Below are positions 1 through 64,000 of a DNA stretch of 64,000 nucleotides, piece by piece. The position numbers and the translations under genes were made by a program. The notes below the pieces were generated by a model. That model was given only the letters and a program-made list of their open reading frames with translations. It made no database searches and was not told where the DNA came from. Source of the DNA: Seohaeicola saemankumensis (GTDB lineage: Bacteria > Pseudomonadota > Alphaproteobacteria > Rhodobacterales > Rhodobacteraceae); contig NZ_JAINWI010000015.1 of assembly GCF_021021435.1 (NCBI RefSeq), positions 124,001 through 188,000 on the forward strand, given 5' to 3'. The number at the start of each line of letters is the position of its first letter. The first letter of the stretch is position 1.

Positions 1-348
1 CAGACCGCCATCGTGCAGGGGGACAACACACCTGCCCCGCCGATCTCGTTTCTTGAGGATTCCGATCTGGTCCGCCCCGGTGACCGTGTGGTCTCGTCCG
101 GTGATGGCGGTGTGTTTCCCGCAGGCCTGCTGATCGGGCAGGTTGCCGCCGATCCAGGTGGGCGGTTGCGTGTGATTCTTGCTGCGGATTACGAAAGGCT
201 GGAGTTTCTGCGAGTCCTGCGAAATCCGGGAACCGAGGTGATCCGCGATCCCGGCGGGCTGATCGCCCCTGCGCTGCCGCGCAATGCGCCTGTCGCACTG
301 CCGGACGCGGGCGAGGCGCTGAGCGGAACGGAGGAGACCAATGGCTGA
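1..348 (+). CDS. mreC: Rod shape-determining protein MreC (C-terminal part)
   Basis: Partial gene: the frame is open from the first base, so the start lies upstream of the window. The visible 115 residues are the end of the periplasmic beta-barrel region of MreC plus a short Pro/Ala-rich tail. MreC is an inner-membrane-anchored scaffold linking MreB filaments to the elongation synthases. The call rests on the stretch SSGDGGVFPAGLLIGQV and on gene order, because mreD, mrdA and rodA follow directly. The stop overlaps the mreD start by 8 bases, which points to one transcript. mreB is expected just upstream. Confidence 0.85.
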   Translation, partial: QTAIVQGDNTPAPPISFLEDSDLVRPGDRVVSSGDGGVFPAGLLIGQVAADPGGRLRVILAADYERLEFLRVLRNPGTEVIRDPGGLIAPALPRNAPVALPDAGEALSGTEETNG

Positions 349-880
349 GGGCGTAGCCGCGCGGATCTGGGGTATGCGCGGGATGTTTCTGGCGCTGGCG
401 CTGGTGTTGATCTTTATCAAGCTGCTACCACTAGATTTCCAGCCACGCGTCTGGGCTGGACCTGATCTGCTGGTTGCGCTGACCTTTGCATGGGTGTTGC
501 GTCGGCCGGAATTCGTCCCTGCGCTGACGGTCGGTCTGGTGTTTCTGCTGGCCGATCTGCTGTTTCTACGCCCCCCCGGTCTTTTTGCCGCCTTGATGGT
601 TTTGGGCACACAGACCCTCAAGACCCGGGCGCGCAATCTGCGTGATCAATCTTTCTTGATGGAATGGCTGGCTGTGGCGGGTGTTTTCCTGAGCCTCTCG
701 CTAGCTAACCGTCTGGTTCTAGCGGTTTTGATGATCCCGCAGGCCCCGCTTGGGTTGACGATCATCCATGTGGCGATGACCTTGATCTGCTACCCCTTGG
801 TCGTCATGATAACCCAACTGGTTTTCGGGGTCCGCAAGGCAGCCCCCGGTGATCTGGACAGGCTGGGACAGCGGATATGA
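341..880 (+). CDS. mreD: Rod shape-determining protein MreD
   Basis: 179 residues, almost entirely hydrophobic, with about five predicted membrane segments, as expected for the small inner-membrane partner of MreC. MreD stabilises the elongasome that inserts new peptidoglycan along the side wall. Sequence conservation in this family is low, so the identification leans on size, hydrophobicity and position between mreC and mrdA. It overlaps mreC by 8 bases and the next gene by 4 (ATGA), so translation is probably coupled. Nothing unusual is seen. Confidence 0.82.
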   Translation: MAEGVAARIWGMRGMFLALALVLIFIKLLPLDFQPRVWAGPDLLVALTFAWVLRRPEFVPALTVGLVFLLADLLFLRPPGLFAALMVLGTQTLKTRARNLRDQSFLMEWLAVAGVFLSLSLANRLVLAVLMIPQAPLGLTIIHVAMTLICYPLVVMITQLVFGVRKAAPGDLDRLGQRI

Positions 881-2820
881 GAAGGCACCCGAAGGACAGC
901 GCTGAATCGGCACGCCGGATTACACGACGTGGTCTTGTTTTGGGCGGGGCGCAGCTTGCCTTCATGGGTGTTCTTGGCCTGCGGATGCGCTATATGCAGG
1001 TCGAACAGGCCGACCAGTTTCGCGTACTGGCCGAGGAGAACCGGATCAGCATTCGCCTGATTGCCCCTGCACGCGGCCAGATCTACGACCGAAACGGGCT
1101 GCCGATAGCCGAGAACCAGCCCAGCTACCGTATCATCATGGTGCGCGAGGATGCCGGCGATATCGACACGGTCATGCAGCGGCTGGCCACGCTGATCAAC
1201 CTGAGCGAAGCCGACCAGCAACGAGCCCTGACCGAGATGCGCGAAAGCCGTGGCGACACGCAGGTCACCGTGGCGGATCGCGTCAGCTGGGACGATATCT
1301 CGAAAGTGGCGATCAATGCCCCTGCCCTGCCCGGAGTGACACCGGAAGTGGGACTATCCCGCGCCTATCCGGTCGGGCCGGATTTCGCGCATGTGGTGGG
1401 CTATGTTGGCCCGATCAGCGATTATGACCTCGAGCGGATCGAAAATCCGGACCACCTGTTGCGGATTCCACGTTTCCAGATCGGCAAAGTCGGACTTGAG
1501 GCGCGACAAGAAGAGATCCTGCGGGGCAAGGCCGGCACCAAACGGGTCGAGGTCAACGCCGCCGGTCGTGTGATGCGTGAACTGGACCGTCAGGAAGGCA
1601 AGGCCGGCTCGAATATCCAACTGACCGTCGACAATGCGCTACAAAGCTATGTGCAGGCGCGACTTGGCGGTGAAAGCGCCGCTGCGGTCGTGATGGATTG
1701 TGCCACAGGCGATTTGCTGGCGATCTCGTCAGCCCCCAGCTTCGATCCCAATCTGTTCGTGCGCGGCATTTCTGTCGCTGACTATTCCAAGCTGACAGAA
1801 GATGCCTACCGCCCTTTGGCCAACAAGTCGGTGCAGGGACTCTATCCGCCGGGATCGACCTACAAGATGGTGACCGTCCTGGCCGCGCTCGATGCAGGTG
1901 TGATCACGCCCGAGGATACGGTCTGGTGCCCGGGTCATATGGAGGTATCAGGCCGCCGTTTCCATTGCTGGAAACGCAGCGGGCATGGCCATATGAACCT
2001 TGAAACGGCACTGCGCGAAAGCTGTGACGTCTATTACTACGATCTGGCCCTGAAGGTCGGCATCGACGCCATGTCGGCAATGGCCGAGAAGCTGGGCATC
2101 GGCGTACGCTTCGATCTGCCGATGTCCGCCGTGGCACGCGGCCGCGCACCCACGCGCGAGTGGAAACGGGAAGCCTTTGGTCAGGACTGGGTGGTTGGCG
2201 ATACGGTCAACGCGTCGATCGGGCAGGGTCTTGTGCTGACATCGCCCTTGCATCTGGCGGTGATGACCGCGCGTCTGGCGGTCGGTCGCAAGATCGAACC
2301 ACGCCTGATCCGTAGCATTGACGGCATCGAACAGCCCGTGGCCGATGCCGAACCGCTGGGTTTCAACGAAAACCATATGCGGGCCATCAGGCGGGCGATG
2401 TTCGAAGTGACCAATAACCGGCGTGGCACAGCTTATGGAAGTCGCATCATCTCGGACGGCTTTCGCATGGCGGGCAAGACCGGCACTAGTCAGGTCCGCA
2501 ACATCACAGCCGCCGAACGCGCGCGGGGCGTGATCCGCAACGAGGATCTGCCATGGGAACGGCGCGACCATGCGCTGTTCGTCAATTATGCACCTTATGA
2601 CAATCCGCGCATCGCCGTGTCTGTTGTAGTCGAACATGGTGGCGGCGGGTCGGCCGTGGCCGCACCCATTGCGCGCGACATCACCCTTCAGGCGCTGTTC
2701 AACGGTGATCCGCCGCTGGAGGCCTATCCCGAAGGTGACCGCGCCCGTATTCAGGCCTTGCAGGAAAGACTGCGCCGCGAGCGGCCACAAAGGCAGAGCC
2801 CAGCGCAGGACCGCGCATGA
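877..2820 (+). CDS. mrdA: Penicillin-binding protein 2 (peptidoglycan D,D-transpeptidase)
   Basis: 647 residues, the normal length for PBP2, the elongation-specific transpeptidase that cross-links side-wall peptidoglycan with RodA. One N-terminal membrane segment (about residues 18-38) is followed by the dimerisation domain and a C-terminal transpeptidase domain. The catalytic serine motif STYK is at residues 327-330, an SCD motif replaces the usual SxN, and KTG is at residues 534-536. The start overlaps mreD by 4 bases and the stop overlaps rodA by 4, so the four genes form a tight elongasome operon. Confidence 0.95.
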   Translation: MRRHPKDSAESARRITRRGLVLGGAQLAFMGVLGLRMRYMQVEQADQFRVLAEENRISIRLIAPARGQIYDRNGLPIAENQPSYRIIMVREDAGDIDTVMQRLATLINLSEADQQRALTEMRESRGDTQVTVADRVSWDDISKVAINAPALPGVTPEVGLSRAYPVGPDFAHVVGYVGPISDYDLERIENPDHLLRIPRFQIGKVGLEARQEEILRGKAGTKRVEVNAAGRVMRELDRQEGKAGSNIQLTVDNALQSYVQARLGGESAAAVVMDCATGDLLAISSAPSFDPNLFVRGISVADYSKLTEDAYRPLANKSVQGLYPPGSTYKMVTVLAALDAGVITPEDTVWCPGHMEVSGRRFHCWKRSGHGHMNLETALRESCDVYYYDLALKVGIDAMSAMAEKLGIGVRFDLPMSAVARGRAPTREWKREAFGQDWVVGDTVNASIGQGLVLTSPLHLAVMTARLAVGRKIEPRLIRSIDGIEQPVADAEPLGFNENHMRAIRRAMFEVTNNRRGTAYGSRIISDGFRMAGKTGTSQVRNITAAERARGVIRNEDLPWERRDHALFVNYAPYDNPRIAVSVVVEHGGGGSAVAAPIARDITLQALFNGDPPLEAYPEGDRARIQALQERLRRERPQRQSPAQDRA

Positions 2821-3956
2821 GCTATCTTGAATATACCGTCAAAACGGTACCCTCCGGCGTTCGCAAGGTTCTTTATATGAACTGGCCGGTCGTGCTGCTG
2901 GTGACAGCGGTGGCCTGTATCGGTTTTCTGATGCTCTATTCCGTAGCGGGTGGAAGTTTTACACCTTGGGTCGAGCCGCAAATGAAGCGCTTTGCGCTGG
3001 GTCTTGCCGTCATGTTTTTCGTAGCAATGGTGCCGATCTGGTTCTGGCGCAATATGGCGGCGCTGGCCTATTTGATATCGCTTGTGCTGCTGATCCTAGT
3101 CGAATTTTTCGGGACAACCGGCATGGGCGCGCAGCGCTGGATTGATCTGGGCTTCATGCGTCTGCAGCCGTCCGAACTGACCAAGATCACGCTGGTGATG
3201 TTTCTGGCGGCTTACTACGACTGGCTGCCGATGCGAAAAGTCTCGCATCCATTCTGGGTGGCAGTGCCCTTGTTTTTTATCCTTCTTCCGACATTCTTGG
3301 TACTGACACAGCCGGATCTGGGCACGGCCCTTCTGCTGGTTTTCGGTGGCGGTGGGCTGATGTTTGTCGCTGGCGTTCACTGGGGCTATTTTGCGGCGGT
3401 CGTGGCCTCGGGTATCGGGCTTATCGGGGCCGTTCTACAATCGCGCGGGACATCGTGGCAGTTGCTGAAAGACTACCAGTTCCGCCGGATCGACACGTTT
3501 CTGGACCCTGCCCAAGACCCGCTGAACGCCGGTTATCATATCACACAGGCCAAGATCGCGTTGGGATCGGGCGGCTGGACAGGGCGCGGCTATATGCAGG
3601 GCACCCAAAGCCGCCTGAATTTTCTGCCCGAGAAACATACCGATTTCATCTTTACCACTCTGGCCGAGGAATTCGGCTTTATCGGCGGGGTTTCGTTGCT
3701 GGGACTTTATGCGCTGATTATCCTCTTCTGCGTTGCTTCGGCGCTGTCCAACAAGGACCGTTATTCGTCGTTGCTGACGCTGGGTATCGCGTGGACCTTC
3801 TTCCTGTTCTTCGCCGTCAACATGTCGATGGTGATGGGGCTGGCCCCTGTCGTCGGTGTGCCCTTGCCCTTGGTCAGCTACGGCGGATCGGCCATGCTGG
3901 TGTTGATGGTCGCTTTCGGGCTGATACAAAGCGCGCATATCCACAAACCCCGCTGA
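2817..3956 (+). CDS. rodA: Peptidoglycan glycosyltransferase RodA (SEDS family)
   Basis: 379 residues with roughly ten membrane segments. RodA is the SEDS glycan-strand polymerase that works with PBP2 in the elongasome. Family sequences visible are the stretch GAQRWIDLG..QPSELTK in the first half, the loop with FLPEKHTDFIFTTLAEEFG, and the C-terminal VPLPLVSYGGSAM. It begins inside the end of mrdA (ATGA overlap) and is the last gene of the rod-shape operon. FtsW is the main alternative in this family, but pairing with mreCD and mrdA favours RodA. Confidence 0.95.
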   Translation: MSYLEYTVKTVPSGVRKVLYMNWPVVLLVTAVACIGFLMLYSVAGGSFTPWVEPQMKRFALGLAVMFFVAMVPIWFWRNMAALAYLISLVLLILVEFFGTTGMGAQRWIDLGFMRLQPSELTKITLVMFLAAYYDWLPMRKVSHPFWVAVPLFFILLPTFLVLTQPDLGTALLLVFGGGGLMFVAGVHWGYFAAVVASGIGLIGAVLQSRGTSWQLLKDYQFRRIDTFLDPAQDPLNAGYHITQAKIALGSGGWTGRGYMQGTQSRLNFLPEKHTDFIFTTLAEEFGFIGGVSLLGLYALIILFCVASALSNKDRYSSLLTLGIAWTFFLFFAVNMSMVMGLAPVVGVPLPLVSYGGSAMLVLMVAFGLIQSAHIHKPR

Positions 3957-4004
3957 TCCCTTTAACCGGGATTACCTTCACCGCCCCAATCAAGGCAGGA
4001 CTCT

Positions 4005-4937
4005 ATGACCGTGAACATTCTTTTCGCAGCCAAGGCAGACAGTTGGGCCGCCTATGAAACACCGTTGAAGACAGCCCTTGCCGAAAAGGGTGTGTCGGCC
4101 AATCTGGCGCGTGATTTCGCGCCGGATCAGGTGGATTACATCGTCTATGCGCCCAACAGCACGGTACAGGATTTCACGCCCTATACGCGGTGCAAGGCCG
4201 TTTTGAACCTGTGGGCGGGGGTCGAAAATGTGGTTGGCAACCAGACCCTGACCCAGCCACTGGCGCGGATGGTTGATCACGGCTTGACCCAAGGCATGAT
4301 CGAATGGGTGACTGGGCATGTGCTGCGGCATCATCTGGGCATGGACAGCCATATCCACGGGCTGAATGGCGCATGGACAAAAGAGATCCCGCCACTGGCC
4401 GAGGATCGCGGTGTCACGGTTCTGGGCCTTGGCGCGTTGGGATCAGCCTGCGCCCGGGCTTTGAAAGGTCTGGGTTTCGATGTCACCGGCTGGAGCCGCG
4501 GCCCGCATGACGTCGAGGGTGTGCGTTGCCTTCATGGGGCCGACGGACTGGAACAGGCCCTGGCCACCGCCGAAATTGCAGTTTTGCTACTTCCCCTGAC
4601 AGCAGCCACGGAAGACCTGATGAATGCGGAACGTCTTGCGCTGATGCCGCGCGGGGCTGTGATCCTCAACCCCGGACGCGGCGCATTGATCGACGATGCA
4701 GCCCTTCTGTCTGCACTTGACAGCGGACAGATCGGCCATGCCACGCTGGATGTGTTCCGCATCGAGCCCTTGCCTGCGGATCACGATTTCTGGGCGCATC
4801 CATCCGTGACGGTGACACCGCATATCGCATCCGAAACGCGGCCCTCCTCCGCTTCGCGGGTCATCGCGGAAAACGTCCGGCGCGGTGAAGCCTCAGAGCC
4901 GTTTTTGCATCTGGTGGATCGGGGCTTGGGGTACTGA
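4005..4937 (+). CDS. Glyoxylate/hydroxypyruvate reductase A-like D-2-hydroxyacid dehydrogenase
   Basis: 310 residues, a cytoplasmic NAD(P)H-dependent D-2-hydroxyacid dehydrogenase closest in style to GhrA, which reduces glyoxylate and hydroxypyruvate. The Rossmann motif GLGALG is near residue 140. The catalytic Arg is in NPGRGALIDD, a Glu follows in FRIEPLP and the catalytic His is in TPHIAS. The start is preceded by a purine-rich site (aggcagga). It is separated from rodA by 48 bases and ends 3 bases from a convergent gene. The exact substrate cannot be fixed from sequence. Confidence 0.8.
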   Translation: MTVNILFAAKADSWAAYETPLKTALAEKGVSANLARDFAPDQVDYIVYAPNSTVQDFTPYTRCKAVLNLWAGVENVVGNQTLTQPLARMVDHGLTQGMIEWVTGHVLRHHLGMDSHIHGLNGAWTKEIPPLAEDRGVTVLGLGALGSACARALKGLGFDVTGWSRGPHDVEGVRCLHGADGLEQALATAEIAVLLLPLTAATEDLMNAERLALMPRGAVILNPGRGALIDDAALLSALDSGQIGHATLDVFRIEPLPADHDFWAHPSVTVTPHIASETRPSSASRVIAENVRRGEASEPFLHLVDRGLGY

Positions 4938-4940
4938 GGT

Positions 4941-5735
4941 CTAGCGCAATATCGGCGGCTTGGCTGGGTCCGATCCGGGCGCCATCCGCAAAACCTCTTG
5001 CACGGTTTCGACAGGCTGGGGCAGATCAAAACGCAGGCCGTGCTGCGCCAGCCTTGCGGACATCGGCTCGGAAGCCCTGAAAAACGCCACGTCCAGCGCC
5101 CCAGCTTCGATACCAGAAAATGTCAGGGCCTCGGCCACGGCCCTGGCCAGTGCCCCCTGCGCCCCCGGTGCCGCATCCACAAAAGCCAGCACATGACCTT
5201 TGCTGCCACCCTCATAGGTCACACCCAGAAGATAAGCGGCATCCGCCAGCCCCGCAGCGCTGGCCAGTTTGGCGTCAAGCGATGTCAGCAACAGATCGGG
5301 CAGACCCCGCGGCGGGGCCAATGCCTCGATCCGGGCCTCGGCCTCGGAGGGCGCGTTTCCCAGCGTGCCCGCCAGCCAGACGACGGCCTGCGGCGGGATC
5401 AGGATGGATGACGGTGCTACATCAAGATTGACCCCCATGCCGATCCCCTGTTCCGCCAGAAGCCCTGCAATCACCCGCCCTGACAAGGCGGCATAGGGTG
5501 CAGGCTTGCCCACGAATTGCGCCAAGCGGTCTTCCCGGTCGAACACCAGAACAAAGCTTTCATCGGCCAGGTCAAACACCTCGGGCGAGATATTGTCGCC
5601 CTCGGCTTCTTGGGTCAGCAGCACAAACAGCTCGCAATCCGCCAGTCTTTCATAAAAGCGCAAACGCGCCGCATCCTCGTCGGGCGCGGCCTCCATCGCG
5701 GCATGGGCGGTATCAAGCGGGGTCAGATCAGTCAT
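4941..5735 (-). CDS. SseB-family protein
   Basis: 264 residues without signal peptide or membrane segment. The N-terminal half carries the SseB N-terminal domain pattern (YERLADCELFVLL, FVLVFDREDRLAQF, VNLDVAPSSILIPPQAVVWL) and the C-terminal half resembles the SseB C-terminal domain. The function of chromosomal SseB-like proteins is poorly known. It overlaps the upstream glycosylase gene by 8 bases on the same strand, so the two are co-transcribed, though this does not by itself prove a role in DNA repair. Confidence 0.75.
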   Translation of the reverse strand: MTDLTPLDTAHAAMEAAPDEDAARLRFYERLADCELFVLLTQEAEGDNISPEVFDLADESFVLVFDREDRLAQFVGKPAPYAALSGRVIAGLLAEQGIGMGVNLDVAPSSILIPPQAVVWLAGTLGNAPSEAEARIEALAPPRGLPDLLLTSLDAKLASAAGLADAAYLLGVTYEGGSKGHVLAFVDAAPGAQGALARAVAEALTFSGIEAGALDVAFFRASEPMSARLAQHGLRFDLPQPVETVQEVLRMAPGSDPAKPPILR

Positions 5736-6327
5736 CCATCACACTCCGGACAGCGTGGCGTAGCGCGGGCAGGATATCGGCCTCGAACCACGGATTTTTG
5801 CGAAGCCAAGCGGTATTGCGCCATGACGGATGAGGCAAGGGGAAAACCCCGGGCGCGTGGTCGCGCCACGCTGCCACATTCTGCGCGACTGACCCCTTTG
5901 CACCCAGATGCCAGCGATGGGCATATCCCCCCACCAGAACACGCAAACGGATCTGGGGCAGCCCGTCCATTACCTGCGCGTGCCATGTGCGTGCGCAGAC
6001 CGGCGGCGGCGGCAGGTCCGATCCCTTGCTGTCATAGCCCGGAAAGCAGAAGGCCATCGGCACGATGGCCACCCTGCTTTGGTCATAGAACTGGTCCGTT
6101 GTCAGCCCCAGCCAGTCACGCAGCCGGTCGCCGGAAGGATCGTCGAACGGTTTGCCAGACTGGTGCACCCGCATCCCCGGCGCCTGCCCCGCAATCAGCA
6201 ACCGCGCCTTGGGCTTGAACCAGACGACGGGGCGCGGCGCATGTCCGGTTGCCGTGGCCGCAAAGCGTGGCGCGCAAATGGTGCAGGCCGATATGCCTTG
6301 TGCAAGTGTCGAAGGTGCCGCTTTCAT
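5728..6327 (-). CDS. Uracil-DNA glycosylase family protein
   Basis: 199 residues of the UDG superfamily, which removes uracil or related damaged bases from DNA. The motif LLIAGQAPGMRVHQSGKPF matches motif I of the iron-sulfur families (usually GEGPG). Cysteines at CTIC near the N-terminus and two later Cys (FCFPGYD and PPVCART) could ligate a 4Fe-4S cluster, and HPSW near the C-terminus is the usual motif II. A good GGAGG ribosome site precedes the start. The subfamily and substrate range are uncertain. It is the first gene of a pair with the SseB-like gene. Confidence 0.82.
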   Translation of the reverse strand: MKAAPSTLAQGISACTICAPRFAATATGHAPRPVVWFKPKARLLIAGQAPGMRVHQSGKPFDDPSGDRLRDWLGLTTDQFYDQSRVAIVPMAFCFPGYDSKGSDLPPPPVCARTWHAQVMDGLPQIRLRVLVGGYAHRWHLGAKGSVAQNVAAWRDHAPGVFPLPHPSWRNTAWLRKNPWFEADILPALRHAVRSVMDD

Positions 6328-6571
6328 GCCTCCAAGACTAGCACGCCTCCATGCAACAGCCAGCCCGAGACTGGACCGCCAGCCGCTTGGCCTGCAACTT
6401 GCGCTTGGTCAAGACTACAACAATCAGGTATATCTGATGTCAGTAGCCATAATTTGGCCGTTTAAATCTGTCATGCAGCATTTATGGCTCGATAACTGCA
6501 TGCAGGATTTGCTAGTTAAGAGTTAACACTACCCCCCTAAGAGGGTAGGCAGGAGCAGACCGGAGCAATGA
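6328..6571. promoter_or_regulatory. Divergent intergenic region upstream of kpsT, with inverted repeat
   Basis: 244 bases between the divergent glycosylase and kpsT genes, and the only obvious place for the capsule promoter. It is AT-richer than its surroundings. A perfect 6-base inverted repeat CTACCC-N8-GGGTAG spans 6529-6548, about 25 bases before the kpsT start, where a regulator or leader hairpin could act. A TTAA-rich stretch (GTTAAGAGTTAAC) sits at 6515-6527. No confident -35/-10 pair was picked. Confidence 0.4.
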
Positions 6572-7231
6572 ATGCTCGAATTTGAGAATGTCAGCAAGTC
6601 CTACTGGACGGGCATGCAGCGCAAGGTAATCCTTGACCGTGTCAGCTTTCGTGTGGAGCTGGGCAATTCTCTAGGCGTTCTGGCCCCCAATGGCACCGGC
6701 AAGACAACCTTGATCAACATGATGGCAGGACTGGAAAAGCCGGATGAGGGCTTTATCCGCCGTGACGCGCGTATCAGTTTTCCGCTTGGCTTCATGGGCG
6801 GTGTTGTCTCGCGGGTTTCCGCAGTTGAAAACAGCCGCTACATCGCGCGCCTCTATGGTCTGGACCCCGACTATGTCGAGGCATTCTGCCGCTGGCTGTG
6901 CAATCTGGGGGAATATTTCGAACAACCGCTTGGCACCTATTCCTCGGGGATGCGGGCGCGGTTTTCCTTTGCATTGATGCTGGCGCTGGATTTCGACATC
7001 TACTTGATCGACGAAGGCATGCCCAGTTCCACCGATGCCGAGTTCAACCGCAAAGCCGGCGAGATCCTGCGCGAGAGACTTCGCACGACGACCGTGATCA
7101 TCGTATCGCACCAGCCACAAGTGCTTGAGAAGTTTGCCCGTTCAGCGGCCGTTCTGATGGACGGCAAGCTGCATATGTTTGACACCTTGGAAGAAGCGAA
7201 AGAGCTCTATGATTACCAAACCCAAGGCTAG
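6572..7231 (+). CDS. kpsT: Capsule/polysaccharide export ABC transporter ATP-binding protein (KpsT-like)
   Basis: 219 residues, the length of KpsT/Wzt-type ATPases that drive export of KDO-linked capsular polysaccharide across the inner membrane. Walker A is APNGTGKTT, the ABC signature is YSSGMRARFSF (SSGM type of polysaccharide exporters) and Walker B is FDIYLIDEG. The start follows a CGGAG ribosome site. It overlaps the kpsE-like gene and lies near kdsA, which supports a capsule role. The permease partner KpsM is not in the window and must be elsewhere. Confidence 0.88.
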   Translation: MLEFENVSKSYWTGMQRKVILDRVSFRVELGNSLGVLAPNGTGKTTLINMMAGLEKPDEGFIRRDARISFPLGFMGGVVSRVSAVENSRYIARLYGLDPDYVEAFCRWLCNLGEYFEQPLGTYSSGMRARFSFALMLALDFDIYLIDEGMPSSTDAEFNRKAGEILRERLRTTTVIIVSHQPQVLEKFARSAAVLMDGKLHMFDTLEEAKELYDYQTQG

Positions 7232-8951
7232 AAAATTCCGTATCCGTCGCAGCCTCCCCGAAGGCGAGGCGCAGGGCCAACCCGAAACTTTGCGGAGCGT
7301 CGGGCCAACCCCGCTGATCCCGCAACAGCCAAACGAACGGTTCCGGTCCTATGACGAAGATGACAGGTTCAGCGATCCCGCCCCGCAGCGGCGGCAGGAC
7401 CCCGCAATGTCGCCTATTCCCGACGACGCAGGGCCGGATGTCTCCGATATGGTCACGACCACATCCTTTGCCGATGCCGGAACAGAGATCGACGCGATCC
7501 GGCGCGAGGGGCTGACCGGTCGTCAGTTGCGCATGGCACGGCGGGTGGCACAGAAACACGGGCTGGCCCCGACCTCGGATTTCGATGCCGTCAGGCTACT
7601 GCGCGCCGAAGGGATTGATCCATTCCAGCGGGCAACCATGCTGGATCTGGTCATGCCACGCGATGACGAGGCCGACGACGAGGGCGCACCCCCACCGGCA
7701 CGTCCAGCCGCGCAACAACCCATGCCCATCGGTCGGGTGCAACTGCCACAGACAATGCCGTCGAACAATCCATATCTGCCCTCGACCGAGGTCAGCCCCG
7801 CCGAACGGCGCGCCCGCGATATCGTCGACATCCAGCGTGACATTGCACGCCGTCGGCGGCGCAAGCTGCTGCTCTTGTTGACTCGGCTATCCGCTTTCGT
7901 GTTTTTGCCGACGCTCCTTGCAGGTTGGTACTACTTCTCCCATGCCACACAAATGTACGCGACCAAGTCAGAGTTTCTGATCCTGCAAGCGGATGCACAG
8001 GGCGGCTCAGGCCTGGGCGGTTTGCTGAGCGGGACGCAATTCGCCACAAATCAGGACAGTATCGCGGTGCAATCCTACCTGCAGTCGCGCGACGCGATGA
8101 TCCGGCTGAACGAGGATCTGGGCTTCAAGGAGCATTTCAAACAGTCGTGGATCGACCCGATCCAACGGCTGGACCCCGATGCCTCGGACGAGGCGGCCTA
8201 TAAGATATACAAAAAGAACGTGAAAATAGGCTATGATCCGACCGAAGGTGTGATCCGTATGGAGGTAATCGCGGCCGATCCAGAGGTCAGCGCCGCGTTC
8301 TCATCGCATCTCATTGATTATGCCGAAGAGCGCGTTGATGAACTGTCACGCCGCAAGCGCGAGGACCAGATGCGTGACGCTCGCGCCAGTCTGGAGCTGT
8401 CCAAAGCCGAGCGACGCGAGGCGCAGGAAAGGCTTGTTGCGCTGCAAGAAAACTCGATCCTTGATCCACAGGGCGAAATTGCCAGCATCCGTGCACTGAT
8501 CAACACGGTCGAGTTGCAGGTTCAGGAAAAGGAACTGGCGCTGAATTCGCAGTTGAACAACGCCCGCCCTAATCAGGCACGCGTGGACGCGCTGCGATCC
8601 GAAGTGCGCCTGCTGCGCGATGAATTGGATCGCCAGAATGACAGACTGAACAATGCTACCGAAGGACAAAGCTCTCTGGCCGCCATGAGCGCGCAAATCC
8701 AGATGGCGCAGGCCGATCTGGCGACCGCCGACCTGTTTCTACAATCAGCACTGCAAAACGAGAAGCAGACCGAGCTTGAGGCCAACCGTCAGGTGCGATA
8801 CCTGACCACAAGCGTGCGACCGGTGGCCCCCGACGAGGCGACATATCCGCGGGCGTTCGAAAACACGATTCTGGCCTTTCTTATCTTCTCGGGGGTTTAC
8901 CTGATGATCTCACTCACGGCGTCCATCCTGCGCGAACAGGTCTCAAGCTGA
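7209..8951 (+). CDS. kpsE: Capsule polysaccharide export inner-membrane protein (KpsE/Wzz-like, PCP family)
   Basis: About 580 residues from the ATG at 7209; an in-frame ATG at 7179 is possible but lies deeper inside kpsT. The first ~210 residues are cytoplasmic, polar and Pro/Arg-rich, unusual for KpsE, which is normally near 380 residues. A first membrane segment (around [20 protein letters not shown]) is followed by a periplasmic domain with long coiled coils and a second membrane segment near the C-terminus. This is the polysaccharide co-polymerase layout. It overlaps kpsT by 23 bases, and kdsA follows after one base. Confidence 0.82.
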
Positions 8952-8952
8952 T

Positions 8953-9786
8953 ATGTTGACCCTGCCCATAGGCGCGCTTGGCGTCGGTAATGACGCAGCT
9001 TTGACCGTGATCGCCGGCCCTTGCCAGTTGGAAAGCGCCGATCACGCGCTGATGATTGCCAGCCGGATGCAGAATATCTGCGAGGCAGCGGGCGCGCAGT
9101 TCATCTTCAAGGCCAGCTACGACAAGGCCAACCGCACATCTGTTTCGGGCCAGCGCGGACTGGGTCTGGACGAAGGGTTGCGCGTGCTGCAAATGGTCAA
9201 GGACAGGCTGGGCGTGCCCGTGCTGACCGATGTACATAACGAGGCACAATGCGCGCCCGTGGCTGAAGTCTGCGATGTCCTGCAGATACCGGCCTTTCTG
9301 TGCCGCCAGACCGATCTGCTGCTGGCTGCGGGCCGGACGGGTGCTGCGATCAATGTAAAAAAGGGCCAGTTTCTGGCCCCTTGGGACATGCCCAATGTGA
9401 TCAGCAAGATCGAAAGCACCGACAATACCCGTATCCTTCTGACCGAGCGCGGCACGTCTTTCGGCTACAATACGCTGGTGGCAGATATGCGCGCCTTGCC
9501 CCAGATGGCCGCGACGGGATATCCAGTGGTGATGGACGCCACGCATTCCGTACAGCAACCAGGGGGCAAGGGCGGGTCTTCGGGCGGCCAGCGCGAATTC
9601 GCCCCCGTGATGGCGCGCGCGGCCGTATCCTTGGGGATCGCGGCGGTGTTTATCGAAACCCATGAAGACCCCGATAATGCCCCATCGGACGGTCCGAACA
9701 TGATCCCGCTTGGCCAGATGGACGCATTGATCACCAGCCTCATGGCCTTTGACAGGCTTGCCAAATCAAACCCGATCCGCATTTGA
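8953..9786 (+). CDS. kdsA: 3-deoxy-8-phosphooctulonate synthase (KDO-8-P synthase)
   Basis: 277 residues, standard length. KdsA condenses arabinose 5-phosphate with phosphoenolpyruvate to KDO 8-phosphate, for lipid A core and for KDO-linked capsule. Family landmarks are IAGPCQLES near the N-terminus, [23 protein letters not shown] and [11 protein letters not shown] followed by the GGQREFAP stretch. It follows the kpsE-like gene with a one-base gap, which ties KDO synthesis to capsule export in one operon. Confidence 0.96.
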
Positions 9787-9804
9787 CACAGAAAGAATTG
9801 TAAC

Positions 9805-11301
9805 GTGCACAAACCACTCCCGACCGTCGCGCAGAACACCTGGGATTTCCTGAAGGTGCCGATGATCACGCCAACCGGATTTCGCGAATATGATGCGCGC
9901 TGGAAATATCCCGACCAGATCAACCTGCCCGGCATTACGGCGCTGGGTCTTGGTCTGGGCACACAGATGCGCCGTCGCGGTATCGCGCCGGTCATCGCGG
10001 TGGGCAATGACTATCGCGACTATTCGCTATCAATCAAGAACGCCCTGATCCTAGGGCTGATGCAGGCGGGGATCTCGGTCAAGGATATCGGCCCTGCCCT
10101 GTCGCCAATGGCCTATTTCGCGCAATTCCATCTGGATGTGCCCGCTGTGGCAATGGTGACAGCCAGCCACAACCCCAATGGTTGGACCGGGGTCAAGATG
10201 GGCTTTGACCGCCCCCTGACGCACGGCCCCGACGAGATGGGCGAGTTGCGCGATATCGTGCTGAACGGCGAGGGTGAAGCCGCCCCCGGCGGTGCCTATG
10301 AATTCGTGGAAGGTGTGCGCGACGCCTATCTTGATGATCTGGTGGGCGATTTCCGCATGACCCGCAAGCTGCGCGTCGTCTGCGCGACAGGGAACGGCAC
10401 GGCATCGGCCTTTGCGCCGGAACTGTTCGCCCGTCTGGGTGTCGAGGTGATCCCCAGCCATAACGCGCTGGACTATACCTTTCCGCATTACAACCCGAAC
10501 CCCGAAGCGCTGGAAATGCTGCATGACATGTCGGACAGCGTCAAAGCGTCAGGTGCGGATTTCGCTTTGGGTTTTGATGGGGACGGCGACCGCTGCGGTG
10601 TCGTCGATGACGAGGGTGAAGAGATTTTTGCCGACAAGATGGGTGTCATCATGGCGCGCGATCTGTCGAAACTCTATCCCGGCAGCACCTTTGTCGCGGA
10701 TGTGAAATCGACCGGCCTGTTCGCATCGGACCCCGAACTGATCGCACAGGGCGTCAAAGCGGATTACTGGAAAACCGGACACAGCCATATGAAGCGCCGC
10801 GTCAAGGAATTGGGCGCGCTGGCAGGGTTCGAGAAATCGGGGCATTATTTCCTCGCCAGTCCAATCGGGCGGGGATACGATTGCGGCATGCGCGTCGCGG
10901 TGGAAATTTGCAAGCTGATGGACCGCAACCCCGATATGTCGATGTCCGACCTGCGCCGCGCCCTGCCGCAGACATGGGCCACGCCAACGATGTCACCCTA
11001 TTGCGGCGATACCGAGAAATACGATGTGCTGGAACGTCTGGTGGCTAAACTGGTCGCCAAGCACGAGGCAGGTGAAACGCTGGCAGGTCGCAAGATCGCG
11101 CAGGTCGTGACCGTCAACGGTGCGAGGGTCATTCTGGACAATGGCGGATGGGGGCTGGTCCGGGCCTCGTCGAACACGCCCAATCTGGTTGTTGTCTGCG
11201 AAAGCCCCGAAAGCGAGGCCGAAATGCGCGCCATCTTTGCAGAAATAGATGCAGTCATCCGCACCGAACCCAGCGTCGGCGAATACGACCAGAAAATCTG
11301 A
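9805..11301 (+). CDS. Phosphomannomutase/phosphoglucomutase
   Basis: 498 residues of the alpha-D-phosphohexomutase superfamily, interconverting hexose 6- and 1-phosphates for nucleotide-sugar synthesis. The phosphoserine loop TASHNPNGW has its serine at residue 121, the metal loop DGDGD is at residues 258-262, and the sugar-binding EKSGHYF follows. The start is GTG, preceded by agaaag. It closes the capsule/KDO operon 18 bases after kdsA and is followed by a hairpin terminator. AlgC-like dual specificity is likely but not provable here. Confidence 0.9.
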   Translation: MHKPLPTVAQNTWDFLKVPMITPTGFREYDARWKYPDQINLPGITALGLGLGTQMRRRGIAPVIAVGNDYRDYSLSIKNALILGLMQAGISVKDIGPALSPMAYFAQFHLDVPAVAMVTASHNPNGWTGVKMGFDRPLTHGPDEMGELRDIVLNGEGEAAPGGAYEFVEGVRDAYLDDLVGDFRMTRKLRVVCATGNGTASAFAPELFARLGVEVIPSHNALDYTFPHYNPNPEALEMLHDMSDSVKASGADFALGFDGDGDRCGVVDDEGEEIFADKMGVIMARDLSKLYPGSTFVADVKSTGLFASDPELIAQGVKADYWKTGHSHMKRRVKELGALAGFEKSGHYFLASPIGRGYDCGMRVAVEICKLMDRNPDMSMSDLRRALPQTWATPTMSPYCGDTEKYDVLERLVAKLVAKHEAGETLAGRKIAQVVTVNGARVILDNGGWGLVRASSNTPNLVVVCESPESEAEMRAIFAEIDAVIRTEPSVGEYDQKI

Positions 11302-11321
11302 TCGGCTCAGAAAGCAGAGGC

Positions 11322-11359
11322 GGCAAATCCCTTGGGAAAGGGGTTTGCCTGTTGCTTTT
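11322..11359. terminator. Bidirectional intrinsic terminator between convergent genes
   Basis: Ten-base-pair stem GGCAAATCCC / GGGGTTTGCC (one G-U pair) at 11322-11331 and 11340-11349 with an 8-base loop, followed by the T-rich tail tgttgctttt. It lies between the plus-strand phosphohexomutase stop and the minus-strand M3 peptidase stop, so it best serves the capsule operon. Confidence 0.75.
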
Positions 11360-11367
11360 GCCCAAAG

Positions 11368-13380
11368 TCAGGCCGCGAGCCCGCGCCCTTTTAGCAAAGC
11401 CTCAACCCCCGGCAGGCGGCCGCGAAACGCGATGTAAAGCTCGGCCGGATCGCGCGATCCGCCCGTTGACAGGATGAAGCTTTCCAGTGCCTCCGCCCGT
11501 TCGGGATCGAACGCGCCGCCTGCCTCCTCGAAGGCCGCGAAAGCATCAGCGTCCATTACCTCGGACCACATGTAGCTGTAATAGCCGCTGGAATATCCGT
11601 CACCCGAAAACACATGCGCGAAATGCGGTGTGGCATGGCGCATCGCAATTGCGCGCGGCATACCAAGCTCTGCCAGAACATCCGCCTGACGCGCCATCGG
11701 ATCAGTCGGCGGTGTGCCCTCGTGAAATGCCAGATCGACCAGCGCCGACGCGACATATTCTACTGTCTGGAACCCCATATCAAAGGTGGCAGCCCCCAGA
11801 AGCCTGTCAAGCATATCACGCGGCATCGGCGCGCCGGTATCGGCATGGGTCGCGAATTCGGCCAATACTTCAGGCACTTCCAGCCAGTGCTCATAAAGCT
11901 GGCTTGGCAGTTCCACGAAATCGCGGGCGACGGATGTGCCCGACACCGAGGGATAGGTCACATCCGACAGCATCTGGTGCAAGGCGTGGCCGAATTCGTG
12001 GAACAGTGTGCGCGCATCGTCATAAGACAGCAGCGCGGGATCACCCTTGGCAAAATTGCACACATTGATCACGATCGGGCTGCGGGTTTCAGGCCATTTG
12101 GCCTGTGACTGCATGGCCGAGCACCATGCGCCAGAGCGTTTTGATCCGCGCGCGAAATAGTCGCCGATGAAAACCGCCACATGCCGGCCTTGGCGGGTCA
12201 CTTCCCATGCGCGGCAATCCGGATGGTAGAGCGGCAGTTGCAGCGGCGTGAAGTCCAGACCGAACAGCCGGTTGGCGCAGGCAAAGGCAGCCTCGATCAT
12301 ACGGTCAAGCTGCAGGTAGGGCTTCAGCGTCGCCTCGTCCAGATCATGCTCGGCCTGACGGCGGCGGGATGCATAAAAGTGCCAGTCCCAAGGTTCCAGA
12401 TCACCGTTGACGCCATCGGCATGCATCATCCGCTCCAGCACAGCAGCATCCGCTTCAGCCTGTGCACGGGCAGGCAACCAGACATCCATCAGCAGATTGC
12501 GCACGGCTTGAGGATTGCCCGCCATTTCGGTTTCCAGCTTGTAGGCTGCAAAACTGTCATAGCCCAACAAGGCCGCACGTTCGGCACGTAAGGACAGGAT
12601 TTCAGCAGAAATAGCACGGTTGTCGGTCTCGCCCCCGTTGGCCCCGCGCGCCACATAAGCGCGCCACGCCACCTCGCGCAGATCACGGCGCGGCGAGAAT
12701 TGCAGGAAAGGTGTGATCAGCGAGCGCGACAGCGTGATCACCGGCCCGTCCATGCCTTTTTCCTGCCCCGCAGATCGGGCCGCCGAGACCAGAAAATCCG
12801 GCAAACCTGCCAGTTCCGCTTCGGCCAGTGGCAGCGACCATGCGCGTTCATCCGCCAGCAGGTTCTGCGTGAACTGCGTGCCCAGCACGGCAAGCCGCGA
12901 TTTGATCGCCGCCATGCGCGCATCCTCGGCCCCTGTCAGGGCGGCACCCGCGCGGACAAAACCGCGATGCGTCAGCATCAGGACACGGGCCTGCTCATCG
13001 GTCAGTTGCAGCGCGTCGCGGCGCGCCCACAGATCGGCAACACGGGCAAACAGCGCCTTGTTGGCCGTGATCTTTGCGGAATGGGCCGCAAGACGGGGCG
13101 AGAAGGCGCGTTGCAACTCCTCGCGGGCTAGGGTGCTATCAGCACCTGCCACGGCGTAGAAAACCGACAGAACCTGATCCAGCGATTTGCCCGCCGCTTC
13201 CAGCGCGCCCACAGTATTGTCGAAGTCGGGCGTTTGCGGATCACCGGCAATCGCGTCGATCTCCGCCTCATGAGCGGCAAGTGCGACGTCAAAGGCGGGG
13301 GCGAAATCGGTATCCTTGATCCGGTCGAACGGTGCCAGCCCGAAGGGCGTTGTCCATGTCTCAAGCAGCGGGTTGGTCAT
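11368..13380 (-). CDS. dcp: M3-family metallopeptidase (peptidyl-dipeptidase Dcp / oligopeptidase A type)
   Basis: 670 residues from the ATG at 13380, chosen because an AAAGGAG ribosome site sits just upstream; a longer in-frame start exists but lacks one. This is a zinc peptidase of the M3 (thimet oligopeptidase) family degrading short peptides in cytoplasm or periplasm. The HEFGH zinc site is at residues 461-465. The downstream block SGTSVARDFVELPSQLYEHW resembles Dcp more than PrlC. No signal peptide is seen. It overlaps the end of the upstream ThiF-family gene by 20 bases. Confidence 0.85.
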   Translation of the reverse strand: MTNPLLETWTTPFGLAPFDRIKDTDFAPAFDVALAAHEAEIDAIAGDPQTPDFDNTVGALEAAGKSLDQVLSVFYAVAGADSTLAREELQRAFSPRLAAHSAKITANKALFARVADLWARRDALQLTDEQARVLMLTHRGFVRAGAALTGAEDARMAAIKSRLAVLGTQFTQNLLADERAWSLPLAEAELAGLPDFLVSAARSAGQEKGMDGPVITLSRSLITPFLQFSPRRDLREVAWRAYVARGANGGETDNRAISAEILSLRAERAALLGYDSFAAYKLETEMAGNPQAVRNLLMDVWLPARAQAEADAAVLERMMHADGVNGDLEPWDWHFYASRRRQAEHDLDEATLKPYLQLDRMIEAAFACANRLFGLDFTPLQLPLYHPDCRAWEVTRQGRHVAVFIGDYFARGSKRSGAWCSAMQSQAKWPETRSPIVINVCNFAKGDPALLSYDDARTLFHEFGHALHQMLSDVTYPSVSGTSVARDFVELPSQLYEHWLEVPEVLAEFATHADTGAPMPRDMLDRLLGAATFDMGFQTVEYVASALVDLAFHEGTPPTDPMARQADVLAELGMPRAIAMRHATPHFAHVFSGDGYSSGYYSYMWSEVMDADAFAAFEEAGGAFDPERAEALESFILSTGGSRDPAELYIAFRGRLPGVEALLKGRGLAA

Positions 13381-14446
13381 CGGAAAGCTCTCCTTTGGGG
13401 CGGGACGCAGCGCAGACCGGACAGTCGGGGCGCGCATGTATCTTGATGGTGCGGTGTTCGGCATGCAGCGCGTCATGGATCAGAAGACGCCCGCGCAAAT
13501 CCTGCCCTGCGCCTGTGATCTGCTTGATCGCCTCAAGCGCCATCATTGCGCCGATCACACCTGGCAAGGGGCCGATCACACCGGCTTCGGCACAGGACGG
13601 GGCCAGCCCTTTTGCGGCGGCCTGCGGGAAAATGCATTGATAACAGGGACCGCCGCGTGCCGGATCGAACAGAGAAATCTGCCCTTCCCATTGCGATAGC
13701 GCGCCGGAAATCAACGGCTTGCCCAAGGCCACCGCCGTGGCATTGACCAGATAGCGGGTCGCCACATCGTCGGTACCATCCAGCACCAGATCATAGTCGT
13801 CGAAAAGATCCGCCGCGATATCGGCCGTCAGGCGGCGATTATAGGGGTGTACCGTGGCAAAGGGATTTTGTGCGCGCAATGCAGCCTCGGCAGAGAAGAC
13901 CTTGGGCATGCCGATGGCGGAATCGTTGTGGATGATCTGGCGTTGCAGGTTGGAACTGTCCACCACGTCATCGTCGATCACCCCGATCGTGCCCACGCCC
14001 GCCGCTGCTAGATAGAGCAGCGCTGGCGCACCAAGACCCCCAGCGCCGATTACCAGAACACGCGCATCCTTGATCCGGCGCTGGCCAGCGCCACCCACCT
14101 CGCGCAGCACGATATGGCGGGAATAGCGGCCAAGCTCGGTCTCTGAAAATAGACCTTGCACCTTAGTAGTCTTGTCATGCGGCGCGGCATTGTCTGCACG
14201 TGCGCGCAGGCGCGTCAGAGCGGCGCGGTAAAGCATGATCAAGGCCGCGAAACCGCCCAGAAGCAACCAAGGGGCCGCGCTACCGCCCGTGGACAGGCGC
14301 AGCGACGCCGTTGCGGGCAGGGTCAGATGGATCACAACAACACCGGCCCAAAGAAAGCCGATCATGGTCCAGCGGATGCGGCGGGGCGCGCCCATGAAGG
14401 CACCGATCCCCCAAAGCACGCCCGCCATGACGAATACCAGAGCCAT
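13361..14446 (-). CDS. Membrane-anchored ThiF/MoeB/HesA-family adenylyltransferase
   Basis: 361 residues. The first ~85 residues form about three membrane segments, and the rest is a ThiF/MoeB E1-like domain. The nucleotide-binding loop is GAGGLGAP, followed by IGVIDDDVVDSSNLQRQ and the LDGTDD region. Two CxxC pairs (CYQC and CPVC) would bind structural zinc. Family members adenylate the C-terminal glycine of ubiquitin-like sulfur carriers (MoaD, ThiS). The membrane domain is absent from classical MoeB. It lies 3 bases downstream of dut. Confidence 0.82.
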   Translation of the reverse strand: MALVFVMAGVLWGIGAFMGAPRRIRWTMIGFLWAGVVVIHLTLPATASLRLSTGGSAAPWLLLGGFAALIMLYRAALTRLRARADNAAPHDKTTKVQGLFSETELGRYSRHIVLREVGGAGQRRIKDARVLVIGAGGLGAPALLYLAAAGVGTIGVIDDDVVDSSNLQRQIIHNDSAIGMPKVFSAEAALRAQNPFATVHPYNRRLTADIAADLFDDYDLVLDGTDDVATRYLVNATAVALGKPLISGALSQWEGQISLFDPARGGPCYQCIFPQAAAKGLAPSCAEAGVIGPLPGVIGAMMALEAIKQITGAGQDLRGRLLIHDALHAEHRTIKIHARPDCPVCAASRPKGELSDDQPAA

Positions 14447-14449
14447 GGA

Positions 14450-14911
14450 TCACCCCCGCCCAGTCGAGCCGAAACCGCCCTGCCCGCGATCGGTGTCGTC
14501 CAGTCTGTCGACCAGATCGAAAGCGGCGCGCACGACCGGCGCAATGACCATCTGTGCGATACGCTCACCGTGGGCGATGTGGAACGGATCGGCACCGGCA
14601 TTCATCACGATCACCCCCACAGGCCCGCGATAGTCGCTGTCAATCGTACCGGGGCTGTTGGGAAGCGTGATGCCATGTTTCAGCGCAAGACCGGAACGGG
14701 GCCTGATCTGTGCCTCGTAGCCTTCGGGGATCTCGAGGCTGAGGCCCGTCGGCACCAGAGCGCGCGCGCCGGGGGCAAGTGTGATGCCCGCGCGGTCCTG
14801 TGGAGGGAAGTTCGCACGCAAATCGGCGCCAGCCGCACCAGAGGTTTCATAACTTGGCAAGGCAATGGCAGGATCGGCCTGTGAAGTTCTGATGCAGCGG
14901 ATTGTCAACAT
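14450..14911 (-). CDS. dut: dUTP diphosphatase
   Basis: 153 residues, standard trimeric dUTPase, hydrolysing dUTP to dUMP to keep uracil out of DNA and feed dTMP synthesis. The five family motifs are visible: [33 protein letters not shown], the ERIAQMVI segment, and the C-terminal [11 protein letters not shown] loop that closes on the substrate. It is probably the first gene of a minus-strand run continuing into the ThiF-family and M3 peptidase genes. Confidence 0.96.
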
Positions 14912-15207
14912 GAAACGCCCCTTGCAGGCTTTGGCCCCTGACGGGCCTGATACACTCGGTCACAAGAGACATAACCGAAAGGGACCGCGTTGCAAGGCAC
15001 AGGGCATTTAAGCGGGCTTGGGGCATTGCCGCAGCGCGGTTGTATCACCTGAACTTGATTGGCCACTCAGAGCTAGTCCTGTGCAGATTTGGCGAATAGG
15101 TCTATTCTGAAACCGGCACGGCGATTGTCAGAACTGTTTCGTTTTGAGCAGCAATAATTTTTTCCGGAAAGTGTTTTGTTGCAAAAAATCCAGCTTAGGC
15201 ACAACAA
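14912..15207. other. Divergent intergenic region between dut and the FG-GAP gene
   Basis: 296 bases with no convincing gene. It must hold the dut promoter (minus) and the promoter of the FG-GAP gene (plus). The last ~100 bases are AT-rich with A/T runs near 15150-15195. No clear promoter, operator or RNA was identified. Confidence 0.4.
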
Positions 15208-16035
15208 ATGAACATTATCTTCCGTCTTTTATCAATTTGTCTGACATTATTGGGCCTACTTTCAATGGTGACCACTCAGGCTGTCGCCGAAATATCCAAG
15301 ATAACGTCCACTGGGGCACCTTATACTGGGCCTACAAGCATGCCTTGGCCCCTTTCTGCCAGCCTGTCAGACCCGACCGACCGCTATCCCCATGGTGTTC
15401 TTGGGCGAATCCCGTCTTTCACCACACTCACCGTCGAGGCACAGATATGCGAAGGCTGCCCTGAGGCGAGAGTATCGGCGCGGCTGACATTGCCCGCACC
15501 GCTGGTGTTCGAGGATGTGGCCCCGCGGCTATGGGATATCACCGGAGATGGTCGGCCCGAGATCGTTGTCGTGCAAAGCCACGAGAACCTAGGCGCGCGG
15601 CTGACGGTATGGACGTTGCGCGATACACAAGAAGAAGCGGCGCCCCTGTTCCGGATGATTGCCGCGACAGATTTCATCGGGACTCGCTTCCGCTGGCTGG
15701 CCCCCTTTGGCGCAGGCGATTTCACCGGCGATGGAGCGATCGAGATCGCCTATGTAGAGACACCGCATCTGGGCAAGGTTTTGCGTCTTGTGGGGCTGGA
15801 AGGTGACAGGCTGGTCGAACAGGCTTCACTGGCCGGTGTGACCAATCACCGGATCGGCGAGGAGACGATCTCCGGCACTGTCCGCAGTTGCGACGGTCGG
15901 ACCGAGGCCATCCTCGCCGCGTCCGACTGGCGGCGGATGGTTGCGGTGCATTGGCAGAACGGGGCATTGAGCAGCCGCGATCTAGGACCGCTGAGGGATG
16001 TCGGGGAACTGACCCGCAATGATAGCTGCGGCTAA
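15208..16035 (+). CDS. Secreted FG-GAP/VCBS repeat protein
   Basis: 275 residues with an N-terminal signal peptide (MNIIFRLLSICLTLLGLLS, cleavage near AVA). The mature part holds at least two FG-GAP/VCBS-like repeats with calcium-loop signatures DITGDGRPEI and DFTGDGAIEI spaced about 65 residues apart, suggesting a small beta-propeller-like extracytoplasmic domain. Function is unknown. It is a single gene flanked by convergent coaBC, with the two stops overlapping by 4 bases. Confidence 0.7.
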   Translation: MNIIFRLLSICLTLLGLLSMVTTQAVAEISKITSTGAPYTGPTSMPWPLSASLSDPTDRYPHGVLGRIPSFTTLTVEAQICEGCPEARVSARLTLPAPLVFEDVAPRLWDITGDGRPEIVVVQSHENLGARLTVWTLRDTQEEAAPLFRMIAATDFIGTRFRWLAPFGAGDFTGDGAIEIAYVETPHLGKVLRLVGLEGDRLVEQASLAGVTNHRIGEETISGTVRSCDGRTEAILAASDWRRMVAVHWQNGALSSRDLGPLRDVGELTRNDSCG

Positions 16036-17225
16036 TCCAGGGCCTCTGCAATACGCTGTGCCAGTTTGTTGGCGACGTCCTGTTTGGACATGCGCGGCCA
16101 ATCCTCGCGCGAGTCGGCTGTGATCAGATGCACAGCGTTTTCCGTGCCCCCCATGATGCCTGTCGCGGGGCTGACGTCATTGGCGACAATCCAGTCGCAG
16201 CCTTTGCGGGCGCGCTTGGCTTCGGCATGGGCGATCACATTGTCGGTTTCAGCGGCAAAGCCTATCACAAGCGCGGGACGGTCTGCCTTGCGCTGGCTGA
16301 CGCGGGCCAGAATGTCGGGGTTTTCCGCGAATTCCAGCACCGGCATGCGGCCCGCATCTTTCTTGATCTTGGACCCTGAAGCCGATGCAACCCGCCAGTC
16401 CGCCACGGCTGCGGCAAAAACGGCCGCATCGGCGGGCAGCGCGTCTTCGACCGCTTGCAGCATCTGCCGCGCGGTTTCGATCCGCACGACCTGCACGCCA
16501 GCAGGCGGAGGCACATCGGCTGGCCCCGTCACAAACACCACATCCGCCCCCTGCGCTGCCAAGGCGCGCGCAATCGCTGTGCCCTGCGCGCCGGACGAAC
16601 GGTTGGCGATGTAGCGCACCGGATCAATCGGCTCATGCGTGGGGCCGGACGTCACGATGATACGCTTGCCCGTCAAAGGCCCCTGCACCAACGTACTTTC
16701 GATAGCCGCAACAATCTCGAGCGGTTCTGCCATACGTCCCGGACCGAATTCACCGCAGGCCATGTCACCATCGTTCGGCCCGACAAACAGGATACCGTCC
16801 GCGCCGAGTTGAGACAGGTTGCGTTGCGTTGCGGGATGATCCCACATCCGCACATTCATGGCAGGCGCCGCCAGTACCTGTGTATCGGTCGCCATCAGAA
16901 GGGTTGATGCCAGATCATTGGTGTGGCCATGCGCCATTTTCGCCATCAGATCGGCGGTTGCAGGTGCCACCACCACCAAATCAGCGCTGCGCGACAGTTG
17001 GATATGGCCCATCTCGGCCTCGTCGGTCAGATCGAAGAGGTCGGTGAACACCTTGTCACCTGCCAGCGCTGACACGGAAAGCGGAGTCACAAACTCGGCC
17101 CCTGCCTTTGTCAACACAGGCGTTACCGATGCGCCGCGTTCGCGCAAGCGTCGGATTAGATCAAGCGATTTATAGGCTGCGATGCCACCGCCGATAATCA
17201 GAAGTATTTTCTTGCCGCGCAGCAT
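16032..17225 (-). CDS. coaBC: Bifunctional phosphopantothenoylcysteine decarboxylase / phosphopantothenate-cysteine ligase
   Basis: 397 residues from the ATG at 17225, which has a GGAGG site; the longer upstream frame overlaps chaN and is not credible. The N-terminal flavoprotein domain (CoaC) shows GGGIAAYKSLDLIRRL and APAMNVRMWDHP with the catalytic His region; ACGEFGPGRMAEP contains the conserved Cys. The C-terminal CoaB domain begins at TSGPTHEPIDPVRYIANRSSG and binds CTP and phosphopantothenate. Together they make 4'-phosphopantetheine for coenzyme A. Confidence 0.95.
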   Translation of the reverse strand: MLRGKKILLIIGGGIAAYKSLDLIRRLRERGASVTPVLTKAGAEFVTPLSVSALAGDKVFTDLFDLTDEAEMGHIQLSRSADLVVVAPATADLMAKMAHGHTNDLASTLLMATDTQVLAAPAMNVRMWDHPATQRNLSQLGADGILFVGPNDGDMACGEFGPGRMAEPLEIVAAIESTLVQGPLTGKRIIVTSGPTHEPIDPVRYIANRSSGAQGTAIARALAAQGADVVFVTGPADVPPPAGVQVVRIETARQMLQAVEDALPADAAVFAAAVADWRVASASGSKIKKDAGRMPVLEFAENPDILARVSQRKADRPALVIGFAAETDNVIAHAEAKRARKGCDWIVANDVSPATGIMGGTENAVHLITADSREDWPRMSKQDVANKLAQRIAEALD

Positions 17226-17289
17226 GCCGAGCCTCCGCCATTGTTGGGCGACAGTAGAACCGGCGCTGCAGGCTGACAAGGGCGCGCGC

Positions 17290-18099
17290 TTAGCCGCGAT
17301 TGCGAAACGCTTCGCAAGGATCGGGACGCTCGACCGCAGGTGCCGACAATACCGCATCAAAACCGCCGGGGGTCCCAGTGCCGTCTTCCTGCTGACCGAT
17401 GGTTACCACATTCAGATCGGGCCTGAGGGATGCCAGATATGCCGGCACTCCCCAGTCGCGCCGCGCGTGGCCGTTTCCCGTGATCAACACGACCGGACCG
17501 CCCGTTTCATCCAATGCGCGCAGGGTTTCGCGCGCCAGCACTGCATCGCGCAGGCGCTGCAGATCGACCATCACCGGCAACATTTCGGGCGGCATCGCGC
17601 TGCAATGGGCGGTTTGCTGCAACTCTTCCCGTGCGCTTTGCTGATCTTCGGGCAGGGGATCGGACAGACCATAGGCGCCTGCATCAGGACCGAAGCTTTC
17701 TACAATGCCAGCCTGCATCGCGTCCCGCGCCGCGTCGCGCGGGACGGCCGCGCCATAGATCTCGGCAGAAGGGGCCGCCGCAAAAATCGGGTAATACATC
17801 GCAAAATCGGGCCAGCCGCTATCAGCCCATCCGAGGGCCGTTTCCAGCAAAGCCTGATCCGCGCGGTTGTCTTGCGTGACCAGGACCGCCTGTGCTGTCG
17901 TCAGCATCTCGAACACGATGGCGCGCGGCGCAATCTGCTGCACAAGCTTGGCCTGCGCCTCGTGATGGGCCGGATTGTCATGGACCTCGCCCACGATCAC
18001 AACGGATGCGCCCGCAACAGTCGCAAGCAGGGTTTCAGGCAAAGGGCCCGCGATTGCGGGCCCAGCCAGAAATACGAAAATCAGCGACAGAATTCTCAT
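17290..18099 (-). CDS. ChaN family lipoprotein-like protein
   Basis: 269 residues with an N-terminal signal peptide (LSLIFVFLAGPAIAG) and a ChaN domain, recognised by VVIVGEVHDNPAHHEAQ and VFEML. ChaN proteins bind haem in a dimer and are linked to iron/haem uptake, but the enzymatic role is not settled. No lipobox Cys is seen, so it is probably periplasmic rather than lipidated. It overlaps the end of rpoH by 4 bases, so it is expressed with that sigma factor. A 64-base gap separates it from coaBC. Confidence 0.8.
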   Translation of the reverse strand: MRILSLIFVFLAGPAIAGPLPETLLATVAGASVVIVGEVHDNPAHHEAQAKLVQQIAPRAIVFEMLTTAQAVLVTQDNRADQALLETALGWADSGWPDFAMYYPIFAAAPSAEIYGAAVPRDAARDAMQAGIVESFGPDAGAYGLSDPLPEDQQSAREELQQTAHCSAMPPEMLPVMVDLQRLRDAVLARETLRALDETGGPVVLITGNGHARRDWGVPAYLASLRPDLNVVTIGQQEDGTGTPGGFDAVLSAPAVERPDPCEAFRNRG

Positions 18100-18974
18100 A
18101 CAAGAAAGTCTTGCACCTCACGCGACTGGCTTTCCAGTTTTTTCCGCATCTTTGCGAAAGCCGCAGCTTCCAGTTGCCGGACACGTTCCTTGGACAGGCC
18201 CAGTTCTTCGCCAAGGCTTTCCAAGGTGCGCGGACTATCGCGCAGCTTGCGTTCCCGCACGATGAAACGCTCGCGGTCATTCAGGGCGCCCAAAGCCTCA
18301 AGCAACCAATTCCGCAGTGCTTCGGTATCGTGCGCAGTCTCGACTATCTCTGACGCCTGCGAACCTTCATCCTCGATCGTGTCGATCCATTCGCGGCCTT
18401 CATCCTCGGCTGATTGGGTCGCGTTCAGCGAGAAATCGGAACCGGACAGCCGGCCTTCCATCATCTCGACATCATGCAAGGGCACGCCGATCTCGGTCGA
18501 AATCATCTGGCGCATCTGGTGACGGTCCAACACCTCGCCACGCGATTGCGCTTCGCGTTCAAGACGCGCCTGCACCCGACGCAAATTGAAGAACAGCGAT
18601 TTCTGACTGGAAGTGGAGCCCGTCCGCACCATCGACCAGTTGCGCATCACGTAATCCTGAATGCTCGCCTTGATCCACCACACTGCATAGGTCGAGAAAC
18701 GCACACCGCGATCGGGATCGAACTTGTCGGCAGCTTTCATCAAACCAAGACCCGCCTCTTGGATAAGATCATTCATCGGCGCGCCATAGCGCCGGAATTT
18801 GGACGCCATCGAAATCGCAAGGCGCATATAGGCCGTGATCAGGCGGTGCAATGCGGCCTCGTCACGCTGATCGCGCCATGCATAGGCGAGTTTCAGTTCG
18901 GTTTCAGCATCAAGCAGTTCCGCTTTCATTGCCTTCCGCGACAGGGTCATGTCATTTGGTGCGTCAAGTGCCAT
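18096..18974 (-). CDS. rpoH: RNA polymerase sigma-32 type factor, RpoH2-like
   Basis: 292 residues of the heat-shock sigma family. Region 2 reads FDPDRGVRFSTYAVWWIK, the RpoH box QKSLFFNLRR follows, and region 4 ends with LGLSKERVRQLEAAAF. Rhodobacteraceae usually have two RpoH proteins; this sequence resembles RpoHII, which in Rhodobacter sphaeroides controls the singlet-oxygen response under the ECF factor RpoE. A matching TGATCC-type promoter lies upstream. chaN follows with a 4-base overlap. The RpoHI/RpoHII assignment is from memory of family sequences. Confidence 0.9.
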   Translation of the reverse strand: MALDAPNDMTLSRKAMKAELLDAETELKLAYAWRDQRDEAALHRLITAYMRLAISMASKFRRYGAPMNDLIQEAGLGLMKAADKFDPDRGVRFSTYAVWWIKASIQDYVMRNWSMVRTGSTSSQKSLFFNLRRVQARLEREAQSRGEVLDRHQMRQMISTEIGVPLHDVEMMEGRLSGSDFSLNATQSAEDEGREWIDTIEDEGSQASEIVETAHDTEALRNWLLEALGALNDRERFIVRERKLRDSPRTLESLGEELGLSKERVRQLEAAAFAKMRKKLESQSREVQDFLV

Positions 18975-19024
18975 ATCTACCCCCAGGATGTGGCCAGCCG
19001 CGCCATCTGCGCTAGTTGGCCAGG

Positions 19025-19040
19025 TTCTATTTGTATAGAA
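19025..19040. promoter_or_regulatory. Perfect inverted repeat in the rpoH leader
   Basis: TTCTAT-ACAA-ATAGAA read on the minus strand, a perfect 6-base dyad with a 4-base centre, placed just after the candidate rpoH -10 element. It could be an operator or a small leader hairpin affecting rpoH translation. Confidence 0.4.
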
Positions 19041-19041
19041 G

Positions 19042-19071
19042 GTGCTACGGATGCTAACGCCGATCGGATCA
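19042..19071 (-). promoter_or_regulatory. Candidate ECF (RpoE-type) promoter of rpoH
   Basis: On the minus strand, TGATCC (19071-19066) is followed after exactly 18 bases by TAGCAC (19047-19042), 68 bases before the rpoH start. TGATCC with this spacing matches the known RpoE/ChrR-controlled promoters of Rhodobacter. The same arrangement occurs before the fasciclin gene in this window. Confidence 0.55.
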
Positions 19072-19088
19072 CTAAAGATGGTTCTTCA

Positions 19089-19622
19089 ATGTTACCAAAG
19101 CTGACCCTTGTGCTGGGAGGCGCTGCCTCGGGCAAATCGGCTTGGGCGGAACAGCTTGTACTGCAAACGCTTCTGCAGCCCGTTTATCTGGCCACAGCAC
19201 AGGCTTGGGATGCTGAAATGCAGGCCAAAATTACCCGTCATCGCGAGACCCGCGGGACCGGCTGGCTAACTGTCGAAGCACCGCTTGACCTGCTGCCTGC
19301 GTTGCAGGCAGCCCGCATTGATCAGACCGTGTTGCTGGATTGTGCGACACTTTGGCTGAGCAATCATCTGCTGGCCGAAAGCGATCTTGATAAGCAATCC
19401 GCGTCTCTGCTTGAGGCTTTGGAAGTTTGCGCGGCCCCAGTAGTGGTTGTCAGCAACGAGGTTGGCGCAGGTATCGTGCCCGACAACGCGCTGGCACGAC
19501 GTTTTCGCCAAGCGCAGGGAGAGTTGAACCAGCGGTTGGCGTCACAGGCAGGTCTGGTGGTGGCCGTCATGGCAGGGCTTCCGCTGGTGCTGAAGGGCCA
19601 GATACCACAGGCAAAATCATGA
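19089..19622 (+). CDS. cobU: Adenosylcobinamide kinase / adenosylcobinamide-phosphate guanylyltransferase
   Basis: 177 residues from the ATG at 19089; a longer open frame runs back through rpoH antisense and is not real. CobU/CobP phosphorylates adenosylcobinamide and transfers GMP to give AdoCbi-GDP in late cobalamin assembly. The P-loop GGAASGKS is at the N-terminus, and VVSNEVGAGIVP is the other family hallmark. It overlaps the next gene by 4 bases (ATGA). No other cobalamin gene is certain nearby. Confidence 0.93.
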   Translation: MLPKLTLVLGGAASGKSAWAEQLVLQTLLQPVYLATAQAWDAEMQAKITRHRETRGTGWLTVEAPLDLLPALQAARIDQTVLLDCATLWLSNHLLAESDLDKQSASLLEALEVCAAPVVVVSNEVGAGIVPDNALARRFRQAQGELNQRLASQAGLVVAVMAGLPLVLKGQIPQAKS

Positions 19623-20191
19623 GCCGCTTTTTCTGGGTCCGCCACGGGCCGACCCATGCGAAATCCATGGTCGGTTGGTCCGATCTGCCTGCCGATCTGT
19701 CCGACAGCGCGCAACTGGAACGCCTGTCGACCTTGTTACCGCAGAAGGCAGTAGTGATCTCCTCGGATCTGGTGCGCGCCAGTGCGACTGCGGACGCTAT
19801 TGCCGGACAGCGGCAACGCCTGCCGCATGATCCGGAATTGCGCGAGATCCATTTCGGCGCGTGGGAGCTGGCGCGTTTCGACGAGGTCGAGGATCAGGCA
19901 AGGCTGCACGCCTATTGGGACGAGCCCGGTGATATCCGACCGCCCGGTGGCGAAAGCTGGCACGAGGTCACGGCGCGGGTAGACCGCGCCGTCAACCGCC
20001 TGCTGGCGGCCCATCCGACGCAGGATATCGTGGTGGTGGCGCATTTCGGTGTGATCCTGACTCAGTTGCAAAAAGCTCTGGGAATCGGCGCCTACGAGGC
20101 TTTCTCGCACCGGATCGACAACCTGTCGGTAACCGAACTGCATCACGCGGATGATGGATGGCAGATCCTGCGAATTAACCACCTGCCCTGA
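19619..20191 (+). CDS. Histidine phosphatase family protein (possible alpha-ribazole phosphatase)
   Basis: 190 residues from the ATG overlapping the cobU stop. The phosphohistidine motif WVRHGPTHA is at the N-terminus, with the second catalytic His in VVVAHFGVIL. The family includes CobC, which dephosphorylates alpha-ribazole phosphate in cobalamin synthesis, and translational coupling to cobU supports that role. Phosphoglycerate mutase-like phosphatases of other specificity look alike, so the substrate is inference. Confidence 0.8.
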   Translation: MSRFFWVRHGPTHAKSMVGWSDLPADLSDSAQLERLSTLLPQKAVVISSDLVRASATADAIAGQRQRLPHDPELREIHFGAWELARFDEVEDQARLHAYWDEPGDIRPPGGESWHEVTARVDRAVNRLLAAHPTQDIVVVAHFGVILTQLQKALGIGAYEAFSHRIDNLSVTELHHADDGWQILRINHLP

Positions 20192-20206
20192 CAGATTGCA
20201 AGAATG

Positions 20207-20273
20207 CGGGGGCTGGTCTGCCCCCCGATGTCCCTGCGGGACACCCCCAGGATATTTGCCGCAAGAAGAAGCC
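20207..20273 (+). repeat. Dispersed intergenic repeat, full copy with hairpins
   Basis: GC-rich element after the phosphatase gene. It has two hairpins (GGGGG-N8-CCCCC at 20208-20225, and GTCCC-TGC-GGGAC), then the conserved core GGATATTTGCCGCAAGAAG at 20250-20268. Similar cores occur at 30021-30041 (minus) and 37475-37498 (plus). The first hairpin may terminate the cobU operon. Confidence 0.6.
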
Positions 20274-20347
20274 TGCCCTGTATTTGTTAACATTTCTGAA
20301 AGCTGTGCAGCCTAATCATTAACCCTGTTGCAATCCGGGAGCGGGAC

Positions 20348-21868
20348 ATGGTGGCGCGCGCCTATACGGTGGCTTTCGAAGGTGTGTCGGCCCGCACTGT
20401 CGAAGTGCAATGCGCGGTCACGCCCGGACTGCCCGCCTTTTCGGTCGTGGGTCTGCCCGACAAGGCCGTGAGCGAGGCACGCGACCGCGTGCGCGCCGCG
20501 CTGAGCGCGATGGGCATTGCCTTGCCCAGCAAAAGGATAACGATCAATCTATCGCCCGCCGATCTGCCCAAGGAAGGCAGCCATTTTGATTTGCCGATTG
20601 CGCTGGCGCTTATGGCCGCTTTGGAAATCGTGCCACCGGATGCTGTGGAGCGGACAACCGCACTGGGAGAGTTGTCTCTGGATGGCTCGCTCATCGGTGT
20701 GCTGGGCGCATTGCCTGCGGCGATGACCGCTGCGGAAGAAGACCGCATCCTGCTTTGTCCGCGCGCATCTGGGGCCGAGGCCGCGTGGGTCGGGGCTTGT
20801 CAGGTCATCGCAGCGGGGTCGTTGATGGATGTGGTGCGCCACTACACCGGACAGTCGCCGATTGCTCCCGCTGACCCCGGAGAGGTCAGGTCCGACAGCG
20901 GTACGCGCTGTCTGCGCGACGTGAAAGGTCAGGAACGGGCCAAACGAGCGCTGGAAATTGCCGCGGCCGGACGCCATCATCTGCTGATGATCGGCACGCC
21001 GGGATCGGGCAAGTCCATGCTGGCCGCCCGCATACCCGGTATCCTGCCGCCCCTGACCGCGGTCGAGGCGTTGGAAACCTCGATGATCCATTCACTGGCT
21101 GGCCTTCTGGATGAAGGCGGCATTTCCCGCGCACGTCCGTTTCGCGAACCTCATCACACGGCCTCGATGGCGGCGATCGTGGGCGGAGGACGCAGCGCCA
21201 AACCTGGCGAGATCAGTCTGGCGCATAATGGGGTGCTGTTCATGGACGAGTTTCCCGAGTTTCCACGCGGGGTGCTGGAAACGCTGCGGCAACCGGTCGA
21301 GACAGGCGAAGTGATGGTAGCGCGCGCCAATGCCCATGTGAGATATCCCTGCCGGTTCATGCTTGTTGCTGCGGCAAACCCCTGCAAATGCGGCTATCTG
21401 ACCGATCCGGCCCGCGCCTGCACCCGTGCGCCGGTCTGTGGCGAAGACTATATCGGGCGCATCAGCGGGCCTTTGATGGACCGCTTCGACTTGCGCGTCG
21501 AGGTGCCGCCGGTCGCGTATACCGATCTGGACCTGCCCGCATCGGGTGACAGTTCCGACTGTGTGGCCCTGCGGGTTGCTGCAGCAAGGGAGATACAGGC
21601 CGCGCGGTTCAAGACTGGCGAGGGGATGCGCCTTAATGCGGATGCCGAAGGTGCTGTTCTGGACAATATCGCTACGCCAGACGCGGCCGGACGCGCCTTG
21701 TTGGGGCGGGTGGCCGAACGTTTCGGCTTGACCGCACGGGGCTATCACCGCGTTTTGCGTGTCGCGCGCACCATCGCGGATCTGGCGGGCAGTGACAGCG
21801 TGACAAGCTACCATATCGCCGAGGCTGTCAGCTACCGTCTGGTGGGGATCAAGGAAGGTGGACCCTGA
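20348..21868 (+). CDS. yifB: YifB/ComM family AAA ATPase (Mg chelatase-like)
   Basis: 506 residues. An N-terminal Lon-protease-like domain (FSVVGLPDKAVSEARDRVRA) is followed by a Mg-chelatase AAA module with Walker A GTPGSGKSMLA, Walker B VLFMDEFPEF and a C-terminal Mg-chelatase domain. The CKCG..C..C cluster after the ATPase core is a possible zinc site. ComM homologues are helicases promoting branch migration during natural transformation; YifB function elsewhere is less clear. It ends against the convergent gshB with no gap. Confidence 0.9.
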   Translation: MVARAYTVAFEGVSARTVEVQCAVTPGLPAFSVVGLPDKAVSEARDRVRAALSAMGIALPSKRITINLSPADLPKEGSHFDLPIALALMAALEIVPPDAVERTTALGELSLDGSLIGVLGALPAAMTAAEEDRILLCPRASGAEAAWVGACQVIAAGSLMDVVRHYTGQSPIAPADPGEVRSDSGTRCLRDVKGQERAKRALEIAAAGRHHLLMIGTPGSGKSMLAARIPGILPPLTAVEALETSMIHSLAGLLDEGGISRARPFREPHHTASMAAIVGGGRSAKPGEISLAHNGVLFMDEFPEFPRGVLETLRQPVETGEVMVARANAHVRYPCRFMLVAAANPCKCGYLTDPARACTRAPVCGEDYIGRISGPLMDRFDLRVEVPPVAYTDLDLPASGDSSDCVALRVAAAREIQAARFKTGEGMRLNADAEGAVLDNIATPDAAGRALLGRVAERFGLTARGYHRVLRVARTIADLAGSDSVTSYHIAEAVSYRLVGIKEGGP

Positions 21869-22804
21869 TCAAGCGCGCTTTGCCTCGATGTTTTCCCAGA
21901 TTTTTGCTGCGATATTGACCCCGTCGAACCGCTCCAGTTCCTGCACACCTGTGGGCGAGGTGACATTGATCTCGGTCAGCCAGTCGCCAATCACATCAAT
22001 GCCCACGAAGACCTGTCCTTTTTCCCGCAGAACCGGACCGATGCGGGCGCAAATCTCCAGATCGCGGGGGGTCAGGTCCACTTTCTCGGGCCGGCCACCG
22101 ACATGCATGTTCGAACGTGTCTCGCCCGCCGCTGGGACACGGTTGATCGCGCCTACAGCCTCGCCATCGACAAGGATCACACGCTTGTCTCCTTTGCTCA
22201 CGGCTGGCAGATATTTCTGTACAATCAAAGGCTCTCGGCTGAAGCCGGTGAACAGTTCATACAGCGAAGACAGATTTCGGTCATCCGCAGTCAGACGAAA
22301 AACACCGGCGCCGCCATTCCCATAGAGCGGCTTGAGGATCACATCGCCATGCCGGTCCTTGAATGCGCGGATCGTGGCCAGATCGCGCGCCACGGTCGTG
22401 GGCGGCGTCAGATCGGGGAAGTTCAGGACCAGCAGTTTTTCAGGCGAGTTGCGAACCCAGAATGGATCGTTGACCACAAGTGTTTTGGGATGGATGCGGT
22501 CCAGCAGATGGGTGGTGGTGATGTAGAACATGTCGAAAGGAGGGTCCTGACGCAGCCAGACCACATCGAATTCGGACAGATCCACCTCTGCCTCGTCACC
22601 CAAATGATAATGATCTCCCTGCACGCGCTGCACAGTCACCGGCCATCCCCGCGCGGTCACGCGCCCCTCCTGATAGGCAAGGCGGTCAGGTGTGTAGTAG
22701 AACATCTCGTGCCCGCGCGCCTGAGCTTCTTCCATGAGACGAAAGGTCGTGTCGGCATTGATATTGATCGGCCCGATCGGGTCCATCTGAAAGGCGATTT
22801 TCAT
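21869..22804 (-). CDS. gshB: Glutathione synthetase
   Basis: 311 residues, ATP-grasp enzyme joining gamma-glutamylcysteine and glycine. Family blocks visible are [20 protein letters not shown] at the start, [14 protein letters not shown] (ATP-grasp loop), and the metal and substrate region [18 protein letters not shown] near the C-terminus. The gene is convergent with yifB. A weak minus-strand hairpin and 110 bases separate it from the yraN gene downstream of rsmI, so it likely has its own promoter. Confidence 0.96.
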
Positions 22805-22866
22805 GTCCGGCTCCGCTAAAGGTTTGCCCTTACATGGCCCAACAGGAAGAGCGAGACAATCACAAA

Positions 22867-22886
22867 GGCAGATATTGGCATCTGCC
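22867..22886 (-). terminator. Hairpin downstream of yraN
   Basis: GGCAGAT-N6-ATCTGCC, a perfect 7-base stem, about 30 bases after the yraN stop when read on the minus strand and followed only by CTTTGTG. It is a weak terminator candidate. Confidence 0.4.
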
Positions 22887-22914
22887 GTTCCATCACCGAA
22901 CCATGGCCTGCGCC

Positions 22915-23391
22915 TCAGTCATTCTCACCAAACGCGTTCTCGAGGATCTCCAGCGCCCCGATATCATTGACCATGGCCAGATCGAACCGCATGTCGGTCA
23001 GTTGTCCGGAAACGGTCCGCCCCAGAAACTCGGTCGCGGCCAGCATGATCCGACGCCGCTGTGCCGACCCCAAAGACAGCAAGGCAGTTTCGAAGCAGCG
23101 GCTTTTCTTGACCTCGACAAAAACAATAGCCGCACCGTCGGCGAAAATCAGATCGATTTCCGCCCGCGCACCACGCCAGCGTCTGGCCAGAAGGGACAAC
23201 CCGCGTGCTATATAATGGCGTTCCACGGTGCCTTCCGCTGCCAGACCTGCCAGATAGGAGGTCTGCCCCCGCACTTGGCGCGTCTTGGCAAGACCGGATG
23301 ACGCGCGAGCGTTGTCCACTGGGGGCGGCAAAGGCAGATCGAGTTGTGCCGCCTGAAGAAGGGCTATTCGAGGGTCGAACCACGCTGTCAT
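22915..23391 (-). CDS. yraN: YraN family (UPF0102) endonuclease-fold protein
   Basis: 158 residues with the restriction-endonuclease-like core of the UPF0102 family: [16 protein letters not shown], then the catalytic-type [21 protein letters not shown], where the D and ExK residues match a PD-(D/E)xK nuclease. The cellular role is not established. It overlaps rsmI by 4 bases, a conserved pairing in proteobacteria. The ~40 residues before the domain are longer than usual, so a later start cannot be excluded. Confidence 0.85.
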
Positions 23392-24251
23392 TCTTTCTGC
23401 TCCAATTTCAAGGCCATCTGGTAGACTTGGCGTCGTGGTAGACCCGTGCTTGCCGAAACAGCATCCGCCGCATCCCTCACAGACTGACGAGTCAATGCCT
23501 CTTTGATCAACTCTTCTAGATCAACTTCGTTAATACTCTCCGAAGACTTTCGGGAAATCAGCACGACAATCTCGCCTTTCAGCGTCCTTGCTGCGCAGGT
23601 CTCGGCCAGATCTGCCAACGTTCCGGGGATCACCTCCTCGAATTTCTTGGTCAGTTCGCGGCAGATCGCCGCCTGCCGGTCGGCTCCCAGAACCTCGGCG
23701 CAGTCGCGCAACATCGCGCCAATGCGCTTGGGCGATTCGTAGAAAACGAGAGTTCCGGGAATATCGGCATAGCCGCGCAGCGCGGTTTTCCGCTGACCCG
23801 AGCTATTGGGTAGAAAGCCTGCGAAAAAGAAGCGATCGGTCGGCAAGCCGCCGACGGTCAGGGCTGTGACCACGGCGGATGCCCCGGGGGCCGAGGTGAC
23901 AGGATGGCCGGCCTCGCGGGCGGCGCGGGCCAGATCGAAACCGGGATCTGCCACCATCGGCGTGCCGGCTTCAGACGCATAGGCCATCGTCAAACCCTGC
24001 TCCAGCAGGCCCAACAGACGCGGACGCATCTGGGCGCCATTATGGTCGTGATAGGACAGAACCTGACGGTCCCCCAGCGGAACACCGTGAATCTCCATCA
24101 ACTTTCGCAGTGTTCTTGTATCTTCGGCCACCAGAACATCCGCGTTTGCAAGGATATCAAGAGCCCGCAGAGTGATATCGCGTGCACTGCCGATAGGCGT
24201 GGCGACCAGGTAGAGGCCGGGCGAGAGTTTGACCGCTTTCGGATTCAACAC
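23388..24251 (-). CDS. rsmI: 16S rRNA (cytidine(1402)-2'-O)-methyltransferase
   Basis: 287 residues of the tetrapyrrole-methylase fold. RsmI uses SAM to 2'-O-methylate C1402 in the ribosomal P site. Family signatures are LYLVATPIGSARDITLRALD at the N-terminus, VLVAEDTRTLRKLM, and VADPGFDLARAAREAGHPV. It is divergent from the LpoA-like gene, an arrangement common in proteobacteria, and is followed by yraN. Confidence 0.95.
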   Translation of the reverse strand: MLNPKAVKLSPGLYLVATPIGSARDITLRALDILANADVLVAEDTRTLRKLMEIHGVPLGDRQVLSYHDHNGAQMRPRLLGLLEQGLTMAYASEAGTPMVADPGFDLARAAREAGHPVTSAPGASAVVTALTVGGLPTDRFFFAGFLPNSSGQRKTALRGYADIPGTLVFYESPKRIGAMLRDCAEVLGADRQAAICRELTKKFEEVIPGTLADLAETCAARTLKGEIVVLISRKSSESINEVDLEELIKEALTRQSVRDAADAVSASTGLPRRQVYQMALKLEQKE

Positions 24252-24334
24252 TGGACCCTCCCTGCATGGTGTCTATTATCCCTCTTCGTGCCGGTGGCCC
24301 AAAATACCGCCGAAGTCGAGGGAGAAGTCTTGCC

Positions 24335-25594
24335 ATGTTTGCCTTTCTGTTACCCGCTCGCAAGGCGTTAGGCCACGTCGGTCGTGAATGCCTTTCTTCT
24401 GCACTCGCAAGACTTGCTCCGGCGATCCGCCCTCTGCAGTCTTCCCGACGGGGGGTTTTTACCATAGCGGCCTTGGGCGCGCTGGCAGCTTGTGAACCGA
24501 TTGACACCTCGCTGGACCGTGCTGCGCCCGCCATAGACAATTCGGCGCCGGTAGCCGTTGCGTTGCTGGTGCCGCGCGGATCGGCCAATGCCAGTGACGA
24601 GGTACTGGCCCGCGCGCTGGAGAATGCAGCGCGACTGGCGATTGCGGATCTGGGGGATGTAGCTATCGACCTGCGCGTCTATGGAACCGCAGGATCAGCA
24701 GCGACAGCGCAGCAGGTTGCCCTGCAAGCCGTGTCGGACGGGGCAAAGATCATTCTTGGTCCGGTTTACGCCGAGAACGCGAATGCGGCCGCCGTCGTCG
24801 TGGCGTCCAGCGGTGTGAACGTGCTCGCTTTCTCGAACAACACCTCCATCGCAGGCGGCAACCTTTTCATCCTTGGCCCGACCTTCGACAATACGGCGGA
24901 TCGGCTGACCCGTTACGCGGTGCGCCAGAACAAGGGCCGCACCGTCGTGGTCTATTCCGAGGACGTGGCGGGGCGCGCGGGGCTTGCGGCAATCGAAGGC
25001 GCATTGGCGCGCAACGGTGGCACAGCAGTCGGTGCCATCAGTCACGAGTTTTCGCAAAACGGCGTGATGCAGGCCGTGCCCCAGATCGTCAGCGCCGTGC
25101 GCAGCGGCTCTGCCGAATCTATTTTCATGACCGCCGACACCGCAGGCGCACTGCCCCTGCTGACGCAGCTCCTGCCCGAGGCAGGCGTATCGCCAGCGAC
25201 AACGCAATATATCGGTCTGACGCGTTGGGATATCCCCAGCCAAACAACCGATCTGCCCGGCGTTCAGGGCGGCTGGTTCGCCTTGCCTGACCCCGAGATG
25301 TCTGCCCGTTTCCGCAGCCGCTATTCCGCGGCATATGGCGAGTCTCCGCATCCGATCGGCGGTCTGGCCTATGACGGGATCGCCGCAATCGGTGCGCTGG
25401 TCAGTTCCGGCCGAAGCGATGCGCTAAGCCGTGCATCCCTGACCCAGAGTGCCGGGTTTCAGGGTGTGAACGGCATTTTCCGTCTGCGCACAGATGGAAC
25501 AAATGAACGTGGGCTGGCCGTGGCCCAGATCCGTGACAGACAGGTGGTTGTAATTGACCCTGCCCCAAGAGCCTTTGGCGGTGCCGGATTCTGA
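24335..25594 (+). CDS. Penicillin-binding protein activator (LpoA-like lipoprotein)
   Basis: About 419 residues from the ATG at 24335, chosen for its GAGGGAGAAG ribosome site; another in-frame ATG lies at 24266. A lipobox LAAC puts the lipidated Cys at residue 53, so the signal has an unusually long N-region. The mature part is a type I periplasmic binding-protein fold (ILGPVYAENANAAAVVVAS) as in LpoA, the outer-membrane activator of PBP1A, here without the TPR domain. It is divergent from rsmI and overlaps the proposed glnD start. Confidence 0.8.
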   Translation: MFAFLLPARKALGHVGRECLSSALARLAPAIRPLQSSRRGVFTIAALGALAACEPIDTSLDRAAPAIDNSAPVAVALLVPRGSANASDEVLARALENAARLAIADLGDVAIDLRVYGTAGSAATAQQVALQAVSDGAKIILGPVYAENANAAAVVVASSGVNVLAFSNNTSIAGGNLFILGPTFDNTADRLTRYAVRQNKGRTVVVYSEDVAGRAGLAAIEGALARNGGTAVGAISHEFSQNGVMQAVPQIVSAVRSGSAESIFMTADTAGALPLLTQLLPEAGVSPATTQYIGLTRWDIPSQTTDLPGVQGGWFALPDPEMSARFRSRYSAAYGESPHPIGGLAYDGIAAIGALVSSGRSDALSRASLTQSAGFQGVNGIFRLRTDGTNERGLAVAQIRDRQVVVIDPAPRAFGGAGF

Positions 25595-28376
25595 TCCGGC
25601 ACTGACCACCTATCCCCTTCAACTGCCGCAGGCGCCGGACAACATGATTTGTCCGGCGGCGTGTATTTTTGATGCCCGTGCGATCGCCAAAGCGCTGGAT
25701 GCGGCCACCTCGGGGCTGGCGCCGGCACAGATGCGTGGGGCTGTTGTCCCTGTGCTGACGCAAGCCTTGCAGGACGGGCGTAGCGCGATCGCTGCCGCTT
25801 TCGAACAGCAGCCTTTCGACTCGCGGCCTGCAACACGCGCCTATTGCTGGTTGACGGATTGCATCGTCGCCTGCGCGCAGGATGTCGCGATCCGGCTGAT
25901 CCACCCGCTGGCGCAGCCCTCGCAACATGAACGGATCGCCCTGATCGCGGTCGGCGGCTATGGCCGTGGCGAGATGGCGCCGCAATCGGATGTGGACTTA
26001 CTGTTTCTCAGTCCGACAAGGATTAGCCCATGGGCCGAATCCGTGATCGAAGCGATGCTTTATATCCTGTGGGATCTGCGCCTGAAGGTTGGTCATGCCA
26101 GCCGCACCATCAAGGATTGCCTGCGCCTGGGCGGTGATGATTTCACGATCCGTACCGCTCTTCTGGAACACAGATTTCTGGGCGGCGATGCCGCATTGGC
26201 CGCGGATCTTGACCGGCGGCTGAAGGCAGAACTCTTCAAGGGCACGGCCCGCGAGTTTATCGAGGCAAAACTGTCCGAGCGAGACAGCCGCCACGAGAAA
26301 CAGGGTGGCCAGCGCTATATGGTCGAACCGAATGTCAAGGAAGGCAAAGGCGGGCTGCGCGATCTGCAATCACTGTTCTGGATCGCGAAATACCTGCATG
26401 GCGTTCAAGACCCTGCGGATCTTGTCCGGCTCAAGATGTTCCGCCCCGAAGAATATGCAACTTTCCAGAAAGCCGAAAGCTTTCTCTGGGCAGTGCGCTG
26501 CCATCTGCATCTGATCACCGGACGTCCTGCAGACCAGCTAACCTTCGATCTTCAGGTTCAGGTGGCCGAGAGGACGGGCTATGTCGACAAGGGCGGCAGG
26601 CGCGCGGTCGAGCATTTCATGCAGGACTATTTCCGCCATGCGACATCCGTCGGTGATCTGACGCGGATTTTCCTGACCAAGCTGGAAGCGCTGCACGTCA
26701 AGTCCGGTCCGTTGCTGGAACGGATTTTCCGCCGCATGCCGAAGGTGAAACCCGGATATGTCGTGATCCACAACCGCCTTGCGATCGAGAACGAGACGGC
26801 GTTTCTTAAGGACAAGCTGAACCTGCTACGGCTGTTCGAAGAGGCGCTGAGAACGGGTATGCTGATCCATCCGGATGCGATGCGACTGGTTACCGCAAAC
26901 CTCAATCTGATCGACGACGATCTTCGCAACACCCGCGAGGCGCAGCAGATTTTCATGGATCTGCTGTTGAAACACGGCAATCCGGAACGCGCGCTCAGGC
27001 GAATGAACGAATTGGGGATGCTCGCCGCCTTCATCCCCGAATTTGAACCCATTGTGGCGATGATGCAGTTCAATATGTATCACAGCTATACAGTGGACGA
27101 GCATACCATCCAGTGCATCCGCAACCTGTCCGAGATCGAGCGCGGCAAGCTGGTCGAGGAACTGCCCGTCGCATCAAGCATCCTGCGCGAAGGTGTGAAC
27201 CGCAAGGTGATCTATCTTGCGCTGCTTTTGCACGATATCGGCAAGGGCCGGACCGAGGATCACTCGGTCCTGGGCGCGCAGATCGCGCGCCGCGTGGCAC
27301 CGCGTTTGGGACTGAACAAGGCCGATTCCGAGACCGTCGAATGGCTGGTGCGCTATCATCTTCTGATGTCGGATATGGCGCAGAAACGCGATCTGTCCGA
27401 CCCGCGCACCCTGCGTGATTTCGCCAAGGCGGTGAAGACGCGCAAACGCCTGGATCTTCTGACGGTGCTGACCGTCTGCGATATTCGAGGTGTGGGGCCG
27501 CAGACATGGAATAACTGGAAAGCCATGTTGATCCGCCAGTTGCACCGCGAAACCAGCCGCGCGCTGGAACACGGGCTGGAGGATCTCAACCGCGAACATC
27601 GCGGGGCCGAGGCGAAGGGCGCATTGCGCGAAGCGCTGCGCGACTGGGATGCGGCTGCGCTGAAACTGGAACTGGGGCGGCACTACCCGCCTTACTGGCA
27701 GGGGCTGGATACGCGCACACAAGTGATCTTTGCCACGATGCTGCGTGACCTGCCGGATGACGAAATCCGCATCGACCTTGTCCCTGACGAGGATCGCGAT
27801 GCCACCCGCGCCTGTTTTGCGCTATCCGATCACCCCGGTATATTCTCGCGCCTCGCGGGGGCCTTGGCGCTGGTCGGGGCCAATGTCGTCGACGCGCGCA
27901 CCTATACGTCCAAAGACGGTTTCGCCACGGCAGTGTTCTGGGTGCAAGATGAAACCGGCAGCCCCTATGACGCAACCCGCCTGCCCCGCTTGCGCCAGAT
28001 GATCGACAAGACGCTGCGCGGCGAGGTGGTCACGACCGAGGCGATCAAGAGCCGCGACAAGATCAAGAAACGCGAACGCGCCTTCCGCGTGGCGACCTCG
28101 ATCACCTTCGACAACGAAGGGTCCGAGATCTATACGATTATCGAAGTAGACACCCGCGACCGTCCCGGCTTGTTGTTCGATCTGACCCGGACGCTGGCCA
28201 ATGCCAATGTCTATATCGCCAGCGCCGTGATCGCGACCTATGGCGAACAGGTGGTCGATACCTTCTATGTAAAGGATATGTTCGGGTTGAAATTCCACTC
28301 ATTGGCCAAACAGAAGGCGCTTGAGCGAAAACTGCGCGATGCGATCGAGCAAGGCGCCAAGCGCGCGATTTCCTGA
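25554..28376 (+). CDS. glnD: [Protein-PII] uridylyltransferase / uridylyl-removing enzyme
   Basis: 940 residues from a TTG at 25554; an ATG at 25644 is an alternative start. GlnD senses glutamine and modifies PII proteins. The nucleotidyltransferase domain has GGYGRGEMAPQSDVDLLFL near residue 135, the HD domain has LLHDIGKGRTEDHS near residue 560, and two ACT domains lie at about residues 753-825 and 861-930. The proposed start lies 41 bases inside the end of the LpoA-like gene. murJ follows. Confidence 0.95.
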   Translation: MTLPQEPLAVPDSDPALTTYPLQLPQAPDNMICPAACIFDARAIAKALDAATSGLAPAQMRGAVVPVLTQALQDGRSAIAAAFEQQPFDSRPATRAYCWLTDCIVACAQDVAIRLIHPLAQPSQHERIALIAVGGYGRGEMAPQSDVDLLFLSPTRISPWAESVIEAMLYILWDLRLKVGHASRTIKDCLRLGGDDFTIRTALLEHRFLGGDAALAADLDRRLKAELFKGTAREFIEAKLSERDSRHEKQGGQRYMVEPNVKEGKGGLRDLQSLFWIAKYLHGVQDPADLVRLKMFRPEEYATFQKAESFLWAVRCHLHLITGRPADQLTFDLQVQVAERTGYVDKGGRRAVEHFMQDYFRHATSVGDLTRIFLTKLEALHVKSGPLLERIFRRMPKVKPGYVVIHNRLAIENETAFLKDKLNLLRLFEEALRTGMLIHPDAMRLVTANLNLIDDDLRNTREAQQIFMDLLLKHGNPERALRRMNELGMLAAFIPEFEPIVAMMQFNMYHSYTVDEHTIQCIRNLSEIERGKLVEELPVASSILREGVNRKVIYLALLLHDIGKGRTEDHSVLGAQIARRVAPRLGLNKADSETVEWLVRYHLLMSDMAQKRDLSDPRTLRDFAKAVKTRKRLDLLTVLTVCDIRGVGPQTWNNWKAMLIRQLHRETSRALEHGLEDLNREHRGAEAKGALREALRDWDAAALKLELGRHYPPYWQGLDTRTQVIFATMLRDLPDDEIRIDLVPDEDRDATRACFALSDHPGIFSRLAGALALVGANVVDARTYTSKDGFATAVFWVQDETGSPYDATRLPRLRQMIDKTLRGEVVTTEAIKSRDKIKKRERAFRVATSITFDNEGSEIYTIIEVDTRDRPGLLFDLTRTLANANVYIASAVIATYGEQVVDTFYVKDMFGLKFHSLAKQKALERKLRDAIEQGAKRAIS

Positions 28377-28459
28377 CGCAGAGGGCTGCGCGCGACCCCT
28401 TCCAAGACGCACCTGCTTGGGATAGGTCCGTGGATGATTTGCAGCAAAGGTCGCAGCCC

Positions 28460-30010
28460 ATGAAACCCATCCGCCTGATCGCCGGCTTTATGACCGTGGG
28501 GCTGTGGACCTTGGCAAGCCGCGTGCTGGGTTTCGTGCGCGATGCGATGATCCTTGCCTATCTGGGCACAGGTCCGGCCTACGAGGCCTATGTCGTGGCC
28601 TTCCGTCTGCCCAATATGTTCCGCCGCTTCTTTGCCGAAGGGGCGTTCAACATGGCCTTCGTGCCGATGTTCTCCAAGAAATACGAGGCAGGCGAGGATG
28701 CGCAGGGCTTTGCCGAAACCGCCTTTGCGGGGCTTGCCTCGGTATTGATCATCCTGACGCTGGCGGCGCAGCTTTTCATGCCATGGATGATCTATGCACT
28801 GGCCAGCGGCTTTGCCGGACAAGAGCAGTTCGCGCTGTCGGTCGATTTCGGCAGGATCGTCTTTCCCTATATCCTGTTTATCTCGCTCGCGGCTCTTTTG
28901 TCAGGCGTGCTGAACGCGACGGGTCGCTTTGCCGCTGCGGCCGCTGCACCTGTGCTGTTGAACGTGATCCTTGTCGCCGCAATGGTCGGTGCTGCGATAC
29001 TGGAGCTTGATGTGACCATGGCGCTGATCTGGGGCATTCCGCTGGCAGGCATTGCCCAGCTGGCGCTGGTCTGGATAGCCGCAAAGCGCGCGGGCTTTGC
29101 GCTTGCGCCGCGCCTTCCCCGCTGGACACCCGAGATGAAAAGGCTTGTCCGGATAGCGGTTCCCGCAGCACTGGCAGGCGGCGTTGTGCAGGTCAACCTG
29201 CTTGTGGGTCAGCAGGTCGCCAGTTATTTCGACCGCGCTGTCGGCTGGCTTTACGCGGCTGACCGTCTGTATCAACTGCCGCTTGGCGTCGTCGGCATCG
29301 CCATTGGCGTGGTGCTTCTGCCCGATCTGTCGCGCCGGTTGGCGGCGAATGACACAAAAGGCGGGCGCGACGCGCTCAGCCGTGCGGCCGAGGTCTCGCT
29401 CGCCCTGACAATTCCGGCCGCCGTGGCGCTTGTGGTCGTGCCGCTGCCGCTAGTCTCGGTTCTGTTCGAGCGCGGCGCGACTACAGCGGATGACAGCGCA
29501 GCCATCGCGATGGCCGTGGCAGTCTACGGTCTGGGCCTTCCTGCCTTTGTGATCCAGAAAATCCTTCAACCGCTGTTCTTCGCGCGTGAGGACACCCGCA
29601 GCCCCTTCCGCTATGCCGTTGTCGCCATGGTGGTCAACGCCCTTGTCGCGATTGGTCTGGCCCCGCTTATCGGCTGGATCGCGGCGGCGATCGCCACCAG
29701 TCTTGCGGCATGGATCATGGTCGCTTTGCTCATTGCTGGAACCCGCCCGATGGGCGATGTGGCCCGCTTCGACCTCCGTTTTCACGCGCGCATATGGCGG
29801 ATCATCGCGGCCTCACTGGTCATGGGAGGCTTTCTCTGGGGCGCTATGACATTGCTTACCCCGTTCTTTGCAATGGCCGGCTGGCGCTATCTGGCGCTCT
29901 TGGGGCTGATCGCGGTCGGGATGATCAGCTATTTCCTCACCGGCCAGTTGATCGGCGCGTTCCGCCTTGGCGAATTCCGCCGCGCCTTCCAACGAGGTGG
30001 CAGCGCCTAG
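28460..30010 (+). CDS. murJ: Lipid II flippase MurJ
   Basis: 516 residues from the ATG at 28460; a GTG ten codons upstream is less likely because the family begins MKPIRLIAGF-like. About 14 membrane segments of the MVF/MOP flippase fold. MurJ moves lipid-linked peptidoglycan precursor across the inner membrane. Hallmarks are TLASRVLGFVRDAM, FRRFFAEGAFNMAFVPMF and the later LPLGVVGIAIGVVLLPDLSR. The order glnD-murJ-rhomboid-trpS is typical of Rhodobacteraceae. Confidence 0.95.
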   Translation: MKPIRLIAGFMTVGLWTLASRVLGFVRDAMILAYLGTGPAYEAYVVAFRLPNMFRRFFAEGAFNMAFVPMFSKKYEAGEDAQGFAETAFAGLASVLIILTLAAQLFMPWMIYALASGFAGQEQFALSVDFGRIVFPYILFISLAALLSGVLNATGRFAAAAAAPVLLNVILVAAMVGAAILELDVTMALIWGIPLAGIAQLALVWIAAKRAGFALAPRLPRWTPEMKRLVRIAVPAALAGGVVQVNLLVGQQVASYFDRAVGWLYAADRLYQLPLGVVGIAIGVVLLPDLSRRLAANDTKGGRDALSRAAEVSLALTIPAAVALVVVPLPLVSVLFERGATTADDSAAIAMAVAVYGLGLPAFVIQKILQPLFFAREDTRSPFRYAVVAMVVNALVAIGLAPLIGWIAAAIATSLAAWIMVALLIAGTRPMGDVARFDLRFHARIWRIIAASLVMGGFLWGAMTLLTPFFAMAGWRYLALLGLIAVGMISYFLTGQLIGAFRLGEFRRAFQRGGSA

Positions 30011-30020
30011 GGCCGCGCGT

Positions 30021-30041
30021 TTCTTCCTGCGTCAAATATCC
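30021..30041 (-). repeat. Dispersed intergenic repeat, partial copy
   Basis: On the minus strand this reads GGATATTTGACGCAGGAAG and on, matching the core of the 20250-20270 copy at 19 of 21 positions. It lies in the 47-base gap between convergent murJ and the rhomboid-like gene. Confidence 0.5.
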
Positions 30042-30057
30042 AAAGGACAACATCGCC

Positions 30058-30771
30058 CTATTCGTGACGCAGCTTGTCGCGCAGCCGCGCAAAGCCACCC
30101 GGACTGACGGCGAAGGACAGCGCGAAGCCACAGACAAAGCCAACCAGATCGGCGATCCAGTCCGCACTTCCACCGAACAGGACCCCGAATACCAGTTGTA
30201 TCCCCATCAGGAACGCAATCAGCGTGAAAGCACGCAGCTGTGGCCCGCCTTCCTGCCCAAGCCGCAGCCACAAGACATAGGTAAAGGCCCCGATCAGGCC
30301 ATAGACACCCGGAAATGCACCGATCAGCGGGACACCGCTGCCGACAATCATGCCGTAAATCACTGCACCACCGATCGAGGCGCCGAAAAAGACCACCAGC
30401 ACGGCCCAACCACGAAACGCCTCGCCCACGAACTTGCCGAGCGCCAGAACCATGATCCCCGCAAACAGCGCATGGGTGAAATTCGCATGCACGAACGGAA
30501 AGCTGACAAAACGCAACAGATGTTCGGCAGGCCAGCGACCATTGGCCAGCATCCACTGAAAGATATCAGCCGAGAACGCATAGGTCTGGATCGCGCCCAA
30601 GCGCCACCCTATGGCTTGCGGCCCACCAGCCAAGCCCTGCGCGCCAAGGGTGAACATTGCCTCGACCGCCATGATCGCGGCGAAAAGCACGATCACGACA
30701 GGGGGAAGCGGATTGATCGGACTGGGGCCTGCGCCGCCGCCCTGCTCTGTGTCGTCATAACGCTGCATCAT
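30058..30771 (-). CDS. Rhomboid-family membrane protein lacking catalytic residues
   Basis: 237 residues from the ATG pair at 30771, placed by an AGAGG ribosome site; the longer upstream frame overlaps trpS antisense. Six or so membrane segments with rhomboid topology. The His of the HxxxN motif is kept (THALFAG) but the oxyanion Asn is Ala. The GxSG serine motif is GAFPGVYGL, so Ser is lost, and the final catalytic His is Asp (DLVGFVCG). It should therefore be proteolytically dead and may act as a chaperone or regulator. Convergent with murJ. Confidence 0.75.
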
Positions 30772-30844
30772 TGACCTCTGCTTGACGGGGCTTTGGGGCA
30801 TGGGTAAGCCAGCCAGACCAATAAATCCAGACGGAGAAGTCATC

Positions 30845-31891
30845 ATGGCGGATGCGGTCCACACGCAATCCAACCCGAGCGCCGGTTTTACACCGCGCGT
30901 ATTTTCCGGCATCCAGCCCTCGGGCGGGCTGACCCTTGGCAATTATCTGGGCGCGATCAAGCGTTTCGTGCAGATGCAGGATAGTGGCGCGCCCACGATC
31001 TATTGTGTGGTCGACATGCATGCCATTACCGTCTGGCAAGACCCCGAGGCATTGCGCCGCCAGACCCGCGAACTGACTGCGGGCTATATCGCAGCGGGTC
31101 TTGATCCTGCGAAGTCGATCCTTTTCAACCAGAGCCAGGTTGTCGAGCACGCGCAGCTTGCATGGGTGTTCAACTGCGTAGCCCGCATGGGCTGGATGGG
31201 GCGGATGACCCAGTGGAAGGACAAGGCGGGCAAGAATGCAGAAAACGCCTCGCTCGGGCTCTTCGCCTATCCCGCGCTGATGGCTGCCGATATTCTGCTT
31301 TACCATGCAACCCATGTACCCGTGGGCGAGGACCAGAAACAGCATCTGGAGCTGACGCGCGATGTGGCGGCCAAGTTCAACCATGACTACGGCGTGGATT
31401 TCTTTCCCATTACGGAACCTGTGATCGAAGGAGCGGCGACACGCGTGATGTCCCTGCGCGATGGCACGAAGAAAATGTCGAAATCTGACCCGTCAGATGC
31501 CAGCCGCATCAATATGACCGATGATGCCGACACGATCGCCAAGAAAATCCGCAAGGCCAAGACCGATCCCGAGGCGCTCCCATCCGAAGCCGCAGGGCTT
31601 GCGGGTCGGGCGGATGCACGCAACCTGGTGAATATTTATGCCGCGCTTTCCGACAGTTCGGTGGACGATGTCCTGCGCGATGTGGGCGGCAAGCCGTTTT
31701 CCGAGTTCAAGCCCATGCTGGCTGAACTGGCGGTGGCAAAGCTGTCGCCCATCTCGTCGGAAATGGCGCGGCTGATGCAGGAGCCCGCAGAAATCGACCG
31801 CGTTCTTGGACAGGGCGCCGCACGCGCCCGCGAGATCGCAGCCCCGATCCTTCAGAAGACCTATGATATCGTGGGCATGATCCGCAGTTGA
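30845..31891 (+). CDS. trpS: Tryptophanyl-tRNA synthetase
   Basis: 348 residues from the ATG at 30845, which follows a GGAGAAG site; an upstream in-frame ATG at 30782 has no such site. Class I aminoacyl-tRNA synthetase charging tRNA-Trp. The HIGH-like motif is [13 protein letters not shown], and the KMSKS loop KKMSKSD is near residue 212. The stop overlaps the start of the following unknown gene by one base (TGATG). Confidence 0.96.
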
Positions 31892-32970
31892 TGCGTCAAT
31901 CCCCGATCAGATGGCTGGCACGCATTGTCCTGTCATGCTGTCTGATCGGTGCCTTGGCCGTGTCAGGTTTCAATATATGGACGCTGTTGCATTCACCGGC
32001 AGGTGCGGCCTTCACTGCACGCAGCCAGGAAGGTATCGCCGCTGCTTCGGAGCGCGCGCTGTTGCGCGCGGCGACCGCTGAAACGGTTTCCGCACGGATC
32101 ACCAGTTTGCTGGCCGAGACACCACGCAACTGGCTGGCCATCACAGCAATTGAATCGCTTGCGGCCGAGCGCGGGATCAACCTGCCGCCCGATGTGACTG
32201 TAAGGCGCGATGAAGCCTACAGCACCGATCACGGCCTATGGATGACAGGCCAGAAATGCGCCCGCTGCACGATCGACGCCAGCACCTGCGAGCTCTCGGC
32301 AATCTTGCTATGCCGTGCGCCTGTCGATCTTTCCGTGATCGGCGACGTCGCTGGCCTGACACGCGGCGCAGGTGCACATCTTGCGGGGCGCGATGTAGAT
32401 CAGGTTGAGATGATCCTGTCCGCCATCGGGTTGACCGCCGTGGCCTTAACCGTAGCCAGTGGCGGCAGTTCGCTTTCTATCAAGGCTGGGGCGGGGTTTG
32501 CAAAGATGGCCAAGGCTATGAACCGCCTGCCCGCGACCCTGACGCGCCCGCTGATGCGCGCCGCACGTGCTGGCATCGACTGGGCGCGCCTGCCCTCGGC
32601 GCGTCGCACGCAGGACGTCGCTGACTTGATGCGACCTGCCATATTAAGCCCTGCCACCAAGATCATTGAAGATACCGGACGGATGGTGCGTCGCACCGGC
32701 ACCTTGGACGGGTTGCACCTGATGAAATATGTCGATGACCCAACGGATCTGTCTCGAATAGCCCGCGTCTCGGAGGCTCTGGGGCCGCGCATGGTGGGTG
32801 TGGCGGAAACACTCGGCAAGAGCCGGCTTTTGCGGTTGACCATGCGGGTGGCGGACCCTGTCTGGCATGCCGCAGCAGGCATGATTGCCGCGTTGGCGGC
32901 GCTCCTGTCACTGGTGCAGTCAGCGATGGCATCATCCGTGATGCGGCTCATGCGCCGCATTGCAAGTTGA
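31891..32970 (+). CDS. Uncharacterised membrane-associated protein
   Basis: 359 residues, not recognised. An N-terminal segment (ARIVLSCCLIGALAVSGF) looks like a signal anchor. Residues ~30-110 contain a helical region and a Cys-rich patch (CARC, then CELS and LLCRAP), followed by a second hydrophobic stretch (ILSAIGLTAVALTVASGG), an amphipathic helical middle and a C-terminal membrane segment (AAAGMIAALAALLSLVQSAM). It starts on the trpS stop, so translation is likely coupled. No enzymatic motif was seen. Confidence 0.6.
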   Translation: MRQSPIRWLARIVLSCCLIGALAVSGFNIWTLLHSPAGAAFTARSQEGIAAASERALLRAATAETVSARITSLLAETPRNWLAITAIESLAAERGINLPPDVTVRRDEAYSTDHGLWMTGQKCARCTIDASTCELSAILLCRAPVDLSVIGDVAGLTRGAGAHLAGRDVDQVEMILSAIGLTAVALTVASGGSSLSIKAGAGFAKMAKAMNRLPATLTRPLMRAARAGIDWARLPSARRTQDVADLMRPAILSPATKIIEDTGRMVRRTGTLDGLHLMKYVDDPTDLSRIARVSEALGPRMVGVAETLGKSRLLRLTMRVADPVWHAAAGMIAALAALLSLVQSAMASSVMRLMRRIAS

Positions 32971-33034
32971 CAACAGGCCGCGCATTGACGTGCAGGCCGT
33001 TGACTCGTGAAAACGACCCCGCCAATCAATCAAG

Positions 33035-33610
33035 TCAGATCAGACGAACCTGCGTGCCCACGCGCGCGAGGCTGAAAAGCTCTTCGATATGCTCGTTATA
33101 GAGACCAATACAGCCATCGGATGACGCGCGCCCGATCTTGCGCGTGTCATGGGTGCCGTGGATCAGGTAATACTGCCAGCTCAGGTATAAAGCATGGGTG
33201 CCAAGCGGGTTTTCGGGCCCCGCCGCGACCGTCACCGGCAGGCTGGGATCACGCTCGCGCATGGACGGTGTAGGCGTCCATGTGGGGCCGACACGGGTGC
33301 GCACGATGCGAGTATAACCCAGCCGTGTCAAATCCTCGCTGGCGGGCACCGAACTGGGGTAAAGACGGTAGGTGCTTTCATCCTCGGACCAGAAATGCAC
33401 AGCCTTTGACCGAGTGTCAGCAAGGATAACCCCGTTCTCTAGCGTGTCGAAATGGTCCTGCCAGCGGATCGCGCGGAATGACGACAGGTTATTGCGGACT
33501 GCGCCCGTCGCTGGCCGTTCGTTGGGTTCCTGAACCGCGCCCGCGCGCCCCATCCATAGCGCCGCCGCCGCGCCCGCCAAAAGTGTCCGTCTTGTCCAGC
33601 GATCTGCCAT
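33035..33610 (-). CDS. L,D-transpeptidase (YkuD family)
   Basis: 191 residues from the ATG at 33610, placed by an AGGAGG site. The N-terminus (RWTRRTLLAGAAAALWMG) looks like a twin-arginine signal. The YkuD domain has the conserved His in HGTHD and the catalytic Cys in SSDGCIGLYN. Family members make 3-3 peptidoglycan cross-links or attach lipoproteins to the wall. The canonical SHGC is SDGC here, which is common. It is convergent with the preceding unknown gene. Confidence 0.88.
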   Translation of the reverse strand: MADRWTRRTLLAGAAAALWMGRAGAVQEPNERPATGAVRNNLSSFRAIRWQDHFDTLENGVILADTRSKAVHFWSEDESTYRLYPSSVPASEDLTRLGYTRIVRTRVGPTWTPTPSMRERDPSLPVTVAAGPENPLGTHALYLSWQYYLIHGTHDTRKIGRASSDGCIGLYNEHIEELFSLARVGTQVRLI

Positions 33611-33830
33611 GATGCCTCCTGCGGGCCTGCCTGTGCCCCGTGTCATTGTGGTGTTTCATACCGCCGCAGCGGTTTTCCGTGCCCCTAAAACCTGATCGGG
33701 GACATATTCTCAAATCACAATGCCTTGTGTCGCCCGTCATCCGCGCAACTGCACAGGTATGGTGCAATTCTTGGCCTTATCCCGATGGTCCGCGAGAGGT
33801 ATCTTGGTTGCACCAAAAGGAGACCGCAGC

Positions 33831-34331
33831 ATGACAGAATATTCTGCCAACCCTCAAACCCGTATCGGGCATGTCCACCTGAAAGTGGCCGATCTGGACC
33901 GCGCCATTGCCTTCTACCGCGATGTGATGGGGTTCGCGTTGCAACAGCGCTATGGCGCGCAAGCGGCATTCCTGTCGGCGGGGGGGTATCACCACCATAT
34001 CGGGCTGAACACATGGGAAAGTCTTGGCGGGCATCCTGCACCGCCCGGGCATACAGGCCTTTACCACACCGCCTTTCTCTATCCTGACCGCGCGGCTTTG
34101 GGGGCGGCACTGGCACAGGTTTTGGCCTGCGGGGTCGAACTGGACGGGGCAGCGGATCACGGCGTGTCCGAGGCTATCTATTTCCGCGATCCCGACGGAA
34201 ACGGTATCGAGATCTACCGCGACCGCGCACCTGAAGACTGGCCCCGCGACGCTGCAGGGCAGTTGAAAATGGTCAATAGCCGTCTTGATCTGAACGCGCT
34301 TCTGGCCGAGGCACAGCCGCAAGCGAACTAA
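33831..34331 (+). CDS. VOC-superfamily (glyoxalase/extradiol-dioxygenase fold) protein
   Basis: 166 residues from the ATG at 33831 with an AAAAGGAG site. Two beta-alpha-beta-beta-beta modules: the first begins IGHVHLKVADLDRAIAFYRDV, and the second contains GVSEAIYFRDPDGNGIEIYRD. Potential metal ligands are His in HVHLKV, His in HHHIGLNTW and Glu in GIEIY, as in catechol 2,3-dioxygenase-like and glyoxalase proteins. The substrate is unknown and no pathway genes adjoin it. Confidence 0.8.
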   Translation: MTEYSANPQTRIGHVHLKVADLDRAIAFYRDVMGFALQQRYGAQAAFLSAGGYHHHIGLNTWESLGGHPAPPGHTGLYHTAFLYPDRAALGAALAQVLACGVELDGAADHGVSEAIYFRDPDGNGIEIYRDRAPEDWPRDAAGQLKMVNSRLDLNALLAEAQPQAN

Positions 34332-34425
34332 ACGGAAGACCAAAGGCAATATGAGCGATCGGGTCTTAAAAGCATGCTTTCTGCCCGAAAAACGCGCGAT
34401 AGGCGTCACGAAATTGACACGCAAA

Positions 34426-34599
34426 ACTGTCACGCCTGACCTACCACTCAAGTGGTGAGAACGCGGCCCGTCCCGTCGCGGATCTCGGTACGTTTCGTTC
34501 AAAAGTGCCGCCGGATTTCCGGCTTGTGACTTCAATAAATGAAAAGCACATTTTCAGTACAGTAATGCCCGGCCCTAATTTTTGGGTCGGGCTTTTTCT
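34426..34599 (+). ncRNA. Candidate small RNA ending at a strong terminator
   Basis: A TTGACA hexamer at 34414 is followed at 17-19 bases only by a weak -10 (TGACCT/ACCTAC). The downstream ~150 bases contain at least two small hairpins and end in a strong intrinsic terminator, with no open frame with a ribosome site. This is consistent with an independent sRNA, but no known family was recognised. The weak -10 keeps confidence low. Confidence 0.25.
34567..34599 (+). terminator. Strong intrinsic terminator
   Basis: Nine-base-pair stem GCCCGGCCC / GGGTCGGGC (one G-U pair) at 34567-34575 and 34584-34592, with an 8-base loop and tail TTTTTCT. It lies 236 bases after the VOC gene and about 90 bases before the DUF2157 gene. 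Confidence 0.85.
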
Positions 34600-34688
34600 G
34601 TCCTGCCTGACGCCTGCAGGTCGGGATTTCCCCACTTTACCCCGCCATCCGATCCGGTGCAGTCTCGCCCGACAAGCGGGACTTGAGC

Positions 34689-35966
34689 ATGCATTTCAAA
34701 AGCAAAAACGCCGTGATCGGTGATGCCATCGCAAACTGGTGTGACCGTGGCCTGGTGGATGCGGAAACCGCCTTGCGGTTGCGGGCCGATCTGGACAGTG
34801 GACAGCGCCGTTTCAGCTTCAACGCTTTTGTAATCAGTGCTGGGGTTGTGTGCCTGTGCTTTGCAGCGATGACATTTGTAGCTGCCAACTGGGAAGACAT
34901 GAGCCGCCTTTCACGTCTGCTTCTGGTCGTTCTGGGACTATGGGCCGCTTGGGGTGCCGCGCTCTGGACAGGGCTACGCGGGCTTTACTGGTGGCATGAA
35001 GCTCTGATGCTACTGGCCTGCGGCATGTTCGGCGCAGGCATCATGCTGGTCAGCCAGATCTACCACATCCAGGGCAATGCGGCGGACGCCGTCTGGCTTT
35101 GGGGCGCGGGGACGATGCTGGCCGCTTTGCTCACGCGGGGCACAATGGCGCTGGCACTGGCGATTGGCCTGTTCGCGCTTTGGCACGGCATGCAGTTCGA
35201 CAGCTTCGCGCAGCAAAGCGATGTGAACCTTCCCTATCTGGGATGGTGGCTTGTGGGGGCAGCGCTGGCATGGTGGACCCATAGCCGTATCGGCGCGCAT
35301 CTGAGCGTGATAGCCCTGTGCTTCTGGCTGTTGAGCGTTGTCGCTCTGGCCACTGCGCCAGAGCAGGCGGCGCTTTTTCTGGCGGGTGCCGCTGTGGTTG
35401 CCATTTCCGGCCTGCTGGCCTCCTTGTCGGCAAGTGGCTGGCTGCGCGGCTTTGAAGGGGCCGCTTTGGGCTATGCGGTTTTGATGCTTGGACTGGTGAC
35501 GTTCTTTCTGACGCTCGGGACCGCGCCGGAACCCTATGGTGGCCAAGCCGATGACCCTCCGACGCTTTGGCATTCCTTGTTACCCTTGATCGTCATGCTG
35601 CCCTCTCTGGCTATGGCCATGACCGGACATATCCGGCACTGGACGCTCCGCTATGATCTTTGGATCGCCCTTGGTGCAGGCGTGATCGTGCTGACGGTGC
35701 ACGGCCTGCCAACCCTGCCACTGATCCCCGAGACGGTGCTACTGGCGTTGTTTATCTGGATCACGCGGATGGGCTGGCGGCTGGACCTGCGCAACTTGCG
35801 CAATATCGGGATGGCCGGATTTGTTCTGGCCTTGCTCGTGATCTACGGCGAGACCGTTGGCAGCTTGATTGGGACAAGCGGCTTCTATCTGGGTGCAGGT
35901 GTTGTGCTGCTAGGGGGCGCATGGATCGCCACACGACTTGATCCCAAGCGGGGGGCAGGAACATGA
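34689..35966 (+). CDS. DUF2157 domain-containing membrane protein
   Basis: 425 residues from the ATG at 34689; a TTG two codons earlier is the other option. A ~60-residue cytoplasmic N-terminus (IANWCDRGLVDAETALRLRADL) matches DUF2157, followed by about 12 membrane segments. Function is unknown. It overlaps the next gene by 4 bases, and DUF2157 proteins are commonly paired with a GDYXXLXY protein as here, so the two probably form one complex in the inner membrane. Confidence 0.78.
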   Translation: MHFKSKNAVIGDAIANWCDRGLVDAETALRLRADLDSGQRRFSFNAFVISAGVVCLCFAAMTFVAANWEDMSRLSRLLLVVLGLWAAWGAALWTGLRGLYWWHEALMLLACGMFGAGIMLVSQIYHIQGNAADAVWLWGAGTMLAALLTRGTMALALAIGLFALWHGMQFDSFAQQSDVNLPYLGWWLVGAALAWWTHSRIGAHLSVIALCFWLLSVVALATAPEQAALFLAGAAVVAISGLLASLSASGWLRGFEGAALGYAVLMLGLVTFFLTLGTAPEPYGGQADDPPTLWHSLLPLIVMLPSLAMAMTGHIRHWTLRYDLWIALGAGVIVLTVHGLPTLPLIPETVLLALFIWITRMGWRLDLRNLRNIGMAGFVLALLVIYGETVGSLIGTSGFYLGAGVVLLGGAWIATRLDPKRGAGT

Positions 35967-36520
35967 CGCGCGCCCTGCGCGCCCGCTGGTTGGCCGCCGC
36001 GATTGTAGCTCTAGGCTTGGTGCAAACCGCAGCACTGGCAAGGATGGTGACCGACCGCGCCGCATTGCTGCGCGACGGTCGCGAGGTGGTGCTGAAAACC
36101 GGTGCCATCGACCCGCGCGATCTGTTTCGCGGACATTACGCGATCCTTAACCTCGAGATTACGCGCATTCCGCGCGGCACGGTAACTGTCGATCCTGCCC
36201 TGCAAAGCGACTCCCCGGTCTATGTCACCCTGACCGAAGGCGACGACGGATATTGGCGCGCGCAGGCCCTGTTTGCAGAGCCGCCGCAAGGCGAGGCACC
36301 GGTTATCCGCGGCAGGTTCGAATATGCGATGGGGGATCAGATCATCCTCAGCTTTCCGTTCGACCGCTATTTCGCCCCGAAAGAGCGCGCATTGGAGCTT
36401 GAGGCGCTGGACCGTGCTGACCGGATAGGGGTGGTTTTAGCCCTAGATCGCAATGGCAACGGTGCCATCAAAGGCCTGACAATCGACGGTCTGCGCGTTT
36501 ATGAAGAGCCGCTTTACTAG
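35963..36520 (+). CDS. GDYXXLXY domain-containing membrane-anchored protein
   Basis: 185 residues with one N-terminal membrane segment (WLAAAIVALGLVQTAALA) and an extracytoplasmic domain. The family motif GDYxxLxY appears as GHYAILNL, with D changed to H and the last Y to L, so this copy is a divergent member. The C-terminal KGLTIDGLRVYEEPLY fits the family end. It is translationally coupled to the DUF2157 gene. Biochemical function is unknown. Confidence 0.75.
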   Translation: MTRALRARWLAAAIVALGLVQTAALARMVTDRAALLRDGREVVLKTGAIDPRDLFRGHYAILNLEITRIPRGTVTVDPALQSDSPVYVTLTEGDDGYWRAQALFAEPPQGEAPVIRGRFEYAMGDQIILSFPFDRYFAPKERALELEALDRADRIGVVLALDRNGNGAIKGLTIDGLRVYEEPLY

Positions 36521-36596
36521 GTGTTCCCGCCAGATCGACGCTTTACCACCCCGCAACGGCTGGTAAAGTCGGCCTATCAATGACAAGGGACTGACC

Positions 36597-37460
36597 ATGG
36601 CAACCGGCACGAACATCCGCACCTATTTCAACGGCCAATGGTACGAGGACAACCTGCCCATCATGCGCGCTGCCGATCATGGTAGCTGGCTGGGCAGCAC
36701 GGTTTTTGACGGGGCGCGCTATGTCAACGGAATGGCCCCCGATCTTGACGCGCATTGCGCGCGCGTGAACCGCTCTGCCGAGGCGCTGATGATCACGCCC
36801 ACCGTTGCGACGCAGGATATGGTAGGCATCATCCGCGAGGGTCTTGCCACCTATCCCAAAGAAGCCGCGGTCTATATCAGGCCGATGTATTGGGGCCTTG
36901 ACGGTGATCCGACCGCCATTGTGCCACTGCCGGACAGCACGGGCTTCGCAATCTGTCTGGAGGAAATCCCGATGCCGCCCGAGGGCGCGTCGACCACTTT
37001 GACCCGCACGAGGTTCCGCCGTCCGGTTCTGGAAAGCGCTGTTGTCAACGCCAAGGCGGGCTGTCTTTATCCCAATAATGCACGGATGCTGGCCGAAGCG
37101 CGCTCCAAAGGGTTCGGCAATGCGCTGGTGGCCGATGCGATGGGCAATGTCGCCGAAACCGCCACGGCAAACGTGTTCATGGTCAAGGACGGTGTCGTCT
37201 TCACGCCTATCGCAAACGGCACTTTTCTGGCGGGCATCACCCGCGCGCGCCATATCGCCAACCTACGCGCCGACGGGATCGAATTGCATGAAACCGTTCT
37301 GAGCTTTGAAGATTTCCATGCCGCCGACGAAGTTTTCCTGAGCGGCAACATGAGCAAGCTGACGCCCGTGACCGCCTTTGACGATACACGCTACCCTGTT
37401 GGACCGATTACTACCCGCGCTCGCGCACTGTATTGGGATTGGGCCGCAACGGCGGGTTGA
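36597..37460 (+). CDS. ilvE: Class IV aminotransferase, branched-chain amino acid type
   Basis: 287 residues of the fold-type IV PLP aminotransferase family. IlvE transfers the amino group between glutamate and the keto acids of leucine, isoleucine and valine. Visible blocks are STVFDGARY near the N-terminus, the region of the PLP lysine (VNAKAGCLYPNN), VAETATANVFMVKDG and NGTFLAGITRAR. D-amino-acid transaminases and aminodeoxychorismate lyase share the fold, so branched-chain specificity is likely but not certain. Single gene with a 76-base upstream gap. Confidence 0.8.
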   Translation: MATGTNIRTYFNGQWYEDNLPIMRAADHGSWLGSTVFDGARYVNGMAPDLDAHCARVNRSAEALMITPTVATQDMVGIIREGLATYPKEAAVYIRPMYWGLDGDPTAIVPLPDSTGFAICLEEIPMPPEGASTTLTRTRFRRPVLESAVVNAKAGCLYPNNARMLAEARSKGFGNALVADAMGNVAETATANVFMVKDGVVFTPIANGTFLAGITRARHIANLRADGIELHETVLSFEDFHAADEVFLSGNMSKLTPVTAFDDTRYPVGPITTRARALYWDWAATAG

Positions 37461-37474
37461 TCCGCGGCCGCACT

Positions 37475-37498
37475 GGGATACTTCCGCCAAGACGAAGC
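37475..37498 (+). repeat. Dispersed intergenic repeat, degenerate copy
   Basis: GGGATACTTCCGCCAAGACG and on, matching the 20249-20272 core at 18 of 24 positions. It lies just downstream of the aminotransferase stop. Confidence 0.4.
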
Positions 37499-37581
37499 GA
37501 ATCCGCTGCGATATCGTCGCGCGCGGACAGTTGCGCGGGCCGCCGCGTTGCGCCATGATCGCGCACCGAGGGAGAGATGAT

Positions 37582-38037
37582 ATGCGTAAGTTTCTGGTTG
37601 TGCTGGATGACAGCCGCGAGTGCCTGAATGCGATGCGCTTTGCCGCGATGCGGGCTGCACGCTCTGGCGGCGGGGTCGAGATTTTGTCGGTCATCCCACC
37701 CGAGGAGTTCAACCACTGGATCGGTGTCGGTGACATCATGCGCGAGGAAGCCCGCGAGCGTATTCACGCCCATTTCGAGGTGTTTGCGAAATGGATGCGC
37801 GACAAGCAGGGGATCGACCCCGAACTGGTGATCCGCGAGGGCGAACCCGTCACAGAAATTCTGGCACAGATCAACGAGGACAAAGAGATCGGCATTCTGG
37901 TTCTGGGTGCAGGCACTGACAAGAAGGGCCCCGGCCCGCTGGTCAGCCAGTTGACGCGCAGCGCGGGGACGCTTTCGGTTCCGATCACGATTGTGCCCGG
38001 AGATCTGTCCAAAGAACGGCTGGAAGCCATTACCTGA
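37582..38037 (+). CDS. Universal stress protein (UspA family)
   Basis: 151 residues from the ATG at 37582, preceded by GGGAGAG; longer upstream frames lack support. Typical UspA alpha/beta fold: MRKFLVVLDDSRECLNAMRFA at the start, and an ATP-binding-type C-terminal loop GAGTDKKGPGPLVSQL. Usp proteins help survival in stasis or oxidative stress, but the precise activity is unknown. It follows the aminotransferase after 121 bases that include a copy of the dispersed repeat. Confidence 0.85.
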   Translation: MRKFLVVLDDSRECLNAMRFAAMRAARSGGGVEILSVIPPEEFNHWIGVGDIMREEARERIHAHFEVFAKWMRDKQGIDPELVIREGEPVTEILAQINEDKEIGILVLGAGTDKKGPGPLVSQLTRSAGTLSVPITIVPGDLSKERLEAIT

Positions 38038-38114
38038 GGTTAAAGGACACAGGTCGCGTGCCATCACAGCGGCCTCTGGCCTTTGATGTAATGGTTCCGG
38101 CGCTTGGGGCAGAG

Positions 38115-38369
38115 TCAGACTTCGGGTTTCGACGGATCAGGGATCACGTGATCCACATGATCAGCTTTGCTGTCGTCCCAGTGCGGGTCTTGCCGCTTGA
38201 TGCGGCGGGAAATCGCATAGCTTGCGGGCCATGTGAATAGCATGCCTATCGCAGCGGCGCTGCTGATGGCGGTCCACGAATACCAGCCAAGTGACAAGAC
38301 AGCGATGACACAGCCACCCGTGATCATCGCCCCCACGGCGAGCGTTAGGTAGATGCTAAGGCGGTCCAT
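38115..38369 (-). CDS. Small two-pass membrane protein of unknown function
   Basis: 84 residues. Two hydrophobic segments (residues ~6-27 and ~33-51) are followed by a basic stretch (SRRIKRQ) and an acidic, His-containing tail (WDDSKADHVDHV). The start has a very good AAAGGAGG ribosome site, which argues for a real gene. It is transcribed away from the fasciclin gene, with a 288-base divergent region between them that carries an ECF-type promoter for the latter. No family recognised. Confidence 0.65.
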   Translation of the reverse strand: MDRLSIYLTLAVGAMITGGCVIAVLSLGWYSWTAISSAAAIGMLFTWPASYAISRRIKRQDPHWDDSKADHVDHVIPDPSKPEV

Positions 38370-38657
38370 AATGGTGGCCTCCTTTCAGTCACAGTTGAGT
38401 ATGAGTAACGCACAGGCATGCCGCGCGGTTCCCTGTCTTGCCCTACACGTGGCGACTTTTAGTATTGTTATTCGAATGGCAGGAATATTGCTGCACCGAC
38501 GGACATGCCACTGGGACGATGGCTGGCGCATCCCGTCAACCCGGAAATACGGCGAAAAGACGACCCTGTTCCATTCAGAGTGATCCACCACACTGGAAGC
38601 GCCGTAACTTTAGTGTGTGGTAACGAGAAAAACTGAAATTCAACCGGGGAGATACTG
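38370..38657. other. Divergent intergenic region upstream of the fasciclin gene
   Basis: 288 bases. The right end carries the ECF-type promoter at 38581-38610. The left end carries the ribosome site of the small membrane protein. The middle ~180 bases show no gene, repeat or RNA that I can support. Confidence 0.5.
38581..38610 (+). promoter_or_regulatory. Candidate ECF (RpoE-type) promoter of the fasciclin gene
   Basis: TGATCC at 38581-38586, an 18-base spacer, then TAACTT at 38605-38610, 48 bases before the fasciclin start. Hexamer and spacing are the same as in the promoter found upstream of rpoH in this window. Confidence 0.55.
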
Positions 38658-39182
38658 ATGTCCGAAACGACCAAACTTACCCAGCTTGGGGCAGGCCGCC
38701 GCAGCCTGTTCAAAGCAGGGGCTGCCGCCGCCTTTGTTGCAACGCTGTCCGCCTGCGCGCCAGCCATGACGCAACCCGATGTAGTGGATATTCTGGCCAG
38801 CAACGACCAGTTCAGCACGCTTGTTGCTGCAGTCGGTGCCGCGGAACTGGCCGAAACGCTCAAGGGCGATGGTCCGTTCACCGTTTTCGCGCCCACCAAC
38901 GCGGCCTTTGCCGCACTGCCAGCTGGTACAGTCGAGTCGCTGCTGCTGCCCGAAAACAAGGACACACTGGTGTCGATCCTGACCTATCACGTCGTGCCGG
39001 GCGCTGTGACGTCCGACCAACTGCTGGGTCAGCGTCTGGATGTCGAGACCGTTCAGGGCCAGAGCGTGCATATCGACGCAACGAATGGCGTGCGTGTGAA
39101 TCGTGCCAATGTCACCCAAGCCGACATCATCGGCTCGAACGGTGTAATCCACCGCATCGACAGTGTTTTACTGCCTAAGTAA
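38658..39182 (+). CDS. Fasciclin (beta-Ig-H3) domain lipoprotein, Tat-exported
   Basis: 174 residues. A twin-arginine signal RRSLFK begins at residue 14 and ends in a lipobox-like LSAC, so it is probably a Tat-exported lipoprotein. One fasciclin domain follows (FTVFAPTNAAFAALP, ILTYHVVPGA, VIHRIDSVLLP). As I recall, a fasciclin protein belongs to the RpoE/ChrR singlet-oxygen regulon of Rhodobacter sphaeroides, which fits the ECF-type promoter here. The start has a ggggaga site. A strong terminator follows. Confidence 0.88.
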   Translation: MSETTKLTQLGAGRRSLFKAGAAAAFVATLSACAPAMTQPDVVDILASNDQFSTLVAAVGAAELAETLKGDGPFTVFAPTNAAFAALPAGTVESLLLPENKDTLVSILTYHVVPGAVTSDQLLGQRLDVETVQGQSVHIDATNGVRVNRANVTQADIIGSNGVIHRIDSVLLPK

Positions 39183-39186
39183 TGTC

Positions 39187-39200
39187 ATGTGACGTCACAT
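39187..39200. promoter_or_regulatory. Perfect 14-base palindrome after the fasciclin stop
   Basis: ATGTGACGTCACAT, a perfect palindrome between the fasciclin stop and its terminator. It could be a protein-binding site or part of a compound 3' structure. Confidence 0.35.
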
Positions 39201-39202
39201 TG

Positions 39203-39234
39203 AAAAAGGGGCAGGAAAACCTGCCCCTTTTTTC
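39203..39234 (+). terminator. Strong intrinsic terminator of the fasciclin gene
   Basis: Stem AAAAAGGGGCAGG / CCTGCCCCTTTTT with a 4-base loop (39203-39215, 39220-39232) and more T after. It works on both strands, so it may also end the convergent VPEID gene. Confidence 0.9.
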
Positions 39235-39283
39235 TATCCCTCGAAAATCAAACTCGCGTTGAGAATGACTTTGCCGGAACTTA

Positions 39284-39565
39284 TCAGGCGTGACGACGGC
39301 GATTGCGTTCCCACACAAAAGCAACAACAGCGAGCACTGCTGCCATGGCCAGAAGGCCCGTAGAGGCATCAATCTCAGGTACGCTTGCAGGTGTGTTGGT
39401 GTTTACAACCGTTTCTTGGCCTTTGCCGGGCGTGAAGGAACCGCGATCAAAAAATCGCGATACAGGACGTCCGCTATGGGACCCCATTGCCAGAAGTGTT
39501 TCTGACGACATCACCAAAACCGTCAAGCTTGCCATTGTTTTGGCCATAATATTCGATACTGACAC
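39284..39565 (-). CDS. VPEID-CTERM sorting domain protein
   Basis: 93 residues from a GTG at 39565 (an AAGGGGAA site precedes it); an ATG at 39547 lacks one. The N-terminus looks like a signal peptide (MASLTVLVMSSETLLAMG). The C-terminus is a tripartite sorting signal: the VPEID motif at residues 62-66, a hydrophobic segment (~69-85) and a basic end (WERNRRRHA). This matches the VPEID-CTERM domain known from Rhodobacterales, processed by a dedicated exosortase/protease fusion. That enzyme is not in the window. The middle is short and polar. Confidence 0.75.
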   Translation of the reverse strand: MSVSNIMAKTMASLTVLVMSSETLLAMGSHSGRPVSRFFDRGSFTPGKGQETVVNTNTPASVPEIDASTGLLAMAAVLAVVAFVWERNRRRHA

Positions 39566-40145
39566 TTCGGATTCCCCTTTTTCCGTTTCTTGAAATATAG
39601 TCTTCCCAGTGGCAGATGGATTGCAGACACGCCCCAGAATGACTTGTTAATGTAAGCTCAACCTTAAAGAAACTTTTTGGGTTTCGACAATAGAAAAACA
39701 CTATTTTGCCGCATTTTCCGCGAGCAGTTGCGAAACAATCACCCCAAAATGTGCAAAATAGTATCAATAAATGGTTACTGGTGCGTTTCGTCACACCAAA
39801 CCTGCCACAATTCGAAGTTGAGGCTCGCCGGTGTGCGACTCAGCCAAGGTGGTCATCGGTGTCGTTTAGACGGTGTTTCCGCGCGCGCCGCCCCCTCCAA
39901 TCAAAGGGACGCGCTGCCCTACCGCCCCAGTGCTTCACTGGCGTGTTCCCAAAAGACGCCAAAGCTGGAGAAATGGCCGTTGCAGCCTGCATGAAAACAA
40001 CTGCAACAGTAATGCTCTTCGGCGCAATGGCAGCCGTGTCCTGCCGTTTGGGGCCAAAGCCGGTTGACGTGACCGCCAGCAAAGTGTTCTTTTCCTGCAC
40101 CAAGTGCGCGACAAACGCGCCCACAAAACTGGGAGAGAGATTATC
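39566..40145. other. Long intergenic region between VPEID gene and TAXI transporter
   Basis: 580 AT-rich bases upstream of two divergent genes. It holds a long stem-loop at 39700-39762, and a weak TTGACG-N17-TTCTTT promoter candidate at 40064-40092 for the TRAP operon. A 52-codon open frame at 39991-40149 has a lipobox-like N-terminus but is doubtful. Confidence 0.4.
39700..39762 (-). promoter_or_regulatory. Long stem-loop with T-run upstream of the VPEID gene
   Basis: Arms ACTATTTTGC (39700-39709) and GCAAAATAGT (39753-39762) are perfectly complementary, and pairing continues with a bulge into GCATTTT/AAAATG. Read on the minus strand, the hairpin is followed by GTTTTTCT, giving a terminator or attenuator shape about 135 bases before the VPEID start. 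Confidence 0.45.
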
Positions 40146-41102
40146 ATGAGACATCTGCTTTTTGCAGCTGCGGCAGCCATTGCGATTGCGCCTGCGGCGC
40201 AAGCACAGGAACTGTCGATCGCGACGGGCGGCACCGGCGGCGTTTACTACCCCTATGGTGGTGGTCTGGCTGAAGTAATTGGCAAATATGTCGACGGCTA
40301 CAGCGCTAGCGTCGAGGTTACCGGCGCTTCGGTGGAAAACATGGCACTGATCCAGCGCGGCGACAGCGATATTGCCTTGGCACTGGCTGACACCGTCTAT
40401 CAGGCCTTTACCGGCACAGGCGCTTTTGACGGGCGACAGATCCCTGAAGCACGCGCACTGGCCTCGATCTATCCGAACGCGGTGCAGCTTGTGACCCTGG
40501 CCGATAGCGGGATCAGCAGCCTTGAAGACCTGCGCGGCAAGCGTGTGTCGGTTGGCGCACCGGGATCGGGCACAGAGCTTAGCGCGCAGATCATTTTGGC
40601 CGCAAACGGGCTCAGCTATGACGATTTCGAGCCGCAGCGCCTGAACTTCAACGAGACCGCCGATGCGATCCGCGATAGCGATATCGTAGCAGGTTTCTGG
40701 AGCGTCGGACCGCCCACATCGTCGATCATGAACCTTGCAGCCACACGCAGCATTTCGGTTGTAGGTCTGACCGAGGACGAGATCGCCAAGGCGCGCGAAG
40801 CGGAACCGACTTTTGCACCCTATACTTTGCGCGAAGGTATGTATGACGGCATGGGTGAAGCGGTGCTGACCATTTCCACGCCGAACGTTCTGGTTGTCCA
40901 TGCCGATATGGACGAGGAACTGGCCTATAACATCACAAAGGCGATGTATGAAAATGTCGCCGAACTGATCGCGATCCATCCTGCGGCGAATGATACCACG
41001 ATCGACTTCTCCGTGGCCTCGACGCCGATTCCCTTCCATCCTGGCGCATTGCGTTATCTGGAAGAAGTCGGTGCTGCGGTACAGGACCACCAGCGTCCTT
41101 GA
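40146..41102 (+). CDS. TAXI-family TRAP transporter solute-binding protein
   Basis: 318 residues from the ATG at 40146 with a GGGAGAGA site. A Sec signal peptide (MRHLLFAAAAAIAIAPAAQA) precedes the TAXI periplasmic domain, recognised by ELSIATGGTGGVYYPYGGGL and VGAPGSGTELSA. TAXI proteins deliver solutes, in known cases dicarboxylates or amino acids, to fused TRAP permeases. The DUF1850 gene starts on its stop codon, and the fused permease follows, so the three form one transport operon. The substrate is unknown. Confidence 0.9.
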   Translation: MRHLLFAAAAAIAIAPAAQAQELSIATGGTGGVYYPYGGGLAEVIGKYVDGYSASVEVTGASVENMALIQRGDSDIALALADTVYQAFTGTGAFDGRQIPEARALASIYPNAVQLVTLADSGISSLEDLRGKRVSVGAPGSGTELSAQIILAANGLSYDDFEPQRLNFNETADAIRDSDIVAGFWSVGPPTSSIMNLAATRSISVVGLTEDEIAKAREAEPTFAPYTLREGMYDGMGEAVLTISTPNVLVVHADMDEELAYNITKAMYENVAELIAIHPAANDTTIDFSVASTPIPFHPGALRYLEEVGAAVQDHQRP

Positions 41103-41584
41103 TGCTAAAGCTGGGCGGGCGGCACGTTGTGGCCGCCCTTCTGGTCGCGTCATGCTTTTGCGCATCGCCCCTTCGGGCAAGTGACGCTCTTGTGGTCGAA
41201 ACCCGCAAGGGCGTTCTGCTTGCAGAGATCGCCTTTGATGAGGGGCAGGAACTGTGCCTGTCGTGGTCTCATTCAGTGACAGGCGGTGCCGTGGCAGACT
41301 GCTTCGAGAACCGGAGAGGCAAGATGATCCTGACGCGATCCTATCTGCATGATTTCGCCGCAGGTCTGGGCGAGGTCGCAGGGCGCGGGGCGTTGCGTTC
41401 CGCGCAGGGCGGTGGCTACTGGATCGACGGCATCGACGAGCAGATCCACGGAAATGCGCTGCGCCTGCAGGTGGGCGCGCCGCGCGTTGACCACAAGCTG
41501 CGCGGCCAGAACCGCACCCTTCATCTGAGCGCGATGGCGGCAGGCTCCAGACTGACACTGCGCCTGAAAACAGGAACTCCCTGA
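41102..41584 (+). CDS. DUF1850 domain-containing protein
   Basis: 160 residues from the ATG at 41102, overlapping the preceding stop by one base. N-terminal signal peptide (VVAALLVASCFCASPLRA), then a DUF1850 domain with FDEGQELCLSWSHSVTGG. This family is found almost only between TAXI binding proteins and fused TRAP permeases, so it is probably an accessory periplasmic component of that transporter. Its mechanism is unknown. About 60 bases separate it from the permease start. Confidence 0.82.
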   Translation: MLKLGGRHVVAALLVASCFCASPLRASDALVVETRKGVLLAEIAFDEGQELCLSWSHSVTGGAVADCFENRRGKMILTRSYLHDFAAGLGEVAGRGALRSAQGGGYWIDGIDEQIHGNALRLQVGAPRVDHKLRGQNRTLHLSAMAAGSRLTLRLKTGTP

Positions 41585-41643
41585 CCGGCAAGTCCGGACA
41601 AGCCGTGACATCCCTCCAGACTCAGCACCGACAGGACATGACC

Positions 41644-43686
41644 ATGAGCGACCCCAGAACGAACGAGACAGCGACTGATAGCGACGCTCCTGATCTGCCG
41701 CTGACAGCACAGTCTGCCGACCGCTTCCAACCGCGCTCTATCTTGTGGGCGATCACGCTTGTGGCTATCGCGATGTCGCTGTTCCAGATGTATACAGCGG
41801 GCATCGAACCGATGGGGCTGTTCTACCAACGCTCTGCGCATCTGGGATTTATCCTGTTTCTGGCGTTTCTGATTTTCCCGATCACGGGCGCGAGCCGTCC
41901 GCGCGGGACTATCGGCTGGGTCGTGGATGCGATCTTTCTGACGGCCGCTTTCCTGAGCGGGTTCTACATATTTTATTTTCTGGACGATATTATCGACCGC
42001 GCCGGCTGGTGGTCTCAGACCGATATCATCGTGGGTATCATCGCCACCATCGCCGTGCTTGAAGCCAGTCGCCGCGTCGTAGGGCTTGGCATGACAATCA
42101 TCGGCATGATTGCTATCTCCTATGCGCTGGCCGGCCCGCGCGGGGCCCTGCCCTGGCTGGGCGAATGGATGCCCGGCATCCTGTCGCATCGCGGGGCCAG
42201 TGTGGACCGTCTGGTGGGACAACTCTATCTGGGACAGGAAGGGATCTTCGGTCTGCCGCTTGGGGTCGCGGCCACATATGTCTTCATGTTCGTGCTATTC
42301 GGTGCTTTTCTGGAAGTCACCGGCGCGGGCAAGTTCTTCATTGATCTGGCTTTTGCCGCCACTGGCCGCAAACCAGGTGGACCTGCCAAAGCGGCTGTCA
42401 TTGCCTCGGCGGGTATGGGTTCAATTTCAGGCTCGGCCATAGCAAATGTGGTCACCACAGGCGCCTTTACGATCCCGCTGATGAAAAAGCTGGGCTACAA
42501 GGCTAAAGAGGCAGGCGGGATCGAGGCCGCGGCCTCGACCGGCGGGCAGATCACACCGCCGCTGATGGGCGCTGGTGCTTTTCTGATCTCGGAATATACC
42601 AATGTGCCTTATATCGACATTGTCATGGTTTCGATCTTTCCGGCCATTCTCTATCTAGGAACGGTCTATCTGTTTGTCCATCTCGTGGCGATGAAGGCGG
42701 GCATGACGGGCCTGTCCGCCGCCGATCTGCCCATTGTCCGGCATGTTCTGGCGGCTGGCTGGCAGTTCATCGTGCCCTTGCTGGTGTTGATCTACCTTCT
42801 GGTCAACAATATCTCGCCGACCCGTGTGGGTTTCTGGGCCATCCTGTCGGTGATCGCTGTGACCGCGTTGCGAGCAGGTTTTACATTGATCGTGCTCGAC
42901 CCGCGGTCAGGCAAGCCCGTGACCATAGACCGACTGCGGGACGCCGTCATCAGCGGTCTGCGCCTGATCGCGCAGGCGCTGGAACTGGGCGCGCGGAACG
43001 CGGTTGCTGTCAGTGTAGCCTGTGCCGTGGCCGGTATTATCGTCGGAGTTGTAGGGCTGACGGGGTTGGGGCTGAAATTCTCGTCCATGATGATCTCTTT
43101 GTCCGGCGGCAATCTGGCACTGGCGCTGATTTTCGTGCTGCTGGCCAGTCTGATCCTTGGCATGGGTTTGCCAGTGACTGCGGCCTATATCGTGCTGATC
43201 GTGCTGGTGGGCCCTGCCCTCAATCAGGAATTCGGCATACCGCTGCTGATCGCCCATTTGGTCGTGTTCTGGTATTCCCAAGACAGCAACGTGACACCGC
43301 CCATTGCGCTTGCAGGTTTCGCAGGGGCCGCGATTGCGGGATCGAAACCAATGGAGACAAGCATACAGGCGTGGAAATACGCCAAGGGGCTGTATCTGAT
43401 CCCTGCCTTCATGGTCTACAACCCTGAAATCATCATGGGTGGCGAGACATGGTATGTCATCTGGACTGGCATCATCGTCGTGATCGGACTGGTGGGCTTT
43501 GCCTCTGCGATCGAAGGTTATCTGTTCACTTGGATGGACAAGCTGTCGCGCATCCTGGTGGTGCCGGGCGTGATCGCTATCTTCAATCCTGATGAACTGA
43601 TCGAGGCTGGAGGGGCGTTTCTTGTGCTGGCCATTCTAGGCTGGAACTGGATCAAGAGCAGGCAGTTGCGGGCGCAGGGTAGTTAA
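41644..43686 (+). CDS. TRAP transporter permease, 4TM/12TM fusion protein
   Basis: 680 residues from the ATG at 41644; in-frame starts at 41605 (GTG) and 41638 are possible. About 16-18 membrane segments combine the small (DctQ-like) and large (DctM-like) TRAP subunits in one chain, as usual for TAXI systems. The large-subunit hallmarks GAGKFFIDLAFAATGRKPGGPAKAAV-like region (split around 42330-42420) and AASTGGQITPPLMGAGAF are present. It uses a sodium gradient to import the solute handed over by the TAXI protein. Confidence 0.9.
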   Translation: MSDPRTNETATDSDAPDLPLTAQSADRFQPRSILWAITLVAIAMSLFQMYTAGIEPMGLFYQRSAHLGFILFLAFLIFPITGASRPRGTIGWVVDAIFLTAAFLSGFYIFYFLDDIIDRAGWWSQTDIIVGIIATIAVLEASRRVVGLGMTIIGMIAISYALAGPRGALPWLGEWMPGILSHRGASVDRLVGQLYLGQEGIFGLPLGVAATYVFMFVLFGAFLEVTGAGKFFIDLAFAATGRKPGGPAKAAVIASAGMGSISGSAIANVVTTGAFTIPLMKKLGYKAKEAGGIEAAASTGGQITPPLMGAGAFLISEYTNVPYIDIVMVSIFPAILYLGTVYLFVHLVAMKAGMTGLSAADLPIVRHVLAAGWQFIVPLLVLIYLLVNNISPTRVGFWAILSVIAVTALRAGFTLIVLDPRSGKPVTIDRLRDAVISGLRLIAQALELGARNAVAVSVACAVAGIIVGVVGLTGLGLKFSSMMISLSGGNLALALIFVLLASLILGMGLPVTAAYIVLIVLVGPALNQEFGIPLLIAHLVVFWYSQDSNVTPPIALAGFAGAAIAGSKPMETSIQAWKYAKGLYLIPAFMVYNPEIIMGGETWYVIWTGIIVVIGLVGFASAIEGYLFTWMDKLSRILVVPGVIAIFNPDELIEAGGAFLVLAILGWNWIKSRQLRAQGS

Positions 43687-43727
43687 TCAACATATGCGCA
43701 AAATCGTCAACAACTGACTATACCTTG

Positions 43728-43757
43728 TTGTCGGATTATAGAAATTCGCGCTAACAT
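43728..43757 (+). promoter_or_regulatory. Candidate promoter of the S8 peptidase gene
   Basis: TTGTCG (43728-43733), an 18-base spacer and TAACAT (43752-43757), 81 bases before the TTG start. An inverted repeat CAACAA-N11-TTGTTG (43708-43730) overlaps its left end. Confidence 0.4.
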
Positions 43758-43838
43758 GAGGCGGGGCCGTGCCGTTTTTCTGAATGTGACCTTTTTGTCG
43801 TAGATGCAGGTCGTCCATTTAGAGGGAGAGCATCGCTT

Positions 43839-45989
43839 TTGGCCATCCGATCCGCCAACGGCCTTACCTATTCCGCCGCAGCTTGTTTGTTTCTGGCCGG
43901 ATGTGGTGGTGGCGACAGCGACACCGGCGCGCTTGGGGCGTTGCTGGCACCGATCTATGGCAACAACCTGAGTTCAGATGCGCTGTCTGCGTTTTTCGTC
44001 AGCAGTTTCGACGTGTTCGAGGACAGAGCACGCGAATTGCGGAACTCGCCTAACTATCGCGAACAGCGCATCGACTGGTACACTGACATCAATGGCGACC
44101 GACAACGAAATCCGGATACAGAGCCGCTCTATAATAGCTATTCGCTTGCCTCGGCACGGATCGAATACGCCCATGCTGTCGGCCTGACAGGTGCAGGCCA
44201 GACCATTGCAATTGTCGATGACGGGTTCTTAGCGACGCATGACAGCATTTCCGGTCGGATCGCCGCGGGAAGCGTCGCGGGAGACTTGGAATCCCATGGC
44301 ACGGCGGTCGCATCGGTTGCAGCGGGCAATGCGTCCGGCATGATCGGTGTCGCACATGGTGCCAATCTATTGCTGGGCCTCTTCGATACACCTGAAAGCC
44401 GAATTCAGGCAACCAACCGCGCCAGAACCTCTGGTGCAGTCGTGCAAAACAACTCATGGGGCTTCAATGATCGCGCTACAAGTGCAAACTTTCAGCGTAT
44501 TTTCATAGACTCGGCAGACAGAGATTACTTGACCGCATTGCGTAGCTACACCGAAACCGCTGTCGTTGTTTTCGCGGCAGATAATGACCCCGGTGCCACC
44601 CAATCCGGAATCATGGAAGCCCTGCCCCGCTTTGCGCCAGAGCTTGAAATTGGCTGGCTGACAGTGATCCGCGGCGTGCCGGATTTCGACAACAACCGTA
44701 TCCTGGGCGCGCAACGCCTGTCTTCGGCCTGCCTGGACGCCGCCCGATGGTGTCTTGCTGCTGATGGAACCTGGAACGCGGCCACGACCGGCAGCAACTC
44801 GTCCTACGACCTGTTTGTTGGCACCTCCTTTGCTGCGCCGATGGTGTCGGGGGCCATTGCCTTGCTGGCCGAGGCCTTTCCCAATCTGACGCCGCATGAT
44901 CTGCGCGCACGTCTGATCGCCACTGCCGACAACCGGTTCAACGGCTTCACACGGTCTGGCAGTCTGGAAGTCGTGCCCGGATCGGGTTTTTTTCACGATT
45001 ATAGCGATGAATGGGGACACGGATTTCTGGATGTCCGTGCGGCACTGCTGCCCATCGGCACACCGGTTGCCAGAATGGCGGATGGCAGCACGCATAGCAC
45101 GGATACACCCCTGATCGTTGCAGGTGGGGCCACGGGTGACGCAATCATCCGCAGCCTCGAAGCGACACCAGTTCTCGTGACGGACCTTCTGGGCGGTGAT
45201 TTCTCAATGCCCGGCGAAGCGCTTGCCGCGACCACGACAGCGGCGCCTGTTTCAGAACGCCTCTGGTCATCCATGTTCGGCAACGCGCCGCGTTCCGGAT
45301 TGTTGCGCGCCTATGGCGGCAGCAGCATGACGCTTGAACATGAAGGGATCGAACTGGCGATGTTGGGTCCAGATGCGACAGGTGGTTCTATCAGTCGCGC
45401 AGGTTCTGATCCGGTGGTTGCCGCCTCTTTCGGGCAAACGATTGATGCCGCAGGCGGCGAGGTTTTCATCGGTCTGAATATCGCCCGCGATGATGGCAGC
45501 CTGATACCGGGCATCCGCGACACGCGCAGCACGCTGGCGGCACTGGAACTGGGCTATATGCGGAATATCGGGGCAACAGGCTTTGTGCAGTTTGGCGGTA
45601 CATTCGGCATGGCACCGGGCGGTGCGGGTGACGCGATGTCGGAGCGCTCGGACATCCATTTCAACGCGTTCAGTATAGAAGCCGGCGAAGCTGATGTTTT
45701 CCGGCGCGGCGACAAGTTGAGCATCGGTCTATACATGCCGGTGGCCGTCACCTCAGGCGGCACGACAATTGCGCTTCCCGTCGCCCGGAGCGCGACCGGA
45801 ATCACCTATAGCGATGTCGAGATCGACTATACTCCCAGCCAGCGCGAGATTGATCTGTCGATCACCTATGGCACCCCCGTCGGTAAGGACAGCGAGATTT
45901 ACATCGGTGCAATCCACGCCTTCAATCACGGCCATATCGGCGGGCAGCAGGACACTGCGGCAATCCTCGGCTTCCGCATGGCGTTCTAA
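43839..45989 (+). CDS. Subtilisin-like (S8) serine peptidase lipoprotein with barrel-like C-terminus
   Basis: 716 residues from a TTG start, supported by an AGAGGGAGAG site 8 bases upstream. The lipobox LAGC puts the lipidated Cys at residue 22. The S8 domain spans about residues 100-400 with triad Asp127 (IAIVDDGF), His153 (ESHGTAVAS) and Ser330 (GTSFAAPMVSG). The last ~240 residues are rich in alternating beta strands and end in GFRMAF with a terminal Phe, like an autotransporter-type outer-membrane barrel or half-barrel. A surface-displayed protease is likely; substrate unknown. Confidence 0.85.
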   Translation: MAIRSANGLTYSAAACLFLAGCGGGDSDTGALGALLAPIYGNNLSSDALSAFFVSSFDVFEDRARELRNSPNYREQRIDWYTDINGDRQRNPDTEPLYNSYSLASARIEYAHAVGLTGAGQTIAIVDDGFLATHDSISGRIAAGSVAGDLESHGTAVASVAAGNASGMIGVAHGANLLLGLFDTPESRIQATNRARTSGAVVQNNSWGFNDRATSANFQRIFIDSADRDYLTALRSYTETAVVVFAADNDPGATQSGIMEALPRFAPELEIGWLTVIRGVPDFDNNRILGAQRLSSACLDAARWCLAADGTWNAATTGSNSSYDLFVGTSFAAPMVSGAIALLAEAFPNLTPHDLRARLIATADNRFNGFTRSGSLEVVPGSGFFHDYSDEWGHGFLDVRAALLPIGTPVARMADGSTHSTDTPLIVAGGATGDAIIRSLEATPVLVTDLLGGDFSMPGEALAATTTAAPVSERLWSSMFGNAPRSGLLRAYGGSSMTLEHEGIELAMLGPDATGGSISRAGSDPVVAASFGQTIDAAGGEVFIGLNIARDDGSLIPGIRDTRSTLAALELGYMRNIGATGFVQFGGTFGMAPGGAGDAMSERSDIHFNAFSIEAGEADVFRRGDKLSIGLYMPVAVTSGGTTIALPVARSATGITYSDVEIDYTPSQREIDLSITYGTPVGKDSEIYIGAIHAFNHGHIGGQQDTAAILGFRMAF

Positions 45990-46214
45990 GCGCGGCCCGA
46001 CCGATCTTGTCACTCTATTCAAGCAAGGGCTCCTGTTGAACCGCAACGAAATGTTATTTTTTGTGAATGCGGGAAAGGGCAATTTCGATGTAAATTTATT
46101 GCGCGAGCATGAGTGTCGAAAGCGGATCTGCACGCCGGACGATCCAAATTTTGGTTGGGCGCAACGTGCATGTCCGGCATCCACAGAAATTTCACGCGCA
46201 TCGGGGGAGGCGCT

Positions 46215-46931
46215 ATGGAAAAGCCAGAAATCTATTCAAATCGTGAACCGGTTGCAGATGCCTTCGCAGCACCGAAACGGTGGGCCGGTGTTTTGACAAA
46301 AAGCCAGATTAAGGAACTTCGGGAAAAGCGCGTACCGATTGCTTTTTGTCCGGTCCAGATTGGATGGATCGCCGTGCAACTGGACGAGACAAAGAACCGT
46401 CCAGACTGGCGCGACCCTCATACGCCGCTTTCGTGGCGTGCGGGAAGGCACGAGAACCACTGTCACCTGCGAAAATGGCGCGAAACGGATACGGCGACCT
46501 ACCGCACATTACTGAACGATCCGGCGGTGTGGCAATATATGCCAGAAGCATGGCCCGGCGAGATCACCGAGGATATGGCCCGCGACCTGATCGCCATTTC
46601 TACATCAGCGTCACATCATGAGGTATGGGCCGTTCAACGCGGAGCCGTGTCGGTGGGACAAGTGCGATTGGCGTTCGGTGATCTGGGCGCAAACCGGCAG
46701 GAGGCCGAGATCAGCTATTGGTTAGGGCGTGCCTATTGGGGACAGGGAATTGGCAAAGCAATGATACCTACGACCACAAGACGCGCTTTTGCCGACCATC
46801 AGGCATTGCAGCGCATCACAGCAATCGTGCATCCACGAAACAGCGCTTCGGCGCGGATACTAGAGAATGCTGGCTATAGCTTGCAAGCACTGCGCCCCGA
46901 CAGATGGCAGGTCTTCGAGATCCGCCGCTAG
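46215..46931 (+). CDS. GNAT family N-acetyltransferase with N-terminal extension
   Basis: 238 residues from the ATG at 46215, which has a GGGGGAGG site. The C-terminal ~150 residues are a RimJ/RimL-type acetyltransferase domain: LRKWRETDTATYRTLLNDP, the acetyl-CoA loop around YWGQGIGKAM and HPRNSASARILENAGY. The ~90-residue N-terminal part (LTKSQIKELREKRVPIAF) is not recognised. The substrate may be a protein N-terminus or a small amine. Single gene, convergent with bfr. Confidence 0.78.
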   Translation: MEKPEIYSNREPVADAFAAPKRWAGVLTKSQIKELREKRVPIAFCPVQIGWIAVQLDETKNRPDWRDPHTPLSWRAGRHENHCHLRKWRETDTATYRTLLNDPAVWQYMPEAWPGEITEDMARDLIAISTSASHHEVWAVQRGAVSVGQVRLAFGDLGANRQEAEISYWLGRAYWGQGIGKAMIPTTTRRAFADHQALQRITAIVHPRNSASARILENAGYSLQALRPDRWQVFEIRR

Positions 46932-46966
46932 ATCCCAGACTACTCTTTACATCGCAATATGCTAAC

Positions 46967-46989
46967 GTCCCGGCACTGTGCGCCGGGAC
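46967..46989. terminator. Hairpin between convergent GNAT and bfr genes
   Basis: GTCCCGGC-N7-GCCGGGAC, a perfect 8-base stem, without a clear T-run on either strand. It is probably a 3'-end structure serving one or both convergent genes. Confidence 0.45.
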
Positions 46990-47006
46990 AGAACGCGGCC
47001 AAAACC

Positions 47007-47492
47007 TTATTCTGCCTCGTCCATTTTCGACGCGTTGAGTTGCATGTATTTTTCGGCACCCATCTTGTCGAACAGATCAAGTTGCGTTTCCAGAAAGTCG
47101 ATGTGCCCTTCCTCGTCCGCAAGCAATTCCTCGAACAGCTTCATCGTGACGAAATCGCCAGCCCCGTTGCAATACTCGCGCGCCTCACGATAGAGGGCGC
47201 GCGCCTCCTGCTCGGCGGCCATGTCGCATTCAAGTGTTTCGCGCGGGGTCTGGCCAATCCGCAACGGGTCAAGCTTTTGCAGGTTGGGATGTCCCTCCAG
47301 AAAGATAACACGTGCGATCAGCTTGTCGGCATGGTGCATCTCTTCGATGCTTTCCTCGCGGCTTTTCTTGGCCATATGACCAAGACCCCAATCTTCCTGC
47401 AGGCGATAATGGAGCCAATACTGACTGACTGCTGTCAGTTCAGACCGGATTGCCCGATTGAGGTAGTCGATGACTTTCGCGTCGCCCTTCAT
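47007..47492 (-). CDS. bfr: Bacterioferritin
   Basis: 161 residues forming the four-helix ferritin fold that stores iron as a mineral in a 24-mer. The haem-ligand Met52 is present, and all ferroxidase ligands line up: Glu18, Glu51, His54, Glu94, Glu127 and His130. It is the last gene of the minus-strand iron/haem operon, five bases after bfd. Stored iron is released by electron transfer from the Bfd ferredoxin encoded next door. Confidence 0.96.
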
Positions 47493-47497
47493 GGTCT

Positions 47498-47746
47498 TTA
47501 TCCTGTCTTGGTCCGTTCCTTCGAGCCGGATCGAAGATTGCGGAGGTGCATGGGAACTTGAAGATTATCATTCTGACGCATGGTGGAAAGGAAAAGGGGC
47601 ATGCAAGAGCCACAATCCGCCGCTTTGCCCAGCTCATGATAAATTTTTCCGGGCGTGATCAGTGTCTCGGGGTCCGAGGCGCGCATCCAGTCGATCGCGG
47701 CGTTGATGTCGTTCTCGCTGATGGATTGGCAATGGCAGACGATCAT
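47498..47746 (-). CDS. bfd: Bacterioferritin-associated ferredoxin (Bfd-like [2Fe-2S] protein)
   Basis: 82 residues with a BFD-type [2Fe-2S] site: Cys4 and Cys6 (IVCHCQ), Cys45 and Cys48 (DCGSC). Bfd reduces the bacterioferritin haem to mobilise stored iron. The central gap between the Cys pairs is a few residues longer than in Escherichia coli Bfd, and a ~34-residue polar tail follows. It sits between the Cys/His-rich unknown gene and bfr, which strongly supports the assignment. Confidence 0.93.
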
Positions 47747-47756
47747 GGCGTGGGCC

Positions 47757-48260
47757 TCAGTGAAAGGTCGTTCCGGCTGCAGGCGCAGCAGGTGTGTCGG
47801 TGCGGGATGCCGCGGACACTGCTCGCAAAGTCATCCTGTGCAGGGCAAGGCCTGCGTCCTGCGCCAATGCGGCCAGAACGGGCGCAAAGTCGGCCCTGAC
47901 CAGCAGCAGGGCCATCATCAACGCCTCCTCGCTCGCGCCTTCGGCAGCACTGGCCAGCAGATGCGCGAAACAGGCCTCGTCCCCTCCCAGACAGGCACAG
48001 GTCTGGGAATGCGGGCACAAGGGGCGGCGGCCATGGATCTGGCACAGCGATGCCATCTGCAGAAATCCGCGTGCTGCGGCCTGACCGGCAGACAGGCCCA
48101 GAAGGGGCACGAAATCGCGCTCCAGCAAGTCCAGCGCATCAGGATTGGTCCAAGACAGACGCATATAGAGAACGGCGCCCGCCTCGACCGGACCCAGATC
48201 CATCAGGCGACCGACAGAAGCCGCGCCGCGCAGTACGCGGATAGGGGTCATATCGCTCAT
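47757..48260 (-). CDS. Cys/His-rich protein of unknown function in iron/haem operon
   Basis: 167 residues from the ATG overlapping the hemP stop (ATGA). Not recognised. The centre carries a dense set of possible metal or haem ligands: Cys73, His76, Cys82, His84, Cys88, Cys90, Cys97 and His100. The rest is alanine- and leucine-rich helix, without signal peptide or membrane span. Tight coupling to hemP and proximity to bfd and bfr suggest a part in haem or iron handling, possibly sensing or delivery. A longer upstream frame is ruled out because it runs through hemP. Confidence 0.72.
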   Translation of the reverse strand: MSDMTPIRVLRGAASVGRLMDLGPVEAGAVLYMRLSWTNPDALDLLERDFVPLLGLSAGQAAARGFLQMASLCQIHGRRPLCPHSQTCACLGGDEACFAHLLASAAEGASEEALMMALLLVRADFAPVLAALAQDAGLALHRMTLRAVSAASRTDTPAAPAAGTTFH

Positions 48261-48433
48261 TTGGTCAGGATCAATTTGCCAGCGCGGGTGATCCGCAGAG
48301 TATAGACCTGCCCGTCCAGCTCGATCTGCGCCTGCGTACCGCCTTCGGTTAGATCGCGGGCGATGTGGCTGGGCAAGGGCTGCGGTTGGGAGCGTTGCGA
48401 GATCATTGCAGACTGGTTTCGCAAAACGATCAT
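48257..48433 (-). CDS. hemP: Hemin uptake protein HemP
   Basis: 58 residues, start at 48433 with a GGGAGG site, stop overlapping the next gene by 4 bases. The C-terminal half matches HemP: IELDGQVYTLRITRAGKLILTK, with the near-invariant KLILTK end. HemP/HmuP is a small protein needed for haem uptake gene expression in several alpha- and betaproteobacteria. It overlaps the preceding 60-residue gene by 4 bases. No haem receptor or ABC transporter gene is adjacent. Confidence 0.88.
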   Translation of the reverse strand: MIVLRNQSAMISQRSQPQPLPSHIARDLTEGGTQAQIELDGQVYTLRITRAGKLILTK

Positions 48434-48612
48434 GGCCGCGCCTCCCGACCATTGCGAGTCTCGATCCGGTCAAGCCAAGCTTCGACATTGCAGGCCTCGG
48501 GCAGAGAGAACCCGTGCAGCACATCAAGCGCGAGAGCGCGCGCCGGACAGCTTGGTTGCACAGGAAGGTCAGTTCTATCGTTCACGGAACGGGGTCTATT
48601 CTGTGGTGACAT
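48430..48612 (-). CDS. Small protein of unknown function, first gene of iron/haem operon
   Basis: 60 residues, from the ATG at 48612 with an AAAGGA site; the stop overlaps the hemP start by 4 bases (ATGA). No domain recognised. The N-terminus is polar (MSPQNRPRSVNDRTDLPVQP), and the C-terminal half could form a helix (ALDVLHGFSLPEACNVEAWL) with two Cys in the protein. The coupling to hemP and the good ribosome site argue for a real gene, perhaps a leader or regulator of the operon. Confidence 0.5.
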   Translation of the reverse strand: MSPQNRPRSVNDRTDLPVQPSCPARALALDVLHGFSLPEACNVEAWLDRIETRNGREARP

Positions 48613-48690
48613 GGCGGAAGTCCTTTCATCTTTCGATTCGGGCTTCCCCTGATTGGAACGGGGGTGGCTGGAACTTCCGCTATTTCTGAC

Positions 48691-48723
48691 AAAAAAGCTC
48701 GGACACGTCAATCCGAGTTTTTC
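48691..48723. terminator. Bidirectional intrinsic terminator after the gentisate operon
   Basis: Stem CTCGGA / TCCGAG with an 8-base loop (48698-48703, 48712-48717), with T-runs on both strands (TTTTTC and CTTTTTTG). It follows the 3-hydroxybenzoate hydroxylase stop and precedes the iron/haem operon on the same strand. Confidence 0.75.
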
Positions 48724-48739
48724 TGTCAGGTAATATTCC

Positions 48740-49963
48740 TTACGTTGCGACCATGCCAGCGCGCCGTGTTTCTGCCGAAACTGCCCCTTCCAACCCGCTG
48801 GAGCCATAAAGCCAGTCGATTGTATTGTACCAGTCTTCCGGTGTTTTGGCGCGCATCACCGCGTTGCGCAAATCGGCATGCGCCCCTGCCGGGTGATAGA
48901 CATGCTGTCCGATCTCGCGGGATTGTAACTGCACACGCGCCGTTCGCAGGCGGCGCATGGACTGATAGCGCTGCATGGCCGCCTCGATTTCGGCATGCCC
49001 GTCCAGACAGGCGGAGAGGGCCACCGCATCCTCCATCGCCATACAGGCACCCTGGGCAAAATATTGCAGCATCGGATGTGCGGCGTCGCCCAAAAGGGCC
49101 ACCCGCCCATCTACCCAGTTGTTCACCGGATCACGATCGCAGAGCACCCACAGCTTCCAGTCGCTGCCACGATCAATGATCCGGCGGGCCTGTTCGTGCA
49201 CATGTTCGAACCCGCGCCGCACTTCCTCATGGCTGACGGGTTTTCCCGCGACAGGTTCTGCAGCATCGTTGTGATAGGTCACAACAAGATTGAAAACCTT
49301 CCAACCGGACAAGGGATAATGCACGATATGGCACTTCGGTCCGGCCCAGAGGGTGGCTGCATTCCAGCGCAGATCCTCGGGCATGTCTTGTGTCGGGATG
49401 ACCGACCGGTAGGTCGTGTGCCCCGACACACGCGGCGGGCCATCATTGACCACGCGTTTGCGGATATTCGACCAAAGCCCATCCGCGCCTATCAGTGCCG
49501 CACCTGTGATCCGCTCGCCATCCCCAAGGCTCGCTGTGACGCTGCTTGCGTCCTGAACGTAATCCACAACTTCGGCGCTCGTCCTTAGCTCGATCAGATC
49601 ATGCGCCATACAGGATTTAAGGAAAACGCCGTGCAGATCGCCGCGATGCACAACGGCATAGGGGTTGCGAAAACGCGTGCGAAACGCGTCGTCCAGCGGG
49701 ATGCGGATGATTTCATCGCCGCTGATCGCGTCCATCAGGCGCAGACTGTCGATATAAACGGCCATCGCGCGGGCCGCATCGCCGACGCCCAGATAATCAA
49801 AGGCATGGAAGGCGTTGGGACCAAGCTGGATGCCTGCCCCGATCTCGCCCAGCCTTGACGCTTTTTCCAGCACAACACAGCGCCGGCCCATCCGTGCCAG
49901 CCCCATCGCGGTCGCCAGCCCGCCAATGCCGCCTCCGGCGATCAGGACCGGCTGCGCGGTCAT
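48740..49963 (-). CDS. 3-hydroxybenzoate 6-hydroxylase (FAD-dependent monooxygenase)
   Basis: 407 residues, single-component flavin aromatic hydroxylase. The FAD-binding GGGIGGLATAMGLARMG is at the N-terminus, a GADGLWSNIRK motif follows, and GDAAHPMLQYFAQGACMAME is the conserved GD motif. It would convert 3-hydroxybenzoate to gentisate with NADH and oxygen. Salicylate hydroxylase-like enzymes look similar, but the gentisate dioxygenase and hydrolase upstream in the same operon fix the pathway. It overlaps the FAH-family gene by 4 bases. Confidence 0.87.
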   Translation of the reverse strand: MTAQPVLIAGGGIGGLATAMGLARMGRRCVVLEKASRLGEIGAGIQLGPNAFHAFDYLGVGDAARAMAVYIDSLRLMDAISGDEIIRIPLDDAFRTRFRNPYAVVHRGDLHGVFLKSCMAHDLIELRTSAEVVDYVQDASSVTASLGDGERITGAALIGADGLWSNIRKRVVNDGPPRVSGHTTYRSVIPTQDMPEDLRWNAATLWAGPKCHIVHYPLSGWKVFNLVVTYHNDAAEPVAGKPVSHEEVRRGFEHVHEQARRIIDRGSDWKLWVLCDRDPVNNWVDGRVALLGDAAHPMLQYFAQGACMAMEDAVALSACLDGHAEIEAAMQRYQSMRRLRTARVQLQSREIGQHVYHPAGAHADLRNAVMRAKTPEDWYNTIDWLYGSSGLEGAVSAETRRAGMVAT

Positions 49964-50655
49964 ACAGCAGACCCGATGGTCAGACTGATCGGCTCAAGTC
50001 CGTCGACCCCGCCGGTGATGATATCTCCGGGCAGTACCGCGCCAACCCCTGCGGGTGTGCCAGTCATGATCAGATCGCCAGGTTGCAGGTGGTAGAATCC
50101 CGACAGATGGCTGATGATTTCCGGCACGGACCAGACAAGTTCGGCCAGTGTCGCGTCCTGACGGGTCTGGCCGTTCACCTCCAGATGGATGCGCTGCTCA
50201 CCGATTTGACCAAAGCTTGCCGCTTTGGTGATGGGGGCGAACACGGCAGAACTTTCGACATCCTTGCCCAGATCCCAAGGGCGCTGCTTGGCGCGCTCGG
50301 ACAATTGCAGATCGCGTCGTGTCATATCCAGCGCACAGCAATAACCATAGACCGCTGACAAGGCCTCGGACACGGGCACCTGATGTACCGGCGCGCCGAT
50401 TGCTACGGCCAGTTCCATTTCATGGTGGTAGTTATCCGTGCCAGACGGATAAGCTGCGCGAGCGCCACTCAGGATTGCCGAGGCGGCAGACTTGGTGAAG
50501 TAGAACGGCTTTTCGCGGTCTACCTCGATCCCCATTTCGGCGGCGTGGGCAGCATAGTTGCGCCCGACACAAAAGATGCGGCGGATCGGATAGGTGCCGG
50601 CTTCGCCCAGAACCGGGATAGACGGAATCGGGGGTAGATTGAACAGATGGCTCAT
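49960..50655 (-). CDS. Fumarylacetoacetate hydrolase-family protein (fumarylpyruvate or maleylpyruvate hydrolase)
   Basis: 231 residues of the FAH fold. FCVGRNYAAHAAEMG, the metal ligand region HHEMELAVAIG and the later DLIMTGTPAGVG are family hallmarks. It would cleave the ring-fission product of gentisate to pyruvate plus fumarate or maleate. No glutathione-dependent maleylpyruvate isomerase gene lies nearby, so direct hydrolysis of maleylpyruvate to maleate is a real option. It overlaps both neighbours by 4 bases. Confidence 0.85.
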   Translation of the reverse strand: MSHLFNLPPIPSIPVLGEAGTYPIRRIFCVGRNYAAHAAEMGIEVDREKPFYFTKSAASAILSGARAAYPSGTDNYHHEMELAVAIGAPVHQVPVSEALSAVYGYCCALDMTRRDLQLSERAKQRPWDLGKDVESSAVFAPITKAASFGQIGEQRIHLEVNGQTRQDATLAELVWSVPEIISHLSGFYHLQPGDLIMTGTPAGVGAVLPGDIITGGVDGLEPISLTIGSAV

Positions 50656-51686
50656 CGGCTGCGCTCCTCGTAAAAGCCCAGCTTTTCCTGCAATGGGCGG
50701 TCATGGACGCGGATCAGGAAGCTGTCTTCCTCCGCAATGTGGTCTATAGGCGCGAATGTCGGCGCCGAGAACGTATCCTTCTCCCCCCATTGCACGGTCT
50801 GTCCGTCAATGGTGCTTGCCCCCTTGCCACGGATCACGTGAAAAACCGCCGCGGATGAGGTTAAAGGCGGACTGATCTTTTCGCCCTTGGCAAGCATCAT
50901 TGCAGTGAAGCCCATCGTCGGCAGAACCGAAGTTCCGGTTTCGGGGTTCACAAAATCCAATTCGGCAGGGGACTGTCCGCCATAGGCCGCCATCTGGCGC
51001 AAGGCGGCTTCGGTCCGCGCCCAAGGATAGCGCATCATCGGATAGCGCCGCGTCTGCGCGCCTAGTTTGCGGGTCGGCGCCAGACCCGAGGACAGATATT
51101 CCACCTGACTGGCATCGGGGCGGTTACGCTGCGCCTGCAACGGCGCTTCGATCGCGTAGGAACCTTCCAGATAGACGAATAGCGGCAGATCCAACGCGTC
51201 CAGCCAGATTACCGGCTCTGTCCCGTCATGGCCGTGATCATGCCAGTCACCGCCGGGCGTCAGGACAAGATCGCCTTCCTCCATCGGAAGTTTCTCGCCA
51301 TCCACCACAGTATAGCCACCCTTGCCCTCGACAATGATGCGCGCGGCGGAAGGGGTGTGTTTATGGGCGGGCGCGGTCTCGCCGGGAAGCAGAAGTTGCA
51401 TGCCGACATAGATTGCAGGCGTCGCCATCATCGCCCCTGCCCCACGTCCCGGATCGGATAGAACCAGAACACGACGCTCGGCCTTTTCCACCGGTGTCAG
51501 TTCGCCCGCGCGCATCAAGAGCGGGCGCAATGCCCGGTATTCCCAAAAACCCGGCTTGCTGACAGGTTGGGGCGCGCCATGCGGAAGGACATTTCGCATC
51601 ATTGGCCAAAGGGGTGCCACCCCCGCCTGTGCCATCGCATCACGATAGTCCTGTGGCAGATCCTCCAGCGTTCCCAATTGGGTCAT
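50652..51686 (-). CDS. Gentisate 1,2-dioxygenase
   Basis: 344 residues from the ATG at 51686, which has a GGGAGG site; an ATG seven codons upstream is possible. Bicupin Fe(II) dioxygenase opening gentisate to maleylpyruvate. The first cupin contains the iron-binding HKHTPSAARIIVEG and later HDHGHDG; the second cupin is near AAVFHVIRGKG. It is the first gene of the operon under a promoter with a MarR-type operator. Confidence 0.92.
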   Translation of the reverse strand: MTQLGTLEDLPQDYRDAMAQAGVAPLWPMMRNVLPHGAPQPVSKPGFWEYRALRPLLMRAGELTPVEKAERRVLVLSDPGRGAGAMMATPAIYVGMQLLLPGETAPAHKHTPSAARIIVEGKGGYTVVDGEKLPMEEGDLVLTPGGDWHDHGHDGTEPVIWLDALDLPLFVYLEGSYAIEAPLQAQRNRPDASQVEYLSSGLAPTRKLGAQTRRYPMMRYPWARTEAALRQMAAYGGQSPAELDFVNPETGTSVLPTMGFTAMMLAKGEKISPPLTSSAAVFHVIRGKGASTIDGQTVQWGEKDTFSAPTFAPIDHIAEEDSFLIRVHDRPLQEKLGFYEERSR

Positions 51687-51717
51687 GTCATCCTCCCAGA
51701 TTTCCATATTTTAAGGT

Positions 51718-51746
51718 AGTATGCTTACTATTAGTATACTTGTCAA
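51718..51746 (-). promoter_or_regulatory. Gentisate operon promoter with MarR-type operator
   Basis: On the minus strand, TTGACA (51746-51741), a 17-base spacer and CATACT (51723-51718). The spacer and -10 are covered by an imperfect 23-base palindrome (51718-51740, 8 of 11 pairs matching, half site AGTATRCT). A regulator bound there would block RNA polymerase. The MarR gene is divergent, 63 bases away. Confidence 0.75.
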
Positions 51747-51802
51747 CTCACCCTGCGGGCCGCTATCCTGCGCTTCAGCGTCAGGACAGGGTAACGGCAC
51801 GA

Positions 51803-52270
51803 ATGGAGCAACTACATGATATGGCTGGGCATCTGATCCGGCGACTGCACCAGATTTCGGTTTCGGTGTTTTCCGAGCAAATGAAACTGGCGGGAATCGA
51901 CTTGACGCCTGTGCAATTCGCTGCCCTGTCGACGATCGACGCGCATCCCGACATAGATCAGGCGACCTTGGCGGGATTGATTGCCTATGACCGCGTCACG
52001 ATTGGCGGTGTTGTCGACAGGCTTGAGGCCAAGGGCCTTGTCACGCGCCGGGTCAGCCAACAGGACCGGCGCGCGCGATCCGTGCGGCTGACAGATCGCG
52101 GCGCGCAGGTCCTCGCCAGTTCCCGTCCTCTGGTGATGGCGTTTCAGGACGATATACTGACCGGATTGACCGCGGATGAACGAGCCCAGTTGATGGCTCT
52201 TATCCGCAAGACCACGGAAGCAGGGAACGCGCAAAGCCGCGCGCCCTTGCAACACCCCAAGACAGGGTAG
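51803..52270 (+). CDS. MarR family transcriptional regulator
   Basis: 155 residues from the ATG at 51803; the long frame upstream is non-coding. Winged helix-turn-helix with ATLAGLIAYDRVTIGGVVDR (recognition helices) and the wing VSQQDRRARSVRLTDRG typical of MarR/HpaR/NagR. It is divergent from the gentisate operon, with a palindromic operator between them, so it most likely represses that operon and is released by an aromatic acid or CoA ester. Convergent with the dctM-type gene. Confidence 0.88.
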   Translation: MEQLHDMAGHLIRRLHQISVSVFSEQMKLAGIDLTPVQFAALSTIDAHPDIDQATLAGLIAYDRVTIGGVVDRLEAKGLVTRRVSQQDRRARSVRLTDRGAQVLASSRPLVMAFQDDILTGLTADERAQLMALIRKTTEAGNAQSRAPLQHPKTG

Positions 52271-52276
52271 GCCCGC

Positions 52277-53581
52277 CTAGCCCGGCAACCATAAGGCGAT
52301 GGGCGGGAACAGGATCAACAGCGCCACGACAAGCAGCGAGCAGACGATGAACGGGATCGCCGACATATAGATGTCGCGCATGGTCGTGTCGGGTGGGGCG
52401 ACACCTTTCATCACGAATAGCAGAAGGCCGAATGGCGGCGTGGTAAAGCTGATCTCGAGCGCCAGAAGCATGATCAGGCCGAACCAGACCGGATCGAAAC
52501 CAAGGCTTGCGGCCAATGGAAAGAAGATCGGCACTGTCAGCAGCATCATACTGATTTGTTCCATAAACATGCCCAAAAGCAGCAGCACGGCAAACATCAC
52601 CAGCAGCATCGCAACCGGATCAAGCTCGAATCCGGTGGCCCAACGGATCAGACCGCTTGAGGCACCGGAGAAGGCCAGAAGCTGGCTGAACGTGGCCGAT
52701 CCGAAGACGATCAGATAGGCCATCAGGGTCACCCGAAGCGCGCCTGTGATGGATTTACGGATCGCTTCCCAAGTCAGGCAGCGAAACGCGACAGCAAGGA
52801 TCAGCACGCCCAGCGCCCCGAAGGCCGCCGCCTCGGAGGGGGTCACGATGCCGCCCACCATCATGAAGACGATGATGACCATGACACCCACCATCGGCAC
52901 GACATCACGCAGGAACAGCATGATCTTCTCGCCCGTCGTCATCGGCTCCACGTCATAGGCAGGGGCCGCATCCGGATCGAGTTTTGTCTGCAAAAAGATT
53001 GTGAAGATATAGAAGCTGGCCAGAAGCAATCCCGGAATAATACCCGCGATCAGCAACTTGCCCACGTCGATCCGCGCCAGTGTCGCCAGCAGCACCGCCA
53101 GCGCCGAGGGCGGGATGATGATGGCCAGACCACCGGTGCCAAGGATAGGCCCGATAGACATGTGCTTTTTGTAGCCGCGCCGGTTCATCTCAGGCACCAT
53201 GAGAGAGCCCATCAGCGCGGTCGATCCCATGGACGAGCCCGACAGCGTGGAAAACGCCGTGCCACCCAGAACAGTAACATAGGACAGACGCCCCGGCAGA
53301 CGGCCTAGTAGCTTGTCGATGGCATTGAACATGCGCCCGCCAAGGCCTGTGTGAAAGAAAATCTCGCCCATCAGCAGGAACAGCGGGATCGGCACCAGCG
53401 CAAAGCTTGTCAGCGATCCAAGACCGTTGTTCAGCAGCGCCGATATCCCTCGCTCGCCCCCCATAAAAACCCAGGCACCGATAATATTGGCGGCCAGAAA
53501 GGCCAGCGCCACGGGCATGCCAATAGCCATCAGCGCAAGGATCGCACCCAATAGCAGGCCGAGTGATTCATACCATTCCAT
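52277..53581 (-). CDS. dctM: TRAP transporter large permease subunit (DctM family)
   Basis: 434 residues with about 12 membrane segments. Family features are LNNGLGSLTSFALVPIPLFLLMGEI, FSTLSGSSMGSTALMGSLMVPEM and the C-terminal EISFTTPPFGLLLFVMKGV. It forms the transport channel of a sodium-driven TRAP importer with the DctQ subunit, whose stop overlaps its start by one base. It is the last gene of the dctP-dctQ-dctM run. Confidence 0.93.
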   Translation of the reverse strand: MEWYESLGLLLGAILALMAIGMPVALAFLAANIIGAWVFMGGERGISALLNNGLGSLTSFALVPIPLFLLMGEIFFHTGLGGRMFNAIDKLLGRLPGRLSYVTVLGGTAFSTLSGSSMGSTALMGSLMVPEMNRRGYKKHMSIGPILGTGGLAIIIPPSALAVLLATLARIDVGKLLIAGIIPGLLLASFYIFTIFLQTKLDPDAAPAYDVEPMTTGEKIMLFLRDVVPMVGVMVIIVFMMVGGIVTPSEAAAFGALGVLILAVAFRCLTWEAIRKSITGALRVTLMAYLIVFGSATFSQLLAFSGASSGLIRWATGFELDPVAMLLVMFAVLLLLGMFMEQISMMLLTVPIFFPLAASLGFDPVWFGLIMLLALEISFTTPPFGLLLFVMKGVAPPDTTMRDIYMSAIPFIVCSLLVVALLILFPPIALWLPG

Positions 53582-54087
53582 TATTCGTGTATCCCCGCTT
53601 CACCGGAATGCATCAGCTCTTCGCCAAAGACAAAGCGCGAGAATTCGATCGCCATCATGCCGAAACAGATCGGGAAAGAGATGGTAAGTATCCAGCGCGG
53701 AAAGTAATAGGCGCGCACGTCATAGTCATTTCGCGCAATATTGGTTGTCACCAGATCATAGCCTTTCCATGCAAGGATCAGGCTGACAATGACGCAGGCC
53801 AGCGCCACACCGCGACTGACAAGGCGGCGAATGGGCGCGGGCAGAGCGGCCGTCACAAGTTCGATATGCACATGGCCCTTTTCGCGCACCAGCCAAGGCG
53901 CGCCCAGCATGGTGATGTAGAGCATCGCATATTCGGTCGAGGTAAAAAGCCAAGCCCAAGGTTGCATGCCAAGGTTCCGCAGGCCCACTGACAGGATGAC
54001 CGCGATCATCACCCAGACCAGCATGGCACCCGCAAGGACGGCCATTCCATAGAGAAGCAGGGTATAGGATCGGGACAATATCTGCAT
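53581..54087 (-). CDS. dctQ: TRAP transporter small permease subunit (DctQ family)
   Basis: 168 residues from the ATG at 54087; a TTG five codons upstream is less likely. Four membrane segments, with W-rich loops (LGMQPWAWLFTSTEYAMLY) and the PWLVREKGHVHIELV stretch typical of DctQ. It holds the large subunit and receives the binding protein. Two strong hairpins separate it from dctP, which probably lowers its expression relative to the binding protein. Confidence 0.88.
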   Translation of the reverse strand: MQILSRSYTLLLYGMAVLAGAMLVWVMIAVILSVGLRNLGMQPWAWLFTSTEYAMLYITMLGAPWLVREKGHVHIELVTAALPAPIRRLVSRGVALACVIVSLILAWKGYDLVTTNIARNDYDVRAYYFPRWILTISFPICFGMMAIEFSRFVFGEELMHSGEAGIHE

Positions 54088-54105
54088 GAGTGCCTCGGGC
54101 AAATG

Positions 54106-54134
54106 GGAACGGGCGACAGTGATGCGCCCGTTCC
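54106..54134 (-). terminator. Intercistronic hairpin 2 between dctP and dctQ
   Basis: GGAACGGGCG / CGCCCGTTCC, a perfect 10-base stem with a 9-base loop. There is no T-run in the minus direction, so it is likely an mRNA-stabilising or attenuating structure rather than a full terminator. Confidence 0.55.
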
Positions 54135-54144
54135 GAAAAAGACT

Positions 54145-54170
54145 GGCGCGGCCCCGCAGGGGAACGCGCC
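54145..54170 (-). terminator. Intercistronic hairpin 1 between dctP and dctQ
   Basis: GGCGCG(g)CCCC-gca-GGGG(aa)CGCGCC, a 10-pair stem with a small internal loop, directly after the dctP stop. With the next hairpin it forms a tandem structure that would protect the dctP message. Confidence 0.55.
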
Positions 54171-54177
54171 GCCGGAC

Positions 54178-55191
54178 TTACTTGTCCAGTTCAGGGTTGT
54201 AGAACAGACCGATCAGGGTGTCATACTGCCCGTCACCCATCGGATGCTCTGCCATCAGGCCCTTCATGCGGCCCCATGTCTTTTCGCGGGCAGCAGCCAG
54301 ATAGTTGGCGCGCGCTTCGCCCTGAAGCTCGACGACTTTCATGCCGCCCGCTTCCAGCGCCGCGAAATCCTCGTCCCGCTTGGTCCGCAGGGCTTCGACC
54401 GAGGCGCGCTCGTGTTCGATTGCCACATCCTGCAGGATGGTCTTGGCCTCGTCTGACAGGCTGTTCCAGCGGTCAAGGTTCACGATCACGCCCAAATCGG
54501 TCGAAAAGAAATTTGGCTCGACGCGGTAGTTCAGGAACTCGTTCCATTTCAGGTCGATCAGACCGATCTGGGTCCAACCGGTCGCATCAACCACGCCACG
54601 CTCTAGGCCGGAATAGACCTCGGTTGTGGGAAGGTCGATCACCTGCGCGCCAAGATACTCGGTGAAGAACGCGTTATACACCGCGTTGCCGCGCAGCTTG
54701 ATGCCGGAAATGTCCAGATTGCCGTCAGTGTCCAGTTTGGGTTCGTTCTTCATCCACAGGTTATAGCTGACACCACTGTCGAACCAGCCAAGGTATTTGA
54801 CACCCATCTTGGCCTGATGGATTTCGTCGATCAAGGCGATGCCGCCATTCTCGCGCGCTTCGATAGCGGTCAGGTTCGAGGCGACCAGCGCATCTTTCTC
54901 GGGCAGCGCACCACCGTAGAAGCTGCCGGGTGTATAAACCATATCCACGACTCCGTCGCGTACGGCATCGGCTTGCTGCATCATGCCGATGGCTTCGGGG
55001 CCGCCGCGCACTTCAATCTGCACAACGCCCTCGCCTGCCGCATTCACCTTTTCGACGAACTGCAGGAAAGACTGCGTGTAGATCAGTGTGGTCGGGAAAG
55101 CATGCACAGCGGTCAGTGTCTCCTGTGCCGTCGCCGCAGCGCCGATCAGGGTGGAACCGGCGACTATCCCGCCGACAAATGTCATTTTCAT
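54178..55191 (-). CDS. dctP: TRAP transporter substrate-binding protein (DctP family)
   Basis: 337 residues with a Sec signal peptide (VGGIVAGSTLIGAAATAQ). DctP fold features: QIEVRGGPEAIGMMQQADAV, the region with the conserved carboxylate-binding Arg (SGIKLRGNAVYNAF) and LPTTEVYSGLERGVVDAT. It captures an organic acid in the periplasm. The gene is downstream of a leuC/leuD-like pair and a GntR gene on the same strand, so the transported compound may be the substrate of those enzymes. The start has an AAGGAGAG site. Confidence 0.92.
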   Translation of the reverse strand: MKMTFVGGIVAGSTLIGAAATAQETLTAVHAFPTTLIYTQSFLQFVEKVNAAGEGVVQIEVRGGPEAIGMMQQADAVRDGVVDMVYTPGSFYGGALPEKDALVASNLTAIEARENGGIALIDEIHQAKMGVKYLGWFDSGVSYNLWMKNEPKLDTDGNLDISGIKLRGNAVYNAFFTEYLGAQVIDLPTTEVYSGLERGVVDATGWTQIGLIDLKWNEFLNYRVEPNFFSTDLGVIVNLDRWNSLSDEAKTILQDVAIEHERASVEALRTKRDEDFAALEAGGMKVVELQGEARANYLAAAREKTWGRMKGLMAEHPMGDGQYDTLIGLFYNPELDK

Positions 55192-55265
55192 CGTTTCTCT
55201 CCTTTTTCGGGGTCGTTACCCCCGCCCTGTTGAAGGTGCCCCTTTTGAGGTCACCTGGTTATGGA

Positions 55266-55292
55266 CCGTGCGCCCGCAATGCGGGCGCACGG
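55266..55292 (-). terminator. Strong hairpin between leuD-like gene and dctP
   Basis: CCGTGCGCCCGC / GCGGGCGCACGG, a perfect 12-base stem with a 3-base loop, just after the leuD-like stop. No T-run follows on the minus strand, so it may be a processing, stabilising or Rho-assisted site. Confidence 0.5.
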
Positions 55293-55298
55293 GGTCTT

Positions 55299-55922
55299 TC
55301 ACTTCGCCTCGCCCGCCATGGCATCCAGCATGGCATAGGGAGCCTGCTCTGCCCTTGCTGCGCGGAACATAGCAATGGCGGGGCCATGGCTGGCGGTCAT
55401 GTCGATGTCATCCCAACCGTTCAGCAGTTTCAGTCGCCAGATCGGGTCCAGATCGAACGGGATCACCTCGTTGCCAATGCGTATCTCACAGGCCTGCAGA
55501 TCGACGGTCATGGGTGCCTTGCCGTCACCCAGCCGTCCGATCAGATCCTCTATTCTGTCTTCTGACACGCGCGCGGGTAGCAATCCGTTGTTCACCGCGT
55601 TCGAGGCAAAGATATCCCCAAAGCTCAAGGCAATCACCGCCTTGATGCCGAAATCTACCAGCGCATAAACAGCCGCCTCGCGCGAGGAGCCTGACCCGAA
55701 ATTGCGACGGGTCACTAGAATTTCCGCATCAACGTGATGGTTCAGGGGCATCAGTGCGCGAGGAGCGCCCGCGCTGTCAAAACGCAGATCGTGCAGCAGA
55801 TATGGCCCGTAGCCATCCTTGCGCGGCACAGACATGAAACGCGCAGGGATCAGTTGGTCTGTGTCGATATTATCCTGCGGCAGTGCTACAGCAGGGCCTT
55901 CGATGATGCTGAAGCCGGCCAT
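55299..55922 (-). CDS. LeuD-like hydratase small subunit (aconitase family, non-leucine paralogue)
   Basis: 207 residues from the ATG at 55922, 2 bases after the large-subunit stop. The swivel domain carries DNIDTDQLIPARFM and NFGSGSSREAAVYAL. In true LeuD the last motif is GCGSSREHAPW; here the His is Ala. The pair is linked to GntR, Hyu and TRAP genes rather than leuB. Likely reactions are hydration of maleate or an alkylmaleate to a malate. Ordinary isopropylmalate isomerase remains possible. Confidence 0.7.
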   Translation of the reverse strand: MAGFSIIEGPAVALPQDNIDTDQLIPARFMSVPRKDGYGPYLLHDLRFDSAGAPRALMPLNHHVDAEILVTRRNFGSGSSREAAVYALVDFGIKAVIALSFGDIFASNAVNNGLLPARVSEDRIEDLIGRLGDGKAPMTVDLQACEIRIGNEVIPFDLDPIWRLKLLNGWDDIDMTASHGPAIAMFRAARAEQAPYAMLDAMAGEAK

Positions 55923-55924
55923 CG

Positions 55925-57331
55925 TCACACCCTTCCGTCCAGCAAGGGGCGCACATCGGTCAGCGTGCCTGTCACAGCCGCCGCCGCCACCATCGCGGGG
56001 CTCATCAGGTGGGTGCGCGCGCCGCGCCCCTGACGGCCCTTGAAGTTGCGGTTGGTCGACGAGGCGCAGCGTTTGCCCGCGCCGACCAGATCGCCGTTCA
56101 TGCCCACGCACATCGAACAGCCCGACGCGACCCATTCCAGACCAGCATCGGTAAAAATCCGGTCCAACCCTTCGCGTTCCGCCTGCGCCTTGACCAGCGC
56201 CGACCCCGGCGAGACCAGACCCGGCACCTTCGCCTTGCGCCCCGACAGCACGGCTGCGGCAAGGCGCAGATCCTCGATCCGGCCATTTGTGCAGGAACCG
56301 ATGAAAACCTGATCCACCGGTGTGCCCTGAATCCTCTGGCCCGGAACAAGACCCATATATTCCATCGCAGCACGGACCTGATCGGCGCGGGCGCGGTCCA
56401 GTTCGGCGGGATCAGGCAGGTTTGCGGTGATCGGCAACGCCTCTTCGGGGCTGGTGCCCCATGTGACGGTTGGCGCGATCTCGGCCCCGTCCAGAGTGAT
56501 CTCGCTGTCGAAAATCGCATCCGCGTCACTGGCAAGCGCCCGCCAGTCGGCAACAGCTCGGTTCCAATCCTTAGCTTTCGGCGCGAACGGACGCCCCTCG
56601 ATATAGGTGAAGGTCACGTCATCGGGTGCCACCATCCCGCAACGGGCACCGCCCTCGATGGACAGATTGCAAAGCGTCATGCGCCCTTCCATGCTCATGT
56701 TTTCGACGACCGGCCCCGCATATTCGATCGCGTGCCCGCGCGCACCATCAGCGCCCAACCGCGCGATCCAGAACAGCGCCAGATCCTTGGCCGAGACCGC
56801 AGGCCCCAATTGCCCTGTCACTGTGATCCGCATCGTCTTGGGCCGCTTTTGCCAGATCGTCTGCGTGGCCAGCACATGCGCCACTTCGGTCGCACCGATC
56901 CCGAAGGCCAGCGCGCCGAAGGCTCCGTGAGTGGAGGTATGGCTGTCCCCGCAATTGATCAGCAGGCCCGGCAAGGTCAGCCCCTGTTCCGGTCCCATCA
57001 CATGCACGATCCCCTGACGCGGATCGCGCATCCCGAAGCATCGGATGCCGTGGCGGGCCGTATTCTCTTCCAGCGTGCGGATCATTCGCGCGATATCCGG
57101 ATCGGCAATCCTGTCGCGTTCCCGAGTCGGCGCGTAGTGGTCCACGACACCAATCGTCAAGGCAGGCTCGGCGACCGGCAGACGACGCTCAGCCAGTTTA
57201 GCAAAGGCATGGTGCGAGCCTTCATGCACCAGATGCCGATCCACCCAGAGAAGTGATGCACCATCCTCGCGCTGCAAGACTTCATGCGCATCCCAGACCT
57301 TGTCGAACAATGTGCGGGAGTTTGCCGTCAT
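55925..57331 (-). CDS. LeuC-like hydratase large subunit (aconitase family, non-leucine paralogue)
   Basis: 468 residues with the 4Fe-4S aconitase fold. Conserved blocks: VDRHLVHE, CGDSHTSTHGAFGALAFGIG with the first cluster Cys, FIGSCTNGRIEDLR, and SGCSMCVGMN with the last two. It departs from LeuC in EGSHHAFAKL (usually EVTSPQAFEGL) and in the shortened VVDHYAPTRERD region. Maleate hydratase of the gentisate direct-hydrolysis route (HbzIJ type) or dimethylmaleate hydratase are better functional guesses than leucine synthesis. The start overlaps the GntR stop by 4 bases. Confidence 0.72.
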   Translation of the reverse strand: MTANSRTLFDKVWDAHEVLQREDGASLLWVDRHLVHEGSHHAFAKLAERRLPVAEPALTIGVVDHYAPTRERDRIADPDIARMIRTLEENTARHGIRCFGMRDPRQGIVHVMGPEQGLTLPGLLINCGDSHTSTHGAFGALAFGIGATEVAHVLATQTIWQKRPKTMRITVTGQLGPAVSAKDLALFWIARLGADGARGHAIEYAGPVVENMSMEGRMTLCNLSIEGGARCGMVAPDDVTFTYIEGRPFAPKAKDWNRAVADWRALASDADAIFDSEITLDGAEIAPTVTWGTSPEEALPITANLPDPAELDRARADQVRAAMEYMGLVPGQRIQGTPVDQVFIGSCTNGRIEDLRLAAAVLSGRKAKVPGLVSPGSALVKAQAEREGLDRIFTDAGLEWVASGCSMCVGMNGDLVGAGKRCASSTNRNFKGRQGRGARTHLMSPAMVAAAAVTGTLTDVRPLLDGRV

Positions 57332-58176
57332 TCCGCTGCCTCACGAGCAGTTGGATCACCGATCACCGGCTCCCAATGCCTGTCGCCGCCCAGCCCTACC
57401 CGGGTCAGCGTCATCTCAAGCCGGAAGGCATCTGCACGGTACAGCGCCGATAGATATTCCACGCCCTGACCGTTGATATCACGCACAACACGACGCAACG
57501 ACAGAAGGGCTGAACCGACCGATACGCCAAGCGCCTCGGCCACATCGGGCGAGGCCAGCGTGGCTGTGACCGACTGGTGCGCGGCATCCACTTCGACACC
57601 CGAGCGCTCGAGAAGTCGGAAAAGCGGCGTCGTGGCCAGATCGGCTTCGGTATAGTTGGTGGCAATCGCTTCGGGCACATAGGTCGTCAGGTGCGAGAAG
57701 GGCCGCCCCTCGACAAGCCGGACGCGCACGGCAGTTTGCACCCGCGCACCTTCGGGCAGCGCCATTGCCGTGGCGACCGTGTCGGGCGCTGGACCGTAGG
57801 AGAATGACAAAAGCCTTGCTGTTGTGGATTGCCCCATCGCGACAAGCTGCGGGATCAGTGTGGTGAAATCGGCGGCCAGCGGCGCCGATGCGCCCTCAGG
57901 CGCACGCACAATGCTTCCGCTACCGGCGCGCTTTTCGATCAGGCCGTCAGCGGCCAGCGCCTCGAGCGCGCGCCGGATGGTCACACGCGAAACACCATGC
58001 AACTCGGCCAGACGCTGTTCTCCAGGCAAGCTGGTTCCGGCGGGAAAAGTGCCGTTGGACATGTCATCGCGCAGCAACAGATAGACCCTGCGCGCCTTAC
58101 CGCCCTCTGGCAGACCAGACCTGAGCTGTGTGTTCAAAGCCACCCCCAAAGCGCCGTCAACACGACGGATTCGCAC
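57328..58176 (-). CDS. GntR family regulator, HutC/UTRA type
   Basis: 282 residues from a GTG at 58176; a GTG at 58143 is an alternative and fits the family start better. The GntR winged helix (LPGEQRLAELHGVSRVTIRRAL) spans about residues 35-95, followed by a UTRA effector domain (YLSALYRADAFRLEMTLT near the end). It is the first gene of the minus-strand run with leuC/leuD-like genes and is divergent from the tautomerase-hyu operon, so it probably controls both directions through a shared operator. Confidence 0.85.
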   Translation of the reverse strand: MRIRRVDGALGVALNTQLRSGLPEGGKARRVYLLLRDDMSNGTFPAGTSLPGEQRLAELHGVSRVTIRRALEALAADGLIEKRAGSGSIVRAPEGASAPLAADFTTLIPQLVAMGQSTTARLLSFSYGPAPDTVATAMALPEGARVQTAVRVRLVEGRPFSHLTTYVPEAIATNYTEADLATTPLFRLLERSGVEVDAAHQSVTATLASPDVAEALGVSVGSALLSLRRVVRDINGQGVEYLSALYRADAFRLEMTLTRVGLGGDRHWEPVIGDPTAREAAE

Positions 58177-58235
58177 ACAAACGTATCAACGGCTTTCAGA
58201 AAAGCAAGTAATCCGTCATATCAATCATCATAAAT

Positions 58236-58278
58236 TTGATCTTTCCAGATACTAAAATCTGTATTAGCAAAGATACAG
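58236..58278 (+). promoter_or_regulatory. Candidate promoter and GntR operator of the hyu operon
   Basis: TTGATC (58236-58241), a 17-base spacer and CTGTAT (58259-58264) form a plausible promoter. The perfect inverted repeat CTGTAT-N8-ATACAG (58259-58278) starts at the -10, so a bound GntR dimer would repress. A second overlapping dyad AGAT-N6-ATCT lies at 58247-58260. Confidence 0.55.
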
Positions 58279-58298
58279 GTTATTCAGGGAGGGATGCG

Positions 58299-58868
58299 AT
58301 GCCGATTATTGAGGCGCATGTGCTTGAAGGCTACGACAACGATGCAAAAACGCGGCTGGGCAAGGCTTTGACAGAGGCTGTGCAGCTTGTCGTGCCTGCT
58401 GCTCCCGATGCGATTACGGTGATTCTGCACGAGATGCCGACGGCCCATTACATGCGTGGCGGTACTCACCCGACAGGTGCACCTGCCCTGCCTGATCCTT
58501 GTGCAATCGTCCGCGAGTATCTGGCCGCGATGGAGGCACGCGAGCTTGAGCGTGCCCGCGCGATGCTGGACAAGGGTTTTGTGATGAATTTCCCCGGCGC
58601 CTCTGGTCTAACAACTCTGGACGAGTTGATCGCATGGTCGAAGCCCCGCTATCGTTTCGTCAGGAAAACCTATGACGGGTTCGAGGCTTTGCAGGGCGAT
58701 GGGTGCGCCATCGTCTATGCGCGCGGCACCCTTTACGGCGAATGGCCCGATGGCACGCCGTTTCAGGGCATCCGCTTTGTCGATCGGTTCGAGATCACAG
58801 CAGGCCGGATCACGCGACAGGATGTCTGGAACGACATCGCCGAAGTAAAGGCAGCAGGACAAGAATGA
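58299..58868 (+). CDS. Tautomerase-SnoaL-like fusion protein
   Basis: 189 residues from the ATG at 58299 (CAGGGAGGG site). Residues 1-~68 resemble 4-oxalocrotonate tautomerase, with the catalytic Pro directly after Met (MPIIEAHVLEG). Residues ~75-185 are a SnoaL/NTF2-like domain (AIVREYLAAMEARELERARA, GIRFVDRFEITAGRITRQDV). The fusion could couple isomerisation of an unsaturated acid with a second lyase or isomerase step. It overlaps hyuB by 4 bases and is the first gene of the catabolic operon. Confidence 0.75.
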   Translation: MPIIEAHVLEGYDNDAKTRLGKALTEAVQLVVPAAPDAITVILHEMPTAHYMRGGTHPTGAPALPDPCAIVREYLAAMEARELERARAMLDKGFVMNFPGASGLTTLDELIAWSKPRYRFVRKTYDGFEALQGDGCAIVYARGTLYGEWPDGTPFQGIRFVDRFEITAGRITRQDVWNDIAEVKAAGQE

Positions 58869-60568
58869 CACAGACCGCAGATATCGACCCGATCACGCTG
58901 GCCGTTCTGGCAGGCCGGATGGAGCAGATCGCCGACGAGATGGACGCGACCCTGTTCCGTGCAGCCTTCAACCCGATCATCGCCGAGGCTCATGACGCGT
59001 CGCACGGACTTTACCATGCCCTTTCCGGCGACACGCTTGTGCAGGGCAAATCGGGACTGCCAATTTTTGTGGGCGTCATGTCATTCGCGGTAAAAGCCGT
59101 GATCGACAAAGCCGCTGAACATGGCGAGGTCCACGACGGGGATATCTATATCTTCAACGATGCGCATCTGGGCGGCACCCATCTGTCGGATATGCGTCTG
59201 GTGCGGCCCTATTTCCGCGATGGGCAGTTGTTCTGCTATCTCGCCTCGGTCGGGCATTGGCATGACGTGGGCGGCGCGGTTCCCGGCAACTACAACCCCG
59301 CCGCTACCGATGCGTTTCAGGAAGCTTTCGTGCTGCCGCCTGTGCGACTGGCGCGCGGGGGCCAAGTGAATACCGACATCATCGACATCCTGATGCGGAA
59401 CACCCGCCTGCCGCAATCGGCCATGGGCGATCTGAACGGGCAGTTGGGCGCGCTGGATCTGGGTGTGCGCCGGATGGACGAGCTTTTGGACGAATACGGC
59501 ACGGATACCGTCAGTGCGGCGCTGGATGCTCTGGGCCATCGCGCCGAAGCCTTGATGCGGGCCGAGTTGACTGCCCTACCGGACGGCCGTTGGGAGGCTG
59601 TAGATTTTCTGGACAATGACGGGATCACCGATGTCGCTTTGCCGATCAAGGTCGCGCTTGAAATCAAGGGCGACACGATGGTGCTGGATTTCGATGGCAC
59701 AGCTCCGCGTTGTGCGGGTCCGGTCAATATAGCCCTGCCCACTGCGGTGGCCACGGCCTATGTGGCAATCAAGCATATCTTTCCGGCGCTACCTGCCAAT
59801 GCGGGCGTGATGCGACCCATCAAGGTGCGCATCCCCGAGGGGTCTTTGCTGTCGGCAGAGTTTCCGGCACCCGTGGGCGGCTATACCGAAACGATCCTGC
59901 GGATGATCGATGTTATTTTTGCGGCCGCGGGCCAAGCCGCACCCGACCGCGTGGTGGCCAACGCCTATGGCACGATCAACGCGCTGTCGATTGCAGGCAA
60001 GCGCAAGAATGGCCAGCCTTGGGTGATGTTCAGCTTTTACGGAGGAGGGCATGGCGGGTCGCCCGAGGGTGACGGGTTGAACCACGGCAATGCGCCGATC
60101 TCGACCGCGACAATCCCGCCGCTGGAGATTCTGGAAGCGGCCTATCCGGTGATGTTCCGGCAATGGGCTTTGCGCCCCGACAGCGCGGGTGCGGGGGCGC
60201 ATCGCGGAGGTTTGGGTGCAGTCTACGAGATCGAGGTGTTGGAGGAGAATGGGGCCGAGGCGTTCCTGTTCGGCGAACGGGGCCACTTTGCGCCCAAGGG
60301 GGCTGCAGGCGGTGGCGAAGCGGCGATGAACGTCTTTTCCTATGAGCAGGCGGATGGCTGGCATCATCCGCCGCTGGCGTCGAAAATGCGCGGGATCAAA
60401 CTGGTCCAGGGGCAGGCCGTGCGTCTGGAAACACCGGGGGGTGGTGGCTATGGCGCAGCCTCGCTGCGGGATCCGAAGGCCGTAGCGCGGGATGTGGCGC
60501 TGGGTCTGATCAGCGCGGACGAGGCGGATAAAGCATATGGAACCGCATGGAAAGGGGCGCAGGCATGA
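58865..60568 (+). CDS. hyuB: Hydantoinase B/oxoprolinase family protein
   Basis: 567 residues from the ATG at 58865, overlapping the preceding stop. HyuB is the cyclising-amide hydrolase subunit working with HyuA in ATP-dependent opening of lactams, hydantoins or imides (N-methylhydantoinase, 5-oxoprolinase, caprolactamase); carboxylases of the acetone/acetophenone type are distant relatives. Hallmarks: YIFNDAHLGGTHLSDM, VGHWHDVGGAVPG, FSFYGGGHGGSPEGDG and the C-terminal LETPGGGGYG. The natural substrate is not evident from sequence. Confidence 0.9.
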   Translation: MTQTADIDPITLAVLAGRMEQIADEMDATLFRAAFNPIIAEAHDASHGLYHALSGDTLVQGKSGLPIFVGVMSFAVKAVIDKAAEHGEVHDGDIYIFNDAHLGGTHLSDMRLVRPYFRDGQLFCYLASVGHWHDVGGAVPGNYNPAATDAFQEAFVLPPVRLARGGQVNTDIIDILMRNTRLPQSAMGDLNGQLGALDLGVRRMDELLDEYGTDTVSAALDALGHRAEALMRAELTALPDGRWEAVDFLDNDGITDVALPIKVALEIKGDTMVLDFDGTAPRCAGPVNIALPTAVATAYVAIKHIFPALPANAGVMRPIKVRIPEGSLLSAEFPAPVGGYTETILRMIDVIFAAAGQAAPDRVVANAYGTINALSIAGKRKNGQPWVMFSFYGGGHGGSPEGDGLNHGNAPISTATIPPLEILEAAYPVMFRQWALRPDSAGAGAHRGGLGAVYEIEVLEENGAEAFLFGERGHFAPKGAAGGGEAAMNVFSYEQADGWHHPPLASKMRGIKLVQGQAVRLETPGGGGYGAASLRDPKAVARDVALGLISADEADKAYGTAWKGAQA

Positions 60569-62643
60569 GCATGCAAAAGACCGCAGGCCGCATGATCGGC
60601 GTTGATGTCGGCGGCACCTTCACCGATGTGTTTGTACTCGACGAGGCCGCAGGCACTGCCACGGTTGCCAAGGTGCCCACAACCCGCCCCGACCAGTCGG
60701 GCGGGTTTCTGGACGGGATCGGGCGGCAGGTATCGGACTTGTCCTCGGTTGCTGTCGTGGTGCATGGCACAACCGCAGGCACCAACGCCCTGCTGGAACG
60801 CAAAGGTGCTAAGATCGGCGTGATCACCACAGCGGGTCTGCGTGACGTCCTGGAAATGCGCCGCCGCGACCGTCCGCGAACATGGGGACTGCGCGGCGAT
60901 TTCACACCCGTTGTACCGCGCGATCTGCGCCTTGAAGTGCCGGAACGGACACTGGCGGATGGCGCAATCCGTGTGCCCGTCGATCTGGACGCGGTACGCG
61001 CAGCCGCCCGGACCCTGCAGGATCAGGGTTGCGCAGCCGTCGCGGTCATGTTCGCCAATGCCTATGCCAACCCCGCCAACGAGGCAGCTGCCGTGGCCGC
61101 GATCCGCGAAATCTGGCCCAACAGCCATGTCTCGGCTTCGTCCGAGATCCTGCCAGAGATCCGCGAGTTCGAACGGTTTTCGACCACCGCGCTGAACGCC
61201 TATCTGCAACCCGAAGTCTCGGGTTATCTGGACCGCTTGGAAAATGCGCTGAAACAGGGCGGCTTTGGCGGCGAGTTCATGATCGTACAGTCGAACGGCG
61301 GTGTAATGGCGGTGGATACCGCCTGCCGCTTACCGGTCCGCACGGCTTTGTCCGGTCCCGCAGCGGGGGTGATCGCGGCGGCCTATATCGCGCAGATGGC
61401 GGGCTTTCCCGATGTCATCACGGGGGACATGGGCGGCACCAGTTTCGACGTATCGCTGATCGCGGGAGGCAAGTCGATGCTGTCGCCGCAAACCTCCATC
61501 GACTTCGGCATGGTCGTGCGCTCGCCGATGATCGAGATCACCACGATCGGCGCGGGCGGCGGCTCTATCGCATGGGTGGACAAGGGCGGGTTGCTGATGA
61601 TCGGGCCGGAAAGCGCCGGATCGAACCCCGGCCCTGTGGCCTACGGGCTTGGCAACACACGGCCCACGGTGACGGATGCGAATGTCGTACTGGGCCGGAT
61701 TGACCCCGACAACCCCATCGGCGGCAAGTTGACACGGCTGGATGTAGATGCAGCGGCAAAGGCGATTGACCAACATGCGGGCCAGCCCCTCGGTCTGGAT
61801 ACGCTGGCCGCGGCCGAAGCGATCCTGCGCGTCGCCAACAGCCGCATGGCGGGCGCAATCCGTCTGGTCAGTATCGAACGGGGCTTTGATCCCAAGCGGT
61901 TCGCCTTCATGCCATTCGGCGGGGGCGGCGCGCTGCATTCCGGCGCGATGCTGGCCGATGTGGGATTGGCCCGCGCCATCGTGCCGCGTTATCCCGGCGT
62001 CACCTCGGCCATGGGCTGTGTGATTGCTGATATGCGGCAGGATTTTGTGCAAACCGTCAATGCGATGGTGGACGGGTTGGAGGAGGCCAGTCTTGCTGCT
62101 TTCATGCAATCCCATATGGATCAGGGCCTTGCGATGCTCGACGCCGCCCAAACCCGCTTCGAAGCGCGCGATACGGCGTTCGAGCTGGACATGGCTTATG
62201 TCGGGCAGACCCATACCGTCGCCGTGCCGCTACCGGTGACCATCACGGATGGACGCGTCATCGCACCGACCCGCGCACAGATCGCCGAGGCTTTTGATGC
62301 GGCCTATAAAGCGACATACGGTCGCCTGTTGCCCAAAGGCGCGCGGCGGGTAATGAATCTGCGCTCTGCCGTGACCGGACGCCGACCCAAATTTGATCTT
62401 GCCACGCTAGCCCCCCGCAGCACCGGCACGCCCGAGGACGCCCGCAAGGGCGAACGAAAGGTGCATTTCGGGGACCGCTGGCATGACACCGCGATTTACA
62501 ACCGCCTTGATCTGCCCGTCGGTGCCGTGATCCACGGCCCCGCCATTCTGGAACAACCCGATACGACGGTCTTGATCGAGCCGGACCTGACCGGCACAGT
62601 CGACGCTTTCGGCAACACTATCATCACACGGCAGGAGAATTGA
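60565..62643 (+). CDS. hyuA: Hydantoinase A/oxoprolinase family protein
   Basis: 692 residues from the ATG overlapping the hyuB stop; an ATG two codons later is also possible. The actin-like ATPase fold is shown by IGVDVGGTFTDVFVLDE at the N-terminus, VVHGTTAGTNALLERKGAK, TGDMGGTSFDVSLI and FGGGGALHSG. HyuA phosphorylates the amide or carbonyl of the ring so that HyuB can open it. No zinc-binding gamma subunit follows, which argues against the acetone/acetophenone carboxylase branch. Confidence 0.92.
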   Translation: MSMQKTAGRMIGVDVGGTFTDVFVLDEAAGTATVAKVPTTRPDQSGGFLDGIGRQVSDLSSVAVVVHGTTAGTNALLERKGAKIGVITTAGLRDVLEMRRRDRPRTWGLRGDFTPVVPRDLRLEVPERTLADGAIRVPVDLDAVRAAARTLQDQGCAAVAVMFANAYANPANEAAAVAAIREIWPNSHVSASSEILPEIREFERFSTTALNAYLQPEVSGYLDRLENALKQGGFGGEFMIVQSNGGVMAVDTACRLPVRTALSGPAAGVIAAAYIAQMAGFPDVITGDMGGTSFDVSLIAGGKSMLSPQTSIDFGMVVRSPMIEITTIGAGGGSIAWVDKGGLLMIGPESAGSNPGPVAYGLGNTRPTVTDANVVLGRIDPDNPIGGKLTRLDVDAAAKAIDQHAGQPLGLDTLAAAEAILRVANSRMAGAIRLVSIERGFDPKRFAFMPFGGGGALHSGAMLADVGLARAIVPRYPGVTSAMGCVIADMRQDFVQTVNAMVDGLEEASLAAFMQSHMDQGLAMLDAAQTRFEARDTAFELDMAYVGQTHTVAVPLPVTITDGRVIAPTRAQIAEAFDAAYKATYGRLLPKGARRVMNLRSAVTGRRPKFDLATLAPRSTGTPEDARKGERKVHFGDRWHDTAIYNRLDLPVGAVIHGPAILEQPDTTVLIEPDLTGTVDAFGNTIITRQEN

Positions 62644-62646
62644 ACA

Positions 62647-63267
62647 ATGGGCGATTTGACAGCGATTGATCCCCGACGCACGGCTCTTCTGACCATCGAC
62701 TTGCAAAACGATTTCCTGCATCCCGATGGTGCCTATGGCAGGGCGGGACAGGGCGCGGACGCGATCAAGGCCCTGCCCGACCGCGTCGCCCCATTGCGCG
62801 ATGCGCTGCGCGCCAGCGGTGGCACCTATGTGTCGGCCCAGTTCACGCTGGTTCCCGGACCGGAAGGTGAGCCGCTGATCGCGCCGCATCTCAAGCAGAT
62901 GCGCCCCTTCCTGACAAAGGGTGACTTCGCACCAGGGGGCTTTGGTCACGACCTTGTCGATACGCTGGCACCCGCTGATTATACCATTGAAAAGGTGGCC
63001 TATTCCGCATTCTACCAGACACGACTGGAATACATCCTGCGCGCCCTGAATATTGATACGCTGATCGTCGGCGGGATCGTCACCAATGGCGGGGTCGCCA
63101 GCACGTTGCGCGACGCGCATCTGCGCAATATCGAGACTATCATGCTCTCGGATGGTTGCGCCGCCTTCAAGCAGGAGGTGCATGACGCCACGCTGGTCTC
63201 GCTCGGCACTGTCACCCATGTGATGACCTGCGCCGAGACGATCGCCCTGCTGGAGTCTACACGATGA
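62647..63267 (+). CDS. Isochorismatase-fold hydrolase lacking the catalytic cysteine
   Basis: 206 residues of the cysteine-hydrolase/isochorismatase family. The catalytic Asp (TIDLQNDFLHPDG) and Lys (TIEKVAYSAF) are present, but the nucleophile position of the usual TNxCV motif is TNGGV, so Cys is Gly. Isochorismatases proper also have Gly here, whereas amidases such as N-carbamoylsarcosine hydrolase need Cys. A non-amidase reaction or altered mechanism is therefore likely. It follows hyuA by 3 bases and overlaps the lyase gene by 4. Confidence 0.8.
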   Translation: MGDLTAIDPRRTALLTIDLQNDFLHPDGAYGRAGQGADAIKALPDRVAPLRDALRASGGTYVSAQFTLVPGPEGEPLIAPHLKQMRPFLTKGDFAPGGFGHDLVDTLAPADYTIEKVAYSAFYQTRLEYILRALNIDTLIVGGIVTNGGVASTLRDAHLRNIETIMLSDGCAAFKQEVHDATLVSLGTVTHVMTCAETIALLESTR

Positions 63268-64000
63268 GCTTGCCCGCCCGCCTGACCGCCCCCGAGATCC
63301 TGATCGCCCCCGGCGTCTATGACGGTTTGACCGCGACACTGGCAGAACAAGCAGGCTTCGAGGCGCTGTATCTGTCCGGTGCCGCGGTTGCCTATACGCG
63401 ACTGGGACGACCCGATATCGGACTGACTTCGGTGTCGGAAATGGCCGATACGATGGCGCTGGTCCGCGACCGTACCGCCCTGCCCGTCATCATCGACGCC
63501 GATACCGGTTTTGGCAACGCGTTGAACGCGCAGCGCACCATGCGGGTCTATGAACGGGCAGGGGCTTCGGCTTTGCAGATCGAGGATCAGACCTATCCCA
63601 AACGCTGTGGGCATCTGGCGGATAAATCCCTGATATCCAAGCAGGAAATGGCAGGAAAAATCGCCGCGATGGCCGATGCCCGCGCCAGTGACGCCACACT
63701 GATCATCGCGCGCACCGATGCGATCGCAGTCGAGGGTTTCGTCGCCGCCATGGACCGCGCCGAGGCCTATGTCGCCGCCGGTGCCGATGTGCTGTTCATC
63801 GAAGCCCCGCGCACGGGCGACGAACTGGCCACGGTCGCGCAGACCTTCAAGGGCCGCGTGCCGCTGCTGGCGAATATGGTCGAGGGTGGACATACGCCTA
63901 TCACAGCGGCCAGCGACTTGCAGGCCCTTGGTTTTGATATCGTGATCTTTCCAGGTGGCATTGTCCGCGCCCTCGCCCGCAGCGCGCAGGATTACTATGC
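63264..64000 (+). CDS. Isocitrate lyase/PEP mutase family lyase (partial)
   Basis: Cut by the window end; 245 residues visible of an expected ~285. TIM-barrel family with APGVYDGLTATLAEQAGFEA, metal-binding IIDADTGFGN, and the catalytic loop EDQTYPKRCGHLADK. The KRCGH loop with Cys marks C-C bond lyases (isocitrate, 2-methylisocitrate or 2,3-dimethylmalate lyase) rather than PEP mutase or oxaloacetate decarboxylase. A malate-type product of the LeuCD-like hydratase would be a fitting substrate. Confidence 0.85.
   Translation, partial: MSLPARLTAPEILIAPGVYDGLTATLAEQAGFEALYLSGAAVAYTRLGRPDIGLTSVSEMADTMALVRDRTALPVIIDADTGFGNALNAQRTMRVYERAGASALQIEDQTYPKRCGHLADKSLISKQEMAGKIAAMADARASDATLIIARTDAIAVEGFVAAMDRAEAYVAAGADVLFIEAPRTGDELATVAQTFKGRVPLLANMVEGGHTPITAASDLQALGFDIVIFPGGIVRALARSAQDYY

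Follow-up and report, generated by a model that had tools for sequence, protein, structure and literature searches.

A conserved divergent gene cluster of Seohaeicola saemankumensis that looks like an undescribed route for the breakdown of a small nitrogen-containing ring compound

Gene content and organization of the locus

A locus of Seohaeicola saemankumensis brings together genes for TRAP uptake, a LeuCD-like hydratase, HyuAB and a C-C lyase, which raises the question of whether these parts serve a single pathway and, if so, what kind of compound enters it. A sequence-only reading of the window (the whole stretch of 64,000 nucleotides analysed here) had described two divergent operons around a gntR gene, and all the genes that it named were recovered as open frames on the strands described (Table 1). 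With the starts used here, 4-base overlaps are seen between leuD and leuC, leuC and gntR, the tautomerase gene and hyuB, and the isochorismatase and lyase genes, while hyuB and hyuA overlap by 22 bases; given such overlaps in both arms, both look like operons. The tautomerase-SnoaL gene most likely starts at the ATG at 58299, with a proline directly after the methionine; the alternative TTG at 58236 looks too early. The lyase gene ends 133 bases beyond the window end; 3 bases separate it from the next gene, that for an FAD (flavoprotein) dehydrogenase (fad; L002:13638-15005), which is the 12th gene of the conserved cluster and has to join the earlier list of pathway parts.

Table 1. Features of the divergent cluster (window coordinates)
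Feature	Coordinates	Strand	Family match or remark
dctM, TRAP large permease	52277..53581	-	PF06808 3.6e-79; in conserved order in 45/58 loci (from the best 80 of at least 442 HyuB relatives)
dctQ, TRAP small permease	53581..54102	-	PF04290 6.9e-20
dctP, TRAP solute-binding protein	54178..55191	-	PF03480 5.4e-27
leuD-like small subunit, aconitase-family hydratase	55299..55928	-	PF00694 9.6e-21; start GTG 55928 or ATG 55922
leuC-like large subunit, [4Fe-4S] hydratase	55925..57331	-	PF00330 1.2e-157
gntR regulator, HutC-type, UTRA	57328..58176	-	PF07702 1.8e-34, PF00392 7.4e-17
Inverted repeat CTGTAT-N8-ATACAG, probable operator shared by the two arms	58259..58278	.	Sole match in window within 1 mismatch
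Tautomerase-SnoaL fusion, ATG start	58299..58868	+	PF01361 1.3e-10, PF12680 1.2e-6
hyuB, metal-site subunit, ATP-dependent cyclic-amide hydrolase	58865..60568	+	PF02538 8.6e-167
hyuA, ATP-binding subunit	60547..62643	+	PF01968, PF05378, PF19278
Isochorismatase-fold protein without catalytic Cys (Gly149)	62647..63267	+	PF00857 4.3e-33
PEP mutase/isocitrate lyase-family C-C lyase, KRCGH loop	63264..64000, cut by window end	+	PF13714 6.9e-42

Linkage and spread of the cluster

The reading of these parts as one pathway implies that the LeuCD, Hyu and lyase genes should stay together in other genomes, and this is what we observed. Among the HyuB-seeded loci with enough flanking sequence (58 of the best 80 of at least 442 HyuB relatives, the other 22 being too short to score), leuC, leuD, hyuA and the isochorismatase-fold and lyase genes lay within 10 kb in all 58, and the complete 12-gene order was seen in 45. 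With LeuC as the seed, 23 of the 25 other loci contained hyuB, the two exceptions being truncated at contig ends, and 16 had all 12 genes; of the incomplete loci, L035, L037, L040 and L045 run into a contig end, as does L049, which also has no gntR and no nearby TRAP genes. Nearby TRAP genes are further missing in L039, L051, L052 and L054, with fad also missing in L051 and L052 as well as in the HyuB-seeded loci L143, L166, L168 and L173. A gene of the HyuB-seeded loci was scored as present if it had a match anywhere in the locus; the counts for TRAP genes therefore take in further TRAP sets that share about 50% identity, and those for the tautomerase take in the SnoaL-only protein of L168. 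Furthermore, given that some loci are the same contigs in both seeded sets (for example L112/G027 and L121/G106), the two tests are not independent, and L104 and L105 look like duplicate entries of a single contig. Even so, chance falls far short of explaining the linkage, and at the level of sequence conservation the cluster is real and acts as one unit.

Of 149 genera sampled from the family to which the window belongs, 26 have the LeuC marker. HyuB matches occur in 44 plasmid records, and the 8 plasmid loci that we viewed all carry LeuC, LeuD, HyuB and the isochorismatase-fold protein, with the lyase and HyuA each in 7/8 and fad in 6/8; the Tistrella plasmid locus has an unannotated gap whose size is right for the missing HyuA. 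One such plasmid is from Sulfitobacter pontiacus. The set is kept with a shuffled gene order in Azospirillum, Paraburkholderia, Variovorax, Roseomonas and rhizobia. In Tistrella-type clusters (also L179) no lyase is in view, and genes for an acyl-CoA dehydrogenase and a CoA-transferase are present, the CoA-transferase of the Tistrella and L180 versions being of the succinate-glutarate type. Asp/Glu racemase-family genes were noted in the Neorhizobium cluster, and an MmgE/PrpD-family gene in the Roseomonas and Neorhizobium versions. A link to gentisate or maleate metabolism through the neighbouring FAH-fold hydrolase and cupin genes (49960-51707) was rejected, these genes having no matches in the 26 other LeuC-seeded loci; a single FAH-family match (36%, L159) was found among the best 80 of at least 442 HyuB relatives.

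A candidate operator between the two arms

The inverted repeat between the arms, for which 0.02 matches within one mismatch were expected in the window, is present in 33 of 52 such divergent regions, at the same place in relatives, and was absent within two mismatches from the other 19, counts in which the consensus came from the very regions being counted and the shuffles ignore common descent. Its position between both operons and its recurrence suggest one GntR operator for the two, whereas the regions without a site and the background of further sites speak against a tidy regulon. A search of 18 of the 26 cluster-bearing genomes at up to two mismatches returned 74 sites, as against 39 in a backward control; 14 of these lie at clusters, and 4 of the 18 genomes have none at theirs. 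The genome of S. saemankumensis itself has 10 further operator-like sites at two mismatches, as against 1 in the control. Three sites within one mismatch lie outside clusters (G005:C15, G135:C10 and G067:C40:101253); the genes around G005:C15 and around the two-mismatch look-alikes G067:C40:56309 and G024:C28 have no context common to all three.

These observations bear on the possibility that two unrelated pathways merely lie side by side around one regulator. The operons are indeed divergent, and some loci have no TRAP genes near leuCD or no fad. However, the co-occurrence in 58/58 loci (from the best 80 of at least 442 HyuB relatives), the retention of the set despite its shuffling in Azospirillum, Paraburkholderia, Roseomonas and rhizobia, and the single operator candidate that would serve both arms make such an arrangement exceedingly improbable.

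Conserved residues of the predicted ring-opening enzyme

The predicted role of HyuAB in ring opening finds both its ATP and metal sites intact. The HyuB metal ligands D44, H106, D109 and H131 align with D41, H99, D102 and H124 of CapB and are kept in 80/80 loci (the best 80 of at least 442), and the tested residues of the HyuA ATP motifs DVGGTFTD, DMGGT and GSNPGP are kept in all 77-79 alignable loci of the same 80. These features, an Asp-His-Asp-His metal site and ATP motifs spread over two subunits, are common to the caprolactamase CapAB as described in PMC8453981. The caprolactamase is also the best NCBIfam model for both HyuA and HyuB; however, they score well below its cut-offs (308 and 506 of 1000 bits), and their genetic context differs, suggesting that the substrate is probably another one. 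In PDB searches, N-methylhydantoinase was the best match for both subunits. HyuAB is likewise similar to acetone and acetophenone carboxylases and could, as a ketone or keto-acid carboxylase, deliver a product for LeuCD and the lyase to process. However, the carboxylase scores lie well below those for hydantoinase and caprolactamase, and the third subunit that related carboxylases have according to the same paper (PMC8453981) is absent from the conserved gene set; we set this role aside as very improbable.

The hydratase and lyase module

The LeuCD-like pair passes the NCBIfam leuC and leuD cut-offs, and automatic annotation therefore calls it LeuCD. A role in leucine biosynthesis as isopropylmalate isomerase is ruled out by a separate canonical LeuCD pair elsewhere in the genome, with 55% identity to the cluster version, and by differences in conserved motifs: VHEGSHHAF in the cluster versus VHEVTSPQAF in the canonical pair, and SSREA in the LeuD-like subunit (65/65 alignable loci) versus SSREH in the canonical LeuD. 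Three cluster-binding cysteines (C347, C405 and C408), as expected of an aconitase-family [4Fe-4S] hydratase, are kept in 65/65 alignable loci of 69, in agreement with the earlier claim of an Fe-S hydratase distinct from the leucine pair. In Paraburkholderia and Variovorax the hydratase slot is filled by another aconitase-family lineage with a LeuD/DmdB-type small subunit, suggesting that the hydration step is needed; the Paraburkholderia small subunit scores above the LeuD/DmdB family cut-off (152.4 vs 108.95 bits), whereas that of the window falls below it (73.5 vs 108.95 bits). In a LeuC tree, for which 20 named loci were chosen and L126 and L157 dropped by a hit or length filter, the Hyu-linked rows did not form one clade. 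A lyase next to or close by a LeuCD relative, with no HyuAB, was found in 7 of 20 further loci and in L058, where a PuuE allantoinase-family protein stands in place of HyuAB; thus, the hydratase and the lyase behave as a module. Given that 10 of the 20 further LeuC-relative loci have no lyase nearby and that the Tistrella-type clusters have none in view, this lower part is not invariant.

The lyase retains its loop cysteine (Cys115), preceded by arginine in 69 and lysine in 3 loci at position 114, and the metal-binding pair Asp78 and Asp80 in 72/72 loci, which bears out the assignment to C-C lyases with a KRCGH loop. At 286.6 bits it lies below the cut-off of the curated PrpB equivalog (354.4 bits) and so falls short of a methylisocitrate lyase; among its relatives in sequence is the dimethylmalate lyase of known structure 3fa3.

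Accessory proteins

The FAD dehydrogenase has tyrosines, Tyr290 (63/63) and Tyr433 (62/62; alignable of 64 loci), at the columns of the two fumarate reductase arginines, which we take to be Arg402 and Arg544 of flavocytochrome c3; the same was seen in 6/6 rows of a further alignment, and two aligned histidines are kept. Lacking the two dicarboxylate arginines typical of fumarate reductases, it may act on the ring rather than on the opened acid. The N-terminal proline of the tautomerase, the hallmark tested for 4-oxalocrotonate tautomerases, is present in 60/61 alignable loci (76 have a match, 15 of them unalignable at this column). The nearest solved structures to DctP are 4mnc and 4mni (32% identity, TM 0.81 and 0.80), whose ligand is presumably benzoylformate.

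Loss of the catalytic cysteine

Cysteine hydrolases of the isochorismatase fold are typified by an Asp-Lys-Cys triad, as given in PMC3581539. The cluster protein keeps Asp18 (68/68) and Lys116 (71/71 alignable loci) and has Gly149 in place of the cysteine in 71/71 alignable loci of 73, with the same NGG motif in the loci of Sulfitobacter, Tistrella, Azospirillum, Paraburkholderia, Roseomonas, Neorhizobium, Variovorax and an Allorhizobium plasmid. Hence this step cannot be that of an ordinary Cys amidase, a point on which the earlier interpretation has to be amended. Its closest relatives in sequence and fold are the ureide hydrolases RutB, BiuH and TrtA, with PhzD also among the matches.

These relatives, the top PDB match of both Hyu subunits to N-methylhydantoinase and the racemase-family genes of Neorhizobium would suit a cyclic ureide, such as a substituted hydantoin or pyrimidine, that HyuAB opens to an N-carbamoyl acid whose carbamoyl group is then handled by the isochorismatase-fold protein. 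However, RutB, BiuH and TrtA use the very cysteine that is glycine in all 71 alignable loci, and it is hard to see what LeuCD and the lyase would do once an N-carbamoyl amino acid has formed, so that we regard a ureide as unlikely. True isochorismatases such as PhzD have a Cys-less site with Asp and Lys kept. HyuAB might open a pyrrolinone-type or similar unsaturated lactam to an enamine acid, which the Cys-less enzyme would hydrolyse to a keto acid by protonation, in a chemistry like that of isochorismatase on a vinyl ether, with LeuCD and the lyase further down. The retained Asp and Lys, the PhzD match and the caprolactamase models, though below their cut-offs, favor this sequence of events; the presence of ureide hydrolases among the best relatives and the want of an evident way from the keto acid to a LeuCD-type hydratase speak against it, leaving it unlikely.

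A proposed pathway

Tentatively, and with a little less than an even chance of being right, we favor one regulon for the catabolism of a small, probably anionic cyclic imide or lactam. Sequence itself gives the genes and their conservation, the catalytic residues kept in HyuAB, LeuC, the lyase and the tautomerase, the loss of the cysteine and the operator candidate; the reactions, their order and the substrate class we infer. After import of the ring compound by the TRAP system, its oxidation state and double-bond position would be set by the FAD dehydrogenase together with the tautomerase-SnoaL protein, and HyuAB would open the ring with ATP being spent. The Cys-less enzyme would take off the nitrogen group thus freed, with no covalent intermediate on the enzyme; a cysteine would be dispensable, since the neighbouring carboxylate of a substituted cis-maleamate can itself serve as nucleophile. 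The LeuCD-like Fe-S enzyme would then hydrate the substituted maleate to a substituted malate, which the KRCGH lyase would split to pyruvate (or glyoxylate) and a short acid.

Alkylmaleimides are compatible with this scheme, as are other rings; the earlier interpretation holds up as regards a single conserved pathway-like cluster, but nothing singles out maleimides as its substrate. Against an imide, a hydantoin or pyrimidine would probably better suit the ureide hydrolases closest to the isochorismatase-fold protein, and alkylsuccinate is perhaps not the substrate of an FAD enzyme without the fumarate reductase arginines. Furthermore, to our knowledge simple imides need no ATP for opening, which speaks against HyuAB being needed for them. 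A more specific and quite improbable version is a dedicated route for the single-ring imides that remain when chlorophyll, heme and bilins are oxidized, chiefly hematinic acid: HyuAB would open the alkylmaleimide, ammonia would be lost via the neighbouring carboxylate (hence no cysteine), LeuCD would hydrate the alkylmaleate and the lyase would yield pyruvate and glutarate. If so, the succinate-glutarate-type CoA-transferase of Tistrella and L180 would take up the glutarate, and dihydro forms derived from chlorin rings would enter through the FAD dehydrogenase.

Relationship to known systems and significance

The nicotinate fermentation of Eubacterium barkeri ends with 2,3-dimethylmaleate hydratase (DmdAB) and 2,3-dimethylmalate lyase. 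The cluster resembles it in placing an aconitase-family hydratase beside a PEP mutase/isocitrate lyase-family lyase, in the kinship to 3fa3 and in the LeuD/DmdB-level score of the Paraburkholderia small subunit. In contrast, its pair stands together with uptake systems of the TRAP or ABC kind, an ATP-dependent ring-opening step and an FAD dehydrogenase, and no B12 mutase gene was found among the conserved cluster genes. The 2-methylcitrate cycle (PrpD, aconitase, PrpB) likewise has hydration followed by a KRCGH lyase, and the MmgE/PrpD-family genes of Roseomonas and Neorhizobium recall it; however, the cluster lyase lies below the PrpB cut-off, ring opening comes first, and the conserved genes include no citrate synthase. 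In line with the earlier claim that no described pathway joins these parts, a literature search found none, its coverage being thin enough that the known enzymes of nicotinate fermentation were also missed.

The cluster looks like one undescribed route for the import, opening and cutting of a small nitrogen-containing ring compound into common metabolites. Given the spread of the 12-gene unit over genera, on a plasmid and in soil and sea bacteria, its substrate is probably common in both settings. Databases label the parts as leucine synthesis, hydantoinase and cysteine hydrolase; once the substrate is named, many genome annotations could be put right, and the cycle of a nitrogen-ring compound could be completed at its last step. 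If that substrate were a tetrapyrrole fragment, the cluster would supply a missing end of chlorophyll and heme breakdown.

Gene organization and linkage of the cluster

The last 12 kb of the window are occupied by two divergent operons flanking a GntR gene (Table). The lyase gene is complete once the sequence past the window end is added, and the gene for a 455-residue FAD protein (fad) begins 3 bases on; the top scores of this protein are to flavocytochrome c models, and also to TcuA, all below the respective cut-offs. For the start codons adopted here, four junctions (leuD/leuC, leuC/gntR, tautomerase/hyuB and isochorismatase-fold/lyase) show an overlap of 4 bases each, and hyuB/hyuA one of 22 bases.

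Features of the cluster and of loci related to it
Feature	Position	Strand	Content
Minus-strand operon		-	gntR-leuC-leuD-dctP-dctQ-dctM
Plus-strand operon		+	tautomerase-SnoaL fusion, hyuB, hyuA, isochorismatase-fold protein, KRCGH lyase
Candidate operator	58259-58278		CTGTAT-N8-ATACAG
Genes beyond dctM	49960-52270		fumarylacetoacetate-hydrolase family, cupin (gentisate-dioxygenase-like by eye), MarR
L143 (Sulfitobacter, without fad and tautomerase), after lyase	15408-17302		two-subunit Rieske-type ring-hydroxylating oxygenase (by eye)
L168 (Salipiger, without fad), beyond leuD	1610-6945		old-yellow-enzyme, GMC oxidoreductase, two carboxymuconolactone-decarboxylase-like proteins (all by eye)

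The sequence-only reading had treated these parts as one linked unit, and the linkage held in other genomes when examined from both LeuC and HyuB seeds. Among 149 Rhodobacteraceae genomes (one per genus, our own included), a close LeuC relative with at least 69% identity was found in 26, with canonical LeuC set apart at about 55%. At the 25 other loci thus recovered, hyuB was present in 23, both misses (L035 and L037) being cut by contig ends, and the complete set of 12 genes, fad included, was seen at 16. Of the remainder, four were cut by contig ends and four had no TRAP genes nearby, two of these being also without the FAD gene; the last, L049, was cut by a contig end and in addition had neither gntR nor TRAP genes in its vicinity. 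The HyuB seed, which yielded a partly overlapping set, drew in at least 442 relatives in the named genomes, and 58 of the best 80 had enough flanking sequence to be scored. All 58 carried leuD, leuC, hyuA and the isochorismatase-fold and lyase genes within the locus, and the others were nearly as constant (tautomerase 55, fad 54, gntR 53, dctP 52, dctQ 52, dctM 50), with the complete gene order retained in 45. The genes directly beyond dctM had no match in the 26 other loci of the LeuC-seeded set. We also noted all 12 genes on a 230-kb plasmid of Sulfitobacter pontiacus (pDSM110277_b), a location in keeping with the patchy distribution of the cluster.

A candidate operator in the divergent region

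The 122-base gap between gntR and the tautomerase gene contains an inverted repeat (Table) that is the sole match within one mismatch in the 64 kb (0.02 expected), and indeed in the whole genome. Excision was possible for 52 divergent regions, that of the window among them; 33 have a site at most two mismatches from CTGTATTN6AATACAG and 19 have none, and no such site occurred in 20 mononucleotide-shuffled sets. Of the 26 cluster-bearing genomes, 18 were searched, with a site within two mismatches at the cluster in 14 and none there in four; their whole-genome total was 74 such sites versus 39 in a backward control. The simplest reading of these sequence patterns is a single candidate operator that would serve both arms. 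In our own genome, 10 further sites at two mismatches, versus 1 in the control, are possible additional GntR targets.

Active-site features of the encoded enzymes

HyuB retains, in 80 of 80 loci, four metal ligands aligned to those reported for caprolactamase (PMC8453981). The three ATP motifs of HyuA are kept in alignable loci, as is the N-terminal Pro of the tautomerase in 60 of 61. The KRCGH loop of the lyase is likewise kept, with Arg replaced by Lys in 3 of 72. Among the PDB relatives of the lyase are methylisocitrate lyases, dimethylmalate lyase and petal death protein, whose preferred substrate is 2-ethyl-3-methylmalate, as well as oxaloacetate hydrolase and PEP mutases.

Public records label the isochorismatase-fold protein a cysteine hydrolase. 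Its Asp and Lys are conserved, but Gly replaces the Cys in every alignable locus (71/71, of 73) and in all 8 plasmid loci viewed. By sequence and by predicted fold (pLDDT of the model, 85), its nearest relatives include RutB, BiuH and TrtA, which use a Cys and have ureides as substrates. In the FAD enzyme, Tyr occupies both columns at which fumarate reductases have the two arginines for holding and protonating the dicarboxylate (63/63 and 62/62 alignable loci, and 6/6 rows of a separate alignment).

The LeuCD pair and variant clusters

A separate canonical LeuCD is encoded in the same genome. The cluster LeuC keeps the three Fe-S cluster Cys residues (65/65 alignable of 69) but reads VHEGSHHAF in place of the canonical VHEVTSPQAF, and its LeuD has SSREA (65/65 alignable loci) in contrast to the SSREH of our canonical LeuD and three solved LeuD proteins. 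In a 51-row tree (bootstrap not fully settled), the four canonical rows formed one supported clade; the Hyu-linked rows required 3 changes versus 16.8 in shuffles and were not a single clade, and the VHEGS signature was shared by some LeuC relatives without HyuAB.

The loci of Paraburkholderia (L091) and Variovorax (L094) also encode HyuB, HyuA, the lyase and the Cys-less isochorismatase-fold protein, here next to a different aconitase-family pair. The L091 large subunit, of the PRK00402/hacA family, shares 34% identity with the window LeuC, and its small subunit scores above the LeuD/DmdB family cut-off. Two hydratase lineages in one slot are good evidence that a hydration step is part of the pathway.

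In place of the TRAP set, a branched-chain-type ABC importer is encoded at the loci from Azospirillum oryzae, Paraburkholderia, Roseomonas, Neorhizobium, Variovorax and Allorhizobium; the Roseomonas and Neorhizobium versions add an MmgE/PrpD-family gene, and the latter further an old-yellow-enzyme-family and two Asp/Glu racemase-family genes. Tistrella and L179 carry a CaiB-type CoA-transferase together with an acyl-CoA dehydrogenase, with no lyase in view, and L180 combines such a transferase with the lyase; the transferase scores highest with succinate-glutarate CoA-transferase, at 533 and 513 bits against a cut-off of 750. At L143 a further TRAP set follows the oxygenase genes, and at L168 a SnoaL-only protein missing its tautomerase half also lies beyond leuD.

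A LeuC relative was present in another 35 genomes, and its surroundings were examined in 20 of them. Three were Hyu clusters (L178-L180), at seven a lyase lay next to or close to leuCD and HyuAB was absent (L181-L185, L188, L194), and at ten no lyase was seen near leuCD (L176, L177, L186, L187, L189-L193, L195). L058 has LeuCD, lyase and FAD relatives and no Hyu gene; a protein of the PuuE allantoinase family is encoded there (117.8 of 424.6 bits, a family-level assignment). Together with the seven, this suggests that hydratase and lyase form a recurring module behind differing first steps. At L190 and L192, cluster-type LeuCD relatives are followed by an apparent isopropylmalate dehydrogenase (by eye), without a lyase, and near what appear to be tripartite tricarboxylate transporter genes; these are perhaps another substituted-malate route.

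A proposed pathway and a candidate substrate

The earlier frame of TRAP uptake, Hyu ring opening, LeuCD-like hydration and C-C cleavage of a cyclic imide or lactam is retained overall, with ring conditioning added and nitrogen removal made Cys-free. After import, the FAD enzyme and tautomerase would condition the ring, which would then be opened at the expense of ATP; the nitrogen group would be removed without a Cys, and a substituted maleate would be hydrated before the C-C bond is cleaved. Dialkylmaleamates shed their amine via the neighbouring carboxylate, so that no catalytic Cys would be required, and the tendency of ring-opened dialkyl forms to re-close would explain the use of ATP. These two chemical points favour a dialkylmaleimide as the candidate substrate. 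In leaves and sediments, oxidation of chlorophyll and heme is reported to yield hematinic acid and related maleimides (PMC7318184, PMC8669743). The nearest structures to the solute-binding protein, at 32% identity or less, include, by title, binders of keto acids, lactate, isethionate, pyroglutamate, aromatic acids and C4-dicarboxylates, so the DctP ligand is likely a small acid, nothing more specific.

A literature search for combinations of these parts, its scope leaving out most subscription journals, found nothing relevant. The enzyme families are all known; what is new to us is their assembly and the Cys-less enzyme within it.
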